Made by a program: the position numbers and the translations under genes. Positions 1-64,000 of a stretch of 64,000 nucleotides of DNA are shown here, one piece after another (position 1 is the stretch's first letter; each line of letters opens with the position of its first letter). The notes under the pieces were generated by a model that worked only from the letters and a program-made list of their open reading frames with translations, was not told the origin of the DNA and ran no database searches. The stretch is from Nitrospirota bacterium. GTDB taxonomy: Bacteria; Nitrospirota; Thermodesulfovibrionia; UBA6902. The DNA lies in contig JACRMS010000039.1 of the NCBI GenBank assembly GCA_016214845.1, positions 1 through 64,000 of the forward strand, read 5' to 3'.

Positions 1-126
1 ACTTTATTACAGATTCTGTCAGTTACTCTTTTCGAAAAAATGCCTTTACAACAAATAGTTCAGTATTCCAATTATGGTTTCAATATAACCGAAAATCAAA
101 ACCAGTTGAATCTATTCGATTCTTAA
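1..126 (+). pseudogene. C-terminal end of an IS4-family-like transposase (cut by window edge)
   Basis: The first frame is open from base 1 and encodes 41 residues before TAA. It contains LSVTLFEKMPL and ends NQLNLFDS, which resembles the C-terminus of IS4-group transposases. The sequence right after the stop (ccggacagtagtga) looks like the inverted-repeat end typical of that group. The rest of the element lies left of the window, so it cannot be said whether the copy is intact. Family assignment is from remembered C-terminal pattern only. Confidence 0.55.
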
Positions 127-532
127 CCGGACAGTAGTGATTTTTTATTTCAAAATAGCACCGCAGGGTCAGGTTTTGTTCCAGGCAGGCCGTATATCTC
201 AGTCAACCCAATGCCCCCGGTTCCAGAGCCGCCAGCATTCTTTCTGAGTCCAACTGTAGGTGCACTGTATAGATGGGAATAATGAACTGCTTCAGCCCCT
301 CCAGAAAGTTTATCACATTAACAGCTTTCGCTATCACTTTCAATTTAGTCCCCCCCACTCAAAAAGGTTTAATAATGATAATACGCTGTGCCTGTTAAAG
401 ACAAGAACTATTTAGAGTCTGTGTATAAACTGCCATTATTTAATTTTCGTTATGGCCCGAAGTCATTCGAAGCTTATTATTAAGAAGACTGGATTCCCGC
501 TCAACAAACTGCGGGAATGACGGTTTGATGAC
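127..532. other. Gene-poor stretch with a possible gene remnant
   Basis: No complete gene is visible. On the minus strand a frame of about 50 codons (roughly 165-320) runs to a TGA and encodes a Gly-rich tail containing GLTEIYGLPGTKPDPAVLF. It has an in-frame stop upstream and no start codon, so it may be the 3' end of a decayed gene. A GTCATTCCCGC-type palindrome follows at 490-523. Confidence 0.35.
490..523. repeat. GTCATTCCCGC-type dispersed palindrome, copy 1
   Basis: The pair ggattcccgc / gcgggaatgac forms an inverted repeat with a short A/T-rich loop. Similar arms recur at 9707-9788, 11831-11900 and 26441-26515, always between genes or at a gene's very edge. Confidence 0.6.
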
Positions 533-558
533 GTAAAAAAATGAGCCCATTTTTTTAC
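533..558 (-). terminator. Terminator-like hairpin after tmRNA
   Basis: GTAAAAAAATG and CATTTTTTTAC form a perfect 11-bp stem around a 4-base loop, about 25 bases past the 3' end of tmRNA. The descending stem arm is T-rich on both strands, so it could stop transcription in either direction. Confidence 0.55.
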
Positions 559-580
559 CTACTAATATACAACCTTACTT

Positions 581-927
<347 letters not shown>

Positions 928-959
928 GTCAATTTATTATAACATCTTTTCCCCTTAAG

Positions 960-1853
960 TTAAGGGGGCAGCCTTCCTTCCTGCCTGAGTTTGTTGATGA
1001 TGTTCTGGATCTCGGGCATAGCGTCGGTAGCGGCCTTTTCGCCTTCAAGCACGGCTTCGTGTCTTTTGGTGAAATCGCTGGAGCCGATATATCCGACTTT
1101 CGGTTTTATCACAACGTCAGCCTTTTCAAGCTGGGTCACGGCGATCTTGGAATGCATGATGCTTACTGACTTGAGGATCATGTCAATGGTGTCCTCCGGC
1201 AGCGTATTGTCAACATCAGCGGAGATGTCCACGGCAATGACTATATCAGCGCCGAAGCGTCTTGCGGCGTCAACGGCAACAGGGCTGACAATGCCGCCGT
1301 CAGCGTAAAGCCCGTCCCCGATCTTCGTGGGCCTGAACACCCCGGGGATTGAACAGCTTGCTCTTACCGCAGTGCCTGTGCTGCCGCTGCTGAAGATCAT
1401 TTCCTCGCCGCTCTGAATATCTGTAGCAACAGCGTAGAAAGGGATCTTTAAATTTTCTACCTTGGTATTTTTAACCTTCGCGTTTATAAATTCCTCCAAA
1501 GCGTCGCCTTTGATAAAGCCTTTGTCGGGGATGCCGAAATCAATGATGTCGCCTCTTTCTATCGCAAAAGATATTTCCTGGAGCTTGAAGGCGTTGTAAC
1601 CGTAGGCGTAAAGGCTGCCGACAAAACTCCCCGCGCTTGTGCCGACTATCATGTTGACCGGCACGTTATGCGCTTCAAGGACTTTCAAAACACCTATGTG
1701 CGCAAAACCCTTTGACGCGCCCGCGCCAAGCACCACCGCGATCTTCGCGGGCCTCAGTGGAGGTTTTATTCCCTCCTTCGGAGCGCATGAGATCGTGAAT
1801 ATAAAGAAAATGATCAGGGGTAAAAATTTATAGAAATTTTTAACGGTCTTCAT
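960..1853 (-). CDS. Patatin-like phospholipase family lipoprotein
   Basis: A 297-residue exported protein. The N-terminus is a hydrophobic segment ending TISC, so Cys23 is a probable lipidation site. The patatin core follows: an oxyanion-loop variant GAGASKGFAHIG (residues 43-54), the nucleophile elbow GTSAG with Ser73, and the second catalytic residue in DGG (185-187). Patatin-like proteins are Ser/Asp-dyad acyl hydrolases; the RssA-type bacterial members have unknown substrates. It lies downstream of leuA on the same strand but a terminator-like hairpin separates them, so it is probably expressed on its own. The family is clear; substrate and exact membrane location are inferred. Confidence 0.88.
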   Translation of the reverse strand: MKTVKNFYKFLPLIIFFIFTISCAPKEGIKPPLRPAKIAVVLGAGASKGFAHIGVLKVLEAHNVPVNMIVGTSAGSFVGSLYAYGYNAFKLQEISFAIERGDIIDFGIPDKGFIKGDALEEFINAKVKNTKVENLKIPFYAVATDIQSGEEMIFSSGSTGTAVRASCSIPGVFRPTKIGDGLYADGGIVSPVAVDAARRFGADIVIAVDISADVDNTLPEDTIDMILKSVSIMHSKIAVTQLEKADVVIKPKVGYIGSSDFTKRHEAVLEGEKAATDAMPEIQNIINKLRQEGRLPP

Positions 1854-1864
1854 AAGCAGAGATC

Positions 1865-1898
1865 CAAAAAGCAGGGGGCGGCGTATCGTGCCCCTGCT
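1865..1898 (-). terminator. Rho-independent terminator after leuA
   Basis: On the minus strand GCAGGGG and CCCCTGC pair around a loop and are followed by TTTTT, just past the leuA stop and before the patatin gene. This marks the end of the ilvC-psd-pssA-leuA block. Confidence 0.7.
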
Positions 1899-1900
1899 TG

Positions 1901-3409
1901 CTATTTCTTCCTTGCTGCCAGTTTGTTAAGCGCGTTGATGTATGCCTTTGCGGAGGCTATGATGATATCTGTGTCGCTGCCGTGGCCGGTGACTGACTTG
2001 CCGTCTTCCTCAAGCGAGACCACAACCTCGCCGAGCGCGTCAGTGCCGCCCGTGATCGCCTTCACCTCATATTTAAGAAGCTTGCTCTTTGTGCCTGTGA
2101 TAGATGCAATCGCCTTGAACGCGGCGTCAACAGGGCCGTCGCCGTGCTCTGTCTTTTCGATCAGCTCTTCATTGACCTTAAGCTTGATAACGGCGGTCGG
2201 TCTCTGATGAATGCCCGCTGAAGCATTGAGATCGACAAGGCTGTATATTTCAGGCACGGTCGTGGATTCTTCGGTCACGAGGATTTCAAGGTCTTCATCG
2301 TATATCTCCTTTTTCTGGTCAGCGAGTCTCTTGAAACGCTCAAACGCGCTGTTCACTTCCTCGTCGCTAAGTGCATAGCCTAACTCGTTCAGTCTCGTCC
2401 TGAAGGCGTGCCTGCCCGAATGCTTTCCCAGGACGAACTTTGTTTTGTGAAGGCCGATGGTCTCCGGCCTGATAATTTCGTAAGTGGATTTTTCTTTCAG
2501 CAGGCCGTCCTGGTGTATCCCGGATTCATGCGCGAACGCGTTCGCCCCGACAATGGCCTTATTGGGCTGAACATACATACCGGTGATCTTTGTTACGAGC
2601 CTGCTGCTCCGCATAATCTCTTCTGTTTTGATATTGGTATCGGCATTGAATATATCGCGACGCGTCCTTAACGCCATCACCACTTCTTCCATTGAACAGT
2701 TGCCTGCGCGCTCGCCGATACCGTTAATGGTGCATTCGATCTGACCCGCGCCGTTTAAAACCGCTGCGAGGGAATTGGAAGTTGCAAGCCCGAGGTCGTT
2801 ATGACAATGGACCGCGATCACGGCCTTGTCAATATTCTTCACCTTGTCAAAAAGCGTCTTTATCATCGCACCGAATTCGCTTGGGATGCTGTACCCCACT
2901 GTGTCCGGGATATTCACGGTCAACGCTCCTGCCGCAATGACCGCTTCGACAACTTCGCACAGATAATTTATTTCAGTGCGCGTCGCGTCCATCGGGGAGA
3001 ATTCAACGTCATCTGTAAAACTCTTTGCGAGCTTCACCATCTCCACAGAACGTTTCAAGGCCTCTTCGCGGCTGACGCGGAACTGATGTTTCAGATGGAT
3101 ATCAGAAGTGGAATGGAATGTATGGATACGCCTTTTAGGCGTGTCCTTCAGCGCCTCCCACGCGCGCTTGATGTCCTCTTCTCTGGCCCTTGCAAGACTG
3201 CAAATGACCGGGCCTTCCACCTCGCCGCCGATCCTCTTTATTGCCTCAAAATCACCGGGGGACGCGATCGCAAATCCCGCCTCGATAATGTCCACGCCGA
3301 GCCTTGCAAGCTGTTTTGCCACTTGCAGCTTTTCGCCCACGTTCATTGACGCGCCGGGGGACTGCTCGCCGTCCCTTAATGTCGTATCGAATATCTTTAT
3401 TGTCCTCAT
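1901..3409 (-). CDS. leuA: 2-isopropylmalate synthase
   Basis: Catalyses the first committed step of leucine synthesis: acetyl-CoA plus 2-oxoisovalerate to 2-isopropylmalate. Residues 8-21 (DTTLRDGEQSPGAS) and the metal-binding HCHNDLGLAT (201-210) identify the HMGL-like TIM barrel. The C-terminal 110 residues look like the LeuA dimer domain that binds leucine for feedback inhibition. Length of 502 residues is typical of bacterial LeuA. It is the last gene of a minus-strand set with ilvC, psd and pssA, an arrangement known from other anaerobic bacteria. An inverted repeat (3430-3494) sits between pssA and leuA. Confidence 0.96.
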   Translation of the reverse strand: MRTIKIFDTTLRDGEQSPGASMNVGEKLQVAKQLARLGVDIIEAGFAIASPGDFEAIKRIGGEVEGPVICSLARAREEDIKRAWEALKDTPKRRIHTFHSTSDIHLKHQFRVSREEALKRSVEMVKLAKSFTDDVEFSPMDATRTEINYLCEVVEAVIAAGALTVNIPDTVGYSIPSEFGAMIKTLFDKVKNIDKAVIAVHCHNDLGLATSNSLAAVLNGAGQIECTINGIGERAGNCSMEEVVMALRTRRDIFNADTNIKTEEIMRSSRLVTKITGMYVQPNKAIVGANAFAHESGIHQDGLLKEKSTYEIIRPETIGLHKTKFVLGKHSGRHAFRTRLNELGYALSDEEVNSAFERFKRLADQKKEIYDEDLEILVTEESTTVPEIYSLVDLNASAGIHQRPTAVIKLKVNEELIEKTEHGDGPVDAAFKAIASITGTKSKLLKYEVKAITGGTDALGEVVVSLEEDGKSVTGHGSDTDIIIASAKAYINALNKLAARKK

Positions 3410-3429
3410 GATAATTCTCCGAAATTATT

Positions 3430-3494
3430 ATCCGCAGATTTCGCAGATAAAGAACCTTTATTTAATATCTGTGTCGATCTGTGCAATCTGTGGA
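3430..3494. repeat. CCGCAGATTT-type inverted repeat, copy 1
   Basis: Arms of the form tccgcagatttcgcagat and atctgtgcaatctgtgga face each other across an A/T-rich centre. The same family recurs at 7548, 15542, 35499, 42932, 53657 and 56567. All copies are intergenic. Confidence 0.75.
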
Positions 3495-3498
3495 CTAA

Positions 3499-4230
3499 TC
3501 ATCTCTGTGGTTCTTTAAGTTTCGTTTTTCTCTTCTTGCTAAGCAAATACGTTCCTTCGATGATGCCCCATATCACATAAATAATCGCGAAAACAAATAT
3601 CACAATCTCAGGGTACATAAATATCAGCACAAAGGCCGACACTATAACTACAAGGAGCCAGAACGGTTTCCTCTCTTTAAAGTTTATCTCCTTCAATCCG
3701 TGAAACCGCAGGGTGCTTACCATCAGCGCCGCAAGCAGGAACGGCAGAAAGAGAATTAGATAGTTCTTACTTCCCGGCGTACCTAATAATTCATTATAAA
3801 ACAAAACGAGTGACGCCACCACTGTGCCTGCCCCGGGGATCGGAAGGCCTGTGAACGCCTTGCTCTCGGTGGTACCCATTTGCACGTTGTACCTTGCAAG
3901 CCTCAGGGCCCCGCAGATCACATAGATAAAAGCCGCTCCCCACCCAAGCCTGCCGAAAGAATGCAGATCGCCCCAACTGTAGATCACTACAGCGGGCGCG
4001 ACACCGAACGCGACGAGGTCGGAAAGGGAATCAAGCTCCACGCCGAATTTTGTCGTGCTGTTTGTCAGCCGCGCGACCCAGCCGTCAAGCCCGTCAAAGA
4101 TGTTTGCTATCAATATCGCCCACGCCGCATAAACAAAGTTGCCCTTAAATGACGTGAGAATTGCGTAGAACCCGCAGAACATCCCGCACAGCGTCAACGA
4201 ATTGGGTAATATGTAGATCCCTTTTTTCAT
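3499..4230 (-). CDS. pssA: CDP-diacylglycerol--serine O-phosphatidyltransferase
   Basis: Makes phosphatidylserine from CDP-diacylglycerol and serine at the inner membrane; the next enzyme, Psd, is encoded just upstream. Residues 46-71 carry the CDP-alcohol phosphotransferase signature (D46, D49-G50, A53-R54, G63, D67, D71), and six or more hydrophobic segments follow. I start at ATG 4230 (MKKGIYILPN). A further 18 codons upstream are open, but they lie in repeat DNA (gaagtaggaagt words) and encode an unlike hydrophobic peptide. No strong ribosome-binding site precedes either start, so the start is uncertain. Confidence 0.93.
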   Translation of the reverse strand: MKKGIYILPNSLTLCGMFCGFYAILTSFKGNFVYAAWAILIANIFDGLDGWVARLTNSTTKFGVELDSLSDLVAFGVAPAVVIYSWGDLHSFGRLGWGAAFIYVICGALRLARYNVQMGTTESKAFTGLPIPGAGTVVASLVLFYNELLGTPGSKNYLILFLPFLLAALMVSTLRFHGLKEINFKERKPFWLLVVIVSAFVLIFMYPEIVIFVFAIIYVIWGIIEGTYLLSKKRKTKLKEPQR

Positions 4231-4235
4231 AATGT

Positions 4236-4326
4236 TAAGTAGGAAGTAAGAAGTAGGAAGTAGGAAGTAAAAAACCGAGAACATTGCATATAATAACTTC
4301 CCACTTCTGATTTCTCACTTCTCACC
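4236..4326. repeat. Word-type inverted repeat (gaagtaggaagt / acttctcacttct)
   Basis: Imperfect repeats of aagtaggaagt on one side face acttcccacttctgatttct on the other. The repeat sits between psd and pssA and reaches into the 3' end of psd. It belongs to a set of low-complexity, word-like inverted repeats scattered through the window. Confidence 0.6.
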
Positions 4327-4950
4327 TCTCTTTGCTAATATCGTTTCCCCCGCTTTCACCTTGTCGCCTAATTTTACCTTAACTTTGGTATTTAATGGCA
4401 AGAAGACATCAAGCCTCGAACTGAATTTAATTATACCGTATCTCTGCCCCTGCGCAAGTGTCTCCCCCGGCTTTACCCGGCAGACTGCGCGGCGCGCGAC
4501 ATAACCTGCTATCTGCTTTACCACGATCTTTCCGTGCTGGCCTTCAAGAAGCATGGTTATATGTTCGTTAGCTGTTGAGGCTTCATCTTTAAACGCTGAT
4601 AAAAACTTCCCCGGATAATGCCTGACGTCCTTTACAACTCCGTCGCAGGGCGCCCTGTTCACATGCACATTCAGAGGCGACATAAAGATGCTGATCTTCA
4701 GCGCCTTCTCATGCAATAGCTCATCCTCCACAGCTTCTGTAATTACAATTATCTTTCCGTCCGCCGGGGAGTAAAACGCGTCCCTGTCAGGGACCGTTAC
4801 CCTGTCGGGGTCTCTGAAGAAATAGAACATGAAAAGCGTGAGTATCAGAAATACCGCTGTCAGCCAGTGGACCCTGAGAAGCGCAGAGACGGCGGTAAGA
4901 GAGATAAAAACCAGGATGAACGGATAACCTTCTTTGGCGAATTGGAACAT
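4315..4950 (-). CDS. psd: Phosphatidylserine decarboxylase proenzyme (short type)
   Basis: Decarboxylates phosphatidylserine to phosphatidylethanolamine. At 211 residues it is the short class. Two hydrophobic segments (about 9-22 and 29-45) anchor it; conserved stretches include FFRDPDR (44-50), SPADGK (61-66) and FMSPLNVHVNRAPCDG (89-104). The enzyme matures by self-cleavage within a motif that is usually Gly-Ser in this class; here the site reads KFSSRLD with Ser177-Ser178. If cleavage occurs, Ser178 would become the pyruvoyl group. Lies between ilvC and pssA, with which it shares a pathway. Confidence 0.93.
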   Translation of the reverse strand: MFQFAKEGYPFILVFISLTAVSALLRVHWLTAVFLILTLFMFYFFRDPDRVTVPDRDAFYSPADGKIIVITEAVEDELLHEKALKISIFMSPLNVHVNRAPCDGVVKDVRHYPGKFLSAFKDEASTANEHITMLLEGQHGKIVVKQIAGYVARRAVCRVKPGETLAQGQRYGIIKFSSRLDVFLPLNTKVKVKLGDKVKAGETILAKRGEK

Positions 4951-4957
4951 TTTTATC

Positions 4958-5058
4958 AGAAGCCGGAAGACAGAAGCCAGAGGTCAGACGAAATAAATCT
5001 TCTTAGTTTTTCTAAGTCTGTTGTCTGTCTTCTGCTGTCTGTCTTCTGTTGTCTGTCC
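4958..5058. repeat. CAGAAGACAG-family inverted repeat between psd and ilvC
   Basis: Words like agaagccggaagacagaagcc on the left face ctgttgtctgtcttctgctg on the right, forming an imperfect hairpin in the ilvC-psd gap. The same words occur inside proC, yggS, glnE and an M16 peptidase gene. Confidence 0.65.
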
Positions 5059-5062
5059 TTTC

Positions 5063-6085
<1,023 letters not shown>

Positions 6086-6107
6086 CTAAAAATTAATTGC
6101 TGTCATA

Positions 6108-6183
6108 TTGAAAGTTAACGTCGCTATTGCCGATGAACTCAAAAATAATATCAGATTTAATTGAATTTTGAAAGTTAACATCG
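6108..6183. promoter_or_regulatory. Paired direct repeats in the ilvC/leuC divergent gap
   Basis: The 16-mers ttgaaagttaacgtcg (6108-6123) and ttgaaagttaacatcg (6168-6183) differ at one base and start exactly 60 bp apart. They lie between the two divergent genes and upstream of the probable leuC promoter, so they are candidate binding sites for a branched-chain amino acid regulator. No regulator gene is adjacent. Confidence 0.5.
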
Positions 6184-6188
6184 ACGAA

Positions 6189-6218
6189 TTGACTAATAGC
6201 CGCACCATCTTGTAGTAT
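6189..6218 (+). promoter_or_regulatory. Probable sigma-70-type promoter for leuC
   Basis: TTGACT (6189-6194) and TAGTAT (6213-6218) are separated by 18 bp and stand about 60 bp before the leuC GTG start. Match to the consensus is good at -35 and moderate at -10. Confidence 0.45.
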
Positions 6219-6277
6219 TTTTGTATATCTTCTTTCAGGAAAATTCCTAATCATAATTATTAATTTTTGGAGGAACA

Positions 6278-7534
6278 GTGACGATTACGGAAAAGATTTT
6301 TGCAGCCCACTGCGGCAAAAAAGAGGTCGCACCCGGAGAGTTGATCAACGCGAAGGTGGACCTGATCCTTGCCAATGATATAACCGCGCCCATCGCGATC
6401 ACCGAGTTTAAAAAGATCGGCGCAAAAGGCGTGTTTGACAAAGACAGGGTCGTGTTCATCCCCGACCACTTCGCCCCGCAAAAAGACATCAAGGCCGCTG
6501 AACAGTGCAAGATGCTCAGGGACTTTTCAAGAAGTTATGACCTCGGGCTCTATTTTGAGGTCGGCAGAATGGGCGTGGAACACGCGCTTCTGCCGGAGCA
6601 GGGGCTTGTGGTGCCCGGCGACCTGATCATCGGCGCTGACAGTCACACCTGCACATACGGCGGGCTGGGCGCGTTCGCCACCGGTGTGGGATCAACAGAC
6701 GTGGCGTCCGCAATGGCAACCGGCGAATGCTGGTTCAAGGTGCCTGAGTCCATGAAGTTTGTTTATTACGGGAAACTGAACAAGTGGGCCGGCGGGAAGG
6801 ACTTGATCCTTCACACAATCGGCGACATCGGCGTTGACGGCGCATTATACAGAGCCATGGAATTCACGGGCGAGACCATCAGTTCACTGCCGATGTACTC
6901 GCGGCTGACAATGTGCAACATGGCAATAGAGGCCGGGGGAAAGAACGGGATCATAACCCCTGATGAAATTACTGAACAGTATGTTAAAGGAAGGGCGAAA
7001 AGGGAATACAAATTTTATTCATCCGACAAAGCCTCTAAATATGTCGAGGTGAAGGAATACGATTGCTCGAAAATCCCTTTGACTGTGTCCTGCCCTCACC
7101 TGCCGTCAAACACGAAACCCGCTGCGGAGCTTTCATCCGTCACAATAGACCAGGTGGTCGTCGGCTCCTGCACAAACGGAAGGATCGAAGACCTGAGAGA
7201 GGCCGCTGAAATTATAAAAGGGAAAAAGGTCCATCCCGAAGTCAGGATGATCGTCATCCCCGCGACCCAGCAGATCTATTTGCAGGCGGTCAAAGAAGGG
7301 CTGGCAGAGATATTCGTGAACGCGGAAGCGGTTTTTTCCACACCGACATGCGGCCCGTGTCTCGGCGGACACATGGGAATTCTTGCAAAGGGCGAAAGGG
7401 CCATTGCGACAACGAACAGGAATTTTGTCGGCAGGATGGGACACCCTGAGAGCGAAGTCTATCTCTCAAACCCGGCAGTCGCCGCCGCTTCGGCGATCAA
7501 AGGGAGGATCGCCGTACCGGATGAAGTTGTATAA
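6278..7534 (+). CDS. leuC: 3-isopropylmalate dehydratase, large subunit
   Basis: Isomerises 2- to 3-isopropylmalate with LeuD, using a [4Fe-4S] cluster. The three cluster cysteines are visible: Cys298 in GSCTNGR, and Cys358 and Cys361 in [10 protein letters not shown]. The substrate-side motif [18 protein letters not shown] lies at 119-136. Length of 418 residues is that of the shorter LeuC type found in archaea and many anaerobes. The start is GTG at 6278, set by TTGGAGGAACA just upstream. leuD follows 110 bp downstream after an inverted repeat. The same short type can include homoaconitase, but the leu context favours LeuC. Confidence 0.95.
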
Positions 7535-7547
7535 TCACAAAATATTT

Positions 7548-7625
7548 ATCCACAGATTTCGCAGATTGCACAGATAAAGAAAAAATTCTTTAAAAAAATC
7601 TGTGAAATCTGTGTCATCTGTGGAT
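7548..7625. repeat. CCGCAGATTT-type inverted repeat, copy 2
   Basis: Between leuC and leuD: atccacagatttcgcagat faces aatctgtgtcatctgtggat. Its place inside a probable two-gene transcript means the RNA would carry a long hairpin between the two subunit genes. Confidence 0.75.
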
Positions 7626-7644
7626 TACTTTTCAGGAGGATATC

Positions 7645-8142
7645 ATGATTCTTAAAGGTAAGGTCTGGAAGTTCGGAGACAACATCGACACCGACGCGAT
7701 CATTCCAGCGCGTTATTTAAACACATCAGACCCCAAGGAGCTTGCAAAGCACGTGATGGAAGACGCGGACAAGGATTTTCCGTCAAAGGTTGCGGCAGGG
7801 GACCTGATAATTGGAAAGGCCAATTTCGGCTGCGGCTCTTCAAGGGAGCACGCCCCTATCGCGATAAAGGCGGCGGGCATTCAGGCGGTCGTTGCAAAAA
7901 GCTTTGCGAGGATCTTTTACAGAAACGCGTTCAACATCGGGCTTCCTATCTTTGAGTCGGATGACGCGCCGGACAAGATCAGCGGGGGCGACGAGATAGA
8001 GATAGACGCGGACAAAGGGACGATCAGGAACATAACAAAGGGCGAAGAATACACCGCGAAACCGATCCCTCCGTTCATGCAGGAGCTTATCTCCGCGGGG
8101 GGGTTGATCGAATGGACCAAAAAGAGGCTGAAGGCCTCGTAG
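7645..8142 (+). CDS. leuD: 3-isopropylmalate dehydratase, small subunit
   Basis: Swivel-domain partner of LeuC (165 residues). The motif NFGCGSSREHAP, which places the substrate-binding Ser and Arg, lies near residues 58-69, and the N-terminus has the usual DNIDTDAIIPARYL. A strong ribosome site (CAGGAGGATATC) precedes the ATG. The archaeal-like short form matches the short LeuC upstream. Expression is probably coupled to leuC despite the hairpin-forming repeat between them. leuB is not in the window. Confidence 0.96.
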   Translation: MILKGKVWKFGDNIDTDAIIPARYLNTSDPKELAKHVMEDADKDFPSKVAAGDLIIGKANFGCGSSREHAPIAIKAAGIQAVVAKSFARIFYRNAFNIGLPIFESDDAPDKISGGDEIEIDADKGTIRNITKGEEYTAKPIPPFMQELISAGGLIEWTKKRLKAS

Positions 8143-8258
8143 CCGCCTACATGGAATTCTTGCGGGAGCCCGAAAGAAAAAATTCTGTGGAATATCTAAT
8201 TAATGATGTTGTATAATTTTTCATTCCAAAATTTCAATATCATAAAGGGGAGGGCAAT

Positions 8259-8927
8259 ATGAAGGTTAAAACAGTAGTGCTGTCACTGGTTTTTCTGGTT
8301 TTATGTTCCACAAGTCTTTATGCAAAAACTCTTTCGTTAGGCGTAAAGGCCAGCACATTAGGGGTAGGGCCTGAAGTTGAGGTGTCGTTTCTGGATTTTT
8401 TAGGTATCAGAGGGGGATTTAATTACTGGAAATATAATTACGATGGAACAAAAGACGATATCGATTATAAATTTAAACTGAAATTGAACTCTGTTCCAGT
8501 CTTATTGGACATACATCCATTCAAGGGCAGTTTCAGACTTACCGGCGGCGTGCTTATCAACCGTAATAAGGTTGATGCAGATGCAGAGATTGCACCTGGC
8601 ACAACATATACAATCGGAGACCAGGATTTTGATGGATCGGAGATTGGAAAACTTAAAGGGAAAATTACCTTCAATGATACAGCGCCATATGCCGGGCTGG
8701 GATGGGATACTTCATTCGGAAGGGACAATGCCTGGGGGTTTATTATGGACTTAGGAGTGGTTTTCTCAGGGTCTCCCAAGGTTGATCTTTCCGCCAGCGG
8801 CGGAACAAAATCCAACGATCCCACATTTCTGAGCGAGTTGGCAAAAGAAGAAGATAACATGCAAGATGATCTTAACGCTTATAAATATTATCCTGTAATT
8901 GGGATTGGGGTTAATTACAGATTTTAA
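8259..8927 (+). CDS. Putative outer-membrane beta-barrel protein
   Basis: A 222-residue exported protein of unknown role. A signal peptide with a long hydrophobic core ends near TSLYA (residue 22). The rest alternates short polar and aromatic stretches, with paired Gly-rich turns and a C-terminal Phe (GVNYRF), as in small outer-membrane barrels. AAAGGGGAGGGCAAT precedes the start. It ends 11 bp before the FKBP gene and is probably co-transcribed with it, which suggests periplasmic folding help, but that is inference. Confidence 0.7.
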   Translation: MKVKTVVLSLVFLVLCSTSLYAKTLSLGVKASTLGVGPEVEVSFLDFLGIRGGFNYWKYNYDGTKDDIDYKFKLKLNSVPVLLDIHPFKGSFRLTGGVLINRNKVDADAEIAPGTTYTIGDQDFDGSEIGKLKGKITFNDTAPYAGLGWDTSFGRDNAWGFIMDLGVVFSGSPKVDLSASGGTKSNDPTFLSELAKEEDNMQDDLNAYKYYPVIGIGVNYRF

Positions 8928-8938
8928 CCGGAGGTTTT

Positions 8939-9667
8939 ATGAAAGTTTTAGCAGCAGTCTTAGGCATTATCCTTCTGCAAAACATAGCTTATGCGGAAGA
9001 GAACATCGAGTTAAAGACCCAGAGAGACAAGTTGAGTTACAGTATCGGCACAACCATGGGAAAAGATTTCAAAAGCCAGTCCATAGATGTTGATCCTGAT
9101 ATCCTCGCCAAAGGAATTAAGGACGCGTTCTCAGGTGACAAGTCTTTGATGACGGATGAGGAAATGCGCGATACTATTTCCACTTTCCGTAATGAGATGA
9201 TGGCCAAGCAGATGGCGCAAATGAAAGAGTCAGCCGAGAAGAACAAGAAGGAAGGGGACGCCTTTCTCGCGGAGAACAAGAAAAAAGAAGGCGTCGTAAC
9301 TCTGCCGAGCGGCTTACAGTATAAAGTCATTAAAGAAGGGACCGGGGCAAAACCGAAAGCAACGGATACAGTGAGCGTGCATTATAAAGGGACCTTTATA
9401 GACGGCGCTGAATTCGACAGTTCCATGAAGCGCGGCCAGCCTGCAACGTTCAAAGTCGGCGGTGTGATCCCCGGCTGGACCGAGGCGCTGCAGCTTATGA
9501 AAGCCGGTTCAAAGTGGCAGTTGTATGTGCCGTCCAATCTTGCTTATGGAGAGCGCGGCGCGGGACGTGAAATCGGACCCAACGCGACGCTTATTTTTGA
9601 AGTGGAACTGCTTTCCATTCAGGAAAATACAGGCAAACTGCCGGCGCCTGAAAAACCGGCAAAATAG
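8939..9667 (+). CDS. FKBP-type peptidyl-prolyl cis-trans isomerase, periplasmic (FkpA/Mip-like)
   Basis: Assists folding of exported proteins by prolyl isomerisation. A signal peptide (residues 1-19, ending IAYA) leads into an FKBP N-terminal domain (about 28-110), which is highly charged and helical and forms the dimer in FkpA/Mip. The catalytic FKBP domain follows (about 122-230), with motifs VSVHYKGTFIDGAEFDSS, VIPGWTEAL and AYGERGAG. The length of 242 residues matches FkpA. ACCGGAGGTTTT precedes the start. Likely forms an operon with the barrel protein just upstream. Confidence 0.93.
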   Translation: MKVLAAVLGIILLQNIAYAEENIELKTQRDKLSYSIGTTMGKDFKSQSIDVDPDILAKGIKDAFSGDKSLMTDEEMRDTISTFRNEMMAKQMAQMKESAEKNKKEGDAFLAENKKKEGVVTLPSGLQYKVIKEGTGAKPKATDTVSVHYKGTFIDGAEFDSSMKRGQPATFKVGGVIPGWTEALQLMKAGSKWQLYVPSNLAYGERGAGREIGPNATLIFEVELLSIQENTGKLPAPEKPAK

Positions 9668-9706
9668 TTGAGCCTCTTGCAAATGTTTAGAGGAAATCAC
9701 GTTTGC

Positions 9707-9788
9707 CGTCATACCCGCAAAGGCGGGTATCCAGAAGTCTTTGGTTTATAATATACTGGATTCCCGATAAAGACCTCGGGGATGACGA
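9707..9788. repeat. GTCATTCCCGC-type dispersed palindrome, copy 2
   Basis: cgtcatacccgcaaaggcggg and the later ggattcccg...gggatgacga form two linked palindromes. An outer pair (agcctcttgcaaatg at about 9671 and ttttgcaggagcct at about 9797) encloses them. The whole element fills the gap between the convergent FKBP and alr genes. Confidence 0.6.
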
Positions 9789-9820
9789 ATAAAGACTTTT
9801 GCAGGAGCCTCAGTTAATAT

Positions 9821-10900
9821 TTATTTGTACACCCTTTCAACCCGCTGGCCGATAGATGTGAGGACTTCATAGGGAATGGTGCCGATCTTGTCCGCGATGT
9901 CAGCGGCGGTAATTTTCTCTTTCCCCTGATTTCCGATTAAAACTACTTCTGAATCCAGGCCTGCGTCCGGTATGTCCGTAACATCAACCATGATCGTGTC
10001 CATGCAGACCCTTCCGGCAATAGGCGCGCGCTTTCCATTGATAAGCACCTCTCCCTGGTTGGAGAGTTTCCTGTTGTATCCGTCAGCATAGCCGACAGGA
10101 ATTGTTGCGATGGTGCTTTTCCTCTTTGTGATGAAGGTCCTGCCGTAGCTTATCGGAATGCCGGCCGGGACTTTTTTAAGGAGAAGGATCTTACTTTTCA
10201 GGCTTAACACCGGCTTGAGATCATCAGACCCGTAGCCGTAAAGCATAATTCCGGGCCTTACCATATTGAGGTGGGCGTTTTTCATGCTTAGTGTAGCGGC
10301 GCTGTTGGCAATGTGAAGATATTTAAAAGTGATCTTGTTCCGTGACCATTCATTTTTTATCGCAAGGAACCTCTTCAACTGCAGACCGGCAAACTCTTTA
10401 TCACAGAGGTCCGCCTCGGAGAAATGGCTCATGAGCCCTTCGAGTTCAATGTTTTTCAGGCGCGCTGCCTTGGGGATGTCCGTTAAGGCCCTGTCGATAG
10501 TAAACCCCACACGCCCCATGCCGGTGTCTACCTTGATATGCACCGCGATCCTGCGCTTGCGCCTCACAGCCTCTTTAGAAAATTTCTTAGCGGTGTTTAA
10601 ATCGAGGATTAAGGGGGTGAGATTAAATCTGAAGCATTCGTCAATGTGGTCCCTGTCAAAAAAAACCAGTATGGGGGCCGTTATCCCGGCCTCCCTGAGC
10701 GCAATGGCTTCGGCGGTAAACGCTGTTCCGAGATAAGTGATGCCTTGTTTTATGAGGTACTTTGAAATCTCTGCTGCGCCGTGTCCGTAGGCGTTGGCCT
10801 TCACAACGGCGAGAATATTTTTATTGCCTGTTTTCTTTTTGGCGACCCTGAGGTTGTGCGAGAGGGCTTTAAGATCGATTTCTGCGAAGGCTCTCAGCAT
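9821..10900 (-). CDS. alr: Alanine racemase
   Basis: PLP enzyme that makes D-alanine for peptidoglycan. Lys34 in AVVKANAYGHG binds PLP; the C-terminal domain has PISYGRTF with the catalytic Tyr, and the active-site closing motif GRVCMDTIMVDVTD. Length of 359 residues is normal. The tatA gene lies only 6 bp upstream on the same strand, so alr is probably read together with tatA and mobA, although the functions are unrelated. Confidence 0.96.
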   Translation of the reverse strand: MLRAFAEIDLKALSHNLRVAKKKTGNKNILAVVKANAYGHGAAEISKYLIKQGITYLGTAFTAEAIALREAGITAPILVFFDRDHIDECFRFNLTPLILDLNTAKKFSKEAVRRKRRIAVHIKVDTGMGRVGFTIDRALTDIPKAARLKNIELEGLMSHFSEADLCDKEFAGLQLKRFLAIKNEWSRNKITFKYLHIANSAATLSMKNAHLNMVRPGIMLYGYGSDDLKPVLSLKSKILLLKKVPAGIPISYGRTFITKRKSTIATIPVGYADGYNRKLSNQGEVLINGKRAPIAGRVCMDTIMVDVTDIPDAGLDSEVVLIGNQGKEKITAADIADKIGTIPYEVLTSIGQRVERVYK

Positions 10901-10906
10901 TAAGAT

Positions 10907-11113
10907 TTAAGACTTGCTTTCCTTGCCCGACTCATTGCCTTCCGTTTTATTTTTTGGTGTAACGTCGATCTCATCCGGCCCGGAAGACGCCTTCTTGAAA
11001 TTCTTTATCGCCTCTCCTATGCCCTTGCCGATCTGAGGCAGTCTCGACGCCCCGAAAAGGATCACAACGATGACCAGAATTATTATCAGCTCTGATGTCC
11101 CAAGTCCAAACAT
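10907..11113 (-). CDS. tatA: Twin-arginine translocase subunit TatA/TatE
   Basis: A 68-residue subunit of the Tat system, which exports folded proteins. One N-terminal membrane helix (about 7-21) is followed by the hinge [20 protein letters not shown], an amphipathic helix and a charged tail, the standard TatA layout. Its start lies inside the last 28 bp of mobA, with GAGGAGG as ribosome site, so the two are translationally linked. Tat exports many cofactor enzymes, including molybdoenzymes, which makes the mobA link sensible. TatB or TatC is not in the window. Confidence 0.92.
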
Positions 11114-11823
11114 TTCTTCCTCCTCATTACGCTATTTTTAAATTTCAACCTGTCTTGAGGTTGCAGATAAAGCTCGACATCTTCGGGAGTGTTAAGGTTA
11201 ATGAACGACTTCGCCTCCGGGTCGATGCCCTTTATCTCTTCGGTTGTAATATATTTTACTCTTTTACTGCGATTAAGTAAAAAATCTTTTATCCCCTTCT
11301 TCCCTGAAAGTATAAACTGCTCCAAAGTGGACAAGGCTTTTTTTGAATAAAAGGCAAAGAGAGGCTCAGCCCGGTGGTTGACAACCGGGACCACAACATC
11401 ATAAATGTCGGCTTCTTGCGCAGGGTCGAAATTCCCTCTCTCCTCGCCGCTCATCATAGAGAGACATGCCGGATTATATCTTTCATCCGCCATAAACCTG
11501 ATCAGGGCCGGATTTATGAAGGGCATGTCGCACGCGGAAACAAAAACCCACTGGCTGGATGAATTCAGAAGCGCGGTAAAGATTCCCGTCATCGGGCCTC
11601 TCACGTCATAAACGTCGCCAAACAGCGGCACTCCGAGATATGAATAAAGCTCCGGCTGGTTGGTGATGATGTAGGTTTCCCGGAAAAGCCGCTTCATGAT
11701 CTTGAGATTCCTCTCGACGGTCTTCTTCCCCTCAACCTCGATGAATGCCTTCAGCACAGGCATGCGTTTGTTCTCTCCGCCTGCGAGGATTACGCCCGTG
11801 CAATTATGTATAAGATTATTCAT
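11086..11823 (-). CDS. mobA: Molybdenum cofactor guanylyltransferase
   Basis: Adds GMP to molybdopterin to give the bis-MGD cofactor. The N-terminal nucleotide-binding loop reads [13 protein letters not shown] (family form GGxSxRMG), and [10 protein letters not shown] matches the metal-binding ACDMP of MobA. About 245 residues. I start at ATG 11823 (MNNLIHN); eight more codons are open upstream but fall in a dispersed palindrome. No strong ribosome site is seen. It overlaps tatA at its 3' end. Confidence 0.85.
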
Positions 11824-11830
11824 TTTGTCT

Positions 11831-11900
11831 GTCATTCCGGCAGTCATTAAGCCGGGATCCAGTTTGTATTTCCTGAATTCCCGCCTTCGCGGGAATGACG
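11831..11900. repeat. GTCATTCCCGC-type dispersed palindrome, copy 3
   Basis: gtcattccggc at the left and ttcgcgggaatgacg at the right are the outer arms, with ttcccgccttcgcgggaa as an inner hairpin. It fills the hisS-mobA gap and touches the mobA start region. Confidence 0.6.
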
Positions 11901-11902
11901 TT

Positions 11903-13153
11903 TTAGCCTTTAATTATTTTCACTAATTCCTGAACTTCAAGGACCGCTTTTGTCTCAGTCCCGCTGACCATGTCTTTGACCACGACCTCGCCTTTTTTCA
12001 ATTCGTCTTCGCCGAGGACAATGACATTTTTTGCGCCGAGGCGGTTTGCCTTGCGCATCTGGCTCTTAAGAGATGACGGTTCATAATTAACCTCGGCCCA
12101 CATCCCTGATGAGCGTAATTGTTCGGCCAGCAGCAGGCCCTTTTCAGGTGCTTCCTGTCCAAGCGGACAAATAAGAACGTCGGGAGTTTCAGCCTTGCTT
12201 ATGGACCCCTTTATCAGAGGGATGATCCTTTCCATACCAATGGCGAAACCGATGCCGGGGGTCGGCGGCCCGCCGAACTCGTCTACAAGTCCGTCGTATC
12301 TCCCGCCTGCCGCAACTGCCTTCTGGCTTCCAAGAGATTCGCTTGTCACTTCAAAGGCTGTCTTTGTGTAATAGTCGAGACCTCTGACGAGATTAGGGTT
12401 GATGGAATGCCTGACGTTGAGTGTTTCGAGGTTGCGCTTCAAATTGTCAAAATGCTGTTTGCAATCATCGCAGAGATGATCAAGCACGGCCGGAGCGCCC
12501 TGTCTGGATTCGATACAGCCCGGGACCTTGCAGTCCAGTATTCTCAAGGGGTTCAGATCAAACCGCCTTTGACAATCGCCGCAGAAACTGTTCAATCTGT
12601 CCCGAAGGAAATTTTTCAGGGCATCCCTGTATGCGGGACGGCAGTTTTTACATCCGATCGAGGTTATCTCAAAATTGACCCCCTCAAGGCCTATGCTGTT
12701 TAATATCTTTGAAAGCATGGAGATTATCTCAGCGTCGAGTTTCGGGTCTTCAATGCCCAGGGCCTCCGCGCCTATCTGGTAAAACTGCCTGTACCTGTAC
12801 GCCTGCGGCCTTTCATACCGGAACATCGGGCCCATGTAATAAAATTTTTGCGGCGCTGGATTGTTGTATAAGTGGTGCTCAACGTAAGCCCTTACAAAAG
12901 ACGCCGTGCCCTCCGGCCGCAGGGTCACGCTGCGGTCGCCCTTGTCGGTAAAGGTGTACATCTCTTTTTCCACAATATCGGAGGTCTCTCCGATGCTTCT
13001 GGTAAATATGTCGGTTGATTCGAGTACGGGGAGCCTGATTTCCTGGTAGCCGTAAGTCCTGAAAACGTCCCGAGAGATCTTCTCAATGTGCTGCCAGACG
13101 GAGATCTCAGGCGGCAGGATGTCCTGAAAGCCCTTAAGCGTTTTGTGTTTCAT
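11903..13153 (-). CDS. hisS: Histidyl-tRNA synthetase
   Basis: Class II aminoacyl-tRNA synthetase (416 residues). Motif 2 lies in YRYRQFYQIGAEALG, the histidine-binding motifs are GLDYYTKTAFEV and AAGGRYDGL, and motif 3 is GIGFAIGMERI. The insertion domain carries four Cys pairs (CKNC, CGDC, CKVPGC, CDDC), a pattern seen in many bacterial HisRS and able to bind zinc. A C-terminal anticodon-binding domain follows. It overlaps the upstream DivIVA-like gene by 20 bp. Confidence 0.97.
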   Translation of the reverse strand: MKHKTLKGFQDILPPEISVWQHIEKISRDVFRTYGYQEIRLPVLESTDIFTRSIGETSDIVEKEMYTFTDKGDRSVTLRPEGTASFVRAYVEHHLYNNPAPQKFYYMGPMFRYERPQAYRYRQFYQIGAEALGIEDPKLDAEIISMLSKILNSIGLEGVNFEITSIGCKNCRPAYRDALKNFLRDRLNSFCGDCQRRFDLNPLRILDCKVPGCIESRQGAPAVLDHLCDDCKQHFDNLKRNLETLNVRHSINPNLVRGLDYYTKTAFEVTSESLGSQKAVAAGGRYDGLVDEFGGPPTPGIGFAIGMERIIPLIKGSISKAETPDVLICPLGQEAPEKGLLLAEQLRSSGMWAEVNYEPSSLKSQMRKANRLGAKNVIVLGEDELKKGEVVVKDMVSGTETKAVLEVQELVKIIKG

Positions 13154-13616
13154 TCGGTATTTCAGCCTCGCGTTCCTTGTCGAATTCCATCATCCTGAGG
13201 TGGCTCTCAATCAATCTCTTCAGCTCTTCTTTGAAATGTCTCCTTATGCCTTTGAGGTCGGTTATGTCTTCATGGATCTTCACGATCTTTTCCTGGGCCT
13301 CTCTCATCATGTCTTCCGCCTTCAACTCCGCTTCTTTTATCATGAGCTCGGCGTCTTTCTTGGCTGTGCCCCTGAATTCTTCCACCATTTGTTGTGTGCT
13401 GATAAGGGTGTCTTTCAGAGTGGTCTCGATATTTTTATACTCCTTTAACTGCTTCTCGAATCTCTTGGACTCTTCCCTCAGGTTGGCGTTTTCCCTCAGG
13501 AGCTCTTCCATCTCCTCCCTGATCAGTTCGAGAAAGGAATCCACCTCTTCCATATCAAAACCCCTGAACCTTGTGGCGAATTGTTTCTGCTGAATATCAA
13601 GCGGCGTTATTCTCAT
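13134..13616 (-). CDS. DivIVA-domain protein
   Basis: A 160-residue cytoplasmic protein with the DivIVA N-terminal signature (ITPLDIQQKQFATRFRGFD, then EEVDSFLELI), which in DivIVA binds curved membranes. Most of the rest (about 28-150) is a heptad-rich coiled coil full of Glu, Lys and Arg. It lies between yggT and hisS; the yggS-proC-yggT-divIVA order is widely conserved next to cell-division genes. A role in polar or septal organisation is inferred from the family; in Gram-negatives these proteins are little studied. Confidence 0.9.
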   Translation of the reverse strand: MRITPLDIQQKQFATRFRGFDMEEVDSFLELIREEMEELLRENANLREESKRFEKQLKEYKNIETTLKDTLISTQQMVEEFRGTAKKDAELMIKEAELKAEDMMREAQEKIVKIHEDITDLKGIRRHFKEELKRLIESHLRMMEFDKEREAEIPNETQNA

Positions 13617-13703
13617 AGTACCTCCTGTATGAACGAAAAATTTATGTCTTTATTTTATTGAAACTAACTATAAAGCAACGATTAATAAAAATCAAAGCCC
13701 TTC

Positions 13704-14000
13704 TCACTTCATCCTCGCGCCCATATCAAATAATGACGCAACCACAAAGTATTTCAGGAACATGATCGCAAGAATTACCAGCATGGGCGATATATCAATG
13801 CCCATTGATATCCCGATCCGTCTTCTGATAGGTCTTAACACAGGATCTGTTACCGCGTGCAGGAAGCGCACGATAGGATTGTAAGGGTCGGGATTCACCC
13901 AGCTCAGAAGAGCGGAGATTATTATCATCCACATATATATTGTCAGGATAGTATCAAGGATATGTCCAACCGCGCTAAAAAGATTGCCGAATAAAAACAT
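13704..14000 (-). CDS. YggT family membrane protein
   Basis: A 98-residue membrane protein with hydrophobic segments at about 5-30 and 65-90. Between them lies the YggT signature NPDPYNPIVRFLHAVTDPVLRPIRR. YggT proteins are common next to proC and yggS, as here, and have been linked to envelope and osmotic homeostasis, but the molecular role is not settled. The start is 4 bp from the proC stop, with GGGAGGTAAC overlapping the proC end, so it is part of the same transcript. Confidence 0.9.
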   Translation of the reverse strand: MFLFGNLFSAVGHILDTILTIYMWMIIISALLSWVNPDPYNPIVRFLHAVTDPVLRPIRRRIGISMGIDISPMLVILAIMFLKYFVVASLFDMGARMK

Positions 14001-14003
14001 TTG

Positions 14004-14801
14004 TTACCTCCCTTTCCCCAACTCTTCTGCTCTTTTCTTTGCGGCCTCAAGGGCATCAAGCACTAAATCTCTTAATCCCTTCTCATTAAAGACCTTCAAC
14101 CCTGCCGCTGTCGTGCCTCCCGGCGAAGTCACCATCTCTCTGAGCTTTGAAGGCGGCATTCCGGATTCCAGGAGCCTTGCAGTGCCGATAGCAGTTTGAA
14201 CAGCAAGCACAGACGCATCGTCTTCGCTCAGTCCTAATTTTACCCCGGCCCCTGTCATCGCCTCTACAAAAAGTGCTATGAAGGCCGGGCCGCTGCCTGA
14301 GACCGCGGTCACGGCATCCATGTATTTTTCAGGTAAAGTTATGACCTTGCCGATAGACATTAATATCTCCCTGACAACTGAAATGTCCTTGTCTGAAAAA
14401 CACTCGCACAGGGACATGACCGACATCCCCTCCTGTACCAAAGCAGGCGTATTCGGCATGACACGGATGAGTTTCTTTGTCTTCAATTTGGATGATAGAT
14501 ACGAAAGCGTAATGCCCGCTGCAATCGAAACTACGGTCTTCTCTTCAGAAATATCAGGACTGATCTCATCAAGGGCCGTCTCCATATTCTGCGGCTTCAC
14601 CGCAAGGATGATTATATCGCACGCGGCTGCAACCTCTTTATTGGACGATGTTGTTTTGATACCGTAGGTCTTTTCTAAATACTGCCTTCTTTCCTCCCTC
14701 GGTTCTGCCACAAAGATCTGTCTTCTGTCTTCTGACCTCTGCCTTCTGATTCCTTTAATAATGGCTTCCGCCATGTTGCCGCCGCCGATAAAACCGATCA
14801 T
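14004..14801 (-). CDS. proC: Pyrroline-5-carboxylate reductase
   Basis: Last step of proline synthesis. The Rossmann motif GFIGGGNMAEAII starts at residue 3; the C-terminal signature appears as a variant containing ESGMPPSKLREMVTSPGGTT. Length is 265 residues. Residues 19-30 (RRQRSEDRRQIF) are encoded by a CAGAAGACAG-family repeat (14716-14750) that replaces the usual stretch between the nucleotide-binding loop and beta strand 2, without breaking the frame. The gene overlaps yggS by 1 bp (ATGA-type junction). Confidence 0.95.
   Translation of the reverse strand: MIGFIGGGNMAEAIIKGIRRQRSEDRRQIFVAEPREERRQYLEKTYGIKTTSSNKEVAAACDIIILAVKPQNMETALDEISPDISEEKTVVSIAAGITLSYLSSKLKTKKLIRVMPNTPALVQEGMSVMSLCECFSDKDISVVREILMSIGKVITLPEKYMDAVTAVSGSGPAFIALFVEAMTGAGVKLGLSEDDASVLAVQTAIGTARLLESGMPPSKLREMVTSPGGTTAAGLKVFNEKGLRDLVLDALEAAKKRAEELGKGR
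14716..14750. repeat. CAGAAGACAG-family repeat inside proC
   Basis: On the + strand the words read tctgtcttctgtcttctg followed by variants; on the coding strand they give RRQRSEDRRQ. The repeat is in frame with proC and lies near the surface-variable region after the first helix. Confidence 0.8.
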
Positions 14802-15493
14802 TATTCCCTCTCCCCGAATATCGCGGTACCGATCCTGACCATTGTAGCGCCTTCCTCGATAGCGACTTCAAAATCATTGGACATGCCCATTGACAATTCG
14901 GGCAGGCTGAAGCCTTTTGCCGATGCCCCGTCCCTGATCTCCCGCAATCTCCTGAAGTAAGGCCGTACCGATTCAGGGTCATCAAAGTAAGGCGGTATTG
15001 TCATGAGGCCTTCAAGTTTGAGATGCTGCATCTTTGAGACTTCTTCAAGCAGTCCTGTCATGTCTTTTTCTGAAACTCCATGCTTTGTCGCTTCATCAGA
15101 GAGTTTTATCTGCACAAGCACCCTCTGCGCTTTATTCATTTTCCCGGCCTGTTTGTTAACTTCTGTAGCAAGCTCAAAAGAGTCAATAGTCTGGATCAGG
15201 TCGAATATCTGAACTGCGGCCTTGGCCTTGTTTGTCTGCAGATGACCGATCAAATGCCATTGTATTCTTAAGTCTGTGCTCTGTGCTCTGTGTTCTGTGA
15301 TCTTTTCTTTCGCTTCCTGTACCCTGTTCTCTCCTAAAATTGAAACTCCAGCTTTTACCGCTTCGATAATTTCCTGCAATTCAACTGTCTTCGTAACGGC
15401 AATGAGTTTTATGTCCTTCGGGGACCTGCCTGCTCTTGCAGCGGAGTCATTGATCCTTTGCTGAATTGCTGTGAGATTCTCCGAAATCCCCAT
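14801..15493 (-). CDS. YggS/PLPBP family pyridoxal phosphate homeostasis protein
   Basis: A single-domain PLP-binding barrel (230 residues) that buffers PLP. The PLP lysine is in KLIAVTKTV (near residue 34), and PHYRD-like family features include QWHLIGHLQTNKAK, LMTIPP and SMGMSNDFEVAIEEGATMVRIG. Within it, EHRAQSTDLR is encoded by repeat words (15271-15300) at the point where homologues vary in length. First gene of the yggS-proC-yggT-divIVA-hisS run. Confidence 0.94.
   Translation of the reverse strand: MGISENLTAIQQRINDSAARAGRSPKDIKLIAVTKTVELQEIIEAVKAGVSILGENRVQEAKEKITEHRAQSTDLRIQWHLIGHLQTNKAKAAVQIFDLIQTIDSFELATEVNKQAGKMNKAQRVLVQIKLSDEATKHGVSEKDMTGLLEEVSKMQHLKLEGLMTIPPYFDDPESVRPYFRRLREIRDGASAKGFSLPELSMGMSNDFEVAIEEGATMVRIGTAIFGERE
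15271..15300. repeat. Word repeat (ctgtgctctgtgctctgtg) inside yggS
   Basis: Three tandem 8-base words (ctctgtgc-like) lie in frame in yggS and encode EHRAQST. The words are related in style, not identical, to the CAGAAGACAG family. Confidence 0.6.
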
Positions 15494-15541
15494 TGTCTAA
15501 CAGACTAACATTTTTGTTTTTTTATTTACAACCTGAGAATT

Positions 15542-15619
15542 ATCCACAGATTACTCAGATGTACACAGATTTAATAAAAGCTCCTTCCTGATCTGTGTAA
15601 TCTGCGAAATCTGCGGATT
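15542..15619. repeat. CCGCAGATTT-type inverted repeat, copy 3
   Basis: atccacagattactcagatg faces tctgcgaaatctgcggat. It lies in the divergent gap between yggS and the response regulator gene. Confidence 0.75.
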
Positions 15620-15694
15620 ATTACTGTCAATTTTCTTTCTCTTCACTAAGGTTTTCGTAAATAAAAACAGTCCTTTTTGTGTTATCATTTTACC

Positions 15695-16387
15695 ATGAAC
15701 AAGGGCGGTATACTCGTCGTTGAAGATGAATCCAAAATCGCTGCAATCGTAAAGGCATATCTTGAAAAAGAAGGCTTCAGGGTCACGGTAGCAAGCACCG
15801 GACAAAAGGCCATATCAGCGCTGAAAGACGGATTTGATCTGATAATACTCGACCTCATGCTTCCTGACATGGACGGGGAAGACATATGCCGGACCATCCG
15901 CGCGGACTCTGACGTGCCGATCATCATGCTGACCGCCAAAGTGGAAGAAGAGGACAGGATAAAAGGGCTCGGCATAGGCGCGGATGATTATGTAGTCAAG
16001 CCTTTCAGTCCGAGAGAGCTTGTTGCAAGAGTCAACGCGCTTTTAAGAAGGTCCAAAGGCGCAAAGGGGAGCATCAGTTTCAACAAGGGGGACCTTGTTA
16101 TTGACTCTTCCCGTTTTGAGATAATAAAGAACAATGTGCCTTTGGTGCTTACCCCCACGGAATTCAAGCTCCTGCAATGCCTCGCGGAACGTCCCGGACA
16201 GATCTTTTCAAGGCTCCAGCTTGTAAATGTAATACTCGGTTATGATTTTGAAGGATACGACAGGACCATTGACGCCCACATCAAGAACATCCGCCACAAG
16301 ATCGAAGAAGACCCCAGAAACCCCTCTTATATCAAAACAGTCTACGGGGTAGGTTACAGGTTTATCGGCCAGCCTGATGAGGACTAA
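15695..16387 (+). CDS. OmpR/PhoB-family response regulator
   Basis: Transcription factor of a two-component pair. Receiver domain: Glu10-Asp11 acidic pocket, phospho-acceptor Asp53 in ILDLMLPDMDG, and Lys102 in YVVKPFSP. A winged-helix DNA-binding domain follows (about 130-225), with LTPTEFKLLQCLAERPG and the recognition-helix stretch YDRTIDAHIKNIRHKIE. I start at ATG 15695 (MNKGGILVVEDE); six upstream codons are open but unlike the family. The kinase gene overlaps its end by 11 bp. Confidence 0.93.
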   Translation: MNKGGILVVEDESKIAAIVKAYLEKEGFRVTVASTGQKAISALKDGFDLIILDLMLPDMDGEDICRTIRADSDVPIIMLTAKVEEEDRIKGLGIGADDYVVKPFSPRELVARVNALLRRSKGAKGSISFNKGDLVIDSSRFEIIKNNVPLVLTPTEFKLLQCLAERPGQIFSRLQLVNVILGYDFEGYDRTIDAHIKNIRHKIEEDPRNPSYIKTVYGVGYRFIGQPDED

Positions 16388-17723
16388 ACTATTCATCGCA
16401 TTCATATTCCTTGTCCTCTTCGCCCTGCTGTCAAATATAATGTTTGAACGGCTCATCATGAGGGACTTTGATGAGTTCATGGAAGGCACAAAGGAAGACC
16501 AGATCTACTGGATATTAGCGTCTGTTGAAGGAAGCTATAAAAGCAACGCATGGGACCATCAATCGCTTCATGAGTCGCTGCACTGGGGTCTGATGCTCGG
16601 TTTTGAAAGCATATTGGAGGACGCGGCAGGCAATAACATACTGACATCCACCGATGTTGTTTTTAACATGGATTCTTACATGCTGGGCAGGATGAAGGAG
16701 TTTTTGAAGCTGCCCGCGGGCAAAGGGGCCTTTACCTGGTATCCGCTGTATGTTGAAGGTAAAGAGATAGGAAAGCTGCATCTCCGGCCTCTTGAAAGGC
16801 TCGGAGAGATCCCGTTAAAAGAAGAGATATTCAGAAAGAGGGGGAGAGAATTCCTTATTATATCTTTCCTGATCGCGGGCGGAGGGGCTTTGCTCCTGTC
16901 TGTCCTGTTCACAATGTTTCTTTCCAGGCCCGTCAGGCGCTTAACAGTTGCGGCGGAGAAGATTGCCAAAGGGGAATTTTCCATTCAAAAGCTCAAGGTG
17001 CACCGTAAATATAAAGACGAGATCGACAAGCTTTCTGAAACCTTTACCTACATGGCTGAGGCCCTGAAAAAAGAGGACCTTTTAAGAAAGCATCTGACAT
17101 CGAATATCACCCATGAGCTGAGAACGCCTTTAACGATCATAAAGGGCAATCTCGAAGCGGTCGAAGACGGGGTAATTTCCGACCCGAATGAGGTTTTAAG
17201 GACCATGAGATCAGAAGTTCACAGGATGATCTCCCTCGTCGAGGGCATTGAGGACATTACAAGGGCCGAGGCAAGCTTCTTTAAGCGTGGAGACATGGAA
17301 GAGATCAACCTCATTGATTTTGTCGGGTCTGTTGCCGGAGGCATGAAAAAGCTTATTGAAGATAAGGGGCTCTACCTGAAAACCGCCGGGCCCCCGGTCG
17401 TTGTCAGGACTTATCCCGATAAGCTCCATATCATCCTGAAGAACCTGCTGACAAATGCCTTCAAATACACAAGCGGCGGCGGAATTACAATAAAATGGGA
17501 CAGGCAGAATGCCGAAGGCTTTTATATCTCCGTTGAAGACACTGGAAAAGGCGTTGGACCGGAAAACATTCCAAGGATATTTGAGCGGTTTTATAAGGGA
17601 GATGACTCAGGCGGACAGGGGCTGGGGCTTGCTATAGTCAAGGAGCTTACGGAAGTAATAGGCGGAAAGGTCGAAGTCCAAAGCGCGCCCGGTAAAGGCT
17701 CGCGGTTTACGGTCATATTTTAA
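16377..17723 (+). CDS. Sensor histidine kinase (HAMP, HisKA, HATPase)
   Basis: Membrane partner of the regulator just upstream (448 residues). Membrane segments lie at about 5-23 and 158-181, with a periplasmic sensor region of roughly 135 residues between them. HAMP follows (about 184-235), then the H-box SNITHELRTPLT with His246, N-box LKNLLTNAFKYT, G1 VEDTGKGVG and G2 GQGLGLAIVKEL. The signal is unknown. The small secreted proteins downstream (17781 and 18236) could be part of its output. Confidence 0.94.
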   Translation: MRTKLFIAFIFLVLFALLSNIMFERLIMRDFDEFMEGTKEDQIYWILASVEGSYKSNAWDHQSLHESLHWGLMLGFESILEDAAGNNILTSTDVVFNMDSYMLGRMKEFLKLPAGKGAFTWYPLYVEGKEIGKLHLRPLERLGEIPLKEEIFRKRGREFLIISFLIAGGGALLLSVLFTMFLSRPVRRLTVAAEKIAKGEFSIQKLKVHRKYKDEIDKLSETFTYMAEALKKEDLLRKHLTSNITHELRTPLTIIKGNLEAVEDGVISDPNEVLRTMRSEVHRMISLVEGIEDITRAEASFFKRGDMEEINLIDFVGSVAGGMKKLIEDKGLYLKTAGPPVVVRTYPDKLHIILKNLLTNAFKYTSGGGITIKWDRQNAEGFYISVEDTGKGVGPENIPRIFERFYKGDDSGGQGLGLAIVKELTEVIGGKVEVQSAPGKGSRFTVIF

Positions 17724-17780
17724 CGTTCATATTTTCTTCATTTTTAAATGTTAATTTGGAATATTGAATATGGATCAACC

Positions 17781-18104
17781 ATGAAACAATTAGCTGTCTT
17801 AACATTGATCGCCGCCTCGCTGATCGTGCCCTGTCCAGAGGCCTTTGCATTCCATGAAAAACCTGTAACGCCTTACGGCGATTATTGCGAGCAGTGCAGT
17901 AAATACGGTACCTGCAAATCCATGATGTCTTTTCACGAGGCGCAAAAGGCTTTAGATAATTATTTTGTTAAGAAGGGGTTCGGTGTCATGATCAACGACC
18001 CCGGGCCCGGAAGATTTATAAGGGCAAAAATTATCGACAAAGGCAGAGTGGTGGATGTCATCATCTTCGACCGGCTTACCGGCAGGATGAGGTCCATCTA
18101 TTAA
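17781..18104 (+). CDS. Small secreted protein with Cys motif, unknown function
   Basis: About 107 residues. A signal peptide ends near EAFA (residue 24). The mature part starts with a three-Cys stretch (YCEQCSKYGTCKSM) that could bind metal or haem-like cofactors, then a region (RFIRAKIIDKGRVVDVIIFD) reminiscent of PepSY-like folds, ending GRMRSIY. I start at ATG 17781; 11 upstream codons are open but lack signal-peptide character. It follows the kinase gene by 57 bp. I do not recognise the family. Confidence 0.65.
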   Translation: MKQLAVLTLIAASLIVPCPEAFAFHEKPVTPYGDYCEQCSKYGTCKSMMSFHEAQKALDNYFVKKGFGVMINDPGPGRFIRAKIIDKGRVVDVIIFDRLTGRMRSIY

Positions 18105-18187
18105 AAATATCCGCATCAGAAATATTTATTTTTACACCCGCCTGTTTTTTGATAGAATTAACCCGGAACATCCTTAAATGAAAAAGT

Positions 18188-18213
18188 TCCCTGTATCACG
18201 CATGATGCAGGGA
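18188..18213 (+). promoter_or_regulatory. Leader hairpin upstream of 18236
   Basis: TCCCTG and CAGGGA, with inner ATCA/TGAT, form a near-perfect stem around CGCA. It ends 10 bases before the GGGGG ribosome site of the next gene and is not followed by a T-run, so it is more likely a leader structure than a terminator. Confidence 0.4.
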
Positions 18214-18235
18214 GCTATCTGAAGGGGGTATGACC

Positions 18236-18679
18236 ATGAGCAATAAAACAATCCTGATATTATCGGCGTTATTGCTTATCCTGCAGGTGAAATCATTTGC
18301 TGATGACAGCCTGCCTGAAAGCGCCACTATTGGACCGCCCGCTGATTTTGCCGCTTCCTCAGTCTTAAAGATATGGGAGGGGGAAATAGGAGATAAGAAA
18401 GTGGCGTATTTTAGGTCCGGGAAAGAACAAAAGGTTGAAGAAATTCTTGTCGTTATTCAGGACAATATGCCTCTTGAATTCAGGCGCTTTGAGTATTTCG
18501 ACAAAGACTGCGACGGAGAACTGAATTTCGTAAAGATAAAAACCTTCAGGGAAGGCGGAGGATGGGAAAAGGCGGAGATAAATGAAAACAACAAATACGC
18601 GCTCGAATTCGCCAACGCCAAGTTCAAGGAATATCTGGGTAAGGTCAAAGAGAAAATAGCCGGCAGGACTGCTGAATAG
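18236..18679 (+). CDS. Secreted protein of unknown function
   Basis: About 147 residues with a signal peptide ending near VKSFA. The mature part is polar and contains FDKDCDGELNFVKI, which resembles an acidic calcium-type loop, within a mixed alpha/beta pattern. The GGGGG site at 18224-18228 fits ATG 18236 (7-base gap) better than ATG 18230. It converges with the TlpA-like gene, with only 1 bp between the stops. No family recognised. Confidence 0.65.
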   Translation: MSNKTILILSALLLILQVKSFADDSLPESATIGPPADFAASSVLKIWEGEIGDKKVAYFRSGKEQKVEEILVVIQDNMPLEFRRFEYFDKDCDGELNFVKIKTFREGGGWEKAEINENNKYALEFANAKFKEYLGKVKEKIAGRTAE

Positions 18680-18680
18680 T

Positions 18681-19304
18681 CTACTTTGATCCCGCTAATA
18701 ATTTGATCAGCGTTCTCATTTCATCGGAGTCCCATTCCCTGTAGCCCAGAGACACACCAGCCAGGTTTCCTTTGGCGTCTATCAGGACCTTCATCGGGGT
18801 CGAACGCACGCCATACTGAGAGCTGACCGCTCCGACTTCATCAAGAAGGACATCAAAGGAGATGTTGTTCTCCTCTAAAAATTTGGAAACTGTGTCCCTG
18901 TTCTCTTCTATATCAACGCTTAAAAGCTCAAAAGGTTCTCCTTTGAAGCTCCGGTAAAGGCTTTCGAGGGAAGGCAACTCCTTCCTGCACCATGGTCACC
19001 ACGTTGTCCAGAAACTGAGGAGGACTACTTTACCTCGGTATTGGCTGAGGCGCACCTTTTCACCTTTCACGGAAGTCAATTCGAAATCCTCGGCCATAAC
19101 GGGTTTTGCGAATGGGTTCATGTTCATGGCCTGCATTAATTCAGCGACCCTGGCATTGGATGCTACATCAGTTTTAGCTACTACATCAGTTGCGGAGGCT
19201 GTCTTGGACGGTTCCTTGCCCTGCTCTTTTGTACAGGAAAGTAAACATGATATGAGAATTATGATAATTGCGGCCACATTAAGATGTTTTCTTTCAGCCT
19301 TCAT
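18681..19304 (-). CDS. TlpA-like thioredoxin-fold lipoprotein, probable selenoprotein (UPWC active site)
   Basis: A 207-codon frame interrupted once, by TGA at 18996-18998. Before it the protein has a signal peptide with lipobox LLSC (Cys24), a linker, and the TlpA/AhpC-type start EKVRLSQYRGKVVLLSFWTTW. The TGA falls exactly where the first Cys of the CxxC site belongs, giving U103-P-W-C106. After it the frame continues as RKELPSLESLYRSF, ending with the cis-Pro stretch RSTPMKVLIDAKGN, all well conserved. A hairpin (18969-18985) stands 10 nt after the TGA. Family members reduce or transfer disulfides outside the cytoplasm. A nonsense mutation is the alternative, but the exact codon position and the intact downstream half favour selenocysteine. 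Confidence 0.8.
18969..18985 (-). promoter_or_regulatory. Candidate bacterial SECIS hairpin
   Basis: On the minus strand GGAAGG-AGTTG-CCTTCC forms a 6-bp perfect stem. The loop begins 16 nt after the TGA and has G in its second position followed by U. Known bacterial SECIS elements have a small loop with a G among its first bases, about 16-37 nt from the UGA, so this sits at the near edge of that range. Confidence 0.6.
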
Positions 19305-19512
19305 ATTTATTAAACAAGCCGTCCTTTCAAAAAATTAATATGATTAGTATATCAATTATCCCGTTTAAAAAACACCTTCACAAATTTTTCACAATTTATT
19401 CATTTTCCCTTCAAAACTTTTTATTAAGCTAAATCATACAAATTAAGTACGGATATGATTAAAGATAAATAATATGACATTAATGGTTCTTTTACCCCCC
19501 CTCCAACTTAGA

Positions 19513-19542
19513 GCAGCCAGGGTGTCCTGGCTGCATTTTTTT
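19513..19542 (+). terminator. Strong terminator with no gene in front of it
   Basis: GCAGCCAGG and CCTGGCTGC form a perfect 9-bp stem around GTGT, followed by A and eight T. It sits in the divergent gap between the TlpA-like gene and the M16 peptidase gene and is oriented with the latter, so it would end a short transcript or attenuate the peptidase operon. A 23-codon frame starting MTLMVLLPPL runs through the hairpin. Confidence 0.65.
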
Positions 19543-19595
19543 TAGGCGCGGAATGATTGACCGCTTTTCTTATTTCTGTTAGCATTGATGGGATA

Positions 19596-20944
19596 ATGAA
19601 AAAGATTTTCAGTATTATATTGCTTCTGCTTTTGCTGTCTCTTGCCGCGTGCGCTCATACCTCGGCACGCCAGGCGGGCCGCTATGACGGCCTTCTTTAT
19701 GAAGAGGTCCTTCCCAACGGTTTGAAGGTCTTTGCCCTGAAAGACCCCAATGCCCCGCTGGCTGTTTTTCAGATATGGTACAACGCGGGCTCGATACACG
19801 AGCAGGTTGGAAAGACAGGGCTGAGCCATCTGCTTGAACACCTGATGTTTAAGGGCACGCCTAAATACGGGCCCAAGGAATTTTCAAAGATCATAAGCAG
19901 GGCAGGCGGAGTTGACAATGCCGGAACGTCGAGGGACTATGTTTATTATCATCAGAAGCTCGCGCCCGACAAACTTTATCTCTCCATCGAGCTTGAAGCC
20001 GACAGGATGAGCAACCTGGTCATGGACCCGAAAGAGACCCTCTCGGAAAGGGACGTTGTCATGGAAGAGCGGAGGATGCGCTACGATGACGACCCGCAGA
20101 ACATTGTATATGAAGAAGTCATGGCGACCGCGTTTAAAAATATCCCTTACAGGTGGCCGGTCATCGGATGGATGGAGGACCTGAAGAGGATCACGCGGGA
20201 CGACCTCTATAAATATTACAAAGAGCATTACGCGCCAAATAACGCCATGATAATTGTCGCCGGGAACATTGACGTCGACGCGGTGATGACGAAGATCAGA
20301 AGCGAGTTCGGCGGCATTCCTAAAGGCGGGAGAATTGAAAATCCCGACATAGCAGAGCCTGAACAGTCCGGCGAAAAAAGGCTGTATGTAAAAAAAGAGG
20401 CGGAGCTTCCTTACGTGCTAATCGGATATAAGACCCCGAACTTCCTGAACGATGACGGTTACGCCCTTGAGGTGTTAGCAGGGGTCCTCTCAGGGGGAAA
20501 GAGTTCGAGGATCTACAAAAGCCTGATCGATGAAAAGAGGCTTGCGCTTTCCGCGGACGCCTCCTACAGCAGCCTCGATAAATATCCTTCCCTCTTTTTC
20601 CTTGACGCTGCGCCCCTGCCCGGGAAATCCATCGACGAAGTTGAAAAGGCCTTGTATGAGGAAGTCGAAAAGATAAAGAAGGAAGCCCCAGACGAGAAGG
20701 AAGTCCAGAAGGCAAAGAACCAGGTAGAGGCGGGCTTTATCATGGGGCAGGATTCCATCTTCTTTCAGGCTGAGGTTGTGGCAATGTTTGAAATGCTCGG
20801 CGACAGGAAACTCAAGGACAAATATTTTGAAGGTATAAGAAAGGTCACCCCGCAGGACGTCCAGCGCGCAGCGCAGAAATATCTTGTCGAAGATAAAAAG
20901 ACCGTGGGAGTATTGGTGCCACTGAAGAAAGTTGAGAGTGGGAA

Positions 20945-20948
<4 letters not shown>
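19596..20948 (+). CDS. M16 family zinc metallopeptidase, catalytic subunit (lipoprotein)
   Basis: About 450 residues. The signal peptide has a lipobox (LAAC, Cys19). The inverted zinc site HLLEH lies at 78-82, and the distal Glu ligand region is SERDVVMEERRMRYDDDP. A second M16 domain (about 230-430) contributes substrate binding. Bacterial M16 pairs cut peptides in the periplasm; here the next gene encodes a homologue lacking the zinc site, as in known hetero-pairs. I start at ATG 19596; 13 upstream open codons lack signal character. The stop overlaps the next start (TTGA). Confidence 0.92.
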
Positions 20949-22334
<1,386 letters not shown>

Positions 22335-22342
<8 letters not shown>

Positions 22343-24164
22343 ATCCCTTCACAAGTTCCGCTATCTTTTTGTTCATGCCTTTCACTGATGCTATCTCGTC
22401 AACAGTGGCCTTTCTGATTGCGTCAAGGCTTCCGAAATGTTTCAGCAGCGCAAGTCTTCTTGTTTTGGCAATGCCCTTGATCTTTTCAAGCGGGGATTCG
22501 AGCGTCCTCTTAGCGCGGAGCTTTTTGTGATAGCTGACGGCAAAGCGGTGGACCTCATCGCGTATCTTCTGGAGCAGGTGCGTTGACGCCTCAAGCGGCC
22601 CAAGGTAAACAGGCTGGCGCCTGCCGGGGAGATAGACCCTTTCAAACTCTGTGCGGACACCTGACAGCTTTTGTTCTCTGCCGTCATATTTCGCCTTTGC
22701 CATCCCAACCGCTTCAACCGGCAGATCGAAAGGTCTCATCGCCTTCAGCGCTGATTCAAGCTGCCCCCTGCCCCCGTCGATTATTATCAATTGCGGCAGC
22801 CTGCCCTCATCGTTTGAGACATTCTTCAGGTATCTGCCGGCCACTTCGCCTATCATTGCAAAATCATCAATGCCTTCAACTGTTTTGATTTTAAAAAGCC
22901 TGTAGCCGTCTTTCATGAACTTCCCGTCTTCGTAGACGATCAATGCGCCGACAGCCTCCGATCCTGAAATATTCGATACGTCGATGGCGCCGATACGCCT
23001 CGGCACGACCCGCAGACCGAGCAGCTCTTTTATTTTCAAAAGCGTTTCGTCCACCTTTGTTTCTTTATGGACGTTAAATGAATAAAGCGCGTTATCATCC
23101 GCCATCTTCAGCACCTTTGCTTCGCCTTTATTCACTGCGTAAGAAAGCCTGACGGGCTTCCCTCTCTTTTCGCTCAGCCATCTCTGCTGTGTCGTCAGTT
23201 GCAATTTCAAAGGAATGATTATCCGCGGAGGCAGCAGCATTTCTTTTGAATAAAACTGCTCGACAAAACTCGCGACAAGCTCTTCATTTTCAATGCCGCC
23301 TGTTTTTTTCAGGAAGAAATCTTTCTGCCCGATGACCATGCCGTTTCTTATAAAGAGCAAAAACATGGAAGCTTCCTCCGCTTCCCTGTACAGCCCGATG
23401 ACGTCAATATCGCCAAGCTCCGGCGCAACAGCGCTCTGCGCTTCCCACGCCTTCTCGATAGAGTTAAGCCTGTCCCTGATCTTCGCCGCCTCTTCAAATT
23501 CAAGAGCGTCCGAAAGCCGTTGCATCCTGCTTTGAAGACTGCTGAGGAGCTCTTTTTTTTCGCCCTGGATGAACGCCCTTACTTCATCAACTATCTCCAT
23601 ATACCTGTCATGATCTATCGGCGTCCTCCTGTCTTCCGCGCAAGGCGCGATACATCTTCCCATCTGATACTGAACGCAGGGGCGGAACGGCTTCTCAAGG
23701 TTGTACCTGCAGATCCTTATGGGGAAATTGCGCCGAATGAATTTCAGCATCTCCCACATGGCACCGGCAGGGACATAGGGTCCGAAGTAAAGCGCGCCGT
23801 CCTTTTCAATCCTGCGCACCACTTCAAGCCTCGGCCACTCTTCGTTGACCGTCAGCTTCAGGTACGGGTAGTTTTTATCGTCTCTGAGGATTATGTTGTA
23901 TGGAGGTTTCACCCTCTTTATAAAATTCGCCTCAAGCACAAGCGCCTCGAGTTCATTGTTCGCCACGATATAATCAAAGTCCCTGACCTCCTGCATCATC
24001 TTTGTCTTGCGATCATCAAGCGCGGCTGAATCCTGAAAATACGACCTCACCCTGTTGCGGAGGTTCTTCGCCTTGCCTATGTAAAGGGTCTTCTCCTTAG
24101 CGCCCTTCATGATGTAGATCCCGGGCGAGATGGGGACCTGCTCCAGTTTCTTCTTGATATCCAT
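22335..24164 (-). CDS. uvrC: Excinuclease ABC subunit C
   Basis: Makes both incisions in nucleotide excision repair with UvrA and UvrB. Domains in order: GIY-YIG nuclease (about 14-95; GIYIM and YIGKAKNLRNRV), a four-Cys stretch (CRYNLEKPFRPCVQYQMGRC), UVR motif (about 200-235), the RNase H-like second nuclease (IGAIDVSNISG and VPRRIGAID region, about 370-540) and a helix-hairpin-helix tail (IKGIAKTRRLALLKHFGS). Length of 609 residues is normal. It converges with the M16 gene, overlapping its stop by 8 bp. Confidence 0.97.
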
Positions 24165-24231
24165 AGTGAAATTATAACTTAAGTGAATAATTGGGGAATG
24201 AGTTTATTGAAAACGAACAGCGGCAATGGCA

Positions 24232-24396
24232 GACAAAGGGAGACTGGCAAATAATTTCTATGCGACACCTTTAAAAAAGAGATAAAAGTTTGCAGTAAAA
24301 CGCTCTAAATAAAGAAAAGCAGGAATGGGAATGGCGCTTTGTCCGCATTTAAATAAATTGTCGATTATAGAAATTCTTTGCCAGTCTCCCTTTGTC
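24232..24396. repeat. MITE-like element with 30-bp terminal inverted repeats
   Basis: Bases 24232-24261 (gacaaagggagactggcaaa...) and 24367-24396 (...tttgccagtctccctttgtc) are inverted copies differing at one position. The 105-bp centre is A/T-rich and shows no gene. It lies between uvrC and the dehydrogenase gene. No clear target-site duplication is visible. It could equally be a large transcript hairpin. Confidence 0.6.
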
Positions 24397-24423
24397 ATAT
24401 CTTAATGACAACCAGAAAGTTTA

Positions 24424-26064
24424 TTATTTCTTCTGCGCCTTCACTTCATCCTTGATCCGTTTGACATGCCCTCTTCCCAGACCTTTCACCTCGCAGCCTA
24501 ATTCAAAATACCTGCGTATTTTATCATCGTCAAGAATGCCGAAACAGTCTATGATCGCTGCGGGGCCGCCGATCATTTTTACTACTTTGTCGGGATCAAG
24601 GTCCATATACTGTTTGTGACGTACCGCGAAGATCACAGCGTCCGCGCCTTTCAAGGCGTCCTTCATGTCTTTTTCCATTTTCATGTTCTTGAGTTTTTCC
24701 TGGTTGCGGAAAAACCTTGCGAGGCTGTGTCCCTTCCCCGGATAGGTGTCCTGGCTTTCAAATTCCCACCAGTGAGACAGGTACGGGTCATGGACCTTCA
24801 TTTCAGCGCCCATCTCCGTCAACCTTCTTACCATAAGTTCCGAGCCGCTGTACCTGGTATCGCCGACGTCCTCCCTGTACGATGCGCCTAACACAAGTAT
24901 ATCCGCAGCCGCGATGGGCCTGCTCATGTTCCTTAAAGCGTCTCTTGTAAGCTGCGCCACATGGAGGGAACGCGTATCGTTGATATTGATGGCAATGGGG
25001 GTTATTTTAAAAATGTCGTCTTCAAATCCGTGTATATGTTTATAAGCCCAGACCCCGAGGCCTCCGTCTTTCGGCAGACAGTAACCGCCGATGCCCGGCC
25101 CCGGAAAGATAATATTGTTGTGCGTAGGCCGGACCTTTATGGCCTTGATGACTTTTACAAGATCTACTCCGTTGCGCTCAGCAAAGAGACTCCATTCATC
25201 AAGAAATGCGAGGATCGTTGCGCGATAGCTGTTTTCAATTATCTTTGCCGTCTCTGATTCAATGGGCTTATCGAGAACGGTGAGAGGATAATCTTTGGTA
25301 TTAAGTATCTCATTGAGAAATTTTACGACCTTCTCCCTCGCCGGTTTATTTATGCCGCTGCACACGCGCCAGAAATCCCGGATGCTCGATACATAATTCC
25401 TTCCCGGCATTACCCTCTCAAAGCTGTGGGCCAGCAGAGGGTCTTTTTTAATCCCGCGCTTTTGAAAAACCTTTTTCATTATCGGGTAGGCGATCTGCTC
25501 GGTTGTGCCCGGCGCTACCGTGGTCTCAATGATGACAAGGGCCTCAGGGGAAATGTGTTCAGCCACAATTGCGAGAGACTCTTCAAGAGGCGACATGTCG
25601 GCGCGGCCTTCACGCACGTTTCCGACGGCGTCTTTAATATAGTCGCATTGTATATCAAGCACAACTACATCAGCTAAAGAGAGCACGTCGTACACGAATG
25701 TGGCGGTAAGGGTTTTCTTGTCACGCACGCATCTCCTGATCATCGGCTCAAGCTCCAGATCTTCGGACACAACCGGAGAGATCCCTTTATTGAGCACCGG
25801 TATTTTCCAGTAGCTTCTCGGGCTCGGCCTCTGCATCCCGATTACAAACTTGCCGGGCCGGCCTTTTTTATTTACGGTGTCTGCGATAACAGCGGCCATT
25901 GCAACTCCAACAAAGCCGACCCCCATGACCACGACGATCTCCCGGTCCAGCTTTTTCTGCTTTTCAACTTCCTTTTTCAGACGATTAAATTCTTTTTTGT
26001 ATTCGTTCTGCGAAGGCAACGGGAACTTCTCGCCGTCAGGGCTTACTGAATATGCAATGCTCAT
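24424..26064 (-). CDS. Nucleotide-sugar dehydrogenase (UDP-glucose/UDP-ManNAc dehydrogenase type)
   Basis: Oxidises a nucleotide-sugar to its uronic acid for surface polysaccharide. About 546 residues, roughly 100 more than usual. An N-terminal charged helix precedes the NAD-binding VVVMGVGFVGVAMAAV; the catalytic Cys is in GIGGYCLPKDGG; the C-terminal domain begins LVLGASYREDVGDTRYSGS and contains ADAVIFAVRH. I start at ATG 26064 (MSIAYSV), which has AAAGGAGAG in front. The extra length lies in the N-terminus, an insertion before the first domain's end and the C-terminal domain. The substrate cannot be told from sequence. Confidence 0.85.
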   Translation of the reverse strand: MSIAYSVSPDGEKFPLPSQNEYKKEFNRLKKEVEKQKKLDREIVVVMGVGFVGVAMAAVIADTVNKKGRPGKFVIGMQRPSPRSYWKIPVLNKGISPVVSEDLELEPMIRRCVRDKKTLTATFVYDVLSLADVVVLDIQCDYIKDAVGNVREGRADMSPLEESLAIVAEHISPEALVIIETTVAPGTTEQIAYPIMKKVFQKRGIKKDPLLAHSFERVMPGRNYVSSIRDFWRVCSGINKPAREKVVKFLNEILNTKDYPLTVLDKPIESETAKIIENSYRATILAFLDEWSLFAERNGVDLVKVIKAIKVRPTHNNIIFPGPGIGGYCLPKDGGLGVWAYKHIHGFEDDIFKITPIAININDTRSLHVAQLTRDALRNMSRPIAAADILVLGASYREDVGDTRYSGSELMVRRLTEMGAEMKVHDPYLSHWWEFESQDTYPGKGHSLARFFRNQEKLKNMKMEKDMKDALKGADAVIFAVRHKQYMDLDPDKVVKMIGGPAAIIDCFGILDDDKIRRYFELGCEVKGLGRGHVKRIKDEVKAQKK

Positions 26065-26171
26065 GGATCTTCTCTCCTTTGATGATTTCGTGTTTAAAAT
26101 ATTATAACGGTTATTTTTTTTCTTGAACAACCCCTCACCCGATTTCTGTCTCTAAATTCAGCTTTCCGCCT

Positions 26172-26384
26172 TCATCCCTCTGCCTTAACTATATATCCGG
26201 CATTCACAACGGCCTTTGCGATCTCGTCCTTATTTGTTTTTGACTCATCGTATACAATCTTAGCAGCGCCGACAGATACATCCGCCGAGGTTACCCCCTT
26301 GATTCCGCTGACAGCCTTTTTCACTGCCATGACGCAATGCTGACAACTCATACCTTCTATCTTTAATTCAATCACAGCCATCAC
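26172..26384 (-). CDS. Heavy-metal-associated (HMA) domain protein, CopZ-like
   Basis: A 70-residue metallochaperone-type protein. The metal site GMSCQHC is at residues 12-18 and the fold pattern (IEGMSCQHCVMAVKKAVSGI, then TSADVSVGAAKIVYDES) is standard for HMA domains. Family members carry Cu(I) or other soft metals to P-type ATPases. No ATPase is adjacent; the neighbouring gene is a CopD-like membrane cytochrome, which may be functionally linked. AGGAGGTCAGTG precedes the start. Confidence 0.92.
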   Translation of the reverse strand: MMAVIELKIEGMSCQHCVMAVKKAVSGIKGVTSADVSVGAAKIVYDESKTNKDEIAKAVVNAGYIVKAEG

Positions 26385-26440
26385 TGACCTCCTGTTTTAT
26401 AATTAGTTCTAATTCTACTTTGCAATCAAGATGACACCTT

Positions 26441-26515
26441 TGTCATTCCGGCTTGTCCAGAATCTTTCTTTGTTTTCAGAAGGATTCCCGACGCGCTCCG
26501 CTTGCGGGAATGACA
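26441..26515. repeat. GTCATTCCCGC-type dispersed palindrome, copy 4
   Basis: tgtcattccggcttgtccag faces ttgcgggaatgaca, with an inner gattcccgacgcgctccgc arm. It lies between the CopD-like and HMA genes. Confidence 0.6.
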
Positions 26516-26549
26516 ACTTAAACACTTAATGGAATAACTCTTAAACTTT

Positions 26550-27467
26550 TTAAAGCCCCCACCGCCAGTAAGCAATTACAAATAATACCAGAAATACGAT
26601 CGTCAAGTTCATATATGCTACAAAATAGAAGGCCTTTTGCGCAAAACTCCTCGACGGCTGGCGGGCAGCGTCATATGTTCCGGTTATTTTGAGTCCTGAA
26701 AGTTTTTCCTCTCCGTGCGGCGCCTTTGGAAGAAAGCTCGTAAGATCGCTGCCCGCGAGGTGTTTCATGTGGACCCCGTTCTTCCAGAGCTTCAATCCGG
26801 TAACATCATAAACATTTCCTTTGTATGCAATGAATGAAGAGGCACCTTCTTTTCCGTCAAAAGAAGAAAGCGTAACTGGACCGAATATCCCTTCTTTCGG
26901 GAATTCCTTCCTCCTGGTCCCTTTTTTAAGTTTCGGCCCCACAAACAGCACTACGAAAATGGCTGTCGCAACCATTATTATGTATAAAATAATTTTAATT
27001 GAAAGCGTCATCCCCCACAGGCTTTTCCAAAGCACATCGAGGCCTCTGATCCTGGACACTGTAAGCAGGAGCCCGGTGATGCCTGTAACAGCCATGGAAA
27101 CTAATCCGAGCGCGACTTCTCCTTTAGGCAATCCCCTCGCTGCGTATCCGGGCCGCAAGATGATATGCACATAAAGTATGGTCCCAAACCATAGAAAGGC
27201 GGCAATGATATGGAACGCGCCAATGAAGAACCTCACTGATTTTTTTATGGGGCCAAGCACACGGAAACCGCCCGAGGGAGGCCACACATACCCTGAAGCC
27301 GAATATTCAATCCCCTTACTGGAAAGGTCGCCGCCCTCCTCTGACAGGTGGCAGATCTTGCAGCCCTGCCTTGTCTTCTCCGCATATTCCGGAATTGCAC
27401 ATGCCACCGAAGCGAATAAAAACAGGAACACTATACATAGTCCTGCCGGCAGAAAAGTTTTCCGCAT
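26550..27467 (-). CDS. CopD-like membrane protein fused to c-type haem motif and cytochrome b5-like domain
   Basis: About 305 residues. A signal peptide ends near VACA; the first mature stretch has a c-type haem site CKICH. Four hydrophobic helices follow (about 80-195) in a CopD-like arrangement, with HIIAAFLWFGTILYVHIILRPG bearing His residues that could bind haem b. Then comes a cytochrome b5/steroid-binding-like domain (about 205-265: YKGNVYDVTGLKLWKNG, HMKHLAGSDLTSFL) and a final helix. I start at ATG 27467 behind GGAGGGTATC. It probably moves electrons at the membrane; the partners are unknown. Confidence 0.75.
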   Translation of the reverse strand: MRKTFLPAGLCIVFLFLFASVACAIPEYAEKTRQGCKICHLSEEGGDLSSKGIEYSASGYVWPPSGGFRVLGPIKKSVRFFIGAFHIIAAFLWFGTILYVHIILRPGYAARGLPKGEVALGLVSMAVTGITGLLLTVSRIRGLDVLWKSLWGMTLSIKIILYIIMVATAIFVVLFVGPKLKKGTRRKEFPKEGIFGPVTLSSFDGKEGASSFIAYKGNVYDVTGLKLWKNGVHMKHLAGSDLTSFLPKAPHGEEKLSGLKITGTYDAARQPSRSFAQKAFYFVAYMNLTIVFLVLFVIAYWRWGL

Positions 27468-27539
27468 GATACCCTCCATTTTTTGCATGAATAAATTATA
27501 CATGATGTAATTTGTTATGAGAACCCGAACCCCCCAATC

Positions 27540-27637
27540 TTGCTTCTGTCTTCTTGCTTCTGTCTTCTTGCTTCTGTCTTCTTGCTTCTGTCTTCTTGCT
27601 TCTGTCTTCTGACTTCTGTCTTCTGACTTCTGACTAC
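27540..27637. repeat. 14-bp tandem repeat upstream of argD
   Basis: Five exact copies of ttgcttctgtcttc (27540-27609) and two diverged copies (27610-27637). It belongs to the CAGAAGACAG word family (reverse complement). A tandem array of this kind is prone to slippage; it lies about 60 bp before the argD start. Confidence 0.9.
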
Positions 27638-27697
27638 TGTCTTCTGCCTCCCCGTCCCTTTTGTATATCCAATGATTTATGTTATATTTTTAGGGCG

Positions 27698-28891
27698 ATG
27701 GACAAGAAGCTTATTGATGAATCAAAAAAGTATTTAATGAACACTTACAACCGCGCCCCTATCGTCCTGAGAAAAGGACGGGGGATGAAGGTGTGGGACT
27801 CCACGGGAAAGGAATACATCGATTTTGTCGGAGGTGTCGCCGTAAACTGTCTCGGGCACTGCCATCCCAAGGTTGTAATTGCGATACAAAAGCAGGCTCA
27901 GAGGCTCATTCATGTCTCAAACCTGTACCACATTGAGCCGCAGATCAGGCTTGCAAAATTACTTATTGATAACTCGTTTGCCGACAAAGTCTTCTTCTGC
28001 AATTCAGGAGCGGAGGCGATCGAAGGCGCAATCAAGCTTGCGAGAAAATATTCAAAAGACCCTGTTGCAGGCAATAAATATGAGATCATTGCCGCGCTCG
28101 GTTCATTTCACGGGAGGACGCTCGCGGCCCTTAGCGCGACCGGGCAGGAAAAATTTCAGAAGGGATTTGAACCTTTAATGCCGGGCTTTAAGCACGTTCC
28201 GTTCAATGATGTTGACGCCCTGAAAAATGCGATATCTGCAAACACGTGCGCTGTTCTCCTTGAACCTATACAGGGCGAAGGCGGGGTAAGGTTCCCTTCG
28301 GAAGATTACTTGAAACAGGTCCGGCAGATATGCGATGAGAACAAGTTACTGCTGGTCCTCGATGAAATTCAAACCGGGATGGGACGGACAGGTAAACTCT
28401 TCGCGTACGAGCACTACGGCATACAACCTGATATCATGACGCTTGCAAAAGGGCTCGGCGGCGGAGTCGCTATAGGGGCCGTCCTTGCAAAAGAAAATGT
28501 CGCCGCCGCGTTTCAGCCGGGCACTCACGCCTCGACCTTCGGCGGAAATCCTCTGGCCTGCGCGGCAGGGGTGGTCACGATGGAAACCCTGCTTGAGGAC
28601 GGTTTTATGTTTGACCACTGCAGGCGGATCGGGAAATATTTCAAAGACAGCCTTGAAAGATTAAAAAAAGACTTCCCCTCATACATAGCTGATATCAGAG
28701 GGCTGGGACTTTTGATCGGAATGGAAATGACAAGGGCCGGAGGGCCTATTGTCGACACCTGCATGGGAAGAGGATTGCTCATAAACTGCACAAGCGGCAA
28801 TGTCCTGCGCTTTACACCTCCGCTCATTGTCAATGAAAAGGAAATCGACCACCTGATTGATACCCTTGAAGATATCTTTGCAAGACAATAA
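27698..28891 (+). CDS. argD: Acetylornithine aminotransferase
   Basis: PLP enzyme of arginine synthesis, making N-acetylornithine; some family members also act in lysine synthesis. 397 residues, class III aminotransferase: substrate/PLP stretch FCNSGAEAIEGAIKLARK, the DEIQTGMGRTG motif, and the Schiff-base lysine in TLAKGLGGG. I start at ATG 27698 (MDKKLIDESKKYLMNTYNR). The frame is open 48 codons further upstream, but that part is repeat DNA. It is followed by argF 22 bp later, confirming the pathway. Confidence 0.94.
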   Translation: MDKKLIDESKKYLMNTYNRAPIVLRKGRGMKVWDSTGKEYIDFVGGVAVNCLGHCHPKVVIAIQKQAQRLIHVSNLYHIEPQIRLAKLLIDNSFADKVFFCNSGAEAIEGAIKLARKYSKDPVAGNKYEIIAALGSFHGRTLAALSATGQEKFQKGFEPLMPGFKHVPFNDVDALKNAISANTCAVLLEPIQGEGGVRFPSEDYLKQVRQICDENKLLLVLDEIQTGMGRTGKLFAYEHYGIQPDIMTLAKGLGGGVAIGAVLAKENVAAAFQPGTHASTFGGNPLACAAGVVTMETLLEDGFMFDHCRRIGKYFKDSLERLKKDFPSYIADIRGLGLLIGMEMTRAGGPIVDTCMGRGLLINCTSGNVLRFTPPLIVNEKEIDHLIDTLEDIFARQ

Positions 28892-28913
28892 TTAATTAAG
28901 GGAGACATGGAAC

Positions 28914-29816
28914 ATGAAAAAAGACCTTCTTACATTACTGGATTTGACGCCGGAAGATTTACAGGCCCTATTGAAAAGGGCCGTTGAATTTAAATCGGGG
29001 AAGGACATTTCAGCATGTCCCCTCATAGGCAAGAGCATCGGGCTTCTGTTTAACAAAACCTCAACCCGCACGAGGATATCATTTCAGACAGGCATATACC
29101 AGCTTGGCGCTCAGGCAATTTACATAAACACAAACGACCTGCAGCTTGGCAGGGGAGAGACGATTGAGGACACCGCAAAGGTCCTTTCGAGATATTTACA
29201 CGGGATAGTGATCAGGACCTATGAGCACGACACTATTGAAACACTTGCAAAGAATTCCACGATCCCCATAATCAACGGTCTGACCGACCTGCACCATCCC
29301 TGTCAGGCCCTTGCTGACGCGCTGACCATTCAGGAAAAAAAGGGACGGCTGAAAGATGTGCGCATGGTTTACGTCGGCGACGGCAACAACGTTGCAAACT
29401 CATTGATTGAAGCCGCCTTGCTGACGGGGATAGACCTTGTGATTGCATGTCCGCGCGGTTATGAGCCTGATAGATCGATTACTGAAGATGCGCGCTCAAA
29501 AGGCGCAAAGGTAACTGTCCTGGCAAATCCCGAGGAAGCAGCAAAGGGCGCTGACGTGCTTTACACTGATGTTTGGATAAGCATGGGCCAGGAGAAAGAA
29601 GTCGAGAGGAAGAAAAAGAAGTTCGAGGGTTATCAGATAAACAGAAAATTGTTGTCTCTCGCGAAACCGGACGCAATCGTAATGCACTGCCTGCCCGCGC
29701 ACAGGGGCGAGGAGATAACTGATGACGTCATCGATTCTCCGCAGAGCGTAGTCATTGACCAGGCGGAAAACAGGCTGCACACACAAAAGGCCCTTCTTGA
29801 GATGCTGGTGAAGTAA
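28914..29816 (+). CDS. argF: Ornithine carbamoyltransferase
   Basis: Makes citrulline from ornithine and carbamoyl phosphate. 300 residues. Carbamoyl-phosphate site STRTRISF, the HPCQ motif (LHHPCQALADALT) and the ornithine-side HCLPAHRGEE are all present. Lies between argD and gpmI, and its stop abuts the gpmI start (TAAATG), so the three genes are probably one transcript. Confidence 0.96.
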   Translation: MKKDLLTLLDLTPEDLQALLKRAVEFKSGKDISACPLIGKSIGLLFNKTSTRTRISFQTGIYQLGAQAIYINTNDLQLGRGETIEDTAKVLSRYLHGIVIRTYEHDTIETLAKNSTIPIINGLTDLHHPCQALADALTIQEKKGRLKDVRMVYVGDGNNVANSLIEAALLTGIDLVIACPRGYEPDRSITEDARSKGAKVTVLANPEEAAKGADVLYTDVWISMGQEKEVERKKKKFEGYQINRKLLSLAKPDAIVMHCLPAHRGEEITDDVIDSPQSVVIDQAENRLHTQKALLEMLVK

Positions 29817-31340
29817 ATGAAACCGGTCATGCTCATTGTCCTTGACGGCTGGGGGATCGGGCACAATCCCGAAGCCGACGCCACTGAAAAGTCGAACATC
29901 CCTTTTTATAAAAGCATCATAAAAGAATATCCGCACACCGCGCTTGCATGCTCCGGCGAAGCTGTCGGCCTGCCTGAAGGACAGATGGGAAATTCCGAAG
30001 TGGGGCATCTGAACCTGGGCGCGGGAAGAATTGTATACCAGGATTACGCAAAGATAAATAAAGCCATCCGCGACGGCGCTTTTCAAAAAAACCCTGCCCT
30101 GATTGACGCAATGAATGCCGCTGTCACAAATAACAGCGCGGTCCATTTTCTCGGTCTTGTATCGGACGGCGGTGTGCACAGCCACATCAGGCATCTCTAC
30201 GCGTTGATCGATATGGCAGTGGTCCAGGGAGTGAAGAAGACATTCATCCACGCGTTTATGGACGGAAGGGACACGCCACCAGCATCAGGAATTAATTACA
30301 TCAAAGAGCTTGAGGCGTACATAAAGGACAAGCCCTCAGTAAAAATCGCTACGGTGACCGGCAGGTACTGGGCCATGGACAGGGACAAACGATGGGACAG
30401 GGTGGAACAGGCGTACAAAGCACTTGTGCTCGGCGAGGGGAAAAAAGCCAGTTCAGCGGAAGAAGCAGTTGAGCAAAGTTACAAGCTCCATGAGAATGAC
30501 GAATTTATAAAGCCCTCTGTAATATGTAACGACTCTGGGCCGGTCGGGAATATACGTGATGGAGACTCGGTGATATTTTTTAATTTCAGGGCGGACAGGG
30601 CGCGGGAACTGACAAGAGCCTTGACCGATAAAGAATTTACTTCCTTTGAAAGAGGCAATCCTCCTGCGCTGAGCTCATACGTGACAATGACTCTCTATGA
30701 TGAGACCTTTTCATTCCCGGCAGCGTTCCCGCCGATGCAATTGAACAATATATTCGCCGAGGTCTTAAGCGGACACAATCTAAAACAGTTGAGGATCGCC
30801 GAGACGGAAAAATACGCGCACGTAACTTATTTCTTTAACGGGGGAGAAGAGAGATCTTTTGACGGCGAAGACCGGAGCCTCATCCCGTCTCCGCGCGATG
30901 TGGCGACTTATGATCTAAAACCCGAAATGAGCGCGTATCTCGTCACCGACGAGGTCGTGAAAAGGATACAGCAGCAGAGTTATGATTTCATTCTTTTGAA
31001 CTTCGCCAATCCAGATATGGTAGGCCACACGGGAATAATGGAGGCAGCAGTCAAGGCGTGCGAGGCCATTGATAAATGTCTGAAGAGAATTTCAGAAGAG
31101 ATTGATAAAGCCGGCGGACTGCTGCTCATTACCGCTGACCACGGCAATTGCGAATTGATGTTTGAAAATAACGGCCCCTTCACAGCCCACACAACAAATC
31201 TGGTCCCCTTTATTCTTCTGAAAAAAGGCATCAAACTGCGTGACAAAGGAATCCTCGCAGATGTCGCGCCCACCCTCCTTGAACTGATGGGGATCAAACA
31301 ACCGGAAGAGATGACGGGGAAGAGTTTGATAGAGAAGTAA
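29817..31340 (+). CDS. gpmI: 2,3-bisphosphoglycerate-independent phosphoglycerate mutase
   Basis: Interconverts 3- and 2-phosphoglycerate with two Mn2+ ions. 507 residues of the alkaline-phosphatase superfamily. The N-terminal metal site is VLDGWGIG, the phosphorylated Ser is in QMGNSEVGHLNLGAG, and the C-terminal metal ligands are in FANPDMVGHTG, LLITADHGNCE and AHTTNLVP. It starts directly at the argF stop. This glycolytic gene in an arginine operon is unusual but not without precedent. Confidence 0.97.
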   Translation: MKPVMLIVLDGWGIGHNPEADATEKSNIPFYKSIIKEYPHTALACSGEAVGLPEGQMGNSEVGHLNLGAGRIVYQDYAKINKAIRDGAFQKNPALIDAMNAAVTNNSAVHFLGLVSDGGVHSHIRHLYALIDMAVVQGVKKTFIHAFMDGRDTPPASGINYIKELEAYIKDKPSVKIATVTGRYWAMDRDKRWDRVEQAYKALVLGEGKKASSAEEAVEQSYKLHENDEFIKPSVICNDSGPVGNIRDGDSVIFFNFRADRARELTRALTDKEFTSFERGNPPALSSYVTMTLYDETFSFPAAFPPMQLNNIFAEVLSGHNLKQLRIAETEKYAHVTYFFNGGEERSFDGEDRSLIPSPRDVATYDLKPEMSAYLVTDEVVKRIQQQSYDFILLNFANPDMVGHTGIMEAAVKACEAIDKCLKRISEEIDKAGGLLLITADHGNCELMFENNGPFTAHTTNLVPFILLKKGIKLRDKGILADVAPTLLELMGIKQPEEMTGKSLIEK

Positions 31341-31416
31341 TGATCGTCAACATAGATTGCGATTGTGGAGGGGAAGAAACGAATGTTAGAATAGAAATCA
31401 TGAGGAGGTGCAAAAA

Positions 31417-31614
31417 ATGATAGAAGTAAAAATTCCCATATCATCTGATGAAATCATTGAAGCCGTTAAAAAAATGAAAAAGCATGAAAGAGAATCTTTT
31501 ATCGAAGACTTACTTGCTATGACTTCTCCTGATTATCTCAAAAGCGTCAAGGAAGCACGGGCCGAGTATAAAGCAGGCAGGACAAAGTCGCATAAAGAGC
31601 TTTTCGGAGAATAA
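31417..31614 (+). CDS. Antitoxin-like small protein of a RelE-type pair
   Basis: A 65-residue protein. Its N-terminus (MIEVKIPISSDEIIEAVKKM) could form a short DNA-binding or dimer unit, and the charged helical tail (KSVKEARAEYKAGRTKSHKE) is typical of antitoxins that wrap around RelE toxins. GAGGAGGTG, 8 bases before ATG 31417, sets the start. Its stop overlaps the first codon of the toxin frame. The role is inferred from the toxin next door. Confidence 0.75.
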   Translation: MIEVKIPISSDEIIEAVKKMKKHERESFIEDLLAMTSPDYLKSVKEARAEYKAGRTKSHKELFGE

Positions 31615-31868
31615 GTTACAAACTTGTCTATACCCGCAGGGCGGAAAAAGACATCAAGAAACTTGATCCTTCCATAAAACACCAGATAGGCAAAGCCCTC
31701 CTGAAATTGCAGAACAATCCTTTTGAACACTCTGAAAAACTGACAGATCCTAAAATTGGGGCCTACCGTTTTCGCATAGGTGATTACAGAGTCATTATTG
31801 ATATTGAAGGTAAAGATATTGTTATATTGAGAGTCGGTCACCGCAAGGAAATTTATAAGAGGCTCTAA
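31611..31868 (+). CDS. RelE/ParE-family toxin, without a standard start codon
   Basis: About 85 residues with the RelE fold pattern: YKLVYTRRAEKDIKKLD at the start, a middle KLTDPKIGAYRFRIGDYRVI and the end VGHRKEIYKRL. Such toxins cleave mRNA on the ribosome. The frame has no ATG, GTG or TTG before the domain begins; the codon where Met is expected is ATA (31611-31613), overlapping the antitoxin's TAA as ATAA. Either ATA is used as a start or a G-to-A change has silenced the toxin. Confidence 0.8.
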   Translation: MSYKLVYTRRAEKDIKKLDPSIKHQIGKALLKLQNNPFEHSEKLTDPKIGAYRFRIGDYRVIIDIEGKDIVILRVGHRKEIYKRL

Positions 31869-31973
31869 ATTGCCTCAAATCCTCACACCGCAAGAGATGA
31901 CCTCCCACACTTTTCAGTTTCCCCTTTATAACGATTATGTATAATAGTACATCACAAAAAACTGAGGGTTGAT

Positions 31974-32220
31974 ATGGATATCCCAAAGACATTAGAAGAC
32001 CGCACTCGTTTGTCGGCTTTAAGACAACGAATCCCCGGCTTTCACAGAGCCTCAAACACAACACAAAGAAAAAAGAAGAAACGGAAGTAAGATGAAAGAC
32101 ATAACCGACATTGCGATTGTAGAGGAAAAGATGGATTTGAACCGTCGATAATTTGTCGACAGAATTGCCCTGCTTGAAAATTATATGGTAAAGTTAAGTA
32201 AGACAACCTCACAGAGAGAA
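31974..32220 (+). pseudogene. Degraded small genes, perhaps remnants of a nucleotidyltransferase locus
   Basis: A 38-codon frame (31974-32090, MDIPKTLEDRTRL...) is followed by a second frame from ATG 32092 that stops at TAA 32149-32151 but continues in phase as FVDRIALLENYM. The second piece resembles the C-terminal helices of nucleotidyltransferase-type toxins (pattern KDITDIAIVEEKMDLNRR). A TATAAT-like box lies near 31938. The assignment rests on general pattern only. Confidence 0.35.
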
Positions 32221-32224
32221 TCTG

Positions 32225-32428
32225 ATGAAAAGAAAAAAGACGCAAAAAAACATCGTGGACCACTGGCGGACAGAGTTGACGCCGGAGGAGCGAAAAAAGT
32301 TGTATCTGAAAAGCATCCCCGAACAGGTAAGCGCCTCCATGGCGTTCGAAGGCGAGCCGGTAAGCCTCAAGATGCTGAAAGAGTATCTGAAGAGCCTGAA
32401 GAATACTCTTCAACCACACGTTACATAG
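32225..32428 (+). CDS. Small protein of unknown function
   Basis: 67 residues, starting MKRKKTQKNIVDHW and containing TPEERKKLYLKSIPEQ and VSLKMLKEYLKSLK; helical and basic, with no membrane segment. AGAGAGAAT lies before the ATG. It overlaps another open frame in a region that looks partly decayed, so it may itself be a remnant. No family recognised with certainty. Confidence 0.4.
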   Translation: MKRKKTQKNIVDHWRTELTPEERKKLYLKSIPEQVSASMAFEGEPVSLKMLKEYLKSLKNTLQPHVT

Positions 32429-32494
32429 AATCCAGTCTCGGCATTAAATCATACACAGAGCTTGCTCCATATCTTGCAAAGGGTGTGGAACAAT

Positions 32495-33193
32495 ATGCTT
32501 AACAACTTTCTCAACACCCTTTTCCCGGAGACCTGCCCGGTCTGTCAGAATCGGGCACAAGACCATGTAACAGCGCCGATATGTTCGGATTGCTGGCAGG
32601 AGGTGTCTCCGTACAAAGGCCCCCTTTGCCGGAGATGCGGGAAGCCGCTTGTTTCCGGAGAGTCCGCTACATGCGGAGAATGTATTCAGGATGAACCGGC
32701 GTTTGTTTACGCAAGGAGTTTCGGGCTTTACGAAGGAGCGTTGAAGAAGGCGATAAACCTCCTGAAATTCTACGGGATAAAAAGACTTTCAAAACCTCTA
32801 TCTGATATAATAACCCAAATTAAATTGCCGCATGTTGACGCGGTAATTCCGGTTCCGCTTCATGAAAAACGCCTGAGGCAGAGGGAGTTCAACCAGTCCG
32901 CCCTCCTTGCAAAATATCTGGCAGAAAGTTTGGGAACAGATGTCGTAGTCAACTGTCTTGTCAAGATAAGGGACACGAGGCCGCAGGTGGGACTCAGTTC
33001 GCAGGAGAGAAGAAAAAACCTGAGTAAGGCTTTTGATATAAAACAGAGAGAACTCATCAACGGGAAGAACATCATGCTTGTGGATGACGTGGTCACAACA
33101 GGCGCCACCGTGCGTGAGTGTTCGAAGGTTTTAAAAAAAGCAGGCGCGAAAAATATTTATGCCATCACGCTTGCCCACGGAGTGATGGATTAA
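32495..33193 (+). CDS. ComF family protein (phosphoribosyltransferase-like)
   Basis: About 232 residues. The N-terminal zinc-finger-like part has CPVC, CSDC, CRRC and CGEC pairs (residues about 11-65). The C-terminal part is a type I phosphoribosyltransferase with the PRPP loop MLVDDVVTTGATVREC. ComF is needed for DNA uptake in competent bacteria; many non-competent bacteria also carry it, so the role here is open. I start at ATG 32495 behind AAAGGGTG; 11 upstream codons are open. Confidence 0.88.
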   Translation: MLNNFLNTLFPETCPVCQNRAQDHVTAPICSDCWQEVSPYKGPLCRRCGKPLVSGESATCGECIQDEPAFVYARSFGLYEGALKKAINLLKFYGIKRLSKPLSDIITQIKLPHVDAVIPVPLHEKRLRQREFNQSALLAKYLAESLGTDVVVNCLVKIRDTRPQVGLSSQERRKNLSKAFDIKQRELINGKNIMLVDDVVTTGATVRECSKVLKKAGAKNIYAITLAHGVMD

Positions 33194-33252
33194 GGCAGAC
33201 AACCACGGAAATGAATAGGAGATGAGAAGTGTGGTTAAAAGTAAAATAAACT

Positions 33253-34101
33253 ATGTTTGAAATATTGCAAAAGAAGAAAATAGCCCCTCTGGTTGACGAG
33301 CTGACGATCAGCGCGCCGTATATTGCCGGACACGCGAAGGCCGGGAATTTTGTCGTGCTGAGGATCCATGAAAAGGGCGAACGGATCCCCCTGACCATTG
33401 CCGATGCTGACAGGCAGGAGGGCACCATTACCCTTCTTTTCCAGAAGATCGGAAAGACAACAGTTGAGCTGGGGATGCTAAAACCCGGTGACTCCATCAA
33501 AGATATTGCCGGGCCATTGGGACATGCAACGCCGGTCACTAAATACGGCCACTGTGTTCTTGTCGGCGGAGGAATAGGATCAGCCACCCTGTATCCAATT
33601 TTGAAAGCATTGCAAGACGCGGAGAACAAAACAACGGTAATCCTCGGGGCGCGCACAAAAGAGCTCCTTGTGTGGGAAGATAAATTCAGAGAGAGCGCAA
33701 GTGAAATGCTGCCCACAACCGATGACGGGAGTTCAGGCAGGAAGGGCCTGGTCACTGAAGTATTGAAAGAGGTAATTGAGAGAGAACAGGTTGACCTTGT
33801 AATCGCGGTCGGGCCGATAAGGATGATGAAAGCGGTCTCGGAACTGACGAGGCCTTATAAGATAAAAACCATCGTAAGCCTTAATCCCGTAATGGTTGAA
33901 GGCACGGGCATGTGCGGGGCGTGCAGGGTGAACATTGCCGGAAAGACAAGGTTCGCATGCGCTGACGGGCCTGAGTTTGACGGGCATGAAGTTGATTTTC
34001 ATGAACTTGAGAACCGCCTGAATTTTTATAAAGATGAAGAAGGGCAGGCGCTGCATTTATTTATCAGAAAGACAAAACGCAAAGGAATGAAATTAGCATA
34101 A
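33253..34101 (+). CDS. nfnA: NADH-dependent ferredoxin:NADP+ oxidoreductase, small subunit (NfnA/NfnS type)
   Basis: 282-residue flavoprotein of the ferredoxin reductase family. FAD part: GNFVVLRIHEKGERIPLTI; NAD(P)-binding VLVGGGIGSATLYPILKAL; C-terminal [2Fe-2S] motif GMCGACRVNIAGKTRFACADGPEF. The stop of this gene abuts the start of the large subunit, matching the Nfn complex, which couples NADH and ferredoxin oxidation to NADP+ reduction by flavin-based electron bifurcation in anaerobes. Alternative names for the same fold are SudB and PyrK-like; the pairing decides for Nfn. Confidence 0.88.
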   Translation: MFEILQKKKIAPLVDELTISAPYIAGHAKAGNFVVLRIHEKGERIPLTIADADRQEGTITLLFQKIGKTTVELGMLKPGDSIKDIAGPLGHATPVTKYGHCVLVGGGIGSATLYPILKALQDAENKTTVILGARTKELLVWEDKFRESASEMLPTTDDGSSGRKGLVTEVLKEVIEREQVDLVIAVGPIRMMKAVSELTRPYKIKTIVSLNPVMVEGTGMCGACRVNIAGKTRFACADGPEFDGHEVDFHELENRLNFYKDEEGQALHLFIRKTKRKGMKLA

Positions 34102-35499
34102 ATGCGATTCAGAAAACCTGACAAAAGAAAAAATGATTTCAAGGAAGTCGCGCTCGGTCTGACTGAAAGACAGGCTGTAGCCGAGGCCAACAGGTGCCTT
34201 CAGTGTAAAAAGCCCCACTGTATTGCCGGCTGTCCCGTTGAGGTGGACATTCCGAAGTTTATTTCGTTTGTCAAAGAAAAAGACTTCTTGGGCGGGCTAA
34301 GGAAGATAAGGGAATTCAATATGCTGCCTGCCATTTGCGGAAGGGTCTGTCCGCAGGAACACCAGTGCCAGGGCGGCTGCGTACTTGGAAAAAAGAAACG
34401 TCCGGTCTCGATCGGCGCGCTGGAGCGCTTTGTTGCTGACTATGAGTTATCGTCAGAACAGATGGAACTGCCGGAAATAAACCCGCTCAACGGTCACAAA
34501 GTTGCGGTGGTCGGCTCAGGGCCAGCGGGTTTGACAGTGGCGGCAGACCTCGCGAAAATAGGCTACGACATCACTGTCTTTGAAGCGCTTCATGAACCCG
34601 GAGGAGTGCTGACGTACGGCATTCCCGAATTCAGGCTTCCCAAAAAGATCATTCAGCGGGAGATCGAGTTTGTAAAAAACCTCGGCGTTAAGATCATACT
34701 CAACTGGGTCGTCGGAAGGACGCAGACAGTCAACGAGCTTTTTGAAGACGGATTCAAGGCGATATTCATAGGCGTTGGCGCGGGTTCTCCAAAATATCTC
34801 GGCATCCCCGGCGAAAACCTGAACAACGTGTATTTCGCATCGGAATTTCTTACAAGAGTCAATCTTATGAAGGCGTATAAATTCCCGACATATGATACGC
34901 CGGTAAAAAAGGCCCGCCGTGTGGCGGTTGTTGGCGGGGGAAACGTTGCGATGGATTCTGCAAGGACCGCTTTACGGCTCGGCGCGGAGAAGGTCTATAT
35001 AGTTTACAGAAGGACTGAACATGAAATGCCGTGCAGGCATGAAGAGGTTGAAAACGCAACTGAAGAAGGCATAGAGTTTTTCTTTTTGACGAACCCCAGG
35101 GAGATACTCGGCGACGAAAGAGGTTATGTAAAGGGCATCAAGTGCGACAAGATGGTGTTATGCGAGCCGGATGCATCTGGCAGGAGAAGGCCTGAATGTT
35201 CCGGCGAGGAATTCATTCTCGATGTTGATCAGGTGATAATGGCAATCGGGCAGACATCAAATCCCATACTCATCCGCTCGATTGACGGTCTGGATCTATG
35301 GGGGGAGGGTTACATTAAAGCCGATCACGACGGCAGGACGAATATACCGGGAATTTTCGCCGGAGGCGATATCACTACAGGAGCCGCAACCGTCATCAGC
35401 GCGATGGGCGCGGGCAAAAGGGCTGCGCGTTCAATAGACAACTTCATCATGGGACGTTCTGAAACTACGGCACAACCTACCGAATCCGTAAAACATTAG
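34102..35499 (+). CDS. nfnB: NADH-dependent ferredoxin:NADP+ oxidoreductase, large subunit (NfnB/NfnL; GltA-like)
   Basis: 465 residues, homologous to the small subunit of glutamate synthase. N-terminal Fe-S domain: RCLQCKKPHCIAGCP and ICGRVCPQEHQCQGGC for two [4Fe-4S] clusters. Then two Rossmann folds: VAVVGSGPAGLTVAADL for FAD and VAVVGGGNVAMDSARTAL for NADP(H). The C-terminal GIFAGGDITTGAATVISAMG closes the FAD site. No large glutamate synthase gene is adjacent, which favours Nfn over GOGAT. Confidence 0.9.
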   Translation: MRFRKPDKRKNDFKEVALGLTERQAVAEANRCLQCKKPHCIAGCPVEVDIPKFISFVKEKDFLGGLRKIREFNMLPAICGRVCPQEHQCQGGCVLGKKKRPVSIGALERFVADYELSSEQMELPEINPLNGHKVAVVGSGPAGLTVAADLAKIGYDITVFEALHEPGGVLTYGIPEFRLPKKIIQREIEFVKNLGVKIILNWVVGRTQTVNELFEDGFKAIFIGVGAGSPKYLGIPGENLNNVYFASEFLTRVNLMKAYKFPTYDTPVKKARRVAVVGGGNVAMDSARTALRLGAEKVYIVYRRTEHEMPCRHEEVENATEEGIEFFFLTNPREILGDERGYVKGIKCDKMVLCEPDASGRRRPECSGEEFILDVDQVIMAIGQTSNPILIRSIDGLDLWGEGYIKADHDGRTNIPGIFAGGDITTGAATVISAMGAGKRAARSIDNFIMGRSETTAQPTESVKH

Positions 35500-35606
35500 C
35501 CACAGATGAACGCAGATAATCACCGATAGAAAAATGAAGGGCTCTGCATCAAGATAGAAAATTACCAAGTTTAAAATATCCGCGTCAATCTGCGCAGATC
35601 AGCGGC
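35499..35606. repeat. CCGCAGATTT-type inverted repeat, diverged copy
   Basis: gccacagatgaacgcagat faces aatctgcgcagatcagcgg, with a longer unrelated centre. It lies between the convergent nfnB and barrel-protein genes. Confidence 0.55.
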
Positions 35607-35623
35607 TGACCGTCTTTTTAAGA

Positions 35624-36406
35624 TCAAAAAGTCAGCCCGAGGTTTACCCCGTATATATCGCCTTTTGATTCAGGCTGGTACCACCCGTCGACTATCTCGG
35701 ATTTTGAAAATCTCAGGCCTTCATAAAATACCGCGGTCCTGAGCATCTTCCATTTAACCCCTGCTTCCGCAAAATAAGACTCTTTCTTGCCGGGCTCAAG
35801 CTTAACTGTCCCGCTGCCGAGCACGTTCAGGTCCGCCTCGTTTTCATTATGCACCGGGAACTTTATTCCGCCCTCAACAAAGACTTTTCCGAGGCCGTAA
35901 AAAGCAATATCGCTGTGTATCCCGGCCTGAACATACACAGTGCTCCATTTCTCAAGATACCCTGTTGCCATAGACGTGCTCTTGATGTCCCTCTCCCAGT
36001 AGCGATAACCGGGGCCTGCAAAAGGTTCAATTGAAAATCTTTCGCTTAAGTTAAATTTATAACCTATATTCCCTTCTATTTTGACGCCTAAATAATCCAC
36101 ATCGGTTTGAACAGGAGTTCCATCCTGTGTCTGTCCGTCATAGTCAATTCTCCCTCCGAACAGTTCTCCCTTCATCTTCAAAGTCAATGAGTTAATATCC
36201 AACTTTGCCAGGCCGCCAACGCCAAAGACCGGGCCTGACTCTTTTAAAAGCTGAGTTCCGCTGTTATCAAATTCCTTCCAAACAAAACTTTCACCCTTCA
36301 AATAAACATCATATTCATTCTCCGCCGAGGCTGTTTGCGGGAGCAAAACGCTATAACACGTTGTTGCTAAAATCAGAAAAGCAATAATTGCGGCGGTCCG
36401 TTTCAT
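35624..36406 (-). CDS. Putative outer-membrane beta-barrel protein
   Basis: About 260 residues with a signal peptide ending near ASAEN. Many alternating strands with aromatic ends (for example GNIGYKFNLSERFSIEPF and YRYWERDI) and a final Phe (GVNLGLTF) suggest an OmpA/OmpW-like barrel. I start at ATG 36406 behind AGGAGAACC; 13 upstream codons are open. It is the last gene of a minus-strand run of exported proteins and follows the DUF4384 gene by 35 bp. Function unknown. Confidence 0.7.
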   Translation of the reverse strand: MKRTAAIIAFLILATTCYSVLLPQTASAENEYDVYLKGESFVWKEFDNSGTQLLKESGPVFGVGGLAKLDINSLTLKMKGELFGGRIDYDGQTQDGTPVQTDVDYLGVKIEGNIGYKFNLSERFSIEPFAGPGYRYWERDIKSTSMATGYLEKWSTVYVQAGIHSDIAFYGLGKVFVEGGIKFPVHNENEADLNVLGSGTVKLEPGKKESYFAEAGVKWKMLRTAVFYEGLRFSKSEIVDGWYQPESKGDIYGVNLGLTF

Positions 36407-36441
36407 GCACTGGTTCTCCTTTATAGAAGCTAAATAAATTT

Positions 36442-37296
36442 TCATTTCCTTACCTCATATCCGATCGTCTTCTCTGTCCATGAAGAAGGATCGATCTCGG
36501 AAAGCTCTTTCATCAGATCTGTGATCATGGGCTGCTGAATGTCCCCGGAGAGAAAATCAACTTTTTCCTTTGACGCTATTATTAAAACTGATTCCACCGA
36601 ACGGCTGAGTTTCTTCGGCGTGTTCACCCGGAACCTCAGGCCGATCAGCCTGTATGTGTCATCAGGGAAAATAAACTCCTGGCGCGCGGGAAGGACTTCC
36701 ACCTTAACGTGCTGGTTGGGGTAAAGCTTTGACACGGACCCGTCCTGCCCCACGCTGAAAATGTTTATATATGAATCTTCATTCGCGCTGACTCTCACCT
36801 GGACCTCGTCGTTGTCCTGAAATACCGGCGATTCCATGGCCGTCTTTTTGTCGGGCCTTAAAACCTTTGCCCTCATAATGGCGAGGTTCCCCTTCTTTTC
36901 CGTGTTGATGGGTTTGACATAGGCCTTGAGCTTGCAATAATAAGAGAGCTGATTGCCTACTATCCTCGGCACGTCCTCAATGACTTCTTCTTTCACGATC
37001 AGGCCCTTGGTTGCGGTCTTGACGAGGTCGCTGACAAAATCGCTGTTATAAAGAACGGTGGAGCCGTGGATCTCAACGCCCACTGCCTGTTCAAGCGCGT
37101 TCCTCCTTGCGTTGTTTCTCGCCATCGCCCTGCCCTGAGCGGGCGGAGTGTCCTCGCCGAGGATGGACATGCCCTCAGCGGTGACTTCTTTTAGATCATC
37201 CCTGGGATGAACTGTTTCATTCTGCGCCTGTGCGTAAGAAAAAGTTAAAACAAACATTAAAACAAAAGTTAAAGACGAGAGAATGTATTTCTTCAT
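36442..37296 (-). CDS. Exported DUF4384 protein with FlgT/LPP20-like N-terminal domain
   Basis: 284 residues. A signal peptide ends near SYAQA. Residues about 35-140 (GRAMARNNARRNALEQAVG, then VSDLVKTATKGLI) have the Ala/Arg-rich helix pattern shared by LPP20 and FlgT N-domains. The DUF4384 domain follows (DNDEVQVRVSANEDSYINIF, GQDGSVSKLYPNQ). DUF4384 is often found attached to caspase-like proteins; here a caspase gene lies 2.6 kb upstream on the same strand. Function unknown. Confidence 0.8.
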   Translation of the reverse strand: MKKYILSSLTFVLMFVLTFSYAQAQNETVHPRDDLKEVTAEGMSILGEDTPPAQGRAMARNNARRNALEQAVGVEIHGSTVLYNSDFVSDLVKTATKGLIVKEEVIEDVPRIVGNQLSYYCKLKAYVKPINTEKKGNLAIMRAKVLRPDKKTAMESPVFQDNDEVQVRVSANEDSYINIFSVGQDGSVSKLYPNQHVKVEVLPARQEFIFPDDTYRLIGLRFRVNTPKKLSRSVESVLIIASKEKVDFLSGDIQQPMITDLMKELSEIDPSSWTEKTIGYEVRK

Positions 37297-37342
37297 ATGT
37301 TCTCCTTGGCTGCGCTTTGGGAATATAAAATATTATGAAAGA

Positions 37343-37885
37343 TTATGACGTTTTTATTTTTGCAAGCCTTTTGTCTGCCCTGAACCTCTTTGCAAGATTT
37401 GTGATAGATTCCATATCAAGGGCCTTCATCTGCAGCAGCTCCTTTACATCAAGAAGGTCTCTTGGCCCACCTGCCTTAAGTTTCATAACTATGAGATATT
37501 CAGGAGATATAACAGATATCTTCACTCCTTTAAAATCAAGCATGACTGCGTTAAGAACAGCCTCTTCTTCCAGCTTTTTAGTTGCGATAATCATATCAAT
37601 AGGCACATCTTTTTTTCGCGCCTTTATCAGATAAGGGACAGGGTCTGCAATGCCGCCTTTACAAAGCTCTGTTGTAAAACCTTCTGCATTCAGGGCCCTG
37701 CAAAAAGCGGTTATCTTGTTTGTCGATTCAAGAGATACTAACAAATCTACATCTCTTGTCCCTCTCGGTAAGCCCCAGACAGAAACGGAAAGACCTCCGA
37801 TAAGGACGTATCCCTTGATAGTCCCGCCCCCGGTTAACCTGTTCATCGTTACAGCAATCTCTTTAAGACTTCCTGCTAATCCCAT
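37343..37885 (-). CDS. Nucleotidyltransferase, probable toxin of a toxin-antitoxin pair
   Basis: About 180 residues. The nucleotidyltransferase core is seen in YVLIGGLSVSVWGLPRGTRDVDLLVSL, with the two catalytic Asp in DVD; a third acidic position lies near VPIDMII. The C-terminal helices RDLLDVKELLQ match AbiEii/MenT-like or DUF6036-like proteins. I start at ATG 37885 (MGLAGSLKEI); more upstream codons are open but overlap the partner gene. The pair lies inside the exported-protein run and may be an insertion there. Confidence 0.75.
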   Translation of the reverse strand: MGLAGSLKEIAVTMNRLTGGGTIKGYVLIGGLSVSVWGLPRGTRDVDLLVSLESTNKITAFCRALNAEGFTTELCKGGIADPVPYLIKARKKDVPIDMIIATKKLEEEAVLNAVMLDFKGVKISVISPEYLIVMKLKAGGPRDLLDVKELLQMKALDMESITNLAKRFRADKRLAKIKTS

Positions 37886-38033
37886 GCAATCCTGCTTTCT
37901 CCGCGGATTTTTTAAGCTCACAACAAAGCTCAGAAAGTTCAGCAGCAATCTCAAGTTTTTTTGAAGGTGTAAGTTTTCCGGCTGCTTCCATATCTATTTT
38001 TTTACTCAACTGCATTACCGTTGACTTTGCCAA
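37863..38033 (-). CDS. Small partner (possible antitoxin) of the nucleotidyltransferase
   Basis: About 56 residues, charged and helical (KKIDMEAAGKLTPSKKLEIA), with two adjacent Cys (LCCEL). It starts at TTG 38033, five bases after GGAGG, and overlaps the nucleotidyltransferase gene by 23 bp. Gene order and size fit an antitoxin upstream of its toxin; this is inferred from position only. Confidence 0.6.
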   Translation of the reverse strand: MAKSTVMQLSKKIDMEAAGKLTPSKKLEIAAELSELCCELKKSAEKAGLHGISRKS

Positions 38034-38100
38034 TTTAACCTCCAGAAAATGCAAATATACATGCAGATATTTTACAACAAAACAGATTCAACAAAATATT

Positions 38101-39231
38101 TCACCTCCTGATCCTGCTCTTCATATCCTCCATCATGTCCTGAAGGTCTTCCTCCACTGACTTAAGAAGCGCGTCGTAATCATACGGCCTTTTCGGCGGC
38201 AGGACCTTTTCTTCAGCTTTCTTTGTCGGCTCTTTGTCAGGGCTTGCCTTTTCGCCCTCGTCTTTCTTTTCTTCGGTTACTGCTTTTTGTTCCTTCTCTG
38301 GAAGCGCCTTCTTTTCTTCTTCAACGGGTCCAGTTTTTTCTTCTTTTGCAGGCTCTGCCTTTTGCATTTCAGAAGGGACTGTCTTTTGTTCCTCTATTTT
38401 TTTGTCTGAAGGTATACGCAAGGGGGGACTGAGAGGGGTCTCCTGCTGAATTGTTGAGGAAACAGCGGCAGCTCCGCTCTTGTCCTCAGTCAAAGGCCGT
38501 GTGCCGTAGGCGAGCATGATCCCCTGCCTGTCAAGCCACTTTTTAAGAACAGATGCTTTGATGGCAAAGTTAACGCCTGTTATCGGCAGATCACCTGCGC
38601 CCAGGCGCGCAATGTTTGTGTTTATCGCAATCATGTATCCTCTCTTGTCAATCAGCGGGCCGCCTGAGTTGCCCCTGTTGACGCTCGCATCGGTTTGAAA
38701 CACATCCTTGCCATCTACATTGTTCTGATTTGCGATCTCCCCGCTGATCCTTCCGTACGTAAGCGTCCAGAGTCCGCCCTGTTCGGGATGACCGATTGCA
38801 ACAGCTTCTTCTCCAATCTTGATCTCCTCAGGGTCTGCAAGCTCGATCGTTCCAGCATCCTTTGGCGGAGATTCGATTTTCAACACTGCAAGATCAAGGT
38901 CAGTATCATACGCGATAATTTTTGCCTTATGCCTGTCGACAAGGTCTTTCCTGAAATTGCCTGTCACCTTATCAGGCTTCAGATACACAAAGATATCCGG
39001 AAACGGTTTTGCTTTTGCCTTATCAATTACCACATGGGCATTGGTAGCTATGATGCCGGGGCTTAATACAATAGAACCGGCCCCTACCATGCTGGCGCTT
39101 TCATCACCTCGTGAAATGATCAATACAACGGACTTTGAAGTCTTCTTATACACCTCAACCGCGGGGAATTCGGCAAACGACACGCCCGTCAGGATGATTA
39201 ATGATGTTAGAGCTATAAATATCTTTTTCAT
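38101..39231 (-). CDS. Exported trypsin-like serine protease (HtrA/S1C type, no PDZ)
   Basis: 376 residues with a signal peptide ending VSFA (residue 20). The protease domain (about 25-235) has the full triad: His66 in ATNAHVV, Asp113 in DLDLAVL and Ser189 in RGNSGGPL. Instead of PDZ domains the C-terminal third is a long Glu/Lys/Pro-rich low-complexity stretch (about 250-345, with many EEK and PEKE blocks) and a short helix (LLKSVEEDLQDMMEDM). It lies between LPP20-like and DUF4384 genes and could be activated or anchored by its neighbours; that is inference. Confidence 0.88.
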   Translation of the reverse strand: MKKIFIALTSLIILTGVSFAEFPAVEVYKKTSKSVVLIISRGDESASMVGAGSIVLSPGIIATNAHVVIDKAKAKPFPDIFVYLKPDKVTGNFRKDLVDRHKAKIIAYDTDLDLAVLKIESPPKDAGTIELADPEEIKIGEEAVAIGHPEQGGLWTLTYGRISGEIANQNNVDGKDVFQTDASVNRGNSGGPLIDKRGYMIAINTNIARLGAGDLPITGVNFAIKASVLKKWLDRQGIMLAYGTRPLTEDKSGAAAVSSTIQQETPLSPPLRIPSDKKIEEQKTVPSEMQKAEPAKEEKTGPVEEEKKALPEKEQKAVTEEKKDEGEKASPDKEPTKKAEEKVLPPKRPYDYDALLKSVEEDLQDMMEDMKSRIRR

Positions 39232-39245
39232 TATTACCCCCTTTT

Positions 39246-39318
39246 AGAAGTTAAGAAATTGAGAAGCTAAGAAGTTGGCTTTTTTTCATCTTCTTAACTT
39301 CTCATCTTCACATCTTCT
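39246..39318. repeat. Word-type inverted repeat (agttaagaaattgagaag / cttcttaacttctc)
   Basis: gttaagaaattgagaagcta faces tcttcttaacttctcatctt. It lies between the protease and LPP20-like genes and overlaps the 3' end of the latter. Confidence 0.55.
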
Positions 39319-39904
39319 CTCTTTGCTTCTCCTCTTCCAGAAATTTTATTATCTCTTCGGCTGTGCGGCTTATATCTTCAGGATTGCCCCTGCCTGCCTG
39401 GTCAGGACGTGTCAGTTTTTTCTCAAGGGAGTTTTTGTCAAACTTCCGGGGCATGCAGCCCAGCGCGTAAGTTATGTCCCTTTTGCCTGCCTGGCCCTCC
39501 GCGTCAAACCAGTATTCAATTATCTTTGAGTTCTCAACAACGGCAGATGTCGCCCATGATGAGACCTCGCTTACGGTCGCTTCATCAACGCGGCTTCCCT
39601 TTACAGTTGCCGTGTCGACCATTATTGTCCTGATGCTGATGTTGATCGTTCTTGCAAGCTCTTTCCTTGCGCCTTCAGCCGCGTATTTTTTCGCGTCTTC
39701 CCTGAAATAGGTCGGCTCGCTTGCCCCGACCGCGCAGATCATGCCTTCAATATTCGGCGTCCTGACCACCCAGTCAGGGGGAGGACCCGGAGGTCTGGTT
39801 TCCTGAGTCGTCTGGCAGCTTGATAAAAATGAAAGGACCAATATCAGCGTAGAGACGTCATTAATGGCGTCTCTACCTTTTTTGGTGGCAAAAGCTATTT
39901 TCAT
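39308..39904 (-). CDS. LPP20-like lipoprotein with a palindrome in its signal peptide
   Basis: 198 residues. The hydrophobic segment ends SFLSSC, a probable lipidation site near residue 30. The mature part holds an LPP20 domain (PDWVVRTPNIEGMICAVGAS, YAAEGARKELARTINI). The n-region residues GRDAINDVST are encoded by a 28-bp near-perfect palindrome (39849-39876). The start overlaps the caspase stop (ATGA), so the two proteins are made together. LPP20 proteins sit in the outer membrane; their role is unknown. Confidence 0.8.
   Translation of the reverse strand: MKIAFATKKGRDAINDVSTLILVLSFLSSCQTTQETRPPGPPPDWVVRTPNIEGMICAVGASEPTYFREDAKKYAAEGARKELARTINISIRTIMVDTATVKGSRVDEATVSEVSSWATSAVVENSKIIEYWFDAEGQAGKRDITYALGCMPRKFDKNSLEKKLTRPDQAGRGNPEDISRTAEEIIKFLEEEKQREKM
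39849..39876. repeat. Near-perfect 28-bp palindrome inside an LPP20 gene
   Basis: The arms gtagagacgtcatt and aatggcgtctctac match with one mismatch. The element is in frame with the lipoprotein gene and adds about nine residues to the n-region of its signal peptide. Confidence 0.8.
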
Positions 39905-42171
39905 TTCACTCTTGTAACATCCATCTTTCTGTGCCCGTCCTGCTCCGGCAGAAGTACAGGCGTCTGGTCCCTGTTCAACTCAATAGATGCGGTCCTGGAC
40001 ACATTCTCTTTTATGTAATCGTAAAGTTCAGCAAGCGAGACCTTGCCGTCTTTATCACTGTCCGCGTCCCCCCTCATTCCCTTCAGCAGATAATATGTAA
40101 ACAGGCCGTGCTTTACTTTGTCGTAATCCGAACTTATCTGGGTGCCGCTTGCCGCTGCAAGCACTGCCACTTTTCCTCCGGCAAGCACCGGGTTCTCAAC
40201 GGAGATGCTTATCGGCCTTGAACCTTCCCTTGCAACACTTCTCTCGCCTGCGCCGGAGAAACATGAATCAAGCATCACTATTATCTTTTCTGACGGAAGC
40301 TTGTTTAAGGCATCGTACATCCTCTTGAGAGGATACATCTTTGATTTATAATCAGGATGCCCATCATACGGAACTATATACGCCTCCTTGTTATTGTCAG
40401 GGTCGGGTGCGCCGTGACCCGCGTAGTAGATGAATATCTCGGAATTCTTGTTCACCCTTCTCGGGAGCCATTCCTCAAAATAACTTGTCAGGTCCCCAAG
40501 CGTGCCTTTCTCATTGGTGAGCACCTTTATGTTCTGCTTTGGCACGCCGCCTATATTTTCAATGTATTTTGCCACTGTCTGGGCATCCGACTCGGCGTAC
40601 TTTACCTGCGGGATCATGTCCTCACGGTAACGGCTTATTCCGATTATTACGGCGTAAGAGTTCTCCTTTTTATAACTGCTGAGCTTTGAGGGGACCATGT
40701 CCACGTCGATGAACCTGGAAAGCTCCTGGGTCGTCTCTTTAATCTCTGCCGGCCTCACAGCGACTGTAAACGACTTCAGCTCAACAGGGGCATAACCTCT
40801 TTCCTCGTCCAGCTCTACCGAAAACTGGGCGGTCTCATGCTTTATGCGTGTCGGGAGGGCGCACTTAAATGTGACTTTCTTTTTGCCGTTCGGCTCGATG
40901 CTGCCGGCGATATTTTTATTCCCGAGACAGGAAGTCAAAGTATTATTGCCGGACAATAACACTTCAACGCCCTGGGCGGCGCCTTTGCCTTTGTTTTCAA
41001 TATTCACATTGACCGAAATTATTTCTCCGCCCTCAAGTATCCCGTTCCCGTTTGTGTCTTCCACCTTGACATCGTAAACAAGCTCCGGGGCCACGGTCAC
41101 GGGGGCCTTGATTTCGGGGCCCTTCACGGAAGGCCGCTGCGCGGGCCTGGCTTCAACTGCGTGCGAAGCTGCGAATCCCTTACCGCTGATGTCCCAGACA
41201 ATGATGTTCCTGTCTTCACTGCCGGAAACAAGAAATCTGCCGTCGCCGCTTAACACAACAGACGTGACAACGTCGGTATGGCCTGTAAGAGTTTTAAGTT
41301 TCTTACCTGTTTGTACATCCCAGACGGCAACTGTTTTATCATTGCTGCCTGAGAAGAGGACCTCACCGTCAGGGCTGAAGGCCACCGAGCCTGCAATATT
41401 TTTATCATCGGTCAGCGTCTTGATCTTCTCCCCGCTAAAAATGTTCCAAAGGGCAATCGTCTTGTCAGAGCTGCCGGAAGCAAGCGTTTGGCCGTCGGGA
41501 CTGAAGGCCAACGTGATAACAGGGTCCTTATGCCCTTTGAGAGTCCTGATATTTTCCCCGGTGGAAACATTCCAGAGAATAATGTTTTCATCGCTGCTGC
41601 CTGACGCCAGCATTTGACCGTCAGGGCTGAATGCTATGGAAAAAACTTCATCTGAATGCCCCTTGAGTGTCTTTAGCTTCTCACCTGATTCGGGACTCCA
41701 GAAGATTATCTTTTCGTCCGCGCTGCCTGAAGCAAGTGTTTGACCGTCAGGGCTGAATGCCAAAGACATGACATTGTCCCTGTGGCCTTTGAGGGTCTTG
41801 ACCTTCTCGCCGGAAGCAACGTTCCAGAGAATAATGGTCTTATCCTTGCTGCCTGACGCCAGCGTTTGCCCGTCGGGACTGAAGGAAAGGGATGTGACAT
41901 GATCTGAATGTCCCTTGAGGGTCTTGAGCTTCTCTCCTGCAGAGAGACCCCAGAGTATTACAATTTCGTCCTCGCCGCCTGACGCTAATGTTTGACCGTC
42001 CGGGCTTAATGCTACTGTCAAAACTTCTTCCGAATGCCCCTTAAGAGTCTTGGATTTTGTCTGCTCCCCGGCAGGAGCATCAGGCGCAGCTTCTTTATTA
42101 TCTCTTGCTGAATAGGCATAAGACGGTATGATCAATGTTAGAATCAGAATGAATATCATTGAGGCTTTCAT
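39901..42171 (-). CDS. Exported WD40-repeat caspase-family protein
   Basis: About 756 residues. A signal peptide (1-19, ending YAYS) is followed by seven WD40 blades (about 40-335; each has LASGS-like and ILWN-like ends). A CARDB-like region follows (about 360-460; DTNGNGILEGGEIISVNVNI), then a caspase/peptidase C14 domain (about 500-740) with catalytic His586 in YYAGHGAPD and Cys637 in MLDSCFSG. An acidic EF-hand-like loop (DADSDKDGKVSLAEL) lies near the end. The start at 42171 follows GGAGAACAAC. Caspase-like bacterial enzymes usually cut after basic residues. Export places this one outside the cytoplasm, unlike caspases in defence systems. Confidence 0.9.
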   Translation of the reverse strand: MKASMIFILILTLIIPSYAYSARDNKEAAPDAPAGEQTKSKTLKGHSEEVLTVALSPDGQTLASGGEDEIVILWGLSAGEKLKTLKGHSDHVTSLSFSPDGQTLASGSKDKTIILWNVASGEKVKTLKGHRDNVMSLAFSPDGQTLASGSADEKIIFWSPESGEKLKTLKGHSDEVFSIAFSPDGQMLASGSSDENIILWNVSTGENIRTLKGHKDPVITLAFSPDGQTLASGSSDKTIALWNIFSGEKIKTLTDDKNIAGSVAFSPDGEVLFSGSNDKTVAVWDVQTGKKLKTLTGHTDVVTSVVLSGDGRFLVSGSEDRNIIVWDISGKGFAASHAVEARPAQRPSVKGPEIKAPVTVAPELVYDVKVEDTNGNGILEGGEIISVNVNIENKGKGAAQGVEVLLSGNNTLTSCLGNKNIAGSIEPNGKKKVTFKCALPTRIKHETAQFSVELDEERGYAPVELKSFTVAVRPAEIKETTQELSRFIDVDMVPSKLSSYKKENSYAVIIGISRYREDMIPQVKYAESDAQTVAKYIENIGGVPKQNIKVLTNEKGTLGDLTSYFEEWLPRRVNKNSEIFIYYAGHGAPDPDNNKEAYIVPYDGHPDYKSKMYPLKRMYDALNKLPSEKIIVMLDSCFSGAGERSVAREGSRPISISVENPVLAGGKVAVLAAASGTQISSDYDKVKHGLFTYYLLKGMRGDADSDKDGKVSLAELYDYIKENVSRTASIELNRDQTPVLLPEQDGHRKMDVTRVK

Positions 42172-42230
42172 GTTGTTCTCCTTCAATCTATAAAAAAATT
42201 CTTTAATCAATATCACGCAGCCATTCGCTT

Positions 42231-42878
42231 TTATTCCCGCGCCTTCAACTTTACTAATTCCTTTTCCAACTCATCAAACGCCTCAGAAGCATGTGCTCTT
42301 GTATTTTCAATCAGCGCCCGCTCTTGATTATATGTAACGGCCTTCACGTATTCTTCTTTAGCCTTTGCAGCTGAATCCGCGTCTCCTTTTTTGGCCTTTT
42401 CTATCTCTTCTTTGGTTTTACTGAGGGCGTCGTTCATGTTCTTCTCAAGTTCATTTGCCGTCTCAGCCCTCGGCAGGACAGCCACCGCGTAAACAATGTC
42501 GCCTCTCTGTCCGCGGTCCGCAATACTCGATCCGCTCAGAAACTCATCCACAGTGACCTCGACAACCATTACAAATTCATTCCTGCAATCCTGCATGTCT
42601 TTAAAGAGTTTAGATTTCCCGGCTTCACACATTATATCGATAGTCTCTTCCTTGAGCCGTACCTTTATCTGCTTCGCAATTTCAAGCCTTGCAAGCACCT
42701 CGGCCTTTCTGTTGTCATTCATGGGATTGCCGCTTTTATTCACCTCCCCTATCCCGACAACATAATTATTTTTCGGGTACTCGCTGTAAATCCCGGCATA
42801 AGGTGATTCAGCGTAAACAGCGGTGCCTGTAAGGACCAGAAAAAACAAAAGACAACCTGCAAGAGTTTTTCTATCCAT
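42231..42878 (-). CDS. Exported LPP20-like protein
   Basis: About 215 residues with a signal peptide ending VYAES. An LPP20-like domain follows (YVVGIGEVNKSGNPMNDNRK, LARLEIAKQIKVRLKEE), then a long charged helix (about 150-213, rich in Lys and Glu) that may be a coiled coil. I start at ATG 42878 behind AAGGAGC; 25 upstream codons are open. No lipobox Cys is seen, so it is probably periplasmic. It lies 59 bp upstream of the caspase gene. Confidence 0.75.
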   Translation of the reverse strand: MDRKTLAGCLLFFLVLTGTAVYAESPYAGIYSEYPKNNYVVGIGEVNKSGNPMNDNRKAEVLARLEIAKQIKVRLKEETIDIMCEAGKSKLFKDMQDCRNEFVMVVEVTVDEFLSGSSIADRGQRGDIVYAVAVLPRAETANELEKNMNDALSKTKEEIEKAKKGDADSAAKAKEEYVKAVTYNQERALIENTRAHASEAFDELEKELVKLKARE

Positions 42879-42901
42879 AAAAAATTGCTCCTTAATCAAA
42901 A

Positions 42902-43046
42902 ACCACAGAGACGTTAAGAATAAGATTTCAGCCACAGATTCCGCAGATGGCACAGATAAAAAAATTCTAAAAATCTGCTTATATCTGTGTAATCTGTGGA
43001 CCGGTTCTGTTTTGTTCTACTCCGTGTCTCTGTGTCCTCTGTGGTT
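42902..43046. repeat. Nested inverted repeats: CCACAGAG outer pair around a CCGCAGATTT-type copy
   Basis: The outer arms are accacagagacg (42902-42913) and tctctgtgtcctctgtggtt (about 43026-43045). Inside lies a CCGCAGATTT-type pair (42932-43000). The same two-layer order occurs at 53535-53766. Confidence 0.7.
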
Positions 43047-43050
43047 AAAC

Positions 43051-43503
43051 TCACTCCAGTCTCATCGTAAAGATCTGCTCGGTCACTCCGCCTGATACGT
43101 CGCCGACGGTTATTTTAATTGTGTGCTTGCCGCTTGGAAGGTCGGCCTTTTCTATCCTTATGCCTTCCTTGGTTGTGTACGGCAGCACCCTGTTTGTAAG
43201 ATCAATAGTGACAAACTTGAGATACTCGACTTTGAGCTTTGAAAGATCCACATCCTTGCCCTCCACCGGAACAAAGAGTACCGCTAACTTAACAGGAGGT
43301 TTGTTCTTATCATTGAGCTCAGGCGAAACGACCTTGATGTCGGGGCCGTTATTTACAGGCCTGCCCACTTCATAAAGCCCGGCAGGGGCTTCCCTGAGCG
43401 AACCTTCTTCCTTTGTAACAAGCATCAATGTATCCGGTCCGGCAAAGGCATTACTGAGCATAAACAGACTTATCAGTATTGGTATAAACAGAACTTTCTT
43501 CAT
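43051..43503 (-). CDS. Exported protein of unknown function
   Basis: About 150 residues. A signal peptide ends near NAFAG; the mature part is all-beta in pattern, with SGKHTIKITVGDVSGG near the end, like an immunoglobulin-type or carbohydrate-binding fold. I start at ATG 43503, 8 bases after GGGAG; GTG 43512 is possible. It lies inside the LPP20/caspase gene run. No family recognised. Confidence 0.6.
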   Translation of the reverse strand: MKKVLFIPILISLFMLSNAFAGPDTLMLVTKEEGSLREAPAGLYEVGRPVNNGPDIKVVSPELNDKNKPPVKLAVLFVPVEGKDVDLSKLKVEYLKFVTIDLTNRVLPYTTKEGIRIEKADLPSGKHTIKITVGDVSGGVTEQIFTMRLE

Positions 43504-43526
43504 ATCGACCACTCCCTTCTTGAAAA

Positions 43527-43600
43527 AGAAGTTGTGAAATTTAGAAGGTGAGAAGTTGAGGTTTCCTGTCTTCTCAACCTCTCACCTTCCAATCTTCTTC
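43527..43600. repeat. Word-type inverted repeat (agaaggtgagaagttgagg / cctctcaccttcc)
   Basis: agaaggtgagaagttgaggt faces tctcaacctctcaccttcca across a short centre. It fills the gap between two genes of the exported-protein run. Confidence 0.65.
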
Positions 43601-43601
43601 C

Positions 43602-44192
43602 TTACTTCGCCTGCATTTTCGCTTCTTCTTTTTCGAGCTGCTCGTGCATCTTCTCGGCATTCTGCCTTATATAGTCTTTAACTTTTGAATCAAGCTCCTT
43701 TGATTTATCGAGACTGTCTTTAAACGCGTTGAGGTCGAGTCTTGCAAGCGCAAAAAACTCTCCTGTCGCAGGGTTCTGCCAGTGGTCAACGATCTCCACG
43801 CCGGAGAGGGTCATTGCGGTTACCGTCTTTATCGCCTGCTCCACATGCTGCTCTTCAGAGATTGCATTCGGGTCTCCCGCTGTTGTAGACGCAGCGTAAT
43901 CCTTCATTAAAGACGCTGTGTAAAACTGGAAAACCTTTGCCACTTCGTTTCTCGCGCGGTTATCGGCAGCAGCACGGAGAAGAGATGTGTTCTGCATTTG
44001 AGAGGCTGAGGCAACACCGTAAAAAACCTTGCCCATGTCTCCGCCGAATGCGCCGCTTCCTTTCATTACCCATTCAGGCGCTTTAAGGTCCTGCAGGGGA
44101 GTTGTTGACGTTACCTTCTCCTTACCCGCGCAGCCTGCAATTAAAATAAGTCCTGCCAATAAGATAAAGCCGGGAGCAATTAATCTTTTCAT
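43602..44192 (-). CDS. LPP20-like lipoprotein
   Basis: 196 residues. The signal peptide carries a clear lipobox (LIAGC, near Cys21). The LPP20 domain includes PEWVMKGSGAFGGDMGKVFY and RAAADNRARNEVAKVFQ, ending with the strand FFALARLDLNAFKDSL. A charged C-terminal helix follows. GGAGGAAAGCG precedes the start. A 446-bp gap upstream holds the likely promoter of this run. Confidence 0.8.
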   Translation of the reverse strand: MKRLIAPGFILLAGLILIAGCAGKEKVTSTTPLQDLKAPEWVMKGSGAFGGDMGKVFYGVASASQMQNTSLLRAAADNRARNEVAKVFQFYTASLMKDYAASTTAGDPNAISEEQHVEQAIKTVTAMTLSGVEIVDHWQNPATGEFFALARLDLNAFKDSLDKSKELDSKVKDYIRQNAEKMHEQLEKEEAKMQAK

Positions 44193-44638
44193 TTCGCTTT
44201 CCTCCTTGTTAAATCAGCTGACAGCTGACAGCTATCAGCTATTAGCTTTTAGTAATTTTATTTTGACGGACAAAACATATCATTTTTAAAATTCACAATC
44301 AGGAGACTGCTGTTTGAGGAAATAATCCGCTCCTGCCGCCGTTTGAAATATAGATCTCTCACCTCCTCTTATATTTATTTTAAGATTAGACGGCCCTCTA
44401 TAAAAACAGTATGGTTTCTTTTGTTGTTTTTGCAAAAAGCCCTTTTTGAATTAAAAAAATTTCCGGTATCCGAAAATATCTGTTTCTGACCTTGCCGTCA
44501 ATTATCCGGTTTCTAACGTCTTTCTAATCCGGCAAGTTGCTTAACTGCTGAAACTCGCGCGCCCTCAGATTCTTGAGAGTATTGTATCACCTTTCCCCTC
44601 AAGTTTCAGCCGCTATTTGTTTCCGCTTCAACTCTTAC
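44193..44638. other. 446-bp intergenic region, probable promoter region
   Basis: No gene is seen. Near 44213-44252 lie cagctgacagctgacagct words of the dispersed repeat type. A weak minus-strand promoter candidate has TTGCAA (44430-44435) and TACTGT (complement of 44406-44411) 18 bp apart. The motif taatccgg / ttatccgg occurs twice near 44500-44535. The region is A/T-rich compared with its neighbours. Confidence 0.4.
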
Positions 44639-45496
44639 TCACTTCCCCGTAGTTACAGCCACCCTGTCTTCAAAAAATTCCGCCGCTGAGATCTCATCCC
44701 CCCCGGACATTGTCTTCAATTTGACCCCTCTTGTCTTGATTCCTATCTCATGTGTCTTTGTCTTTATCAGATAAAAAGCGCCGCGCGCTGTAACATCAAT
44801 CTCTCCGAGCGGAGACGTGCTCGCGTACACGCTTATATTTTCCTCGCCTAACGGAGGCGTTATCTCGATCTGGTAACTGTCACTGCCGGAAGGTATTTCA
44901 TATTGCACGCCGCCGCTGAAATAGTTGTTTTCCCTGAAGGGGTTCGGCAGTAATTGCACCAGTCCGCCTTTGACGTCCCTATAATGGACCCGCGCGTAAA
45001 AAGGTTTGTTGCCCTTGAAGAGCACCTTTATCTTCTCACCGCTTTTATAATCATGCTTGTCTGTCCAGGCCTCAACCTGAAGGGGCGACGAAGGGTCTTC
45101 CGCAAACTGCCTGTCTCTGCCGATACTCATCATTGCCCTGATATCGGGAACGACCTCGGCCTTCATCAAAACTTTTAAGCATTTACCGGACCTCCCTTCC
45201 CTATGCCAGCCGAGTTCTTTTGAGCCTAAAACATTTACATCAGAGTGTGAGAAAGCACCTGTGATATCTTTTTTATAATCCAGATATTTTATTTTTAACC
45301 CATCACTGATATATGAAGCAGCCTGCTCCACTGCCTTCTTCTTCGCGTCCTCAAGCGCCTCCCTTTTGGTCAGCTTCGAGGACTTCTTCCTGCCCATGCA
45401 GGCATTACCTTCAACTTCAATGATGACGGACTGTGCGGCATACAGGTTGGAAAATAAAAAAAGGGTTATCAGTAATGGAACGACAATTCTCATCAT
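44639..45496 (-). CDS. Exported DUF4384 protein with LPP20/FlgT-like N-terminal domain
   Basis: 285 residues with a signal peptide ending NLYA. The N-terminal domain has KLTKREALEDAKKKAVEQAA, the same helix pattern as the second DUF4384 protein (36442-37296) and the LPP20 proteins. The DUF4384 part reads YKSGEKIKVLFKGNKPFYAR, then VHYRDVKGGLVQLLPNPF. Two such proteins bracket the caspase/protease run. First gene of the run; it may be transcribed separately from those after the 446-bp gap. ATG 45493 is an alternative start. Confidence 0.8.
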   Translation of the reverse strand: MMRIVVPLLITLFLFSNLYAAQSVIIEVEGNACMGRKKSSKLTKREALEDAKKKAVEQAASYISDGLKIKYLDYKKDITGAFSHSDVNVLGSKELGWHREGRSGKCLKVLMKAEVVPDIRAMMSIGRDRQFAEDPSSPLQVEAWTDKHDYKSGEKIKVLFKGNKPFYARVHYRDVKGGLVQLLPNPFRENNYFSGGVQYEIPSGSDSYQIEITPPLGEENISVYASTSPLGEIDVTARGAFYLIKTKTHEIGIKTRGVKLKTMSGGDEISAAEFFEDRVAVTTGK

Positions 45497-45564
45497 AATT
45501 ATTTTTGCTGAAGGGTCAGCATTGTCTCTTCCCGTTACTCATTACGGTCACTCGTACTTTGTGA

Positions 45565-46896
45565 TTATAGTATCGGCAGGTACCGCTCTAATTCGTAGGG
45601 ATGTATCCTTGTGCGGTAGTCGTCCCACTCTATCTTTTTGCTCTCAATGAAATTATTGAATATATGATCGCCGAGGGCCTTGCGCACCACCTCGCTCTTT
45701 TCAACTATCTCGATCGCCTCGATCAAACTACCCGGCAGCGAGTTGATCCCTAATTCCTGCTTTTCCTCCACGCTTAAATGATAAATATCTTTTTCAACAG
45801 GCTCCGGAAGTTCATAGCCTTTCTCAATACCTTCCAGTCCTGATGCAAGCATTACCGAGAATGCAAGATACGGATTACACGCTGGGTCCGGCGAGCGAAG
45901 CTCTATCCTTGTCGCCTTTTCCTTGCCTGGTTTATACAACGGCACTCTAACAAGCGATGAACGGTTTCTCCTGGCCCACGCGATATAAACAGGCGCTTCA
46001 TATCCGGGGACGAGCCTCTTGTATGAATTGACCCACTGGTTGGCTACCGCCGTGATCTCAGGGGCGTGTTTTAACAGTCCAGCGATATATTTTTTGGCAA
46101 TGTCAGAGAGGTAATACTTGTCCTTGGCGTCAAAGAACGCATTTTTGTCGCCGTTAAAAAGCGACTGGTGCGTGTGCATCCCGCTGCCGTTCTGTCCGAA
46201 GATCGGCTTGGGCATGAATGAAGCGTAGCAGCCGTATTTTGACGCCACTTCCTTTACCACTACCCGGTAGGTCATCACATTGTCAGCCATTGTCAGGGCG
46301 TCCGTGTATTTAAGGTCGATCTCATGCTGTGAAGGGGCCACCTCATGATGAGAGTACTCAACCTTTATCCCCATTGCCTCAAGCGTGAGGACCGTTTCTC
46401 TCCTCAGATCGCTTCCAGCGTCAAGTGTGGTGAGGTCGAAGTATCCGCCATTGTCCAGCACCTCCGTGCCTTTATCATTTTTAAAATAGAAGAACTCAAG
46501 CTCCGGCCCGAGGTAAAGCGTGTAACCGTTCTCGTTCAGTCTTTCAAGATTCCTCTTTAACGCGTAACGCGGATCTCCGTCATACGGGGTCCCGTCGGGA
46601 TTGAGGATATCGCAGAACATCCTTGCCACCGCCTGTTCCTTCGGCCTCCACGGGACGATCTGAAAAGTAGTAGGGTCAGGCTTTGCGATCATGTCGCTTT
46701 CGTCGATCCTCGCGTAACCCTTGATGGATGATCCGTCAAAACCCATCCCCTCATCAAACGCCCCTTCCAGTTCCTCGCTGGTAATGGCGAAACTCTTCAG
46801 TTGTCCGAGAATGTCCGTAAACCACAGCCTGATAAATTTGACATTATTTTGCTCTACCATATCCAGCACATCTTTTTTGTCCCTGGGCTTGTCCAT
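45565..46896 (-). CDS. glnA: Glutamine synthetase, type I (alpha-like, short form)
   Basis: Makes glutamine from glutamate, ammonia and ATP. 443 residues. The beta-Grasp N-domain includes GMGFDGSSIKGYARI; active-site stretches are LGPELEFFYFK, HHEVAPSQHEIDLKY, NGSGMHTHQSLF, NSYKRLVPGYEAPVY and ELRSPDPACNPYLAFS. The length and the lack of the longer beta-type insertion place it with the GSI-alpha group, which is usually feedback-inhibited rather than adenylylated; the tyrosine-loop region reads EKDIYHLSVEEK. A second, longer glnA lies at 55128. A sigma-70 promoter with an internal dyad is at 46954-46982. Confidence 0.93.
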   Translation of the reverse strand: MDKPRDKKDVLDMVEQNNVKFIRLWFTDILGQLKSFAITSEELEGAFDEGMGFDGSSIKGYARIDESDMIAKPDPTTFQIVPWRPKEQAVARMFCDILNPDGTPYDGDPRYALKRNLERLNENGYTLYLGPELEFFYFKNDKGTEVLDNGGYFDLTTLDAGSDLRRETVLTLEAMGIKVEYSHHEVAPSQHEIDLKYTDALTMADNVMTYRVVVKEVASKYGCYASFMPKPIFGQNGSGMHTHQSLFNGDKNAFFDAKDKYYLSDIAKKYIAGLLKHAPEITAVANQWVNSYKRLVPGYEAPVYIAWARRNRSSLVRVPLYKPGKEKATRIELRSPDPACNPYLAFSVMLASGLEGIEKGYELPEPVEKDIYHLSVEEKQELGINSLPGSLIEAIEIVEKSEVVRKALGDHIFNNFIESKKIEWDDYRTRIHPYELERYLPIL

Positions 46897-46953
46897 GTTT
46901 GGCTCCTTTGGTTGATAATAAAATTAGATGTTATGCATTCCCTGTAGTTGGTA

Positions 46954-46982
46954 ATTATACATCATAAGACATGATGCCTCAA
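46954..46982 (-). promoter_or_regulatory. Sigma-70-type promoter of the short glnA with dyad in its spacer
   Basis: On the minus strand TTGAGG and a perfect TATAAT are exactly 17 bp apart, about 60 bp before the start codon. The spacer is an inverted repeat, CATCAT-N5-ATGATG, a good position for a repressor that blocks polymerase or a regulator that bends the promoter. Confidence 0.7.
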
Positions 46983-47013
46983 TAAGTTTTACAGGCGGGT
47001 GTGTGACGGGTTG

Positions 47014-47481
47014 TTAATTTCCATAACGGACAGTAATGCCTTTTAAAAAATTCCTGAGAAACTGGTCCCCGCATTCCTTGTAATTCCTGTGCCCCTGCTT
47101 CCTGAACAGCGCGGTCAGTTCATGTCCTGAAATATTGACCCCGGCCAGTTTCAATATCCCGATCATATCGTCCTCTTTCAATTCCAGCGCTATCCTCAGT
47201 TTTTTCAGGATGGCATTGTTTGTTAAAGGTGAGTCCGGTTTCTTCGCCTGGACCGGCGCGGTTTCTTTCCTGCCTCTTCTATGAATAATCAGCCCGTCTA
47301 AAAAATTTTCCATGACCTTATCACTGCAATCAACATAACCTGCGTCGAATTCCTTTTTAAGAAGAGCGGTCAAACCGGATTGATCAATTTCAAGCCCGGC
47401 CAGTTTGAATATCCCGATCATCTCTGAATCGTTAATATCCAGAGCATACCGGAGCCTTCGTAATATGTCGTTGTTGGTCAT
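47014..47481 (-). CDS. DUF1456 family protein (YehS-like)
   Basis: 155 residues made of two copies of a 65-residue unit: TNNDILRRLRYALDINDSEM and, later, LTNNAILKKLRIALELKEDD, each followed by a Leu-rich helix and a short Cys-containing tail. This duplicated layout is that of the DUF1456/YehS family, of unknown function and probably nucleic-acid or protein binding. It lies between glnA and an aminotransferase gene on the same strand. Confidence 0.88.
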   Translation of the reverse strand: MTNNDILRRLRYALDINDSEMIGIFKLAGLEIDQSGLTALLKKEFDAGYVDCSDKVMENFLDGLIIHRRGRKETAPVQAKKPDSPLTNNAILKKLRIALELKEDDMIGILKLAGVNISGHELTALFRKQGHRNYKECGDQFLRNFLKGITVRYGN

Positions 47482-47504
47482 TATGGATTATCCGGAAGCA
47501 ACGT

Positions 47505-48680
47505 TCACAGTATCCGTTTGATCCTGGCGAAGGCCTCTTCTATGATCTCCGGCTCGGGCAGGAACGTGGTCCTGAAGTACACTCCATCCTCCTGCCTGCC
47601 GAAGCCTGAACCGGGGACGAAGACGACTCCTTCTTTAAGCGCGGCGCGCACGAATTCTATGTCCTTCTTCCATTTCTTCGTTTCTATTTTTATGAACGCG
47701 TAGAACGCGCCTTTGGGAACAGGGAATGAGAGCGGCAGTTTCCCGGCCATCTTCACGAACGTGTCTCTCCTTTCAAGGAGCTTCTTCTTTATGTCAGCGA
47801 TATACTGAGGGTATGAGGGGTCCGCTATTGCCGCGGCAGCAGCCTTCTGGTATTCCCAGTTCACGGAGAGGCGCTGGTTGCACAACAGGAAAAAGGCATT
47901 CTTGACCTCTGACCACTTTTCGCCGTGGAAGGCTACCCATCCTATCCTTGCTCCTGTATAGCTGAAGTCCTTGGAAAGCGAGCTTCCGTATATAAACGGT
48001 ATCTTGTCCCTCGCTATCTTTCTGAAGTCTATCAGTTTGCCCTCTAATATGAGCTGATCATATGAGCCGTCATAGAATATGGGGACGTCGTACTCGGCGC
48101 AGAGCTTCACAACCTCCGCGAGGTTCTTTTCGGAATAGACAGAGCCCAGCGGATTATTAGGATTTATAATCACCATGGCTTTTGCGCCTTCGATCTTCTT
48201 TGCGAGGTTTACTACGTCTATCTGGCCGTCCGCGTCATGCCTGTAGAAGACGCTGTCGCCCTCGAACTGTTTTGCCTTGCTTAAGTAGAGCGGGTATACC
48301 GGGTTGGGCAGGAGCACCTTCTCCCCGAACCCTATGAACGAATGGAAGAAGAAGTCTATGCCCTCGGTGAGGCCTGCTACTGCAAACACGTCCTCAGGCC
48401 TGCACTTCTCGATCTTCGCCACGGTCTTTCTGAACTCCTCGTCACCTTCGGAAGGCGCGTAGCCTTTCCAGTTTTCATCTAACGCGCTTTTCACACGGTC
48501 AGCTATGACCTTGAACGGCTGAAAGCCGTACTGAGGCGGATCTCCGATGTTGAGGTAGATCATCTTCTTGCCCTTTGCCTCTTCGCGCTTGGCCTCCATA
48601 ACTATGTCTCTTATGGGGTAACTAACAACGTTCATTCTTTCCGTGGGCCTGTAAGGCAACTGCCGTCTTAGGTGTATCAT
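47505..48680 (-). CDS. Class I/II PLP-dependent aminotransferase
   Basis: 391 residues, fold type I. Conserved stretches: YLNIGDPPQYGF near the N-terminus, the Asn-Pro motif INPNNPLGSVYSE, and the PLP lysine in GSSLSKDFSYTGARIGW. It most resembles alanine/aspartate-type aminotransferases of archaea and anaerobes, so an alanine- or glutamate-linked role fits the nitrogen context, but the substrate cannot be told from sequence. It is 24 bp upstream of the DUF1456 gene on the same strand. Confidence 0.9.
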   Translation of the reverse strand: MIHLRRQLPYRPTERMNVVSYPIRDIVMEAKREEAKGKKMIYLNIGDPPQYGFQPFKVIADRVKSALDENWKGYAPSEGDEEFRKTVAKIEKCRPEDVFAVAGLTEGIDFFFHSFIGFGEKVLLPNPVYPLYLSKAKQFEGDSVFYRHDADGQIDVVNLAKKIEGAKAMVIINPNNPLGSVYSEKNLAEVVKLCAEYDVPIFYDGSYDQLILEGKLIDFRKIARDKIPFIYGSSLSKDFSYTGARIGWVAFHGEKWSEVKNAFFLLCNQRLSVNWEYQKAAAAAIADPSYPQYIADIKKKLLERRDTFVKMAGKLPLSFPVPKGAFYAFIKIETKKWKKDIEFVRAALKEGVVFVPGSGFGRQEDGVYFRTTFLPEPEIIEEAFARIKRIL

Positions 48681-48707
48681 GTCATCATCCTTTTTAAATC
48701 GAAATAT

Positions 48708-48725
48708 AAAATATCATACGCCACG
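48708..48725 (+). repeat. 18-bp direct repeat A, left copy
   Basis: aaaatatcatacgccacg occurs here and again at 50056-50073 in the same orientation. The two copies enclose a 1.3-kb segment with two genes of unknown function. Confidence 0.6.
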
Positions 48726-48762
48726 GTAAAGCAAAAGGGCAACCTCTAAAGAGCATCATTCT

Positions 48763-49104
48763 CTATCTGTGATTTAGATAGCGCTCACGCAAGGACCTGA
48801 ATCTGAACACAAGCCCTGAACAGATCGTAAATGCCGCCACCCCTCCGAGAATGAGCGAGAGCCTGATCCACGGCGCGCCTTCTGCCTGACGCATATTTAC
48901 AAGAGCGATAAGAGTCCTGACCCACTCGATGCCTCCGAGGACAAGCGCTGTCTGAATTAATCGCGGGACCCATGAGCGGCGTATAAATAAAATAAAAAGA
49001 AACGCCGCGACAAGCAAGATCAATATAATGTTCTGCGCCCTGAAGAAATGCGCGCCAAGTAGAAGTAAGCTTAGTATCACGGGTAAGAGTTTAAAGAGAT
49101 TCAT
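48763..49104 (-). CDS. Small membrane protein of unknown function
   Basis: 113 residues with four hydrophobic segments (about 4-20, 25-42, 52-68, 82-100) and a basic C-terminus (RFRSLRERYLNHR), which by the positive-inside rule places it in the cytoplasm. The sequence around its start (gagattcattgggat) is repeated about 0.9 kb away near 49975. No family recognised. Confidence 0.6.
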   Translation of the reverse strand: MNLFKLLPVILSLLLLGAHFFRAQNIILILLVAAFLFILFIRRSWVPRLIQTALVLGGIEWVRTLIALVNMRQAEGAPWIRLSLILGGVAAFTICSGLVFRFRSLRERYLNHR

Positions 49105-49128
49105 TGGGATCCCTATTTTCCAATACTG

Positions 49129-49905
49129 TTACTCTAAAATAATTACTTTCGTTTCAGGGAAGTATTCTGGAAACCATTCTTTTCTACCACCTACAATTAA
49201 TATTCCATCTTTAAAACTTATTTCTCCATCATATCTATCACCTAATGACACCTGGCCTATACCTTTTATAAGAATTCTATCTCTTCTTTCGGAAATATTT
49301 GAGAAATCTACAAAAGAATCGATTTGAAAAACAACGAAAACAACATTGTAGAATGTGCCCGTTCCACCACCATTTTCAATAGTTAGTAAAGACTGTATTC
49401 CAGAAGGAGAAGCACCAATATATTTATAACCGAACATCATCATGTCTTCCACATTTTTTGAAATGACCCATTTTTCATTATTCAAGATCTTTGTTGTTAC
49501 GGGATCTTTATATTTGTTACTTTTCATTGCTGCACTGATATCTATAGCAACGATATCAGAAGCTGAATCTGACAACCATCCTGAAAGTTGTTCTATAATC
49601 TTTGGGTGAATAAAAGGCTCAGCATTAAAAGAGGTTCGAAGAAAGGGAGTAATTCGATTAATTGGCTCCTCAGATGCGTTTAAACTCAAAGCCACTTTTG
49701 GCGATAGTTTGAGATCGTGATTCTCCCGTTCCAATTTTGCAATGTGTGTTTTTAAATCAATTAAATAATGAGCTTGGAAAAATTTAGCTAACCTAAATCC
49801 GATATAGAATGTAGTTACAAGAACACTTGATACAATTCCTATTAAAGTAATAATCGTACTTAACTGTGATTCCGCAATGATTTTCCATATTTCAGATAAT
49901 GTCAT
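49129..49905 (-). CDS. A/T-rich orphan gene encoding a membrane-anchored protein
   Basis: 258 residues, no recognised family. One membrane helix (about 17-36; LIGIVSSVLVTTFYIGF) is followed by a short coiled coil (LKTHIAKLERENHDL) and a soluble part with GSGTGTFYNVV-like turns and a final beta region. Base composition is clearly richer in A and T than the neighbours, and related sequence stretches (49080-49135 and 49959-50008) flank the gene, so it looks acquired. Confidence 0.6.
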   Translation of the reverse strand: MTLSEIWKIIAESQLSTIITLIGIVSSVLVTTFYIGFRLAKFFQAHYLIDLKTHIAKLERENHDLKLSPKVALSLNASEEPINRITPFLRTSFNAEPFIHPKIIEQLSGWLSDSASDIVAIDISAAMKSNKYKDPVTTKILNNEKWVISKNVEDMMMFGYKYIGASPSGIQSLLTIENGGGTGTFYNVVFVVFQIDSFVDFSNISERRDRILIKGIGQVSLGDRYDGEISFKDGILIVGGRKEWFPEYFPETKVIILE

Positions 49906-49958
49906 TTGCCTTAAATGATTCTTTACAGTTTATTTAATATTATCTTCTCTTACTTAAT

Positions 49959-50008
49959 GGGTAAGACTTATTTGAGAGTATTCATTGGGATTCATTTATT
50001 GTTACTCA
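49959..50008 (+). repeat. Repeat B, right copy
   Basis: gggtaagac...gagagtattcattgggatt...tgttactc resembles 49080-49135 (gggtaagag...gagattcattgggat...tgttactc) in the same orientation. The pair encloses the A/T-rich orphan gene. Confidence 0.55.
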
Positions 50009-50198
50009 ATCATCCGCTGCTTTCCGACTACCCCACTCTCTCTCGTCATAATTAAAAAATATCATACGCCACGATGGTGCAAAAGCACAACAGATTTTTA
50101 GGCGCCATAATCAGAAGTTCAGAAGATCACGTCATTCCCGGCTTTCAGTAATTCTCCTGTTTTGATAGAATAATCTAAATCACATCGAGGAGGTGACG

Positions 50199-50408
50199 AT
50201 GGAAAAAGAGATTATCTTTATTGTAGAGGAATCGCCTGAAGGCGGATTCGAGGCAAGGGCACTTGGGCATTCGATTTTCACGGAAGGAGATACTTACGAA
50301 GAACTGAAACGAATGGTCCAGGACGCAGTAATCTGTCACTTTGAAGAAGCCGAGAGGCCGAAAATCATCAGGTTGCATATGGTCAAAGATGAACTCCTCA
50401 CTGTATGA
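50199..50408 (+). CDS. HicB-like antitoxin
   Basis: 69 residues with the HicB N-terminal pattern: IIFIVEESPEGGFEARALG, then TEGDTYEELKRMVQDAV. This fold resembles a degenerate RNase H and neutralises HicA. GAGGAGG, five bases before ATG 50199, sets the start. No C-terminal DNA-binding domain is present, as in the shorter HicB type. It overlaps hicA by an ATGA junction. Confidence 0.87.
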   Translation: MEKEIIFIVEESPEGGFEARALGHSIFTEGDTYEELKRMVQDAVICHFEEAERPKIIRLHMVKDELLTV

Positions 50409-50653
50409 AGCTACCACGAAACATCGGGGGAGATGAGTTAATCAAACGGTTGGCTGAATACGGCTATAAACAGACCCGCCAAACAGGCAGTCATGCACGG
50501 CTAACATCATCACTCAAAGGCACAGAACATCACGTTACCATTCCGAAGCATAATCCTCTTAAGGTTGGCACTCTGAATTCTATCATCACTTCTGTTGCAG
50601 AATATCTTAAAAAAGAAAAACAGCAGGTGATTAAGGAACTTTTCAAGGACTGA
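50405..50653 (+). CDS. HicA-like toxin (mRNA interferase)
   Basis: 82 residues, with a double-stranded-RNA-binding-like fold. The family features are visible: ELIKRLAEYGYKQTRQTGSHARL with the catalytic His, the second strand HHVTIPKHNPLKVGTLNSI, and a C-terminal helix. HicA cleaves mRNA. Gene order antitoxin-toxin is the less common one for hicBA. It ends 41 bp before the convergent glnE stop. Confidence 0.9.
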   Translation: MKLPRNIGGDELIKRLAEYGYKQTRQTGSHARLTSSLKGTEHHVTIPKHNPLKVGTLNSIITSVAEYLKKEKQQVIKELFKD

Positions 50654-50693
50654 AAGTTTTTCATGAGGAGTGTTTGAAAATGGTGAAGCAAAG

Positions 50694-53525
50694 CTACCCC
50701 GCCCCTACTACCTCCAAAACATTCGACCTCAATCCCTTTAGATATTTTACAAACTCTTCCTTGTTTTTATGCCCCATAAAAATTCCAGCCAGTTCCGTGA
50801 AATCAGAATCTTTGACAATCACGTGTTCTTCATTTAATCTCATAAGGGTCTCAAGCGTCCTCAGGTATTCATAGGCGTCTAAGAGGGCCCTACCGTTTTC
50901 AGGACGAAGGATACCCTTCTTCGCAAGACGTCTTATTGCGGATGCCGTATCCTGCACAAGTATTTCCGGAGACCCAGTCGCATTATTGAGTTGCAGCCAC
51001 TGGACAAAAAATTCTATCTCCTCTATTCCGCCCGGCCCGAGTTTAACATCCACTCCCTGCGGCTCGTGCGACAGCTCTTTCATTATCCTCTCGCGCATCG
51101 ACTTTATATCTTCTCTCTTCAACTCCACTCCTCTTTTCAAAATAACTTCCTTCGCCATTTCAGCAAACGATCTTGCAATATCCATGTCTCCGGCTATCGG
51201 CCTCACTTTAAGAAGAGCCTGGATCTCCCACGGGTGAGCGTTTTTGAGATAGTAATTCCTGTAACCTTCCAGGTTGTTTATAAGCGCGCCTTTGATGCCG
51301 TCGGGCCTCAGCCTCATGTCCACGTTGTAGATAATGCCCTTGTCCGTGTACGCAGTTAAAGTCTTCAATATCTTTTCAGCTGTTTTTAATTCATCGGGGC
51401 TTTCAGAGAGAAAAATGATATCGAGGTCGGAACCGAACGTCATCTCCCTGCTGCCGAGCTTTCCCATGCCGAGCACTGCGAAGCCTGCCTTCTGACTTCT
51501 GCCTTCTGACTTCTGTCTTCTGTTTTCTGTCTTCTGACAATTCTCCACGATAATTCCGATTACCGCCTCCGCGAGATGAGACAGGCATCTTACAAGATGA
51601 TTAACCTTCATGACGTGCATGAGGAAGAAACTGCCGAGGCGGATTTCTTCGACATTTTTGTATTCGGCAATGCCTGTCTCGAAATTTTCGCCGGGTATGC
51701 TTTTTTTCAGTTCCTCCCTTGTTTTGCTGAGCGTCTTTCTTATGATGTTCCCCTCAAGGAGCAGGTCAAGGTAGCGCGTGTTGCTTAAAAATATTCGCGT
51801 GAGGTTCGTGCTCAGGGAAAATATTTTAATGATGCCGTCCTGCAATTCCTTCCTCTCGGTAAAGCCTGTAAGATACGTCTCTTTGATACCCATTACCGTA
51901 AAAAAGCTGACAAGCCCTTTCAGCGCCCTGTCCGGGCTTTCAGAATTCAGCGCCTTTTCAATGAGCAGCGGGATGACCTTTCTCATCACCGTGCGTTCAC
52001 GCTGTGTCTTGAAGAATTCAAACTGCTCCCGCATTCCCTTGAGATTCATCAAACCGGCTGGAGGGTTTTTAATGCCCCTGAAAGAGAGATATTCCGAAAG
52101 CTCATCGTCGCTGAGGTCTCCTTCAAGCAATGAAAGCGCCTCGGCATGAACGTCTTCCTCCGTGCCAAGCAGGGAGTTGTACATATTCCTGATCTTCATT
52201 CTCCTCATCCGCAAGTCAGAAAGAAATCTGTCAGTGGAGGTGAAACCTGATTTTATCGCGAGGGATTTTAAATCATCTTCTGATGACGGTAGGGAATGCG
52301 TTTGCAGGTCGTCTTTCATCTGAAGGAGATGCTCAACGCGCCTGAGGTGTAGATAGTTTTCACGGAGCGTGACAAGTTCTTCTTCAGGCACCATCCCAAG
52401 CCATCTCAGCGATTGTATCGCGTTTAAAAACCTGTGCGTCCTGAGGCCGCCGTGTTCAGGGCCATAGATAAGCTGAAAGGTCTGAATAAAAAATTCCGCC
52501 TCTCTAATCCCCCCGTAGCCGCGCTTTATGTCATCCCTTGAAAAGGAGGAATCTATTTTTTTCTTAAGGGCCTTTATCTCTTCTATCCCGGAATAATCCA
52601 TTGTCTTCTTCCAGACGAACGGTCCTATTGTTTCCATAAACGCCTTGCCGAGCCGCATATTTCCCGCCACGGGACGCGCCCTTATAAGCGCCATGCGCTC
52701 CCACGTGCGCCCCCATGCTTCATAGTATGTTTTGTATGAACTGAGCGGGAGCGCCACCTCGCCTTTTTCTCCCTGGGGCCTCAGCCTCAGATCAACCCTG
52801 TAAACGATCCCGTCCTCGGTATTCCTTGAGAGTATCTTGTTAAAGAGTTCCATGACCTTAAAATAAAATTCGCTGCTGCTTATCCTGTTCATCAGAACGC
52901 CTGAAGGACTCACTGTGCCTGAAGTCTGGCCTTCTTCTCCGGCATAGACGGCGATAAGATCAACGTCGGAGCTGTAATTAAGCTCCTCGCCTCCAAGTTT
53001 ACCGAGGGCAATAAGCGCAAGCCCATCGTCAGACGGCCCTCCGAAATGCCGGGAATTAATTTTCAAAGAACAGTCAAGCGCGAAATCAATGACAAACTCG
53101 GCAAGGCAGGTAAGCTCATCCATCGAGGAAAGAGTGTCCGTCTCGCCCGTGATATCTCTTAAGGTAATTCTAAGCAGCTGACTTTTCTTAAACAGCCTGA
53201 GCCTCTTTAATATATCGCTTAAGTCCAGCTCTTCAGCCAATGCGAGTCCGGTCTTGCCCTTTACGCTTAGAAACTTTTTTGTAACAGGCGTCTTCAGCTC
53301 TTTTAACGCGGCAAAAAGTTCGTCAGGATTTGATATGCAGTAATTCGAAAGGAACTGGCTTGCGGCAAAGAGTTTCGCGACATCCTTCAGATAAGGCAGA
53401 AAGCGTTCTCTCCCCGATGACGCTTCCATAAGCCTGTGCAGGTTTGTCCCGGCCCTCTTCGGATCGGAAGCGGACCGGCAGGCATCTGTTATATTTTTAT
53501 GTATTTCTTTTTCAGAAGGCATCAT
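50694..53525 (-). CDS. glnE: Glutamine synthetase adenylyltransferase/deadenylase
   Basis: 943-residue bifunctional enzyme: it adds or removes AMP on glutamine synthetase according to PII state. Two nucleotidyltransferase halves are visible: the N-terminal deadenylase core with LGKLGGEELNYSSDVDLIAV, and the C-terminal adenylylase core with GMGKLGSREMTFGSDLDIIF. Each is followed by a helical GlnD-type linker. Between the halves, NCQKTENRRQKSEGRSQKAG is encoded by repeat words (51486-51538) where homologues vary. Its target is most likely the long glnA at 55128. Confidence 0.95.
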   Translation of the reverse strand: MMPSEKEIHKNITDACRSASDPKRAGTNLHRLMEASSGRERFLPYLKDVAKLFAASQFLSNYCISNPDELFAALKELKTPVTKKFLSVKGKTGLALAEELDLSDILKRLRLFKKSQLLRITLRDITGETDTLSSMDELTCLAEFVIDFALDCSLKINSRHFGGPSDDGLALIALGKLGGEELNYSSDVDLIAVYAGEEGQTSGTVSPSGVLMNRISSSEFYFKVMELFNKILSRNTEDGIVYRVDLRLRPQGEKGEVALPLSSYKTYYEAWGRTWERMALIRARPVAGNMRLGKAFMETIGPFVWKKTMDYSGIEEIKALKKKIDSSFSRDDIKRGYGGIREAEFFIQTFQLIYGPEHGGLRTHRFLNAIQSLRWLGMVPEEELVTLRENYLHLRRVEHLLQMKDDLQTHSLPSSEDDLKSLAIKSGFTSTDRFLSDLRMRRMKIRNMYNSLLGTEEDVHAEALSLLEGDLSDDELSEYLSFRGIKNPPAGLMNLKGMREQFEFFKTQRERTVMRKVIPLLIEKALNSESPDRALKGLVSFFTVMGIKETYLTGFTERKELQDGIIKIFSLSTNLTRIFLSNTRYLDLLLEGNIIRKTLSKTREELKKSIPGENFETGIAEYKNVEEIRLGSFFLMHVMKVNHLVRCLSHLAEAVIGIIVENCQKTENRRQKSEGRSQKAGFAVLGMGKLGSREMTFGSDLDIIFLSESPDELKTAEKILKTLTAYTDKGIIYNVDMRLRPDGIKGALINNLEGYRNYYLKNAHPWEIQALLKVRPIAGDMDIARSFAEMAKEVILKRGVELKREDIKSMRERIMKELSHEPQGVDVKLGPGGIEEIEFFVQWLQLNNATGSPEILVQDTASAIRRLAKKGILRPENGRALLDAYEYLRTLETLMRLNEEHVIVKDSDFTELAGIFMGHKNKEEFVKYLKGLRSNVLEVVGAG
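51486..51538. repeat. CAGAAGACAG-family repeat inside glnE
   Basis: The + strand shows ttctgacttctgccttctga words; the coding strand gives QKTENRRQKSEGRSQK. In frame, just before the second catalytic core. Confidence 0.8.
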
Positions 53526-53534
53526 ATTTATTTA

Positions 53535-54132
<598 letters not shown>

Positions 54133-54245
54133 TATTCTGTTTTGCAGGAAAATCCATACACCTTTGTCTGCTTTTAAATGCACTAATCAGTGCCCCCCCT
54201 CATAACAAGCGTACACTTTCAAAGAGTTATTAAGATTGCCTTCGT

Positions 54246-54261
54246 TGGCATATTAGTTGCA
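54246..54261 (+). promoter_or_regulatory. Sigma-54-type promoter of the response regulator gene
   Basis: TGGCA (54246-54250) and TTGCA (54257-54261); the GG and GC pairs are 10 bp apart as required for -24/-12 elements. The upstream sequence tttcaaagagttatta is shared with the next such promoter at 54845. Confidence 0.75.
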
Positions 54262-54338
54262 ATTAAAAAGGGCAGTGCATCTACTCACATAACTTCCCTT
54301 GAAGTTACACGGGATGTCCGAGAGGAGGACCTACTGCA

Positions 54339-54707
54339 ATGGCAAGCGCAAAGATTTTGGTTGTTGAAGACGATTTTTTTACTGCTGTGGTATTTCGGCA
54401 ATTACTGGAGCTCTGGGGTTATGAGATATGCGAACAGGTGACCTCGGGGGAGGAAGCAATCGCAAGAGCTGAAAAAGAAAAACCGGACATTGTATTAATG
54501 GACATAAATCTGGACGGGGAGATAGACGGCATCGAGGCGGCCACAAAGATAAGAGTGCGTTTTGGCATCCCCATTATTTTCACGACTGCTTATTCAGACA
54601 ATGAAACAAAAGAAGCCGCAAGACTTGCTGATCCTGTCGGTTATTTTGTTAAGCCGTTGAACTTTAATGAATTGCGGACAATGCTTAATTCCATTGCCTG
54701 CAATTAA
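54339..54707 (+). CDS. Single-domain response regulator
   Basis: 122 residues: a receiver domain only. Acidic pocket ILVVEDD, phospho-acceptor Asp in VLMDINLDGEIDGIEA (near residue 53), and conserved Thr and Lys in IIFTTAYS and YFVKPLNF. With no output domain it would act by protein contact. GAGAGGAGGACC precedes the start. The sigma-54-type promoter 80 bp upstream and the neighbours (glnB, glnA) suggest nitrogen control. No kinase gene is adjacent. Confidence 0.92.
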   Translation: MASAKILVVEDDFFTAVVFRQLLELWGYEICEQVTSGEEAIARAEKEKPDIVLMDINLDGEIDGIEAATKIRVRFGIPIIFTTAYSDNETKEAARLADPVGYFVKPLNFNELRTMLNSIACN

Positions 54708-54844
54708 CAGGCGTGAGATATCAGGAAAATTTTTCCGTGATATGCAGGGAAAATCATACACCATTTCAGTTTTCATATGACGCAATTTGAGCTGCCTTTC
54801 ACAGCGTTTGTTCAATTTCAAGGAGTTATCAGGCGCGCTGTCAT

Positions 54845-54860
54845 TGGCACAATAGTTGCA
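54845..54860 (+). promoter_or_regulatory. Sigma-54-type promoter of the Cys-rich small protein
   Basis: TGGCAC (54845-54850) and TTGCA (54856-54860) match the -24/-12 consensus with correct spacing. About 45 bp of sequence upstream resembles the region before 54246, so the two promoters look duplicated. Confidence 0.8.
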
Positions 54861-54933
54861 CTTATATAAACACTATTTTCTGAAGCCCCGGGGATCCCAG
54901 GATCTTCAGGCGATCTTAACAGGAGAATCGGCT

Positions 54934-55095
54934 ATGAACTTACAAGAACTCAAAGAAGAAATCAAAAAAATATGCGTCAAATGCATAGAATGCGACCCTT
55001 GCTGCACGGGGAATATCCTGAAAAAGTGTATTGAGAATAACAGATTCACTCCTTTGACCGATGATCAGGTAGTGATCGGGACTCTTACCCAATAA
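54934..55095 (+). CDS. Small Cys-rich protein of unknown function under sigma-54-type control
   Basis: 53 residues; AGGAGAATCGGCT sets the start at ATG 54934. It holds six Cys in KICVKCIECDPCCTGNI and LKKC, a C-x2-C-x2-C-x2-CC-x8-C pattern that could bind an Fe-S cluster or zinc. Charged helices flank this. A strong sigma-54-type promoter lies 75 bp upstream and a terminator right after, so it is its own transcript. Location next to glnA and glnB suggests a role in nitrogen limitation or nitrogen fixation. No family recognised. Confidence 0.75.
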   Translation: MNLQELKEEIKKICVKCIECDPCCTGNILKKCIENNRFTPLTDDQVVIGTLTQ

Positions 55096-55097
55096 AT

Positions 55098-55120
55098 AAA
55101 GGGGGGGCAGCGCCCCCCTT
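55098..55120. terminator. Bidirectional terminator between the Cys-rich gene and glnA
   Basis: aaggggggg and gcccccctt form a strong G/C stem around a short loop between two convergent genes, with A-rich sequence before and a weak T-rich tail after. Confidence 0.7.
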
Positions 55121-55127
55121 CTGATTC

Positions 55128-56540
55128 TTAAATATCATAGTACAGGAAAAACTCGTACGGATGCGGCCTTAACCTCAGCGCGTCAACCTCATTTGTCCTC
55201 TTGTAGCTTATCCATTTTTCGATGGCGTCCTTTGTGAAGACATTGCCCTTCAACAGGTACTCATGGTCTTTTTCCAGATGATCAAGGGCTTCATCGAGGC
55301 TTCCGGGCATTGTAGGCACATTTGCCAGTTCCTCAGGTCCGAGATCGTAAATGTCCTTATCAAGAGGCTCTCCCGGATGGATCTTGTTTTCAATGCCGTC
55401 CAGTCCGGCCATCAACATAGCAGAGAATGCGAGATAGGTATTGCATGAAGGATCAGGGAATCTCACCTCGACCCTCTTCGCCTTCGGGCTTGCCGAATAA
55501 GTCGGTATCCTTACGGATGCGGAGCGGTTTCTCGCAGAGTATGCGAGATTAACAGGGGCCTCAAATCCCGGAGTCAATCTCTTGTAGGAATTTGTTGTAG
55601 GATTGGTAAGCGCCGCAAGCGACTTCGCGTGTTTCAGTACACCTCCAATGTAGAAGAGGGCCATCTCGCTCAAACCTGCATAGCCGTTGCCTGCGAACAG
55701 GGGCTTGCCGCCTTTCCATATGCTCTGGTGAACGTGCATACCTGAGCCGTTGTCTCCGAATAATGGCTTCGGCATGAATGTCGCTGTCTTGTTATGCCGC
55801 CTTGCAACATTTTTGATTATATATTTAAAGAGCATGTTCTTATCAGCCATGCTGACAAGGGAATCAAACCTCATGTCAATCTCAGCCTGTCCTGCGGTTG
55901 CAACCTCGTGGTGTTCTCTCTCAACATAGATACCGCACTTCAGCATCTCCATGACCATCTCGGTCCTGAGATTCACCTGGCTGTCTGTCGGCGGAACAGG
56001 GAAATATCCCTCTTTGTGTCTCGGTTTGTAGCCAAGGTTGGGGTTTTCTTCTCGTCCTGAATTCCAGATACCCTCAAAGGACTCAATGAAATAGTACCCG
56101 CTGTGGGAGTTCTGGTCGAACCTGATCCCGTCAAAAATAAAAAATTCCGCCTCAGGGCCGAAGTATGCCGTGTCGCCGACGCCTGTTGATTTGAGATAAG
56201 CCTCCGCCTTCTGCGCGATGTATCTCGGGTCCCTCGTGTAAAATTCCTTTGTGATAGGGTCCACAATGTTGCAAATTAAGCTGATCGTAGGATACTCCAT
56301 AAAAGGGTCCATGAAGGCTGTCTTCGGATCAGGTATTATCAGCATGTCCGATGTGTTTATCGCCTGCCATCCCCTGATGGAAGAGCCGTCAAACCCGAGG
56401 CCTTCCTCAAATATCTCCTCTTTTAATTCTGCTACAGGCACTGCAAAGTGCTGCCAGATGCCGGGGAAATCAAGGAACTTGAAGTTGGCCATCACGGCCT
56501 TGTTTTCCTGCGCCATCTTGATTACGTCTTTTGGTGTCAT
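55128..56540 (-). CDS. glnA: Glutamine synthetase, type I (beta-like, adenylylatable)
   Basis: 470 residues, the length of GSI-beta enzymes controlled by GlnE. Active-site stretches: [58 protein letters not shown] and [18 protein letters not shown]. The adenylylation loop reads [12 protein letters not shown], with Tyr in the place of the modified Tyr397 of enteric GlnA. GGAGGAAAC precedes the start. The two glnA genes differ in type, so they are probably used under different nitrogen conditions. Confidence 0.96.
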
Positions 56541-56566
56541 GTTTCCTCCTTTTTAAGTTTTAAGTT

Positions 56567-56642
56567 ATCCGCAGATTGCCCAGATTAACACAGATTTTTA
56601 TAGAGGCAAATTTAATCTGTGAAATCTGCGTAATCTGTGGAT
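56567..56642. repeat. CCGCAGATTT-type inverted repeat, copy upstream of glnA
   Basis: atccgcagattgcccagatt faces tctgcgtaatctgtggat. It fills the gap between the amidotransferase and glnA, both on the minus strand. Confidence 0.75.
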
Positions 56643-56649
56643 TAGTCCT

Positions 56650-57336
56650 TTAAGTGAAAAAGCCTTTATAAAAGTTCATGGCCCTGCCGCTGTATTCGGC
56701 GTAGAGCCTTTCTGTCTCTTCTTTCAGATTGTCGAAATCTATTGGTCCGCTGCTGAGCCAATCATATATCATTTCTTTTCTGACTTCAATATGGAACTGA
56801 AACGCATACGCGTTGTTCCCGTATCTGAACGCCTGGTTCGGATAAAGCGCTGAAGACGCCAGCCTTACCGCCCCTTCAGGGATGTCAAATGTCTCGCCGT
56901 GCCAGTGAAAGACCCTGAACTTCCGCCAGAAGTCTTTCACGAAAGGGTGCACTGCGAGGCTCCTCATAAGAGGGTCCATCAAACCGTCTCCCGTCAACTC
57001 GATGCCGTACCAGCCAATCTCTTTTTGCGTCCCGGCATAGACCCGCGCCCCCAGCGCCTTTGCCATTATCTGAGCGCCGAGGCATATACCGAAAACTTTC
57101 TTGCCATTAGAAATAAAATCCCTGACAAGCTGTTCTTCTTCCCGTATGTAAGGGATATCATCGTTCACGCTCATCGGCCCGCCCATCATTATAAGCGTGT
57201 TGAAATCTTCTTTACCGGGTATGCCCTCCCCTTTTGACAGATCAACTGTCGTGTACGGGATTTTTTTGTCAATCAAAAAATCCTCAATGGTCCCCGGCCC
57301 TTCTGTATCGATATTTTTGCAAATTAAAACTGACAT
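56650..57336 (-). CDS. Class I glutamine amidotransferase-like protein
   Basis: 228 residues with the full GATase1 triad: Cys in FGICLGAQIMAKALG (near residue 85), His and Glu in FQFHIEV. It resembles the GMP-synthase-like amidotransferases that hydrolyse glutamine or related gamma-glutamyl compounds and often stand next to glnA in anaerobes. The acceptor is unknown. It lies between glnK and glnA. Confidence 0.88.
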   Translation of the reverse strand: MSVLICKNIDTEGPGTIEDFLIDKKIPYTTVDLSKGEGIPGKEDFNTLIMMGGPMSVNDDIPYIREEEQLVRDFISNGKKVFGICLGAQIMAKALGARVYAGTQKEIGWYGIELTGDGLMDPLMRSLAVHPFVKDFWRKFRVFHWHGETFDIPEGAVRLASSALYPNQAFRYGNNAYAFQFHIEVRKEMIYDWLSSGPIDFDNLKEETERLYAEYSGRAMNFYKGFFT

Positions 57337-57378
57337 AACAAATATATCCTCATCTTAGTCAAAAGACTATTACTGACT

Positions 57379-57425
57379 TTTGGGGTCAGGGTTAGCTACT
57401 AAACCCCAATCACTAATCCCCAACT
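57379..57425. repeat. Word repeat of the gggttaggg/ccccaatcc type, copy 1
   Basis: tggggtcagggttagctact faces aaaccccaatcactaatcccc. Related words stand at 57785-57818 and 59697-59781, all in the gaps of the amtB/glnK region. Confidence 0.55.
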
Positions 57426-57429
57426 ACTA

Positions 57430-57801
<372 letters not shown>

Positions 57802-57820
57802 CTAATCCCCGATCCCTGTT

Positions 57821-59116
57821 TTACTGCGTATACGCGCTTTCTCCATGCAGAGCCTGGTCCAGGCCGATAAACTCTTCTCCGTCTTTGACCCTTAATCCAA
57901 CTATCCAGTCAACGAGCTTAAGGATAATAAATGTTGCTACAAAGACAAATACAAAAGATACTATCACGGAAATACCCTGCGTTATAAACAGGGAAGAATT
58001 GCCGTGGAACAAGCCGTCCTTGCCCGCGGGATTTATCGCGGCTGACGCAAAAAGTCCCACCGCCAGTGTGCCCCATGTGCCGCTGACACCGTGAATTCCA
58101 ATTACGTCGAGAGAGTCATCGTATCCGAATTTTGATTTCATATTAACGCCTACGTAGCATAATAACCCTGCTATTAATCCAATTACTATCGACGACAACG
58201 GGCTGACAAAGCCGGCAGCAGGTGTGATACCGGCCAGTCCTGCGACTGCTCCGCTCATGGCCCCGAGCGCTGTAGGTTTTCCTCTCTGAAGCCATTCAAT
58301 TAACATCCAGCTCATTGCCGCGGCGCCTGCTGAAGTGTTTGTAGTTACAAATGCTACGGAGGCCAGTCCGCCTGATGTCAATGCGCTGCCCGCATTAAAA
58401 CCAAACCAGCCAAACCACAAAAGCGCCAGTCCTAAAACCGTCATCGGCAGGTCATGCGGCAGCATCGGCTCCCTGCCGTATCCCCTGCGCTTTCCGATCA
58501 TCATTATCGCCACTAAAGCTGCAACAGCCGAGCTTATATGAACAACAATACCGCCTGCAAAGTCGAGCGTGCCAAGGGTCTTGGCCATCCATCCCCCGCC
58601 CCACACCCAGTGACATAACGGGGAATAAACAAATGTTACCCAGAGTATTGTGAAAAATATTAATGCCGAGAATTTCATCCTTTCGGCAAACGCGCCCGTG
58701 ATCAGGGCAGGGGTTATCACCGCAAAGGTCCCCTGAAACATCATGAACAGCAGATGAGGGACTGTTGGCGCGAAGGGAGAACTCTCCTGTCCGACACCAT
58801 TCAGCCCGAACCACTCAGGCCCGCCGATAATGCCTCCTTTATCAGGACCGAACGCAAGCGTGTATCCCCACAACACCCAGATCACACTCACCATAAAAAG
58901 CATTATGAAACTGTGCATGATAGTTCCGAGCACGTTTTTTCTCCTGACCATTCCGCCGTAAAAAAGCGCAAGCCCCGGCGTCATCAGCGTAACAAGCGCA
59001 GTTGAGATAAGCATCCAGGCGGTGTCACCGCTGTTTATCGTGGATGCTTCTCCTGCATAACTTAAACACGGCAGCAATAAAAGCGTTGCCGTTATCACAA
59101 TGAGTTTAAATTTCAT
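57821..59116 (-). CDS. amtB: Ammonium transporter AmtB, copy 1
   Basis: About 431 residues with a signal peptide (ending SYAGE) and eleven hydrophobic helices. Family stretches: TALVTLMTPGLALFYGGMVR, TFAVITPALITGAFAERM, FAGGIVVHISS with the first pore His, and GIHGVSGTWG with the second. I start at ATG 59116 behind GGAGGGAGT; 13 upstream codons are open. A sigma-54-type promoter is at 59151-59166 and dyads lie further upstream. It is followed by glnK. Confidence 0.95.
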   Translation of the reverse strand: MKFKLIVITATLLLLPCLSYAGEASTINSGDTAWMLISTALVTLMTPGLALFYGGMVRRKNVLGTIMHSFIMLFMVSVIWVLWGYTLAFGPDKGGIIGGPEWFGLNGVGQESSPFAPTVPHLLFMMFQGTFAVITPALITGAFAERMKFSALIFFTILWVTFVYSPLCHWVWGGGWMAKTLGTLDFAGGIVVHISSAVAALVAIMMIGKRRGYGREPMLPHDLPMTVLGLALLWFGWFGFNAGSALTSGGLASVAFVTTNTSAGAAAMSWMLIEWLQRGKPTALGAMSGAVAGLAGITPAAGFVSPLSSIVIGLIAGLLCYVGVNMKSKFGYDDSLDVIGIHGVSGTWGTLAVGLFASAAINPAGKDGLFHGNSSLFITQGISVIVSFVFVFVATFIILKLVDWIVGLRVKDGEEFIGLDQALHGESAYTQ

Positions 59117-59150
59117 ACTCCCTCCATTGAAGATATTTTGCAGGGAGTTT

Positions 59151-59166
59151 TGCAAAAGCTGTGCCT
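59151..59166 (-). promoter_or_regulatory. Sigma-54-type promoter of amtB copy 1
   Basis: On the minus strand AGGCAC and TTTGCA have GG and GC 10 bp apart, matching -24/-12 elements. It stands about 35 bp before the amtB start codon. Confidence 0.7.
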
Positions 59167-59208
59167 CACCTAACTTACTAATTTAATTGAAATTTAAATA
59201 ACCGCTTT

Positions 59209-59312
59209 CCTACAAAAATGTAGGAGTTTACAGCTTTCCTCCTGATTTCAATTGAAAATACAATGAGATGCAGATAGAGCCTACAAAATTGTAGGAGCAA
59301 CAATTTTGTAGG
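59209..59312. promoter_or_regulatory. CCTACA-N4-TGTAGG dyads upstream of amtB
   Basis: Two perfect dyads, CCTACA-AAAA-TGTAGG (59209-59224) and CCTACA-AAAT-TGTAGG (59280-59295), and a weaker one, GCAACA-ATTT-TGTAGG (59297-59312), lie 45-150 bp upstream of the sigma-54-type promoter. That distance is right for enhancer sites of a sigma-54 activator. The same dyad recurs at 62619-62667. Confidence 0.6.
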
Positions 59313-59339
59313 GGAACATGGCCTGTCCGTACCCTCAGT

Positions 59340-59678
<339 letters not shown>

Positions 59679-59696
59679 TTATCCTCCGATTATTTT

Positions 59697-59781
59697 TTGG
59701 GATTGGGGTTTGGGGATTAGGGGTTAGTAAAGATAACCATCAACCGGTTTTTCTTTTCCAATCCCTAACCCCCAACCCCTT
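59697..59781. repeat. Word-type inverted repeat (gggattggggtttggggatt / ccctaacccccaacccc)
   Basis: gattggggtttggggattag faces aatccctaacccccaacccc in the amtB-glnK gap. Same style as the other word repeats, with different words. Confidence 0.65.
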
Positions 59782-59783
59782 CT

Positions 59784-61133
59784 TTATAATGAATACCCGC
59801 TTTCTCCATGCTGCGCGTGGTCCAGCCCTACAAACTCTGCCTGATCGTCAACTCTGAGTCCCATTACCGCGTCAAGTGCCTTTAAGATGATGATCGTAAT
59901 TACGAATGAATAAACCCATGCCGCGCCAACGCTTATCAACTGATTCACAAGTAGAGACGGGTTGCCGAAGAACAGGCCGTCATTTCCTGCTGAATTAATC
60001 GCCTTTGACGCAAACAGGCCTGTTGCAATCGCGCCCCATGTTCCGCCTACGCCGTGAACGCCCACTACATCGAGGGAGTCATCGTAGCCGAATTTCGATT
60101 TGAGATTAATTGCCAGGTAGCAGATCACACCTGCTGCAAGCCCGATAATGACTGATGACATGGGCCCGACAAAACCTGATGCAGGGGTAATTGCCACAAG
60201 CCCCGCAACCGCGCCTGATGCAGCGCCGAGAGCAGTCGGTTTTCCCCTGTGCTTCCATTCCGCGAACATCCAGGACAACGCCGCTGCTGCCGTTGCGATA
60301 TGCGTAACAACAAAGGCTGATGTTGCAAGAGCGCCTGATGCGACCGCGCTGCCTCCGTTAAACCCGAACCAGCCGAACCACAGCAATGCCGCGCCTATTA
60401 AAGTCATGGTAATGTTATGCGGCATCATCGGTTCCTTGCCGTATCCCTTTCTTTTGCCGACAACAAGTACAGCGGCAAGGGCTGAAACACCTGAGCTGAT
60501 ATGCACTACAAGGCCGCCCGCGAAATCAAGCGCTCCAAGATTTCTTATCCAGCCTCCAACGCCCCAAACCCAGTGCGCGAGAGGGAAATATACAAACGTG
60601 GCCCATAGCACAAGGAATACGAGATACGTGCTGAATTTAAACCGTTCGGCAATCGCCCCTGTTATGAGCGCCGGGGTGATAACGGCAAACATCATCTGGA
60701 ATATCATGAACGCCTGGTGCGGGATCGTTGCCGCGTAATCGGGATTAGGTTCAAGGCCCACACCCTTTAAACCTACCCAGTCGAGATTGCCGATGATGTG
60801 CCCTACATCCGGCCCGAATGACAGGCTGTACCCGTAAAGCACCCAGAGGATAGTCATAACTCCGAGCGCTATGAAACTCTGCATTATGGTCCCCAATACA
60901 TTTTTGCGCCTGACCATTCCGCCGTAAAAGAGCGCAAGCCCCGGGGTCATCAGCATGACAAGCGCGGTGGAGATCAAAACCCACGCAGTGTCTCCTGTAT
61001 CAACTTTTGGAGCAGGCGCAGCCTGTTCAACCGCTGCGGGAGCTAAAGTCTCAACCTGTGCCTCCTCTGCAAAGCCGAGGCCTGCAAACCCCAGCAAACC
61101 AATCATCATCAAAATACTTAATAACCTTTTCAT
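59784..61133 (-). CDS. amtB: Ammonium transporter AmtB, copy 2
   Basis: 449 residues, closely like copy 1: signal peptide (ending FAEEA), an Ala/Pro linker, then eleven helices. Pore and family stretches: MTPGLALFYGGMVRRKNVLG, FAGGLVVHISSGVSAL and GVHGVGGTWG. AGGAGGAAAC precedes the start. The gene is 26 bp downstream of the porin gene, so porin, amtB and glnK are probably one transcript. Confidence 0.95.
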   Translation of the reverse strand: MKRLLSILMMIGLLGFAGLGFAEEAQVETLAPAAVEQAAPAPKVDTGDTAWVLISTALVMLMTPGLALFYGGMVRRKNVLGTIMQSFIALGVMTILWVLYGYSLSFGPDVGHIIGNLDWVGLKGVGLEPNPDYAATIPHQAFMIFQMMFAVITPALITGAIAERFKFSTYLVFLVLWATFVYFPLAHWVWGVGGWIRNLGALDFAGGLVVHISSGVSALAAVLVVGKRKGYGKEPMMPHNITMTLIGAALLWFGWFGFNGGSAVASGALATSAFVVTHIATAAAALSWMFAEWKHRGKPTALGAASGAVAGLVAITPASGFVGPMSSVIIGLAAGVICYLAINLKSKFGYDDSLDVVGVHGVGGTWGAIATGLFASKAINSAGNDGLFFGNPSLLVNQLISVGAAWVYSFVITIIILKALDAVMGLRVDDQAEFVGLDHAQHGESGYSL

Positions 61134-61159
61134 GTTTCCTCCTAATTTTACTTTTTAAA

Positions 61160-62266
61160 TTACCAGGTATACATCACCGCAACCGCAATTGTATCCTGCT
61201 TCTTTGCCTTACCTGAATCAAACACTTCCTTATCAGACCAGTCATGCCTGTACTCAGGTCTTACGATGACCGCTTGCGCCACCCTGAATTCAGGGGTGAT
61301 AGTTATCTCTTTCAGAGTCTGCTCCGTTCCGGTCCTTACTCCATCTTTGTCCCTGAAGTATTCAGCCCTTGCCGACATGCTGACAAGATCGTTGAAGTCA
61401 TATTTTGCTGTTCCGGCAACGCCGTACCATTTTGCGGTATCACCGTCCGGAGCGGATTTCTCTTCAGTGGCATAGTCCGCATTGAGGATGATGGATAAAT
61501 TCTTTACCGGTTTTACGATCCCGACCCAGTCAAAGAGGAACCTATTGTCGGCGGTATTATTGTCCTTCTCAGGCCCGTACATAAGATTAAAGAACATCGA
61601 GAGCTGCTCGACAGGTATTACCCCCGCGCTCAGTCCGATTGTCTTGCCCTTGTTGTTGTCGTCCGTATTGTCCCAGCCGTTGACTATGTGAATGCCGGCA
61701 TTAAAAGTCTCCGTGAACGGGTAGCTGACCTTCAGCCCTGTATGGGTAAAAGGTATCGCATAATTAAAGAGGAACGAACGTGAGTAATTGGGATTGTCCT
61801 TTGCCTCAATCACTTCAGCCCCGTGATAAGTTGCAAACTTACCGAAATCGAATTTCAGCCCATTGCCCAATGGCGCAAGATATCCAACATACGCCTCGGT
61901 AATGTCAATGGAATCATCGCTTGCGCCGAGGCCCCTTGAATGTATCCACTTTGCGGTTTCGCCTGCCGAGAGTTTGAATTTAAAACCCACGCCGTCAACC
62001 GGCGCGTCCTTGACGAATACCAACTGGGCAAGGTCTAACATAAAACTGTTTGCCTTGTGGTCAAAAACCCTTAACTCATTCTCCTGAGAATTGCTGTTCT
62101 TGAAGTTATAAGTGTAGCCGCCCTGCAGATAAATGCTCATGCCGAGGGCCTTCCTGAATTCATCCAAAGTCATGCTACCCATTTTCGTTTCTTCGGCTTT
62201 TAAATTGCCTGCAAAGCCGGTCAACATTAATACTATCACCAAAAAAGCTGCCTTTAAACCCTTCAC
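61160..62266 (-). CDS. Outer-membrane beta-barrel porin (OmpL/BBP2-like)
   Basis: About 368 residues. A signal peptide (ending LKAEE) is followed by a barrel pattern typical of the BBP2/OmpL-like porins: YLQGGYTYNFKNSNSQ near the start, FGKFATYHGAEVIEAKDNPN, and a final aromatic residue (VAVMYTW). The start is GTG 62266, six bases after GGAGG. Standing directly before amtB, it may bring ammonium or another nitrogen source across the outer membrane; that is inference. Confidence 0.85.
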   Translation of the reverse strand: MKGLKAAFLVIVLMLTGFAGNLKAEETKMGSMTLDEFRKALGMSIYLQGGYTYNFKNSNSQENELRVFDHKANSFMLDLAQLVFVKDAPVDGVGFKFKLSAGETAKWIHSRGLGASDDSIDITEAYVGYLAPLGNGLKFDFGKFATYHGAEVIEAKDNPNYSRSFLFNYAIPFTHTGLKVSYPFTETFNAGIHIVNGWDNTDDNNKGKTIGLSAGVIPVEQLSMFFNLMYGPEKDNNTADNRFLFDWVGIVKPVKNLSIILNADYATEEKSAPDGDTAKWYGVAGTAKYDFNDLVSMSARAEYFRDKDGVRTGTEQTLKEITITPEFRVAQAVIVRPEYRHDWSDKEVFDSGKAKKQDTIAVAVMYTW

Positions 62267-62345
62267 CGCACACCTCCAGATCTTTATTCCGCAGACCAAC
62301 GCCCGCGATTTTTTTTTAATGGGCGCATTGAAATACGCCCCTGCG

Positions 62346-62537
62346 TCACTGACTCTTAACTCGTAACTCTGTTCCCTCCCTCCTTATACCGTATTTTTTT
62401 ATCTTGTACCCTATCATCCTCTCTGTGATGCCGAGCTGTCTTGCGGCCTTTGCCATTACCCAGTCGCATTCTTTCAACGCCCTGATTATTTCTTCCTTTT
62501 CAATTTCCCTGATCTGTTCTTTCAATGAATTCATCAT
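62346..62537 (-). CDS. Stand-alone NifA/Fis-type helix-turn-helix protein
   Basis: 63 residues. The helical part EEEIIRALKECDWVMAKAA and the turn RQLGITERMIGYKIKKYGI are the DNA-binding tail of NifA-type sigma-54 activators; the AAA+ and sensor domains are absent and no remnant is seen upstream. It has its own ribosome site (AAGGACGCG), a sigma-54-like promoter and CCTACA dyads. It may be a competitor or helper of full NifA, or a truncated copy. ATG 62534 is an equal alternative start. Confidence 0.8.
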   Translation of the reverse strand: MMNSLKEQIREIEKEEIIRALKECDWVMAKAARQLGITERMIGYKIKKYGIRREGTELRVKSQ

Positions 62538-62560
62538 CGCGTCCTTTGATCTTGCATATT

Positions 62561-62575
62561 GCCAGAATTATGCCA
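62561..62575 (-). promoter_or_regulatory. Sigma-54-like promoter of the helix-turn-helix gene
   Basis: TGGCATAATTCTGGC on the minus strand has GG and GC 10 bp apart; the -24 half matches well, the -12 half reads TGGC rather than TTGC. It lies about 25 bp before the start codon. Confidence 0.5.
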
Positions 62576-62618
62576 GGGCGAAACCTCTTGAATCTTTTGA
62601 GTTCCAAAGTGAGATGAT

Positions 62619-62667
62619 ACTACAATTATGTTACTTTGGGACAATATTGTAGGAACAATTTTGTAGG
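62619..62667. promoter_or_regulatory. CCTACA-N4-TGTAGG-like dyads upstream of the helix-turn-helix gene
   Basis: Three sites in a row: ACTACA-ATTA-TGTTAC (62619-62634), GGGACA-ATAT-TGTAGG (62638-62653) and GGAACA-ATTT-TGTAGG (62652-62667). They stand 45-105 bp upstream of the sigma-54-like promoter, as do the amtB dyads. Confidence 0.55.
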
Positions 62668-62669
62668 CT

Positions 62670-63440
62670 TTAATTTTTACCGGCGCAAACTTTGCAATTT
62701 TGTTCTCTGCGTATATTCAGTTTTCTAAAATCCATATTCATGGCATTAAATACCAGCATCTTAGAAAGCAGAGGCTCCCCGTATCCTGTCAACAGCTTTA
62801 CCGCTTCGATGCTCATCATGCAGCCGAAAATCCCCGATACTGCGCCAAGCACAGGAAAACCCATCTCCTCCCATTCAGGATTGTCTTCGGGATACAGACA
62901 ATTAAGGCAGGGGGTTACATGAGGGATGACATTGAAAAGGTAGCCCTCCATGCTGTTCATGGCAGCTTCAACCATAGGGATATTTCTACTGATACAGGCT
63001 GCATTCAGCAGCCTTCGTTCTTTAAAGTTGGGACGGGCGGAAAGTGCGATCTGTACCCCATCCAGAAAATCCCCTATGTTGTCTGCCGATATCCTTTCAT
63101 CGAATACCTCAACCTCCACATCGGGATTTATCTCTTCAATTGTCTTTTTGGCCTGCACGACCCTGCTCCTGCCTATCCAGTCATGTTTCATCAGTATCTG
63201 CCTGTTCATATTCGACAGGGTCAGATTTCCGTAGTGAGCAAATACCATTTTCCCTATTCCGGCAACGGCAAGATAAATTGCCGCAGTCCCTCCGAGTCCG
63301 CCAATGCCCGCGATCAGCGCGGTTGACTCTTTCAGCTTCCGCTGATGCTCATCGGTGAATCCCTGAAGCATCAATTGCCTGCGGTAACGCTCCATTTCTG
63401 TTTCAGAAAGCTGACTGTTTTTTTCAGTTAACAGTTTCAC
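62670..63440 (-). CDS. hesA: HesA/MoeB/ThiF-family protein of the nif region
   Basis: 256-residue E1-like adenylyltransferase. N-terminal ERYRRQLMLQGF and ATP-binding GIGGLGGTAAIYLAVAGIG; zinc pairs CLNC and CKVC. HesA proteins lie in nif clusters of many diazotrophs and probably activate a small sulfur-carrier or help metallocluster assembly; the exact role is open. It overlaps nifB by 17 bp, which supports a nif function. MoeB is the main alternative. Confidence 0.85.
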   Translation of the reverse strand: MKLLTEKNSQLSETEMERYRRQLMLQGFTDEHQRKLKESTALIAGIGGLGGTAAIYLAVAGIGKMVFAHYGNLTLSNMNRQILMKHDWIGRSRVVQAKKTIEEINPDVEVEVFDERISADNIGDFLDGVQIALSARPNFKERRLLNAACISRNIPMVEAAMNSMEGYLFNVIPHVTPCLNCLYPEDNPEWEEMGFPVLGAVSGIFGCMMSIEAVKLLTGYGEPLLSKMLVFNAMNMDFRKLNIRREQNCKVCAGKN

Positions 63441-64000
63441 AATATTCTTCTCCGATCCTCGAATTCAGCACCTCAAGCTCCATGTCCTTGTCCTCTCCAA
63501 GTTCGCCGCAGGCGTCCGCCCTGCATTGCCTGCAATGGGTCATCTGGGGAATAGACTTTTTGCATCGGTTACGCATCATGTTTATTGCTTCATGCGACGG
63601 CCTGTGTAAATGTTCAAATTCAGCCTTCGGTATCAGCGGCATGATATTCATCAGGTCCGCTTTCCTGTGCGCGGCAAACCATGCGGCAAAGGGGACCTCT
63701 TCGTCATTAACTCCCGGAATGAAAACCGTGTTGACCTTCACAATAAGCCCCGCCTCAACAGCCGCTCCGAGCCCCTCCCACTGATTGTTCAATAAACATT
63801 CGGCGGCTTCTCTCCCCTTATAAAGCTTGCCTTTGTACGACACCCATGAATATATCTTTTCAGCCGTCGCGGTGGTCACTGCGTTTATGGTGACGGTCAG
63901 ACTACTCACTCCTGCCTCGATGAGATCATCAAGCCTGTCGGAAAGCAGAAGCCCGTTTGTTGAGACACAGAGTGTCAGTTCGGGATATTCCCTGTGGACC
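63424..64000 (-). CDS. nifB: Nitrogenase cofactor protein NifB, C-terminal part (cut by window edge)
   Basis: Radical SAM enzyme that builds the 8Fe core (NifB-co) of nitrogenase cofactor. About 190 residues are inside the window, open to the right edge. Typical stretches are VSTNGLLLSDRLDDLIEAGV, VTINAVTTATAEKIYSWV, and a Cys-rich end (CKKSIPQMTHCRQCRADACG) matching NifB cluster ligands. The protein ends soon after, so it lacks the NifX-like tail of proteobacterial NifB. The CxxxCxxC site is outside the window. Confidence 0.94.
   Translation of the reverse strand, partial: VHREYPELTLCVSTNGLLLSDRLDDLIEAGVSSLTVTINAVTTATAEKIYSWVSYKGKLYKGREAAECLLNNQWEGLGAAVEAGLIVKVNTVFIPGVNDEEVPFAAWFAAHRKADLMNIMPLIPKAEFEHLHRPSHEAINMMRNRCKKSIPQMTHCRQCRADACGELGEDKDMELEVLNSRIGEEYCETVN

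Follow-up and report, generated by a model that had tools for sequence, protein, structure and literature searches.

The segment from 35,624 to 45,496 of the window, the 64,000-nucleotide stretch of Nitrospirota DNA analysed here, combines proteases with further putative exported proteins, which raises the question of whether they act together outside the cytoplasm and, if so, at what task. Ten genes lie there on the minus strand, with strand and coordinates verified (Table 1). The first-pass annotation had counted nine exported proteins on one strand; nine export-type genes on the minus strand were indeed found, but a tenth gene, encoding a cytoplasmic nucleotidyltransferase, had been overlooked. 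Export was called from N-terminal hydrophobic segments in a simple hydropathy scan and from the reading of lipoboxes; such segments occur in nine of nine putative exported proteins, with lipoboxes in g2 and g6, in agreement with the signal peptides previously assigned to all nine. Genes g5 and g6 overlap by 4 nt, and a gap of 446 bp separates g1 from g2, containing a terminator-like hairpin and the relic of an M48 metalloprotease gene. An Rfam search found no RNA.

Table 1. Features of the locus (positions in the window)
Feature	Position	Strand	Basis
g1: exported DUF4384 protein	44639..45496	-	DUF4384 76.9 bits
Intrinsic-terminator-like hairpin, g1-g2 gap	44459..44477	-	Pattern scan alone
M48-TPR metalloprotease gene relic, 3' end, ~47 codons	44298..44438	-	tblastn
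g2: LPP20 lipoprotein, lipobox at Cys21	43602..44192	-	Pfam LPP20 31.7 bits
g3: exported ~150-aa protein	43051..43503	-	Orthologues in operons
g4: exported LPP20-type protein, start re-assigned to ATG 42878	42231..42878	-	Profile match to g2
g5: exported WD40 propeller - CARDB - caspase	39901..42171	-	Pfam domains
g6: LPP20 lipoprotein	39308..39904	-	LPP20 27.5 bits
g7: exported HtrA-like trypsin-fold protease	38101..39231	-	Trypsin_2 95.4 bits
Small ORF, ~56 aa, 5' of nucleotidyltransferase	37863..38033	-	Read from sequence
Nucleotidyltransferase, DUF6036/AbiEii-like, cytoplasmic	37343..37885	-	DUF6036 37.7 bits, AbiEii 28.3 bits
g9: exported DUF4384 protein	36442..37296	-	DUF4384 46.1 bits
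g10: outer-membrane barrel-like protein	35624..36445	-	OMP_b-brl 30.0 bits

Judged by gene order among relatives, the locus is a composite of a conserved core (g2-g3-g4-g5-g6-g7-g9), the separable neighbours g1 and g10 and an inserted nucleotidyltransferase gene. Conservation of the gene set in related genomes was confirmed for the core, the order of which recurs in six other loci (G036, G031, G034, G007, G021 and JAJRVB010000263.1) as far as the contigs reach and down to 50-60% protein identity; the G021 locus is without g3. Among 12 informative genomes, 10 keep g2 linked to g7, and in half of these no WD40-caspase lies in between. The proposal that all nine proteins form one system did not hold, since in the sister genome G006 the order is glnA-g1-g10-gltA without the core, and the nucleotidyltransferase gene is inserted, which rules out the nine genes as one unit. 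The same two observations are what could be said for a chance neighbourhood of unrelated exported genes, an explanation that is refuted for the core by the seven-gene order kept in six further loci and that we regard as exceedingly improbable. An insertion of the core into an ancestral glnA-g1-g10-gltA site was also considered and is ruled out by the 3' end of g9 that remains before g10 in G006; it is further countered by G034, where the operon adjoins glnA. The relics point to deletion of the 5' part in the window and of the core in G006.

The nucleotidyltransferase is of the AbiEii/DUF6036 type, has no signal peptide and is encoded between g7 and g9, in a gap that is free of it in L040, L048 and L050; the small ORF 5' of its gene is possibly an antitoxin-like partner, the insertion lying outside the core. 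The barrel protein of the first-pass annotation is g10, which exceeds the OMP_b-brl cut-off (28.7 bits) and is 88% identical in G006, where it stands beside g1 with the core absent; none of the other operons compared was seen to have it. The overlap of g10 with g9 (4 nt), the binding domains CARDB and WD40 in g5, and a transglycosylase-like gene after g9 in G031 and JAJRVB010000263.1 would suit a role in surface maturation, in which certain exported or outer-membrane proteins would be processed by the proteases, e.g., for adhesion or cell-surface assembly. We deem this unlikely, as no conserved substrate gene accompanies the core, g10 not having been seen in other operons and the transglycosylase-like gene being confined to those two, and as the sigma/anti-sigma pair linked to the operon in relatives is more typical of stress responses.

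An exported M48-TPR metalloprotease (HELAH...ELQAD plus TPRs) is encoded upstream of g2 in most of the six other Nitrospirota loci, three of which also carry an anti-sigma-like gene, accompanied in two of these three by an apparently split sigma factor. The anti-sigma-like gene, encoding a membrane protein with a zf-HC2 domain, was detected in G031, G034, G036, G047 and G103, and the two-ORF sigma-like regulator in G031, G036, G047 and G103. The latter is apparently a sigma factor, as suggested by its place beside the zf-HC2 gene and by a weak resemblance, with Sigma70_r2 as the top remote homologue at a sub-threshold 17.7 bits; in G036 and G031 its ORFs come after a gene that, from reading its sequence, we take to be LpxI (lipid A context). 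A programmed +1 frameshift joining the two ORFs was rejected: TTTTAR is found at three of the stops, yet G031 as the fourth has TATTAG with the overlap kept, and a split regulator gene is therefore likelier. In G103, which belongs to another class, the split regulator, the anti-sigma-like gene, M48, g2, g4, g6, g7, g9 and g1 stand together, with g1 inside the operon.

The M48 relic in the window was detected by tblastn with residues 519-568 of the G007 M48 protein (E 1.3e-5), and the window's genome holds neither a full-length M48 copy nor, among sigma-E-type regulators, any anti-sigma-like or sigma-like homologue. Set against its relatives, the window's copy is 5'-deleted, having lost the anti-sigma-like gene together with all but the 3' end of the M48 gene; because of this deletion, the upstream regulator and metalloprotease genes had escaped the first-pass annotation. 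With both lost, the copy may be in decay. M48 and g4 co-occur across 80 relatives (Fisher p = 2.5e-7, kinship ignored): M48 is present in five of five other family members with g4, and a close full-length M48 was found in one other relative only beyond the g4-bearing family members. A PDB sequence search with the M48 alignment gave no match. Class-wide, M48 occurs in 8 of 230 genomes and g2 in 13 of 230, a rarity that is odd for housekeeping quality control, speaks against a stress or quality-control role, and could also be expected of a system for conflict or for a particular niche.

The operon's scattered occurrence and its losses, together with the toxin-antitoxin-like genes inserted and the extra caspases present in some operon copies, could be taken to suggest programmed killing or fratricide, in which the exported caspase would be an executioner triggered by the trypsin-like protease and directed at the cell's own surface, neighbours or predators. 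A surface or fratricidal role was raised for prokaryotic caspases with N-terminal helices in a survey (PMC3501461). However, the operon has no immunity-like gene and encodes neither a pore former nor a secretion apparatus, and its HtrA-like, M48-TPR and LPP20 parts suit envelope maintenance; moreover, several operons carry g2-g7 without a caspase, and killing by the caspase is therefore not the core role. We consider such a function quite unlikely.

The caspase domain of g5 matches Peptidase_C14 (PF00656) at 60.3 bits (cut-off, 21.4), with seven WD40 stretches and an intact His/Cys dyad (YYAGHG and DSCFSG) invariant across orthologues, as expected for the WD40-caspase described before; new relative to that description is a CARDB domain (24.9 bits; cut-off, 22.7), which follows the propeller and precedes the caspase domain. 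An Asp is conserved two positions ahead of the catalytic Cys, and g5 is predicted to cut after basic residues, like orthocaspases. An alignment search of the window's own genome identified g5 as its only caspase, while a PF00656 profile search of that genome missed g5 despite the 60 bits obtained by hmmscan, a limit of that search. A PDB sequence search with the caspase alignment gave no match. In g7, the triad His66, Asp113 and Ser189 is invariant in 10 orthologues, in keeping with the intact triad reported for a trypsin-like protease. The protein also has a Pro/Glu/Lys-rich linker and a C-terminal segment, the latter likewise conserved in the 10 orthologues. The HtrA/DegP family model TIGR02037 is not reached by g7 (117.2 versus 416.2 bits). 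Pfam gave no match in g7 to the PDZ domain, with which proteases of the DegP type detect unfolded termini, an observation that counts against quality control.

PADLOC caspase and protease models match g5 and g7 weakly, which could indicate a caspase/trypsin-type system for phage defence or for conflict within the cytoplasm, and caspases and trypsins often serve NTPase-dependent conflict systems as effectors, with FGE-type and WD40 associations also known there (PMC7159879). This is very improbable, since all core members carry export-type N-termini, the locus genes include no NTPase, sensor or nucleotide-signal component, relatives have a membrane regulator, and g5 falls short of the EACC1-associated caspase model NF047832 (89.9 versus 140 bits). 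The ordered core, the export-type N-termini and the lack of a STAND, NACHT, vWA or EACC1 NTPase partner favour an extracytoplasmic protease system over cytoplasmic defence, as proposed initially, and the M48-TPR protease and membrane anti-sigma-like protein of relatives lend it further support.

Three LPP20-like proteins were recovered as previously annotated: g2 and g6, both with a lipobox, exceed the cut-off of Pfam LPP20 (PF02169, 25.9 bits), and g4, slightly under it at 22.2 bits, is tied to g2 by profile comparison (hhalign 93%; g6, 97%). The identity of g2 in operon relatives is 72-79%, and a PDB sequence search with its alignment gave no match; the signal-peptide region of g6 carries a palindromic (inverted) repeat at 39849-39876. 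Orthologues of g3 are 51-61% identical in three operons and 80% in G007; its AF2 model (pLDDT 51.5) gives weak matches to CopC/FN3/Ig folds, none of them solid, and this low-confidence model is perhaps an Ig-like beta sandwich. For g2-g4 versus G007, dN/dS is 0.06-0.10, a rough value with dS above 1. The LPP20-like pattern earlier seen in five members is thus confined to g2, g4 and g6: g1 and g9 have no Pfam LPP20 match, their N-termini compare with LPP20 members at hhalign 0.6-2%, and an LPP20 domain in these two was dropped.

Both g1 (DUF4384 cut-off, 27 bits) and g9 are DUF4384 proteins, as first annotated, and are homologous over most of their length (hhalign 96%). Orthologues of g9 in operons are 55-58% identical; its structure model is poor (pLDDT 53.2), with weak Foldseek matches to Lpp20/dodecin and no solid fold match, and its alignment gave two insignificant matches against PDB sequences. 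Full-length orthologues of g1 occur in 19 of 80 relatives, and in 13 of the 14 genomes with both, the nearest caspase lies at most about 4 kb from the g1 relative (~0.2 expected). DUF4384 and caspase-clan protease genes are adjacent across the class. By these neighbourhoods, g1 is a separate neighbour in this genus, yet elsewhere it often accompanies proteases of the caspase clan. In Alphaproteobacteria, pseudo-orthocaspases combine the same three parts as the locus, a trypsin-like domain, a caspase fold (p20) and DUF4384, fused in one protein with a QC dyad (PMC6426788), whereas the locus encodes separate exported proteins with an intact dyad.

Taken together, we favour a stress response or quality control among the initially suggested options of stress sensing, surface remodelling and killing, and put at roughly 0.5 the probability that the copy in the window, shortened at its 5' end, represents a Nitrospirota operon whose several proteases serve envelope stress response or quality control outside the cytoplasm. 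A closer reconstruction, which we offer as tentative and on the whole doubtful, is a proteolytic cascade outside the cytoplasm in which M48, the HtrA-like protease and the WD40-caspase are arranged on an LPP20 scaffold at the outer membrane, DUF4384 proteins serve the caspase as adaptors and a genuinely split sigma factor controls complete copies, the window's copy being without the control part. In the favoured reading itself, the lipoproteins g2 and g6, with soluble g4, would form a scaffold anchored in the outer membrane, on which PDZ-less g7 would dock via its conserved C-terminal segment and either cleave damaged or misfolded envelope proteins or activate g5. The second, specific protease would be g5, with orthocaspase-like cleavage after basic residues, and g9, joined by g1 in loci that have it, would act as its adaptor or sensor. 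Where the operon is complete, envelope damage would lead the sigma/anti-sigma pair to turn the set on, with the M48-TPR protease in a BepA-like role. The window's core, devoid of a dedicated switch, may be expressed from another promoter or be heading for loss.

The E. coli envelope-stress regulon comprises sigma-E and RseA, DegP and BepA. Complete operons would work similarly, since there a membrane anti-sigma factor accompanies exported proteases of the HtrA and M48-TPR types, and the M48 protein of relatives has the layout of BepA, an M48 protease with TPRs (PMC7950410). They differ in forming one operon and not a regulon, in the apparently split regulator, in the missing PDZ of g7 and in the added caspase and LPP20 proteins; the window's copy lacks regulator and M48. 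LPP20, FlgP and FlgT are SHS2-fold envelope proteins, FlgP forming rings in the basal disk (PMC12222027); g2, g4 and g6 are in or near the LPP20 family and, unlike FlgP and FlgT, have no flagellar genes at their locus. Among prokaryotic caspase homologues, the extra domain found most often is WD40, and N-terminal helices, possibly signal peptides, and a high density in Nitrospirae have been reported (PMC3501461). The g5 protein resembles orthocaspases and bacterial metacaspases (Peptidase C14) in caspase domain, dyad and WD40, and differs in belonging to a conserved operon that also encodes LPP20 proteins and, as a protein of its own, a trypsin-like protease, joined in relatives by M48 and anti-sigma-like genes; no exported-caspase operon of such composition was described in the literature found.

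In that literature, cell death and conflict are the main roles discussed for bacterial caspases. An operon tying an exported caspase to an HtrA-like protease and LPP20 proteins, and in relatives to an M48-TPR protease and a membrane regulator, would give them a specific, testable extracytoplasmic role. Copies deleted at the 5' end, such as the window's, can mislead unless set beside complete ones. The strong DUF4384-caspase neighbourhood would likewise give a testable function to a domain of unknown function.

According to our domain searches of the locus, which lies on contig C39 of a 3.45-Mb genome in 41 contigs, g1 and g9 carry DUF4384, g2 and g6 are LPP20 proteins with g4 slightly below the LPP20 cut-off, g5 combines a WD40 propeller, CARDB and a caspase domain, g7 is trypsin-like, g10 is barrel-like, and g3 had no domain match. 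The first-pass annotation had correctly recognized nine exported-type genes but overlooked a nucleotidyltransferase without a signal peptide. N-terminal hydrophobic signal-like segments occur in nine of the ten genes, with lipoboxes in g2 and g6, and the nine proteins are predicted to be exported. The catalytic residues of g5 and g7, previously noted as intact, are so and are also invariant across orthologues; the named relatives in the caspase-alignment search were mostly Nitrospirae/Nitrospira, which suggests this phylum for the window as well. In the C-terminal part of g7 (window 38101-38500) and in its orthologues, a long Pro/Glu/Lys-rich linker follows the protease domain and leads to a conserved end (consensus PYxYDDLLKxVExELEDMMEEMRGKIRR). 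A palindromic repeat (39849-39876; 14-nt arms, 93% complementary) within the g6 signal-peptide coding region makes the N terminus longer than in relatives, and hairpin/repeat-like sequence occurs in the gaps g2/g3 (43536-43597), g6/g7 (39230-39308) and g3/g4 (about 43044).

Features of the locus (window positions) and of relatives' regulators (L, loci of relatives)
Feature	Coordinates	Strand	Details
Ten genes	35,624-45,496	-	glnA on one side, a glutamate synthase-type gene (+ strand) on the other
Nucleotidyltransferase without signal peptide, small ORF ahead	37,343-37,885	-	between g7 and g9
Relic of M48 3' end	44,438-44,298	-	G007 M48 residues 519-568, E 1.3e-5; in 446-bp g1-g2 gap
Two-ORF sigma-like regulator	L039:4452-5439	+	first-ORF stop TTTTAG
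Two-ORF sigma-like regulator	L069:11084-12059	-	first-ORF stop TTTTAG
Two-ORF sigma-like regulator	L074:10332-11349	-	first-ORF stop TTTTAA
Two-ORF sigma-like regulator	L089:2-608	-	first-ORF stop TATTAG

The LPP20-like pattern claimed earlier for five members holds for g2, g4 and g6, which profile comparison unites (93-97%), but not for g1 and g9, which it joins to each other (96%) and not to the former group (0.6-2%). A low-confidence structure model of g9 gave weak matches including dodecin and Lpp20, and an SHS2 architecture is common to dodecin/Lpp20 folds and FlgP and FlgT (PMC12222027); a distant relation of g1/g9 to the LPP20 group is possible.

The gene set is conserved. BLAST comparison of neighborhoods of up to 20 kb around relatives' genes recovered the core order g2-g3-g4-g5-g6-g7-g9 in G031 (JACQXG010000087.1), in G034 (JACRQA010000192.1; contig ending after g7) and in G036 (QZIL01000093.1), where g6 is separated from g7 by FGE, by a nucleotidyltransferase/HEPN pair and by another exported caspase. 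JAJRVB010000263.1 keeps g5-g6-g7-g9, G007 has g2-g5 up to its contig end, and G021 has g2-g4-g5, with g3 missing. Upstream of g2, the last two and the three G genomes with the core order encode an M48-type protease (HELAH, downstream ELQAD, TPRs), preceded in G031, G034 and G036 by a zf-HC2 protein that contains a membrane segment.

Two regulator ORFs overlapping by 17 nt are found in G036, G047, G103 (from another class) and G031, the first ending at one shared place in all four, and a zf-HC2-type protein follows them in the first three. On visual inspection the first ORF looks similar to sigma region 2, and a remote counterpart made up of a single ORF scored 17.7 bits against Sigma70_r2, below the cut-off of 24. 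The two ORFs probably encode a split sigma factor, and the zf-HC2-type protein its anti-sigma factor. Slippage joining both ORFs is less likely, since the stop in G031 comes without the T run. An LpxI-like gene (named from sequence; lipid A synthesis) precedes the regulator in G036 and G031, which would also fit an envelope role.

G103 has the order two-ORF regulator, anti-sigma-like gene, M48, g2, g4, g6, g7, g9 and g1, followed by a short piece of a caspase; G047 has regulator, anti-sigma-like gene, M48, g2 and g7, without caspase; G387 has g2-g4-g7, and G048, G051 and G302 have g2-g7. Overall, g2 and g7 are linked in 10 of the 12 genomes that are informative, caspase-free sets included, and the caspase module appears to be an addition. 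Remoter regulator/anti-sigma-like/M48-TPR trios occur in G071, G373, G150 and G084.

In the window, the M48 relic is preceded by a terminator-like hairpin, and searches of this genome for homologues of the anti-sigma-like protein, the two-ORF regulator and full M48 found none. In the sister genome G006, whose shared proteins at this site are about 87-99% identical, glnA-g1-g10-gltA adjoin and the core is absent, with the last g9 codons persisting ahead of g10. It follows that both genomes derive from an ancestor carrying the operon here and that they lost different parts of it. dN/dS values against G007 (g2, 0.08; g3, 0.10; g4, 0.06; dS above 1) show purifying selection for most of the time since the split from G007, and are silent on the present working of the shortened copy.

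Full-length g1 orthologues are present in 20 of 81 genomes (the window's included), and an alignment search finds a caspase in 14 of these 20 as well (Fisher p = 0.0013, ignoring phylogeny). In 13 of these 14, no more than about 4 kb separates g1 from the closest caspase (about 0.2 expected by chance), g1 sitting at a contig end in the fourteenth; CHAT proteases of the caspase clan adjoin g1 in two further genomes. With caspase or CHAT genes so often nearby, gene neighborhood identifies g1 as a real general partner of caspase-clan proteases, located in this genus outside the core operon. Alphaproteobacterial proteins that fuse trypsin, a caspase fold and DUF4384 (PMC6426788), and fusions of cyanobacterial orthocaspases with DUF4384, WD40 and FGE (PMC8283722), agree with this partnership. 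As separate observations, a CHASE2-guanylate/adenylate cyclase gene immediately follows an exported WD40-caspase gene and g1 homologue (L028:5809-7917); a tandem array in L051 (JAPLUO010000131.1, labelled WOR-3; 1335-12863) holds five caspase-domain genes in 11.5 kb, one of them sharing 51% identity with the caspase domain of g5; and in many Nitrospira sp. genomes (L053-L066) a caspase gene (32-35% to g5) adjoins an oppositely oriented trypsin-like gene, a further caspase-trypsin neighborhood.

The E. coli sigma-E set comprises proteases of this kind and a membrane anti-sigma factor. In function, complete operons may resemble it, with an HtrA-like and an M48-TPR protease (compare BepA, PMC7950410), both exported, beside an anti-sigma-like membrane protein; however, the window copy lacks the regulator and is not placed in that set, and g7, without PDZ and under the family cut-off, is not an HtrA member. 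Exported bacterial caspases as such were already known, are dense in Nitrospirae and have been given suggested surface or fratricidal roles (PMC3501461). Our search of open-licence papers found no description of this operon. Killing by the system remains an alternative, its chief support being operon rarity (M48 in 8 and g2 in 13 of 230 class genomes), as does surface maturation. We propose that the proteins would act in the periplasm or outer membrane, where the LPP20 proteins may form a scaffold, g7 may dock through its C-terminal segment and the proteases may work as a cascade, and that the putative regulator would control the set.
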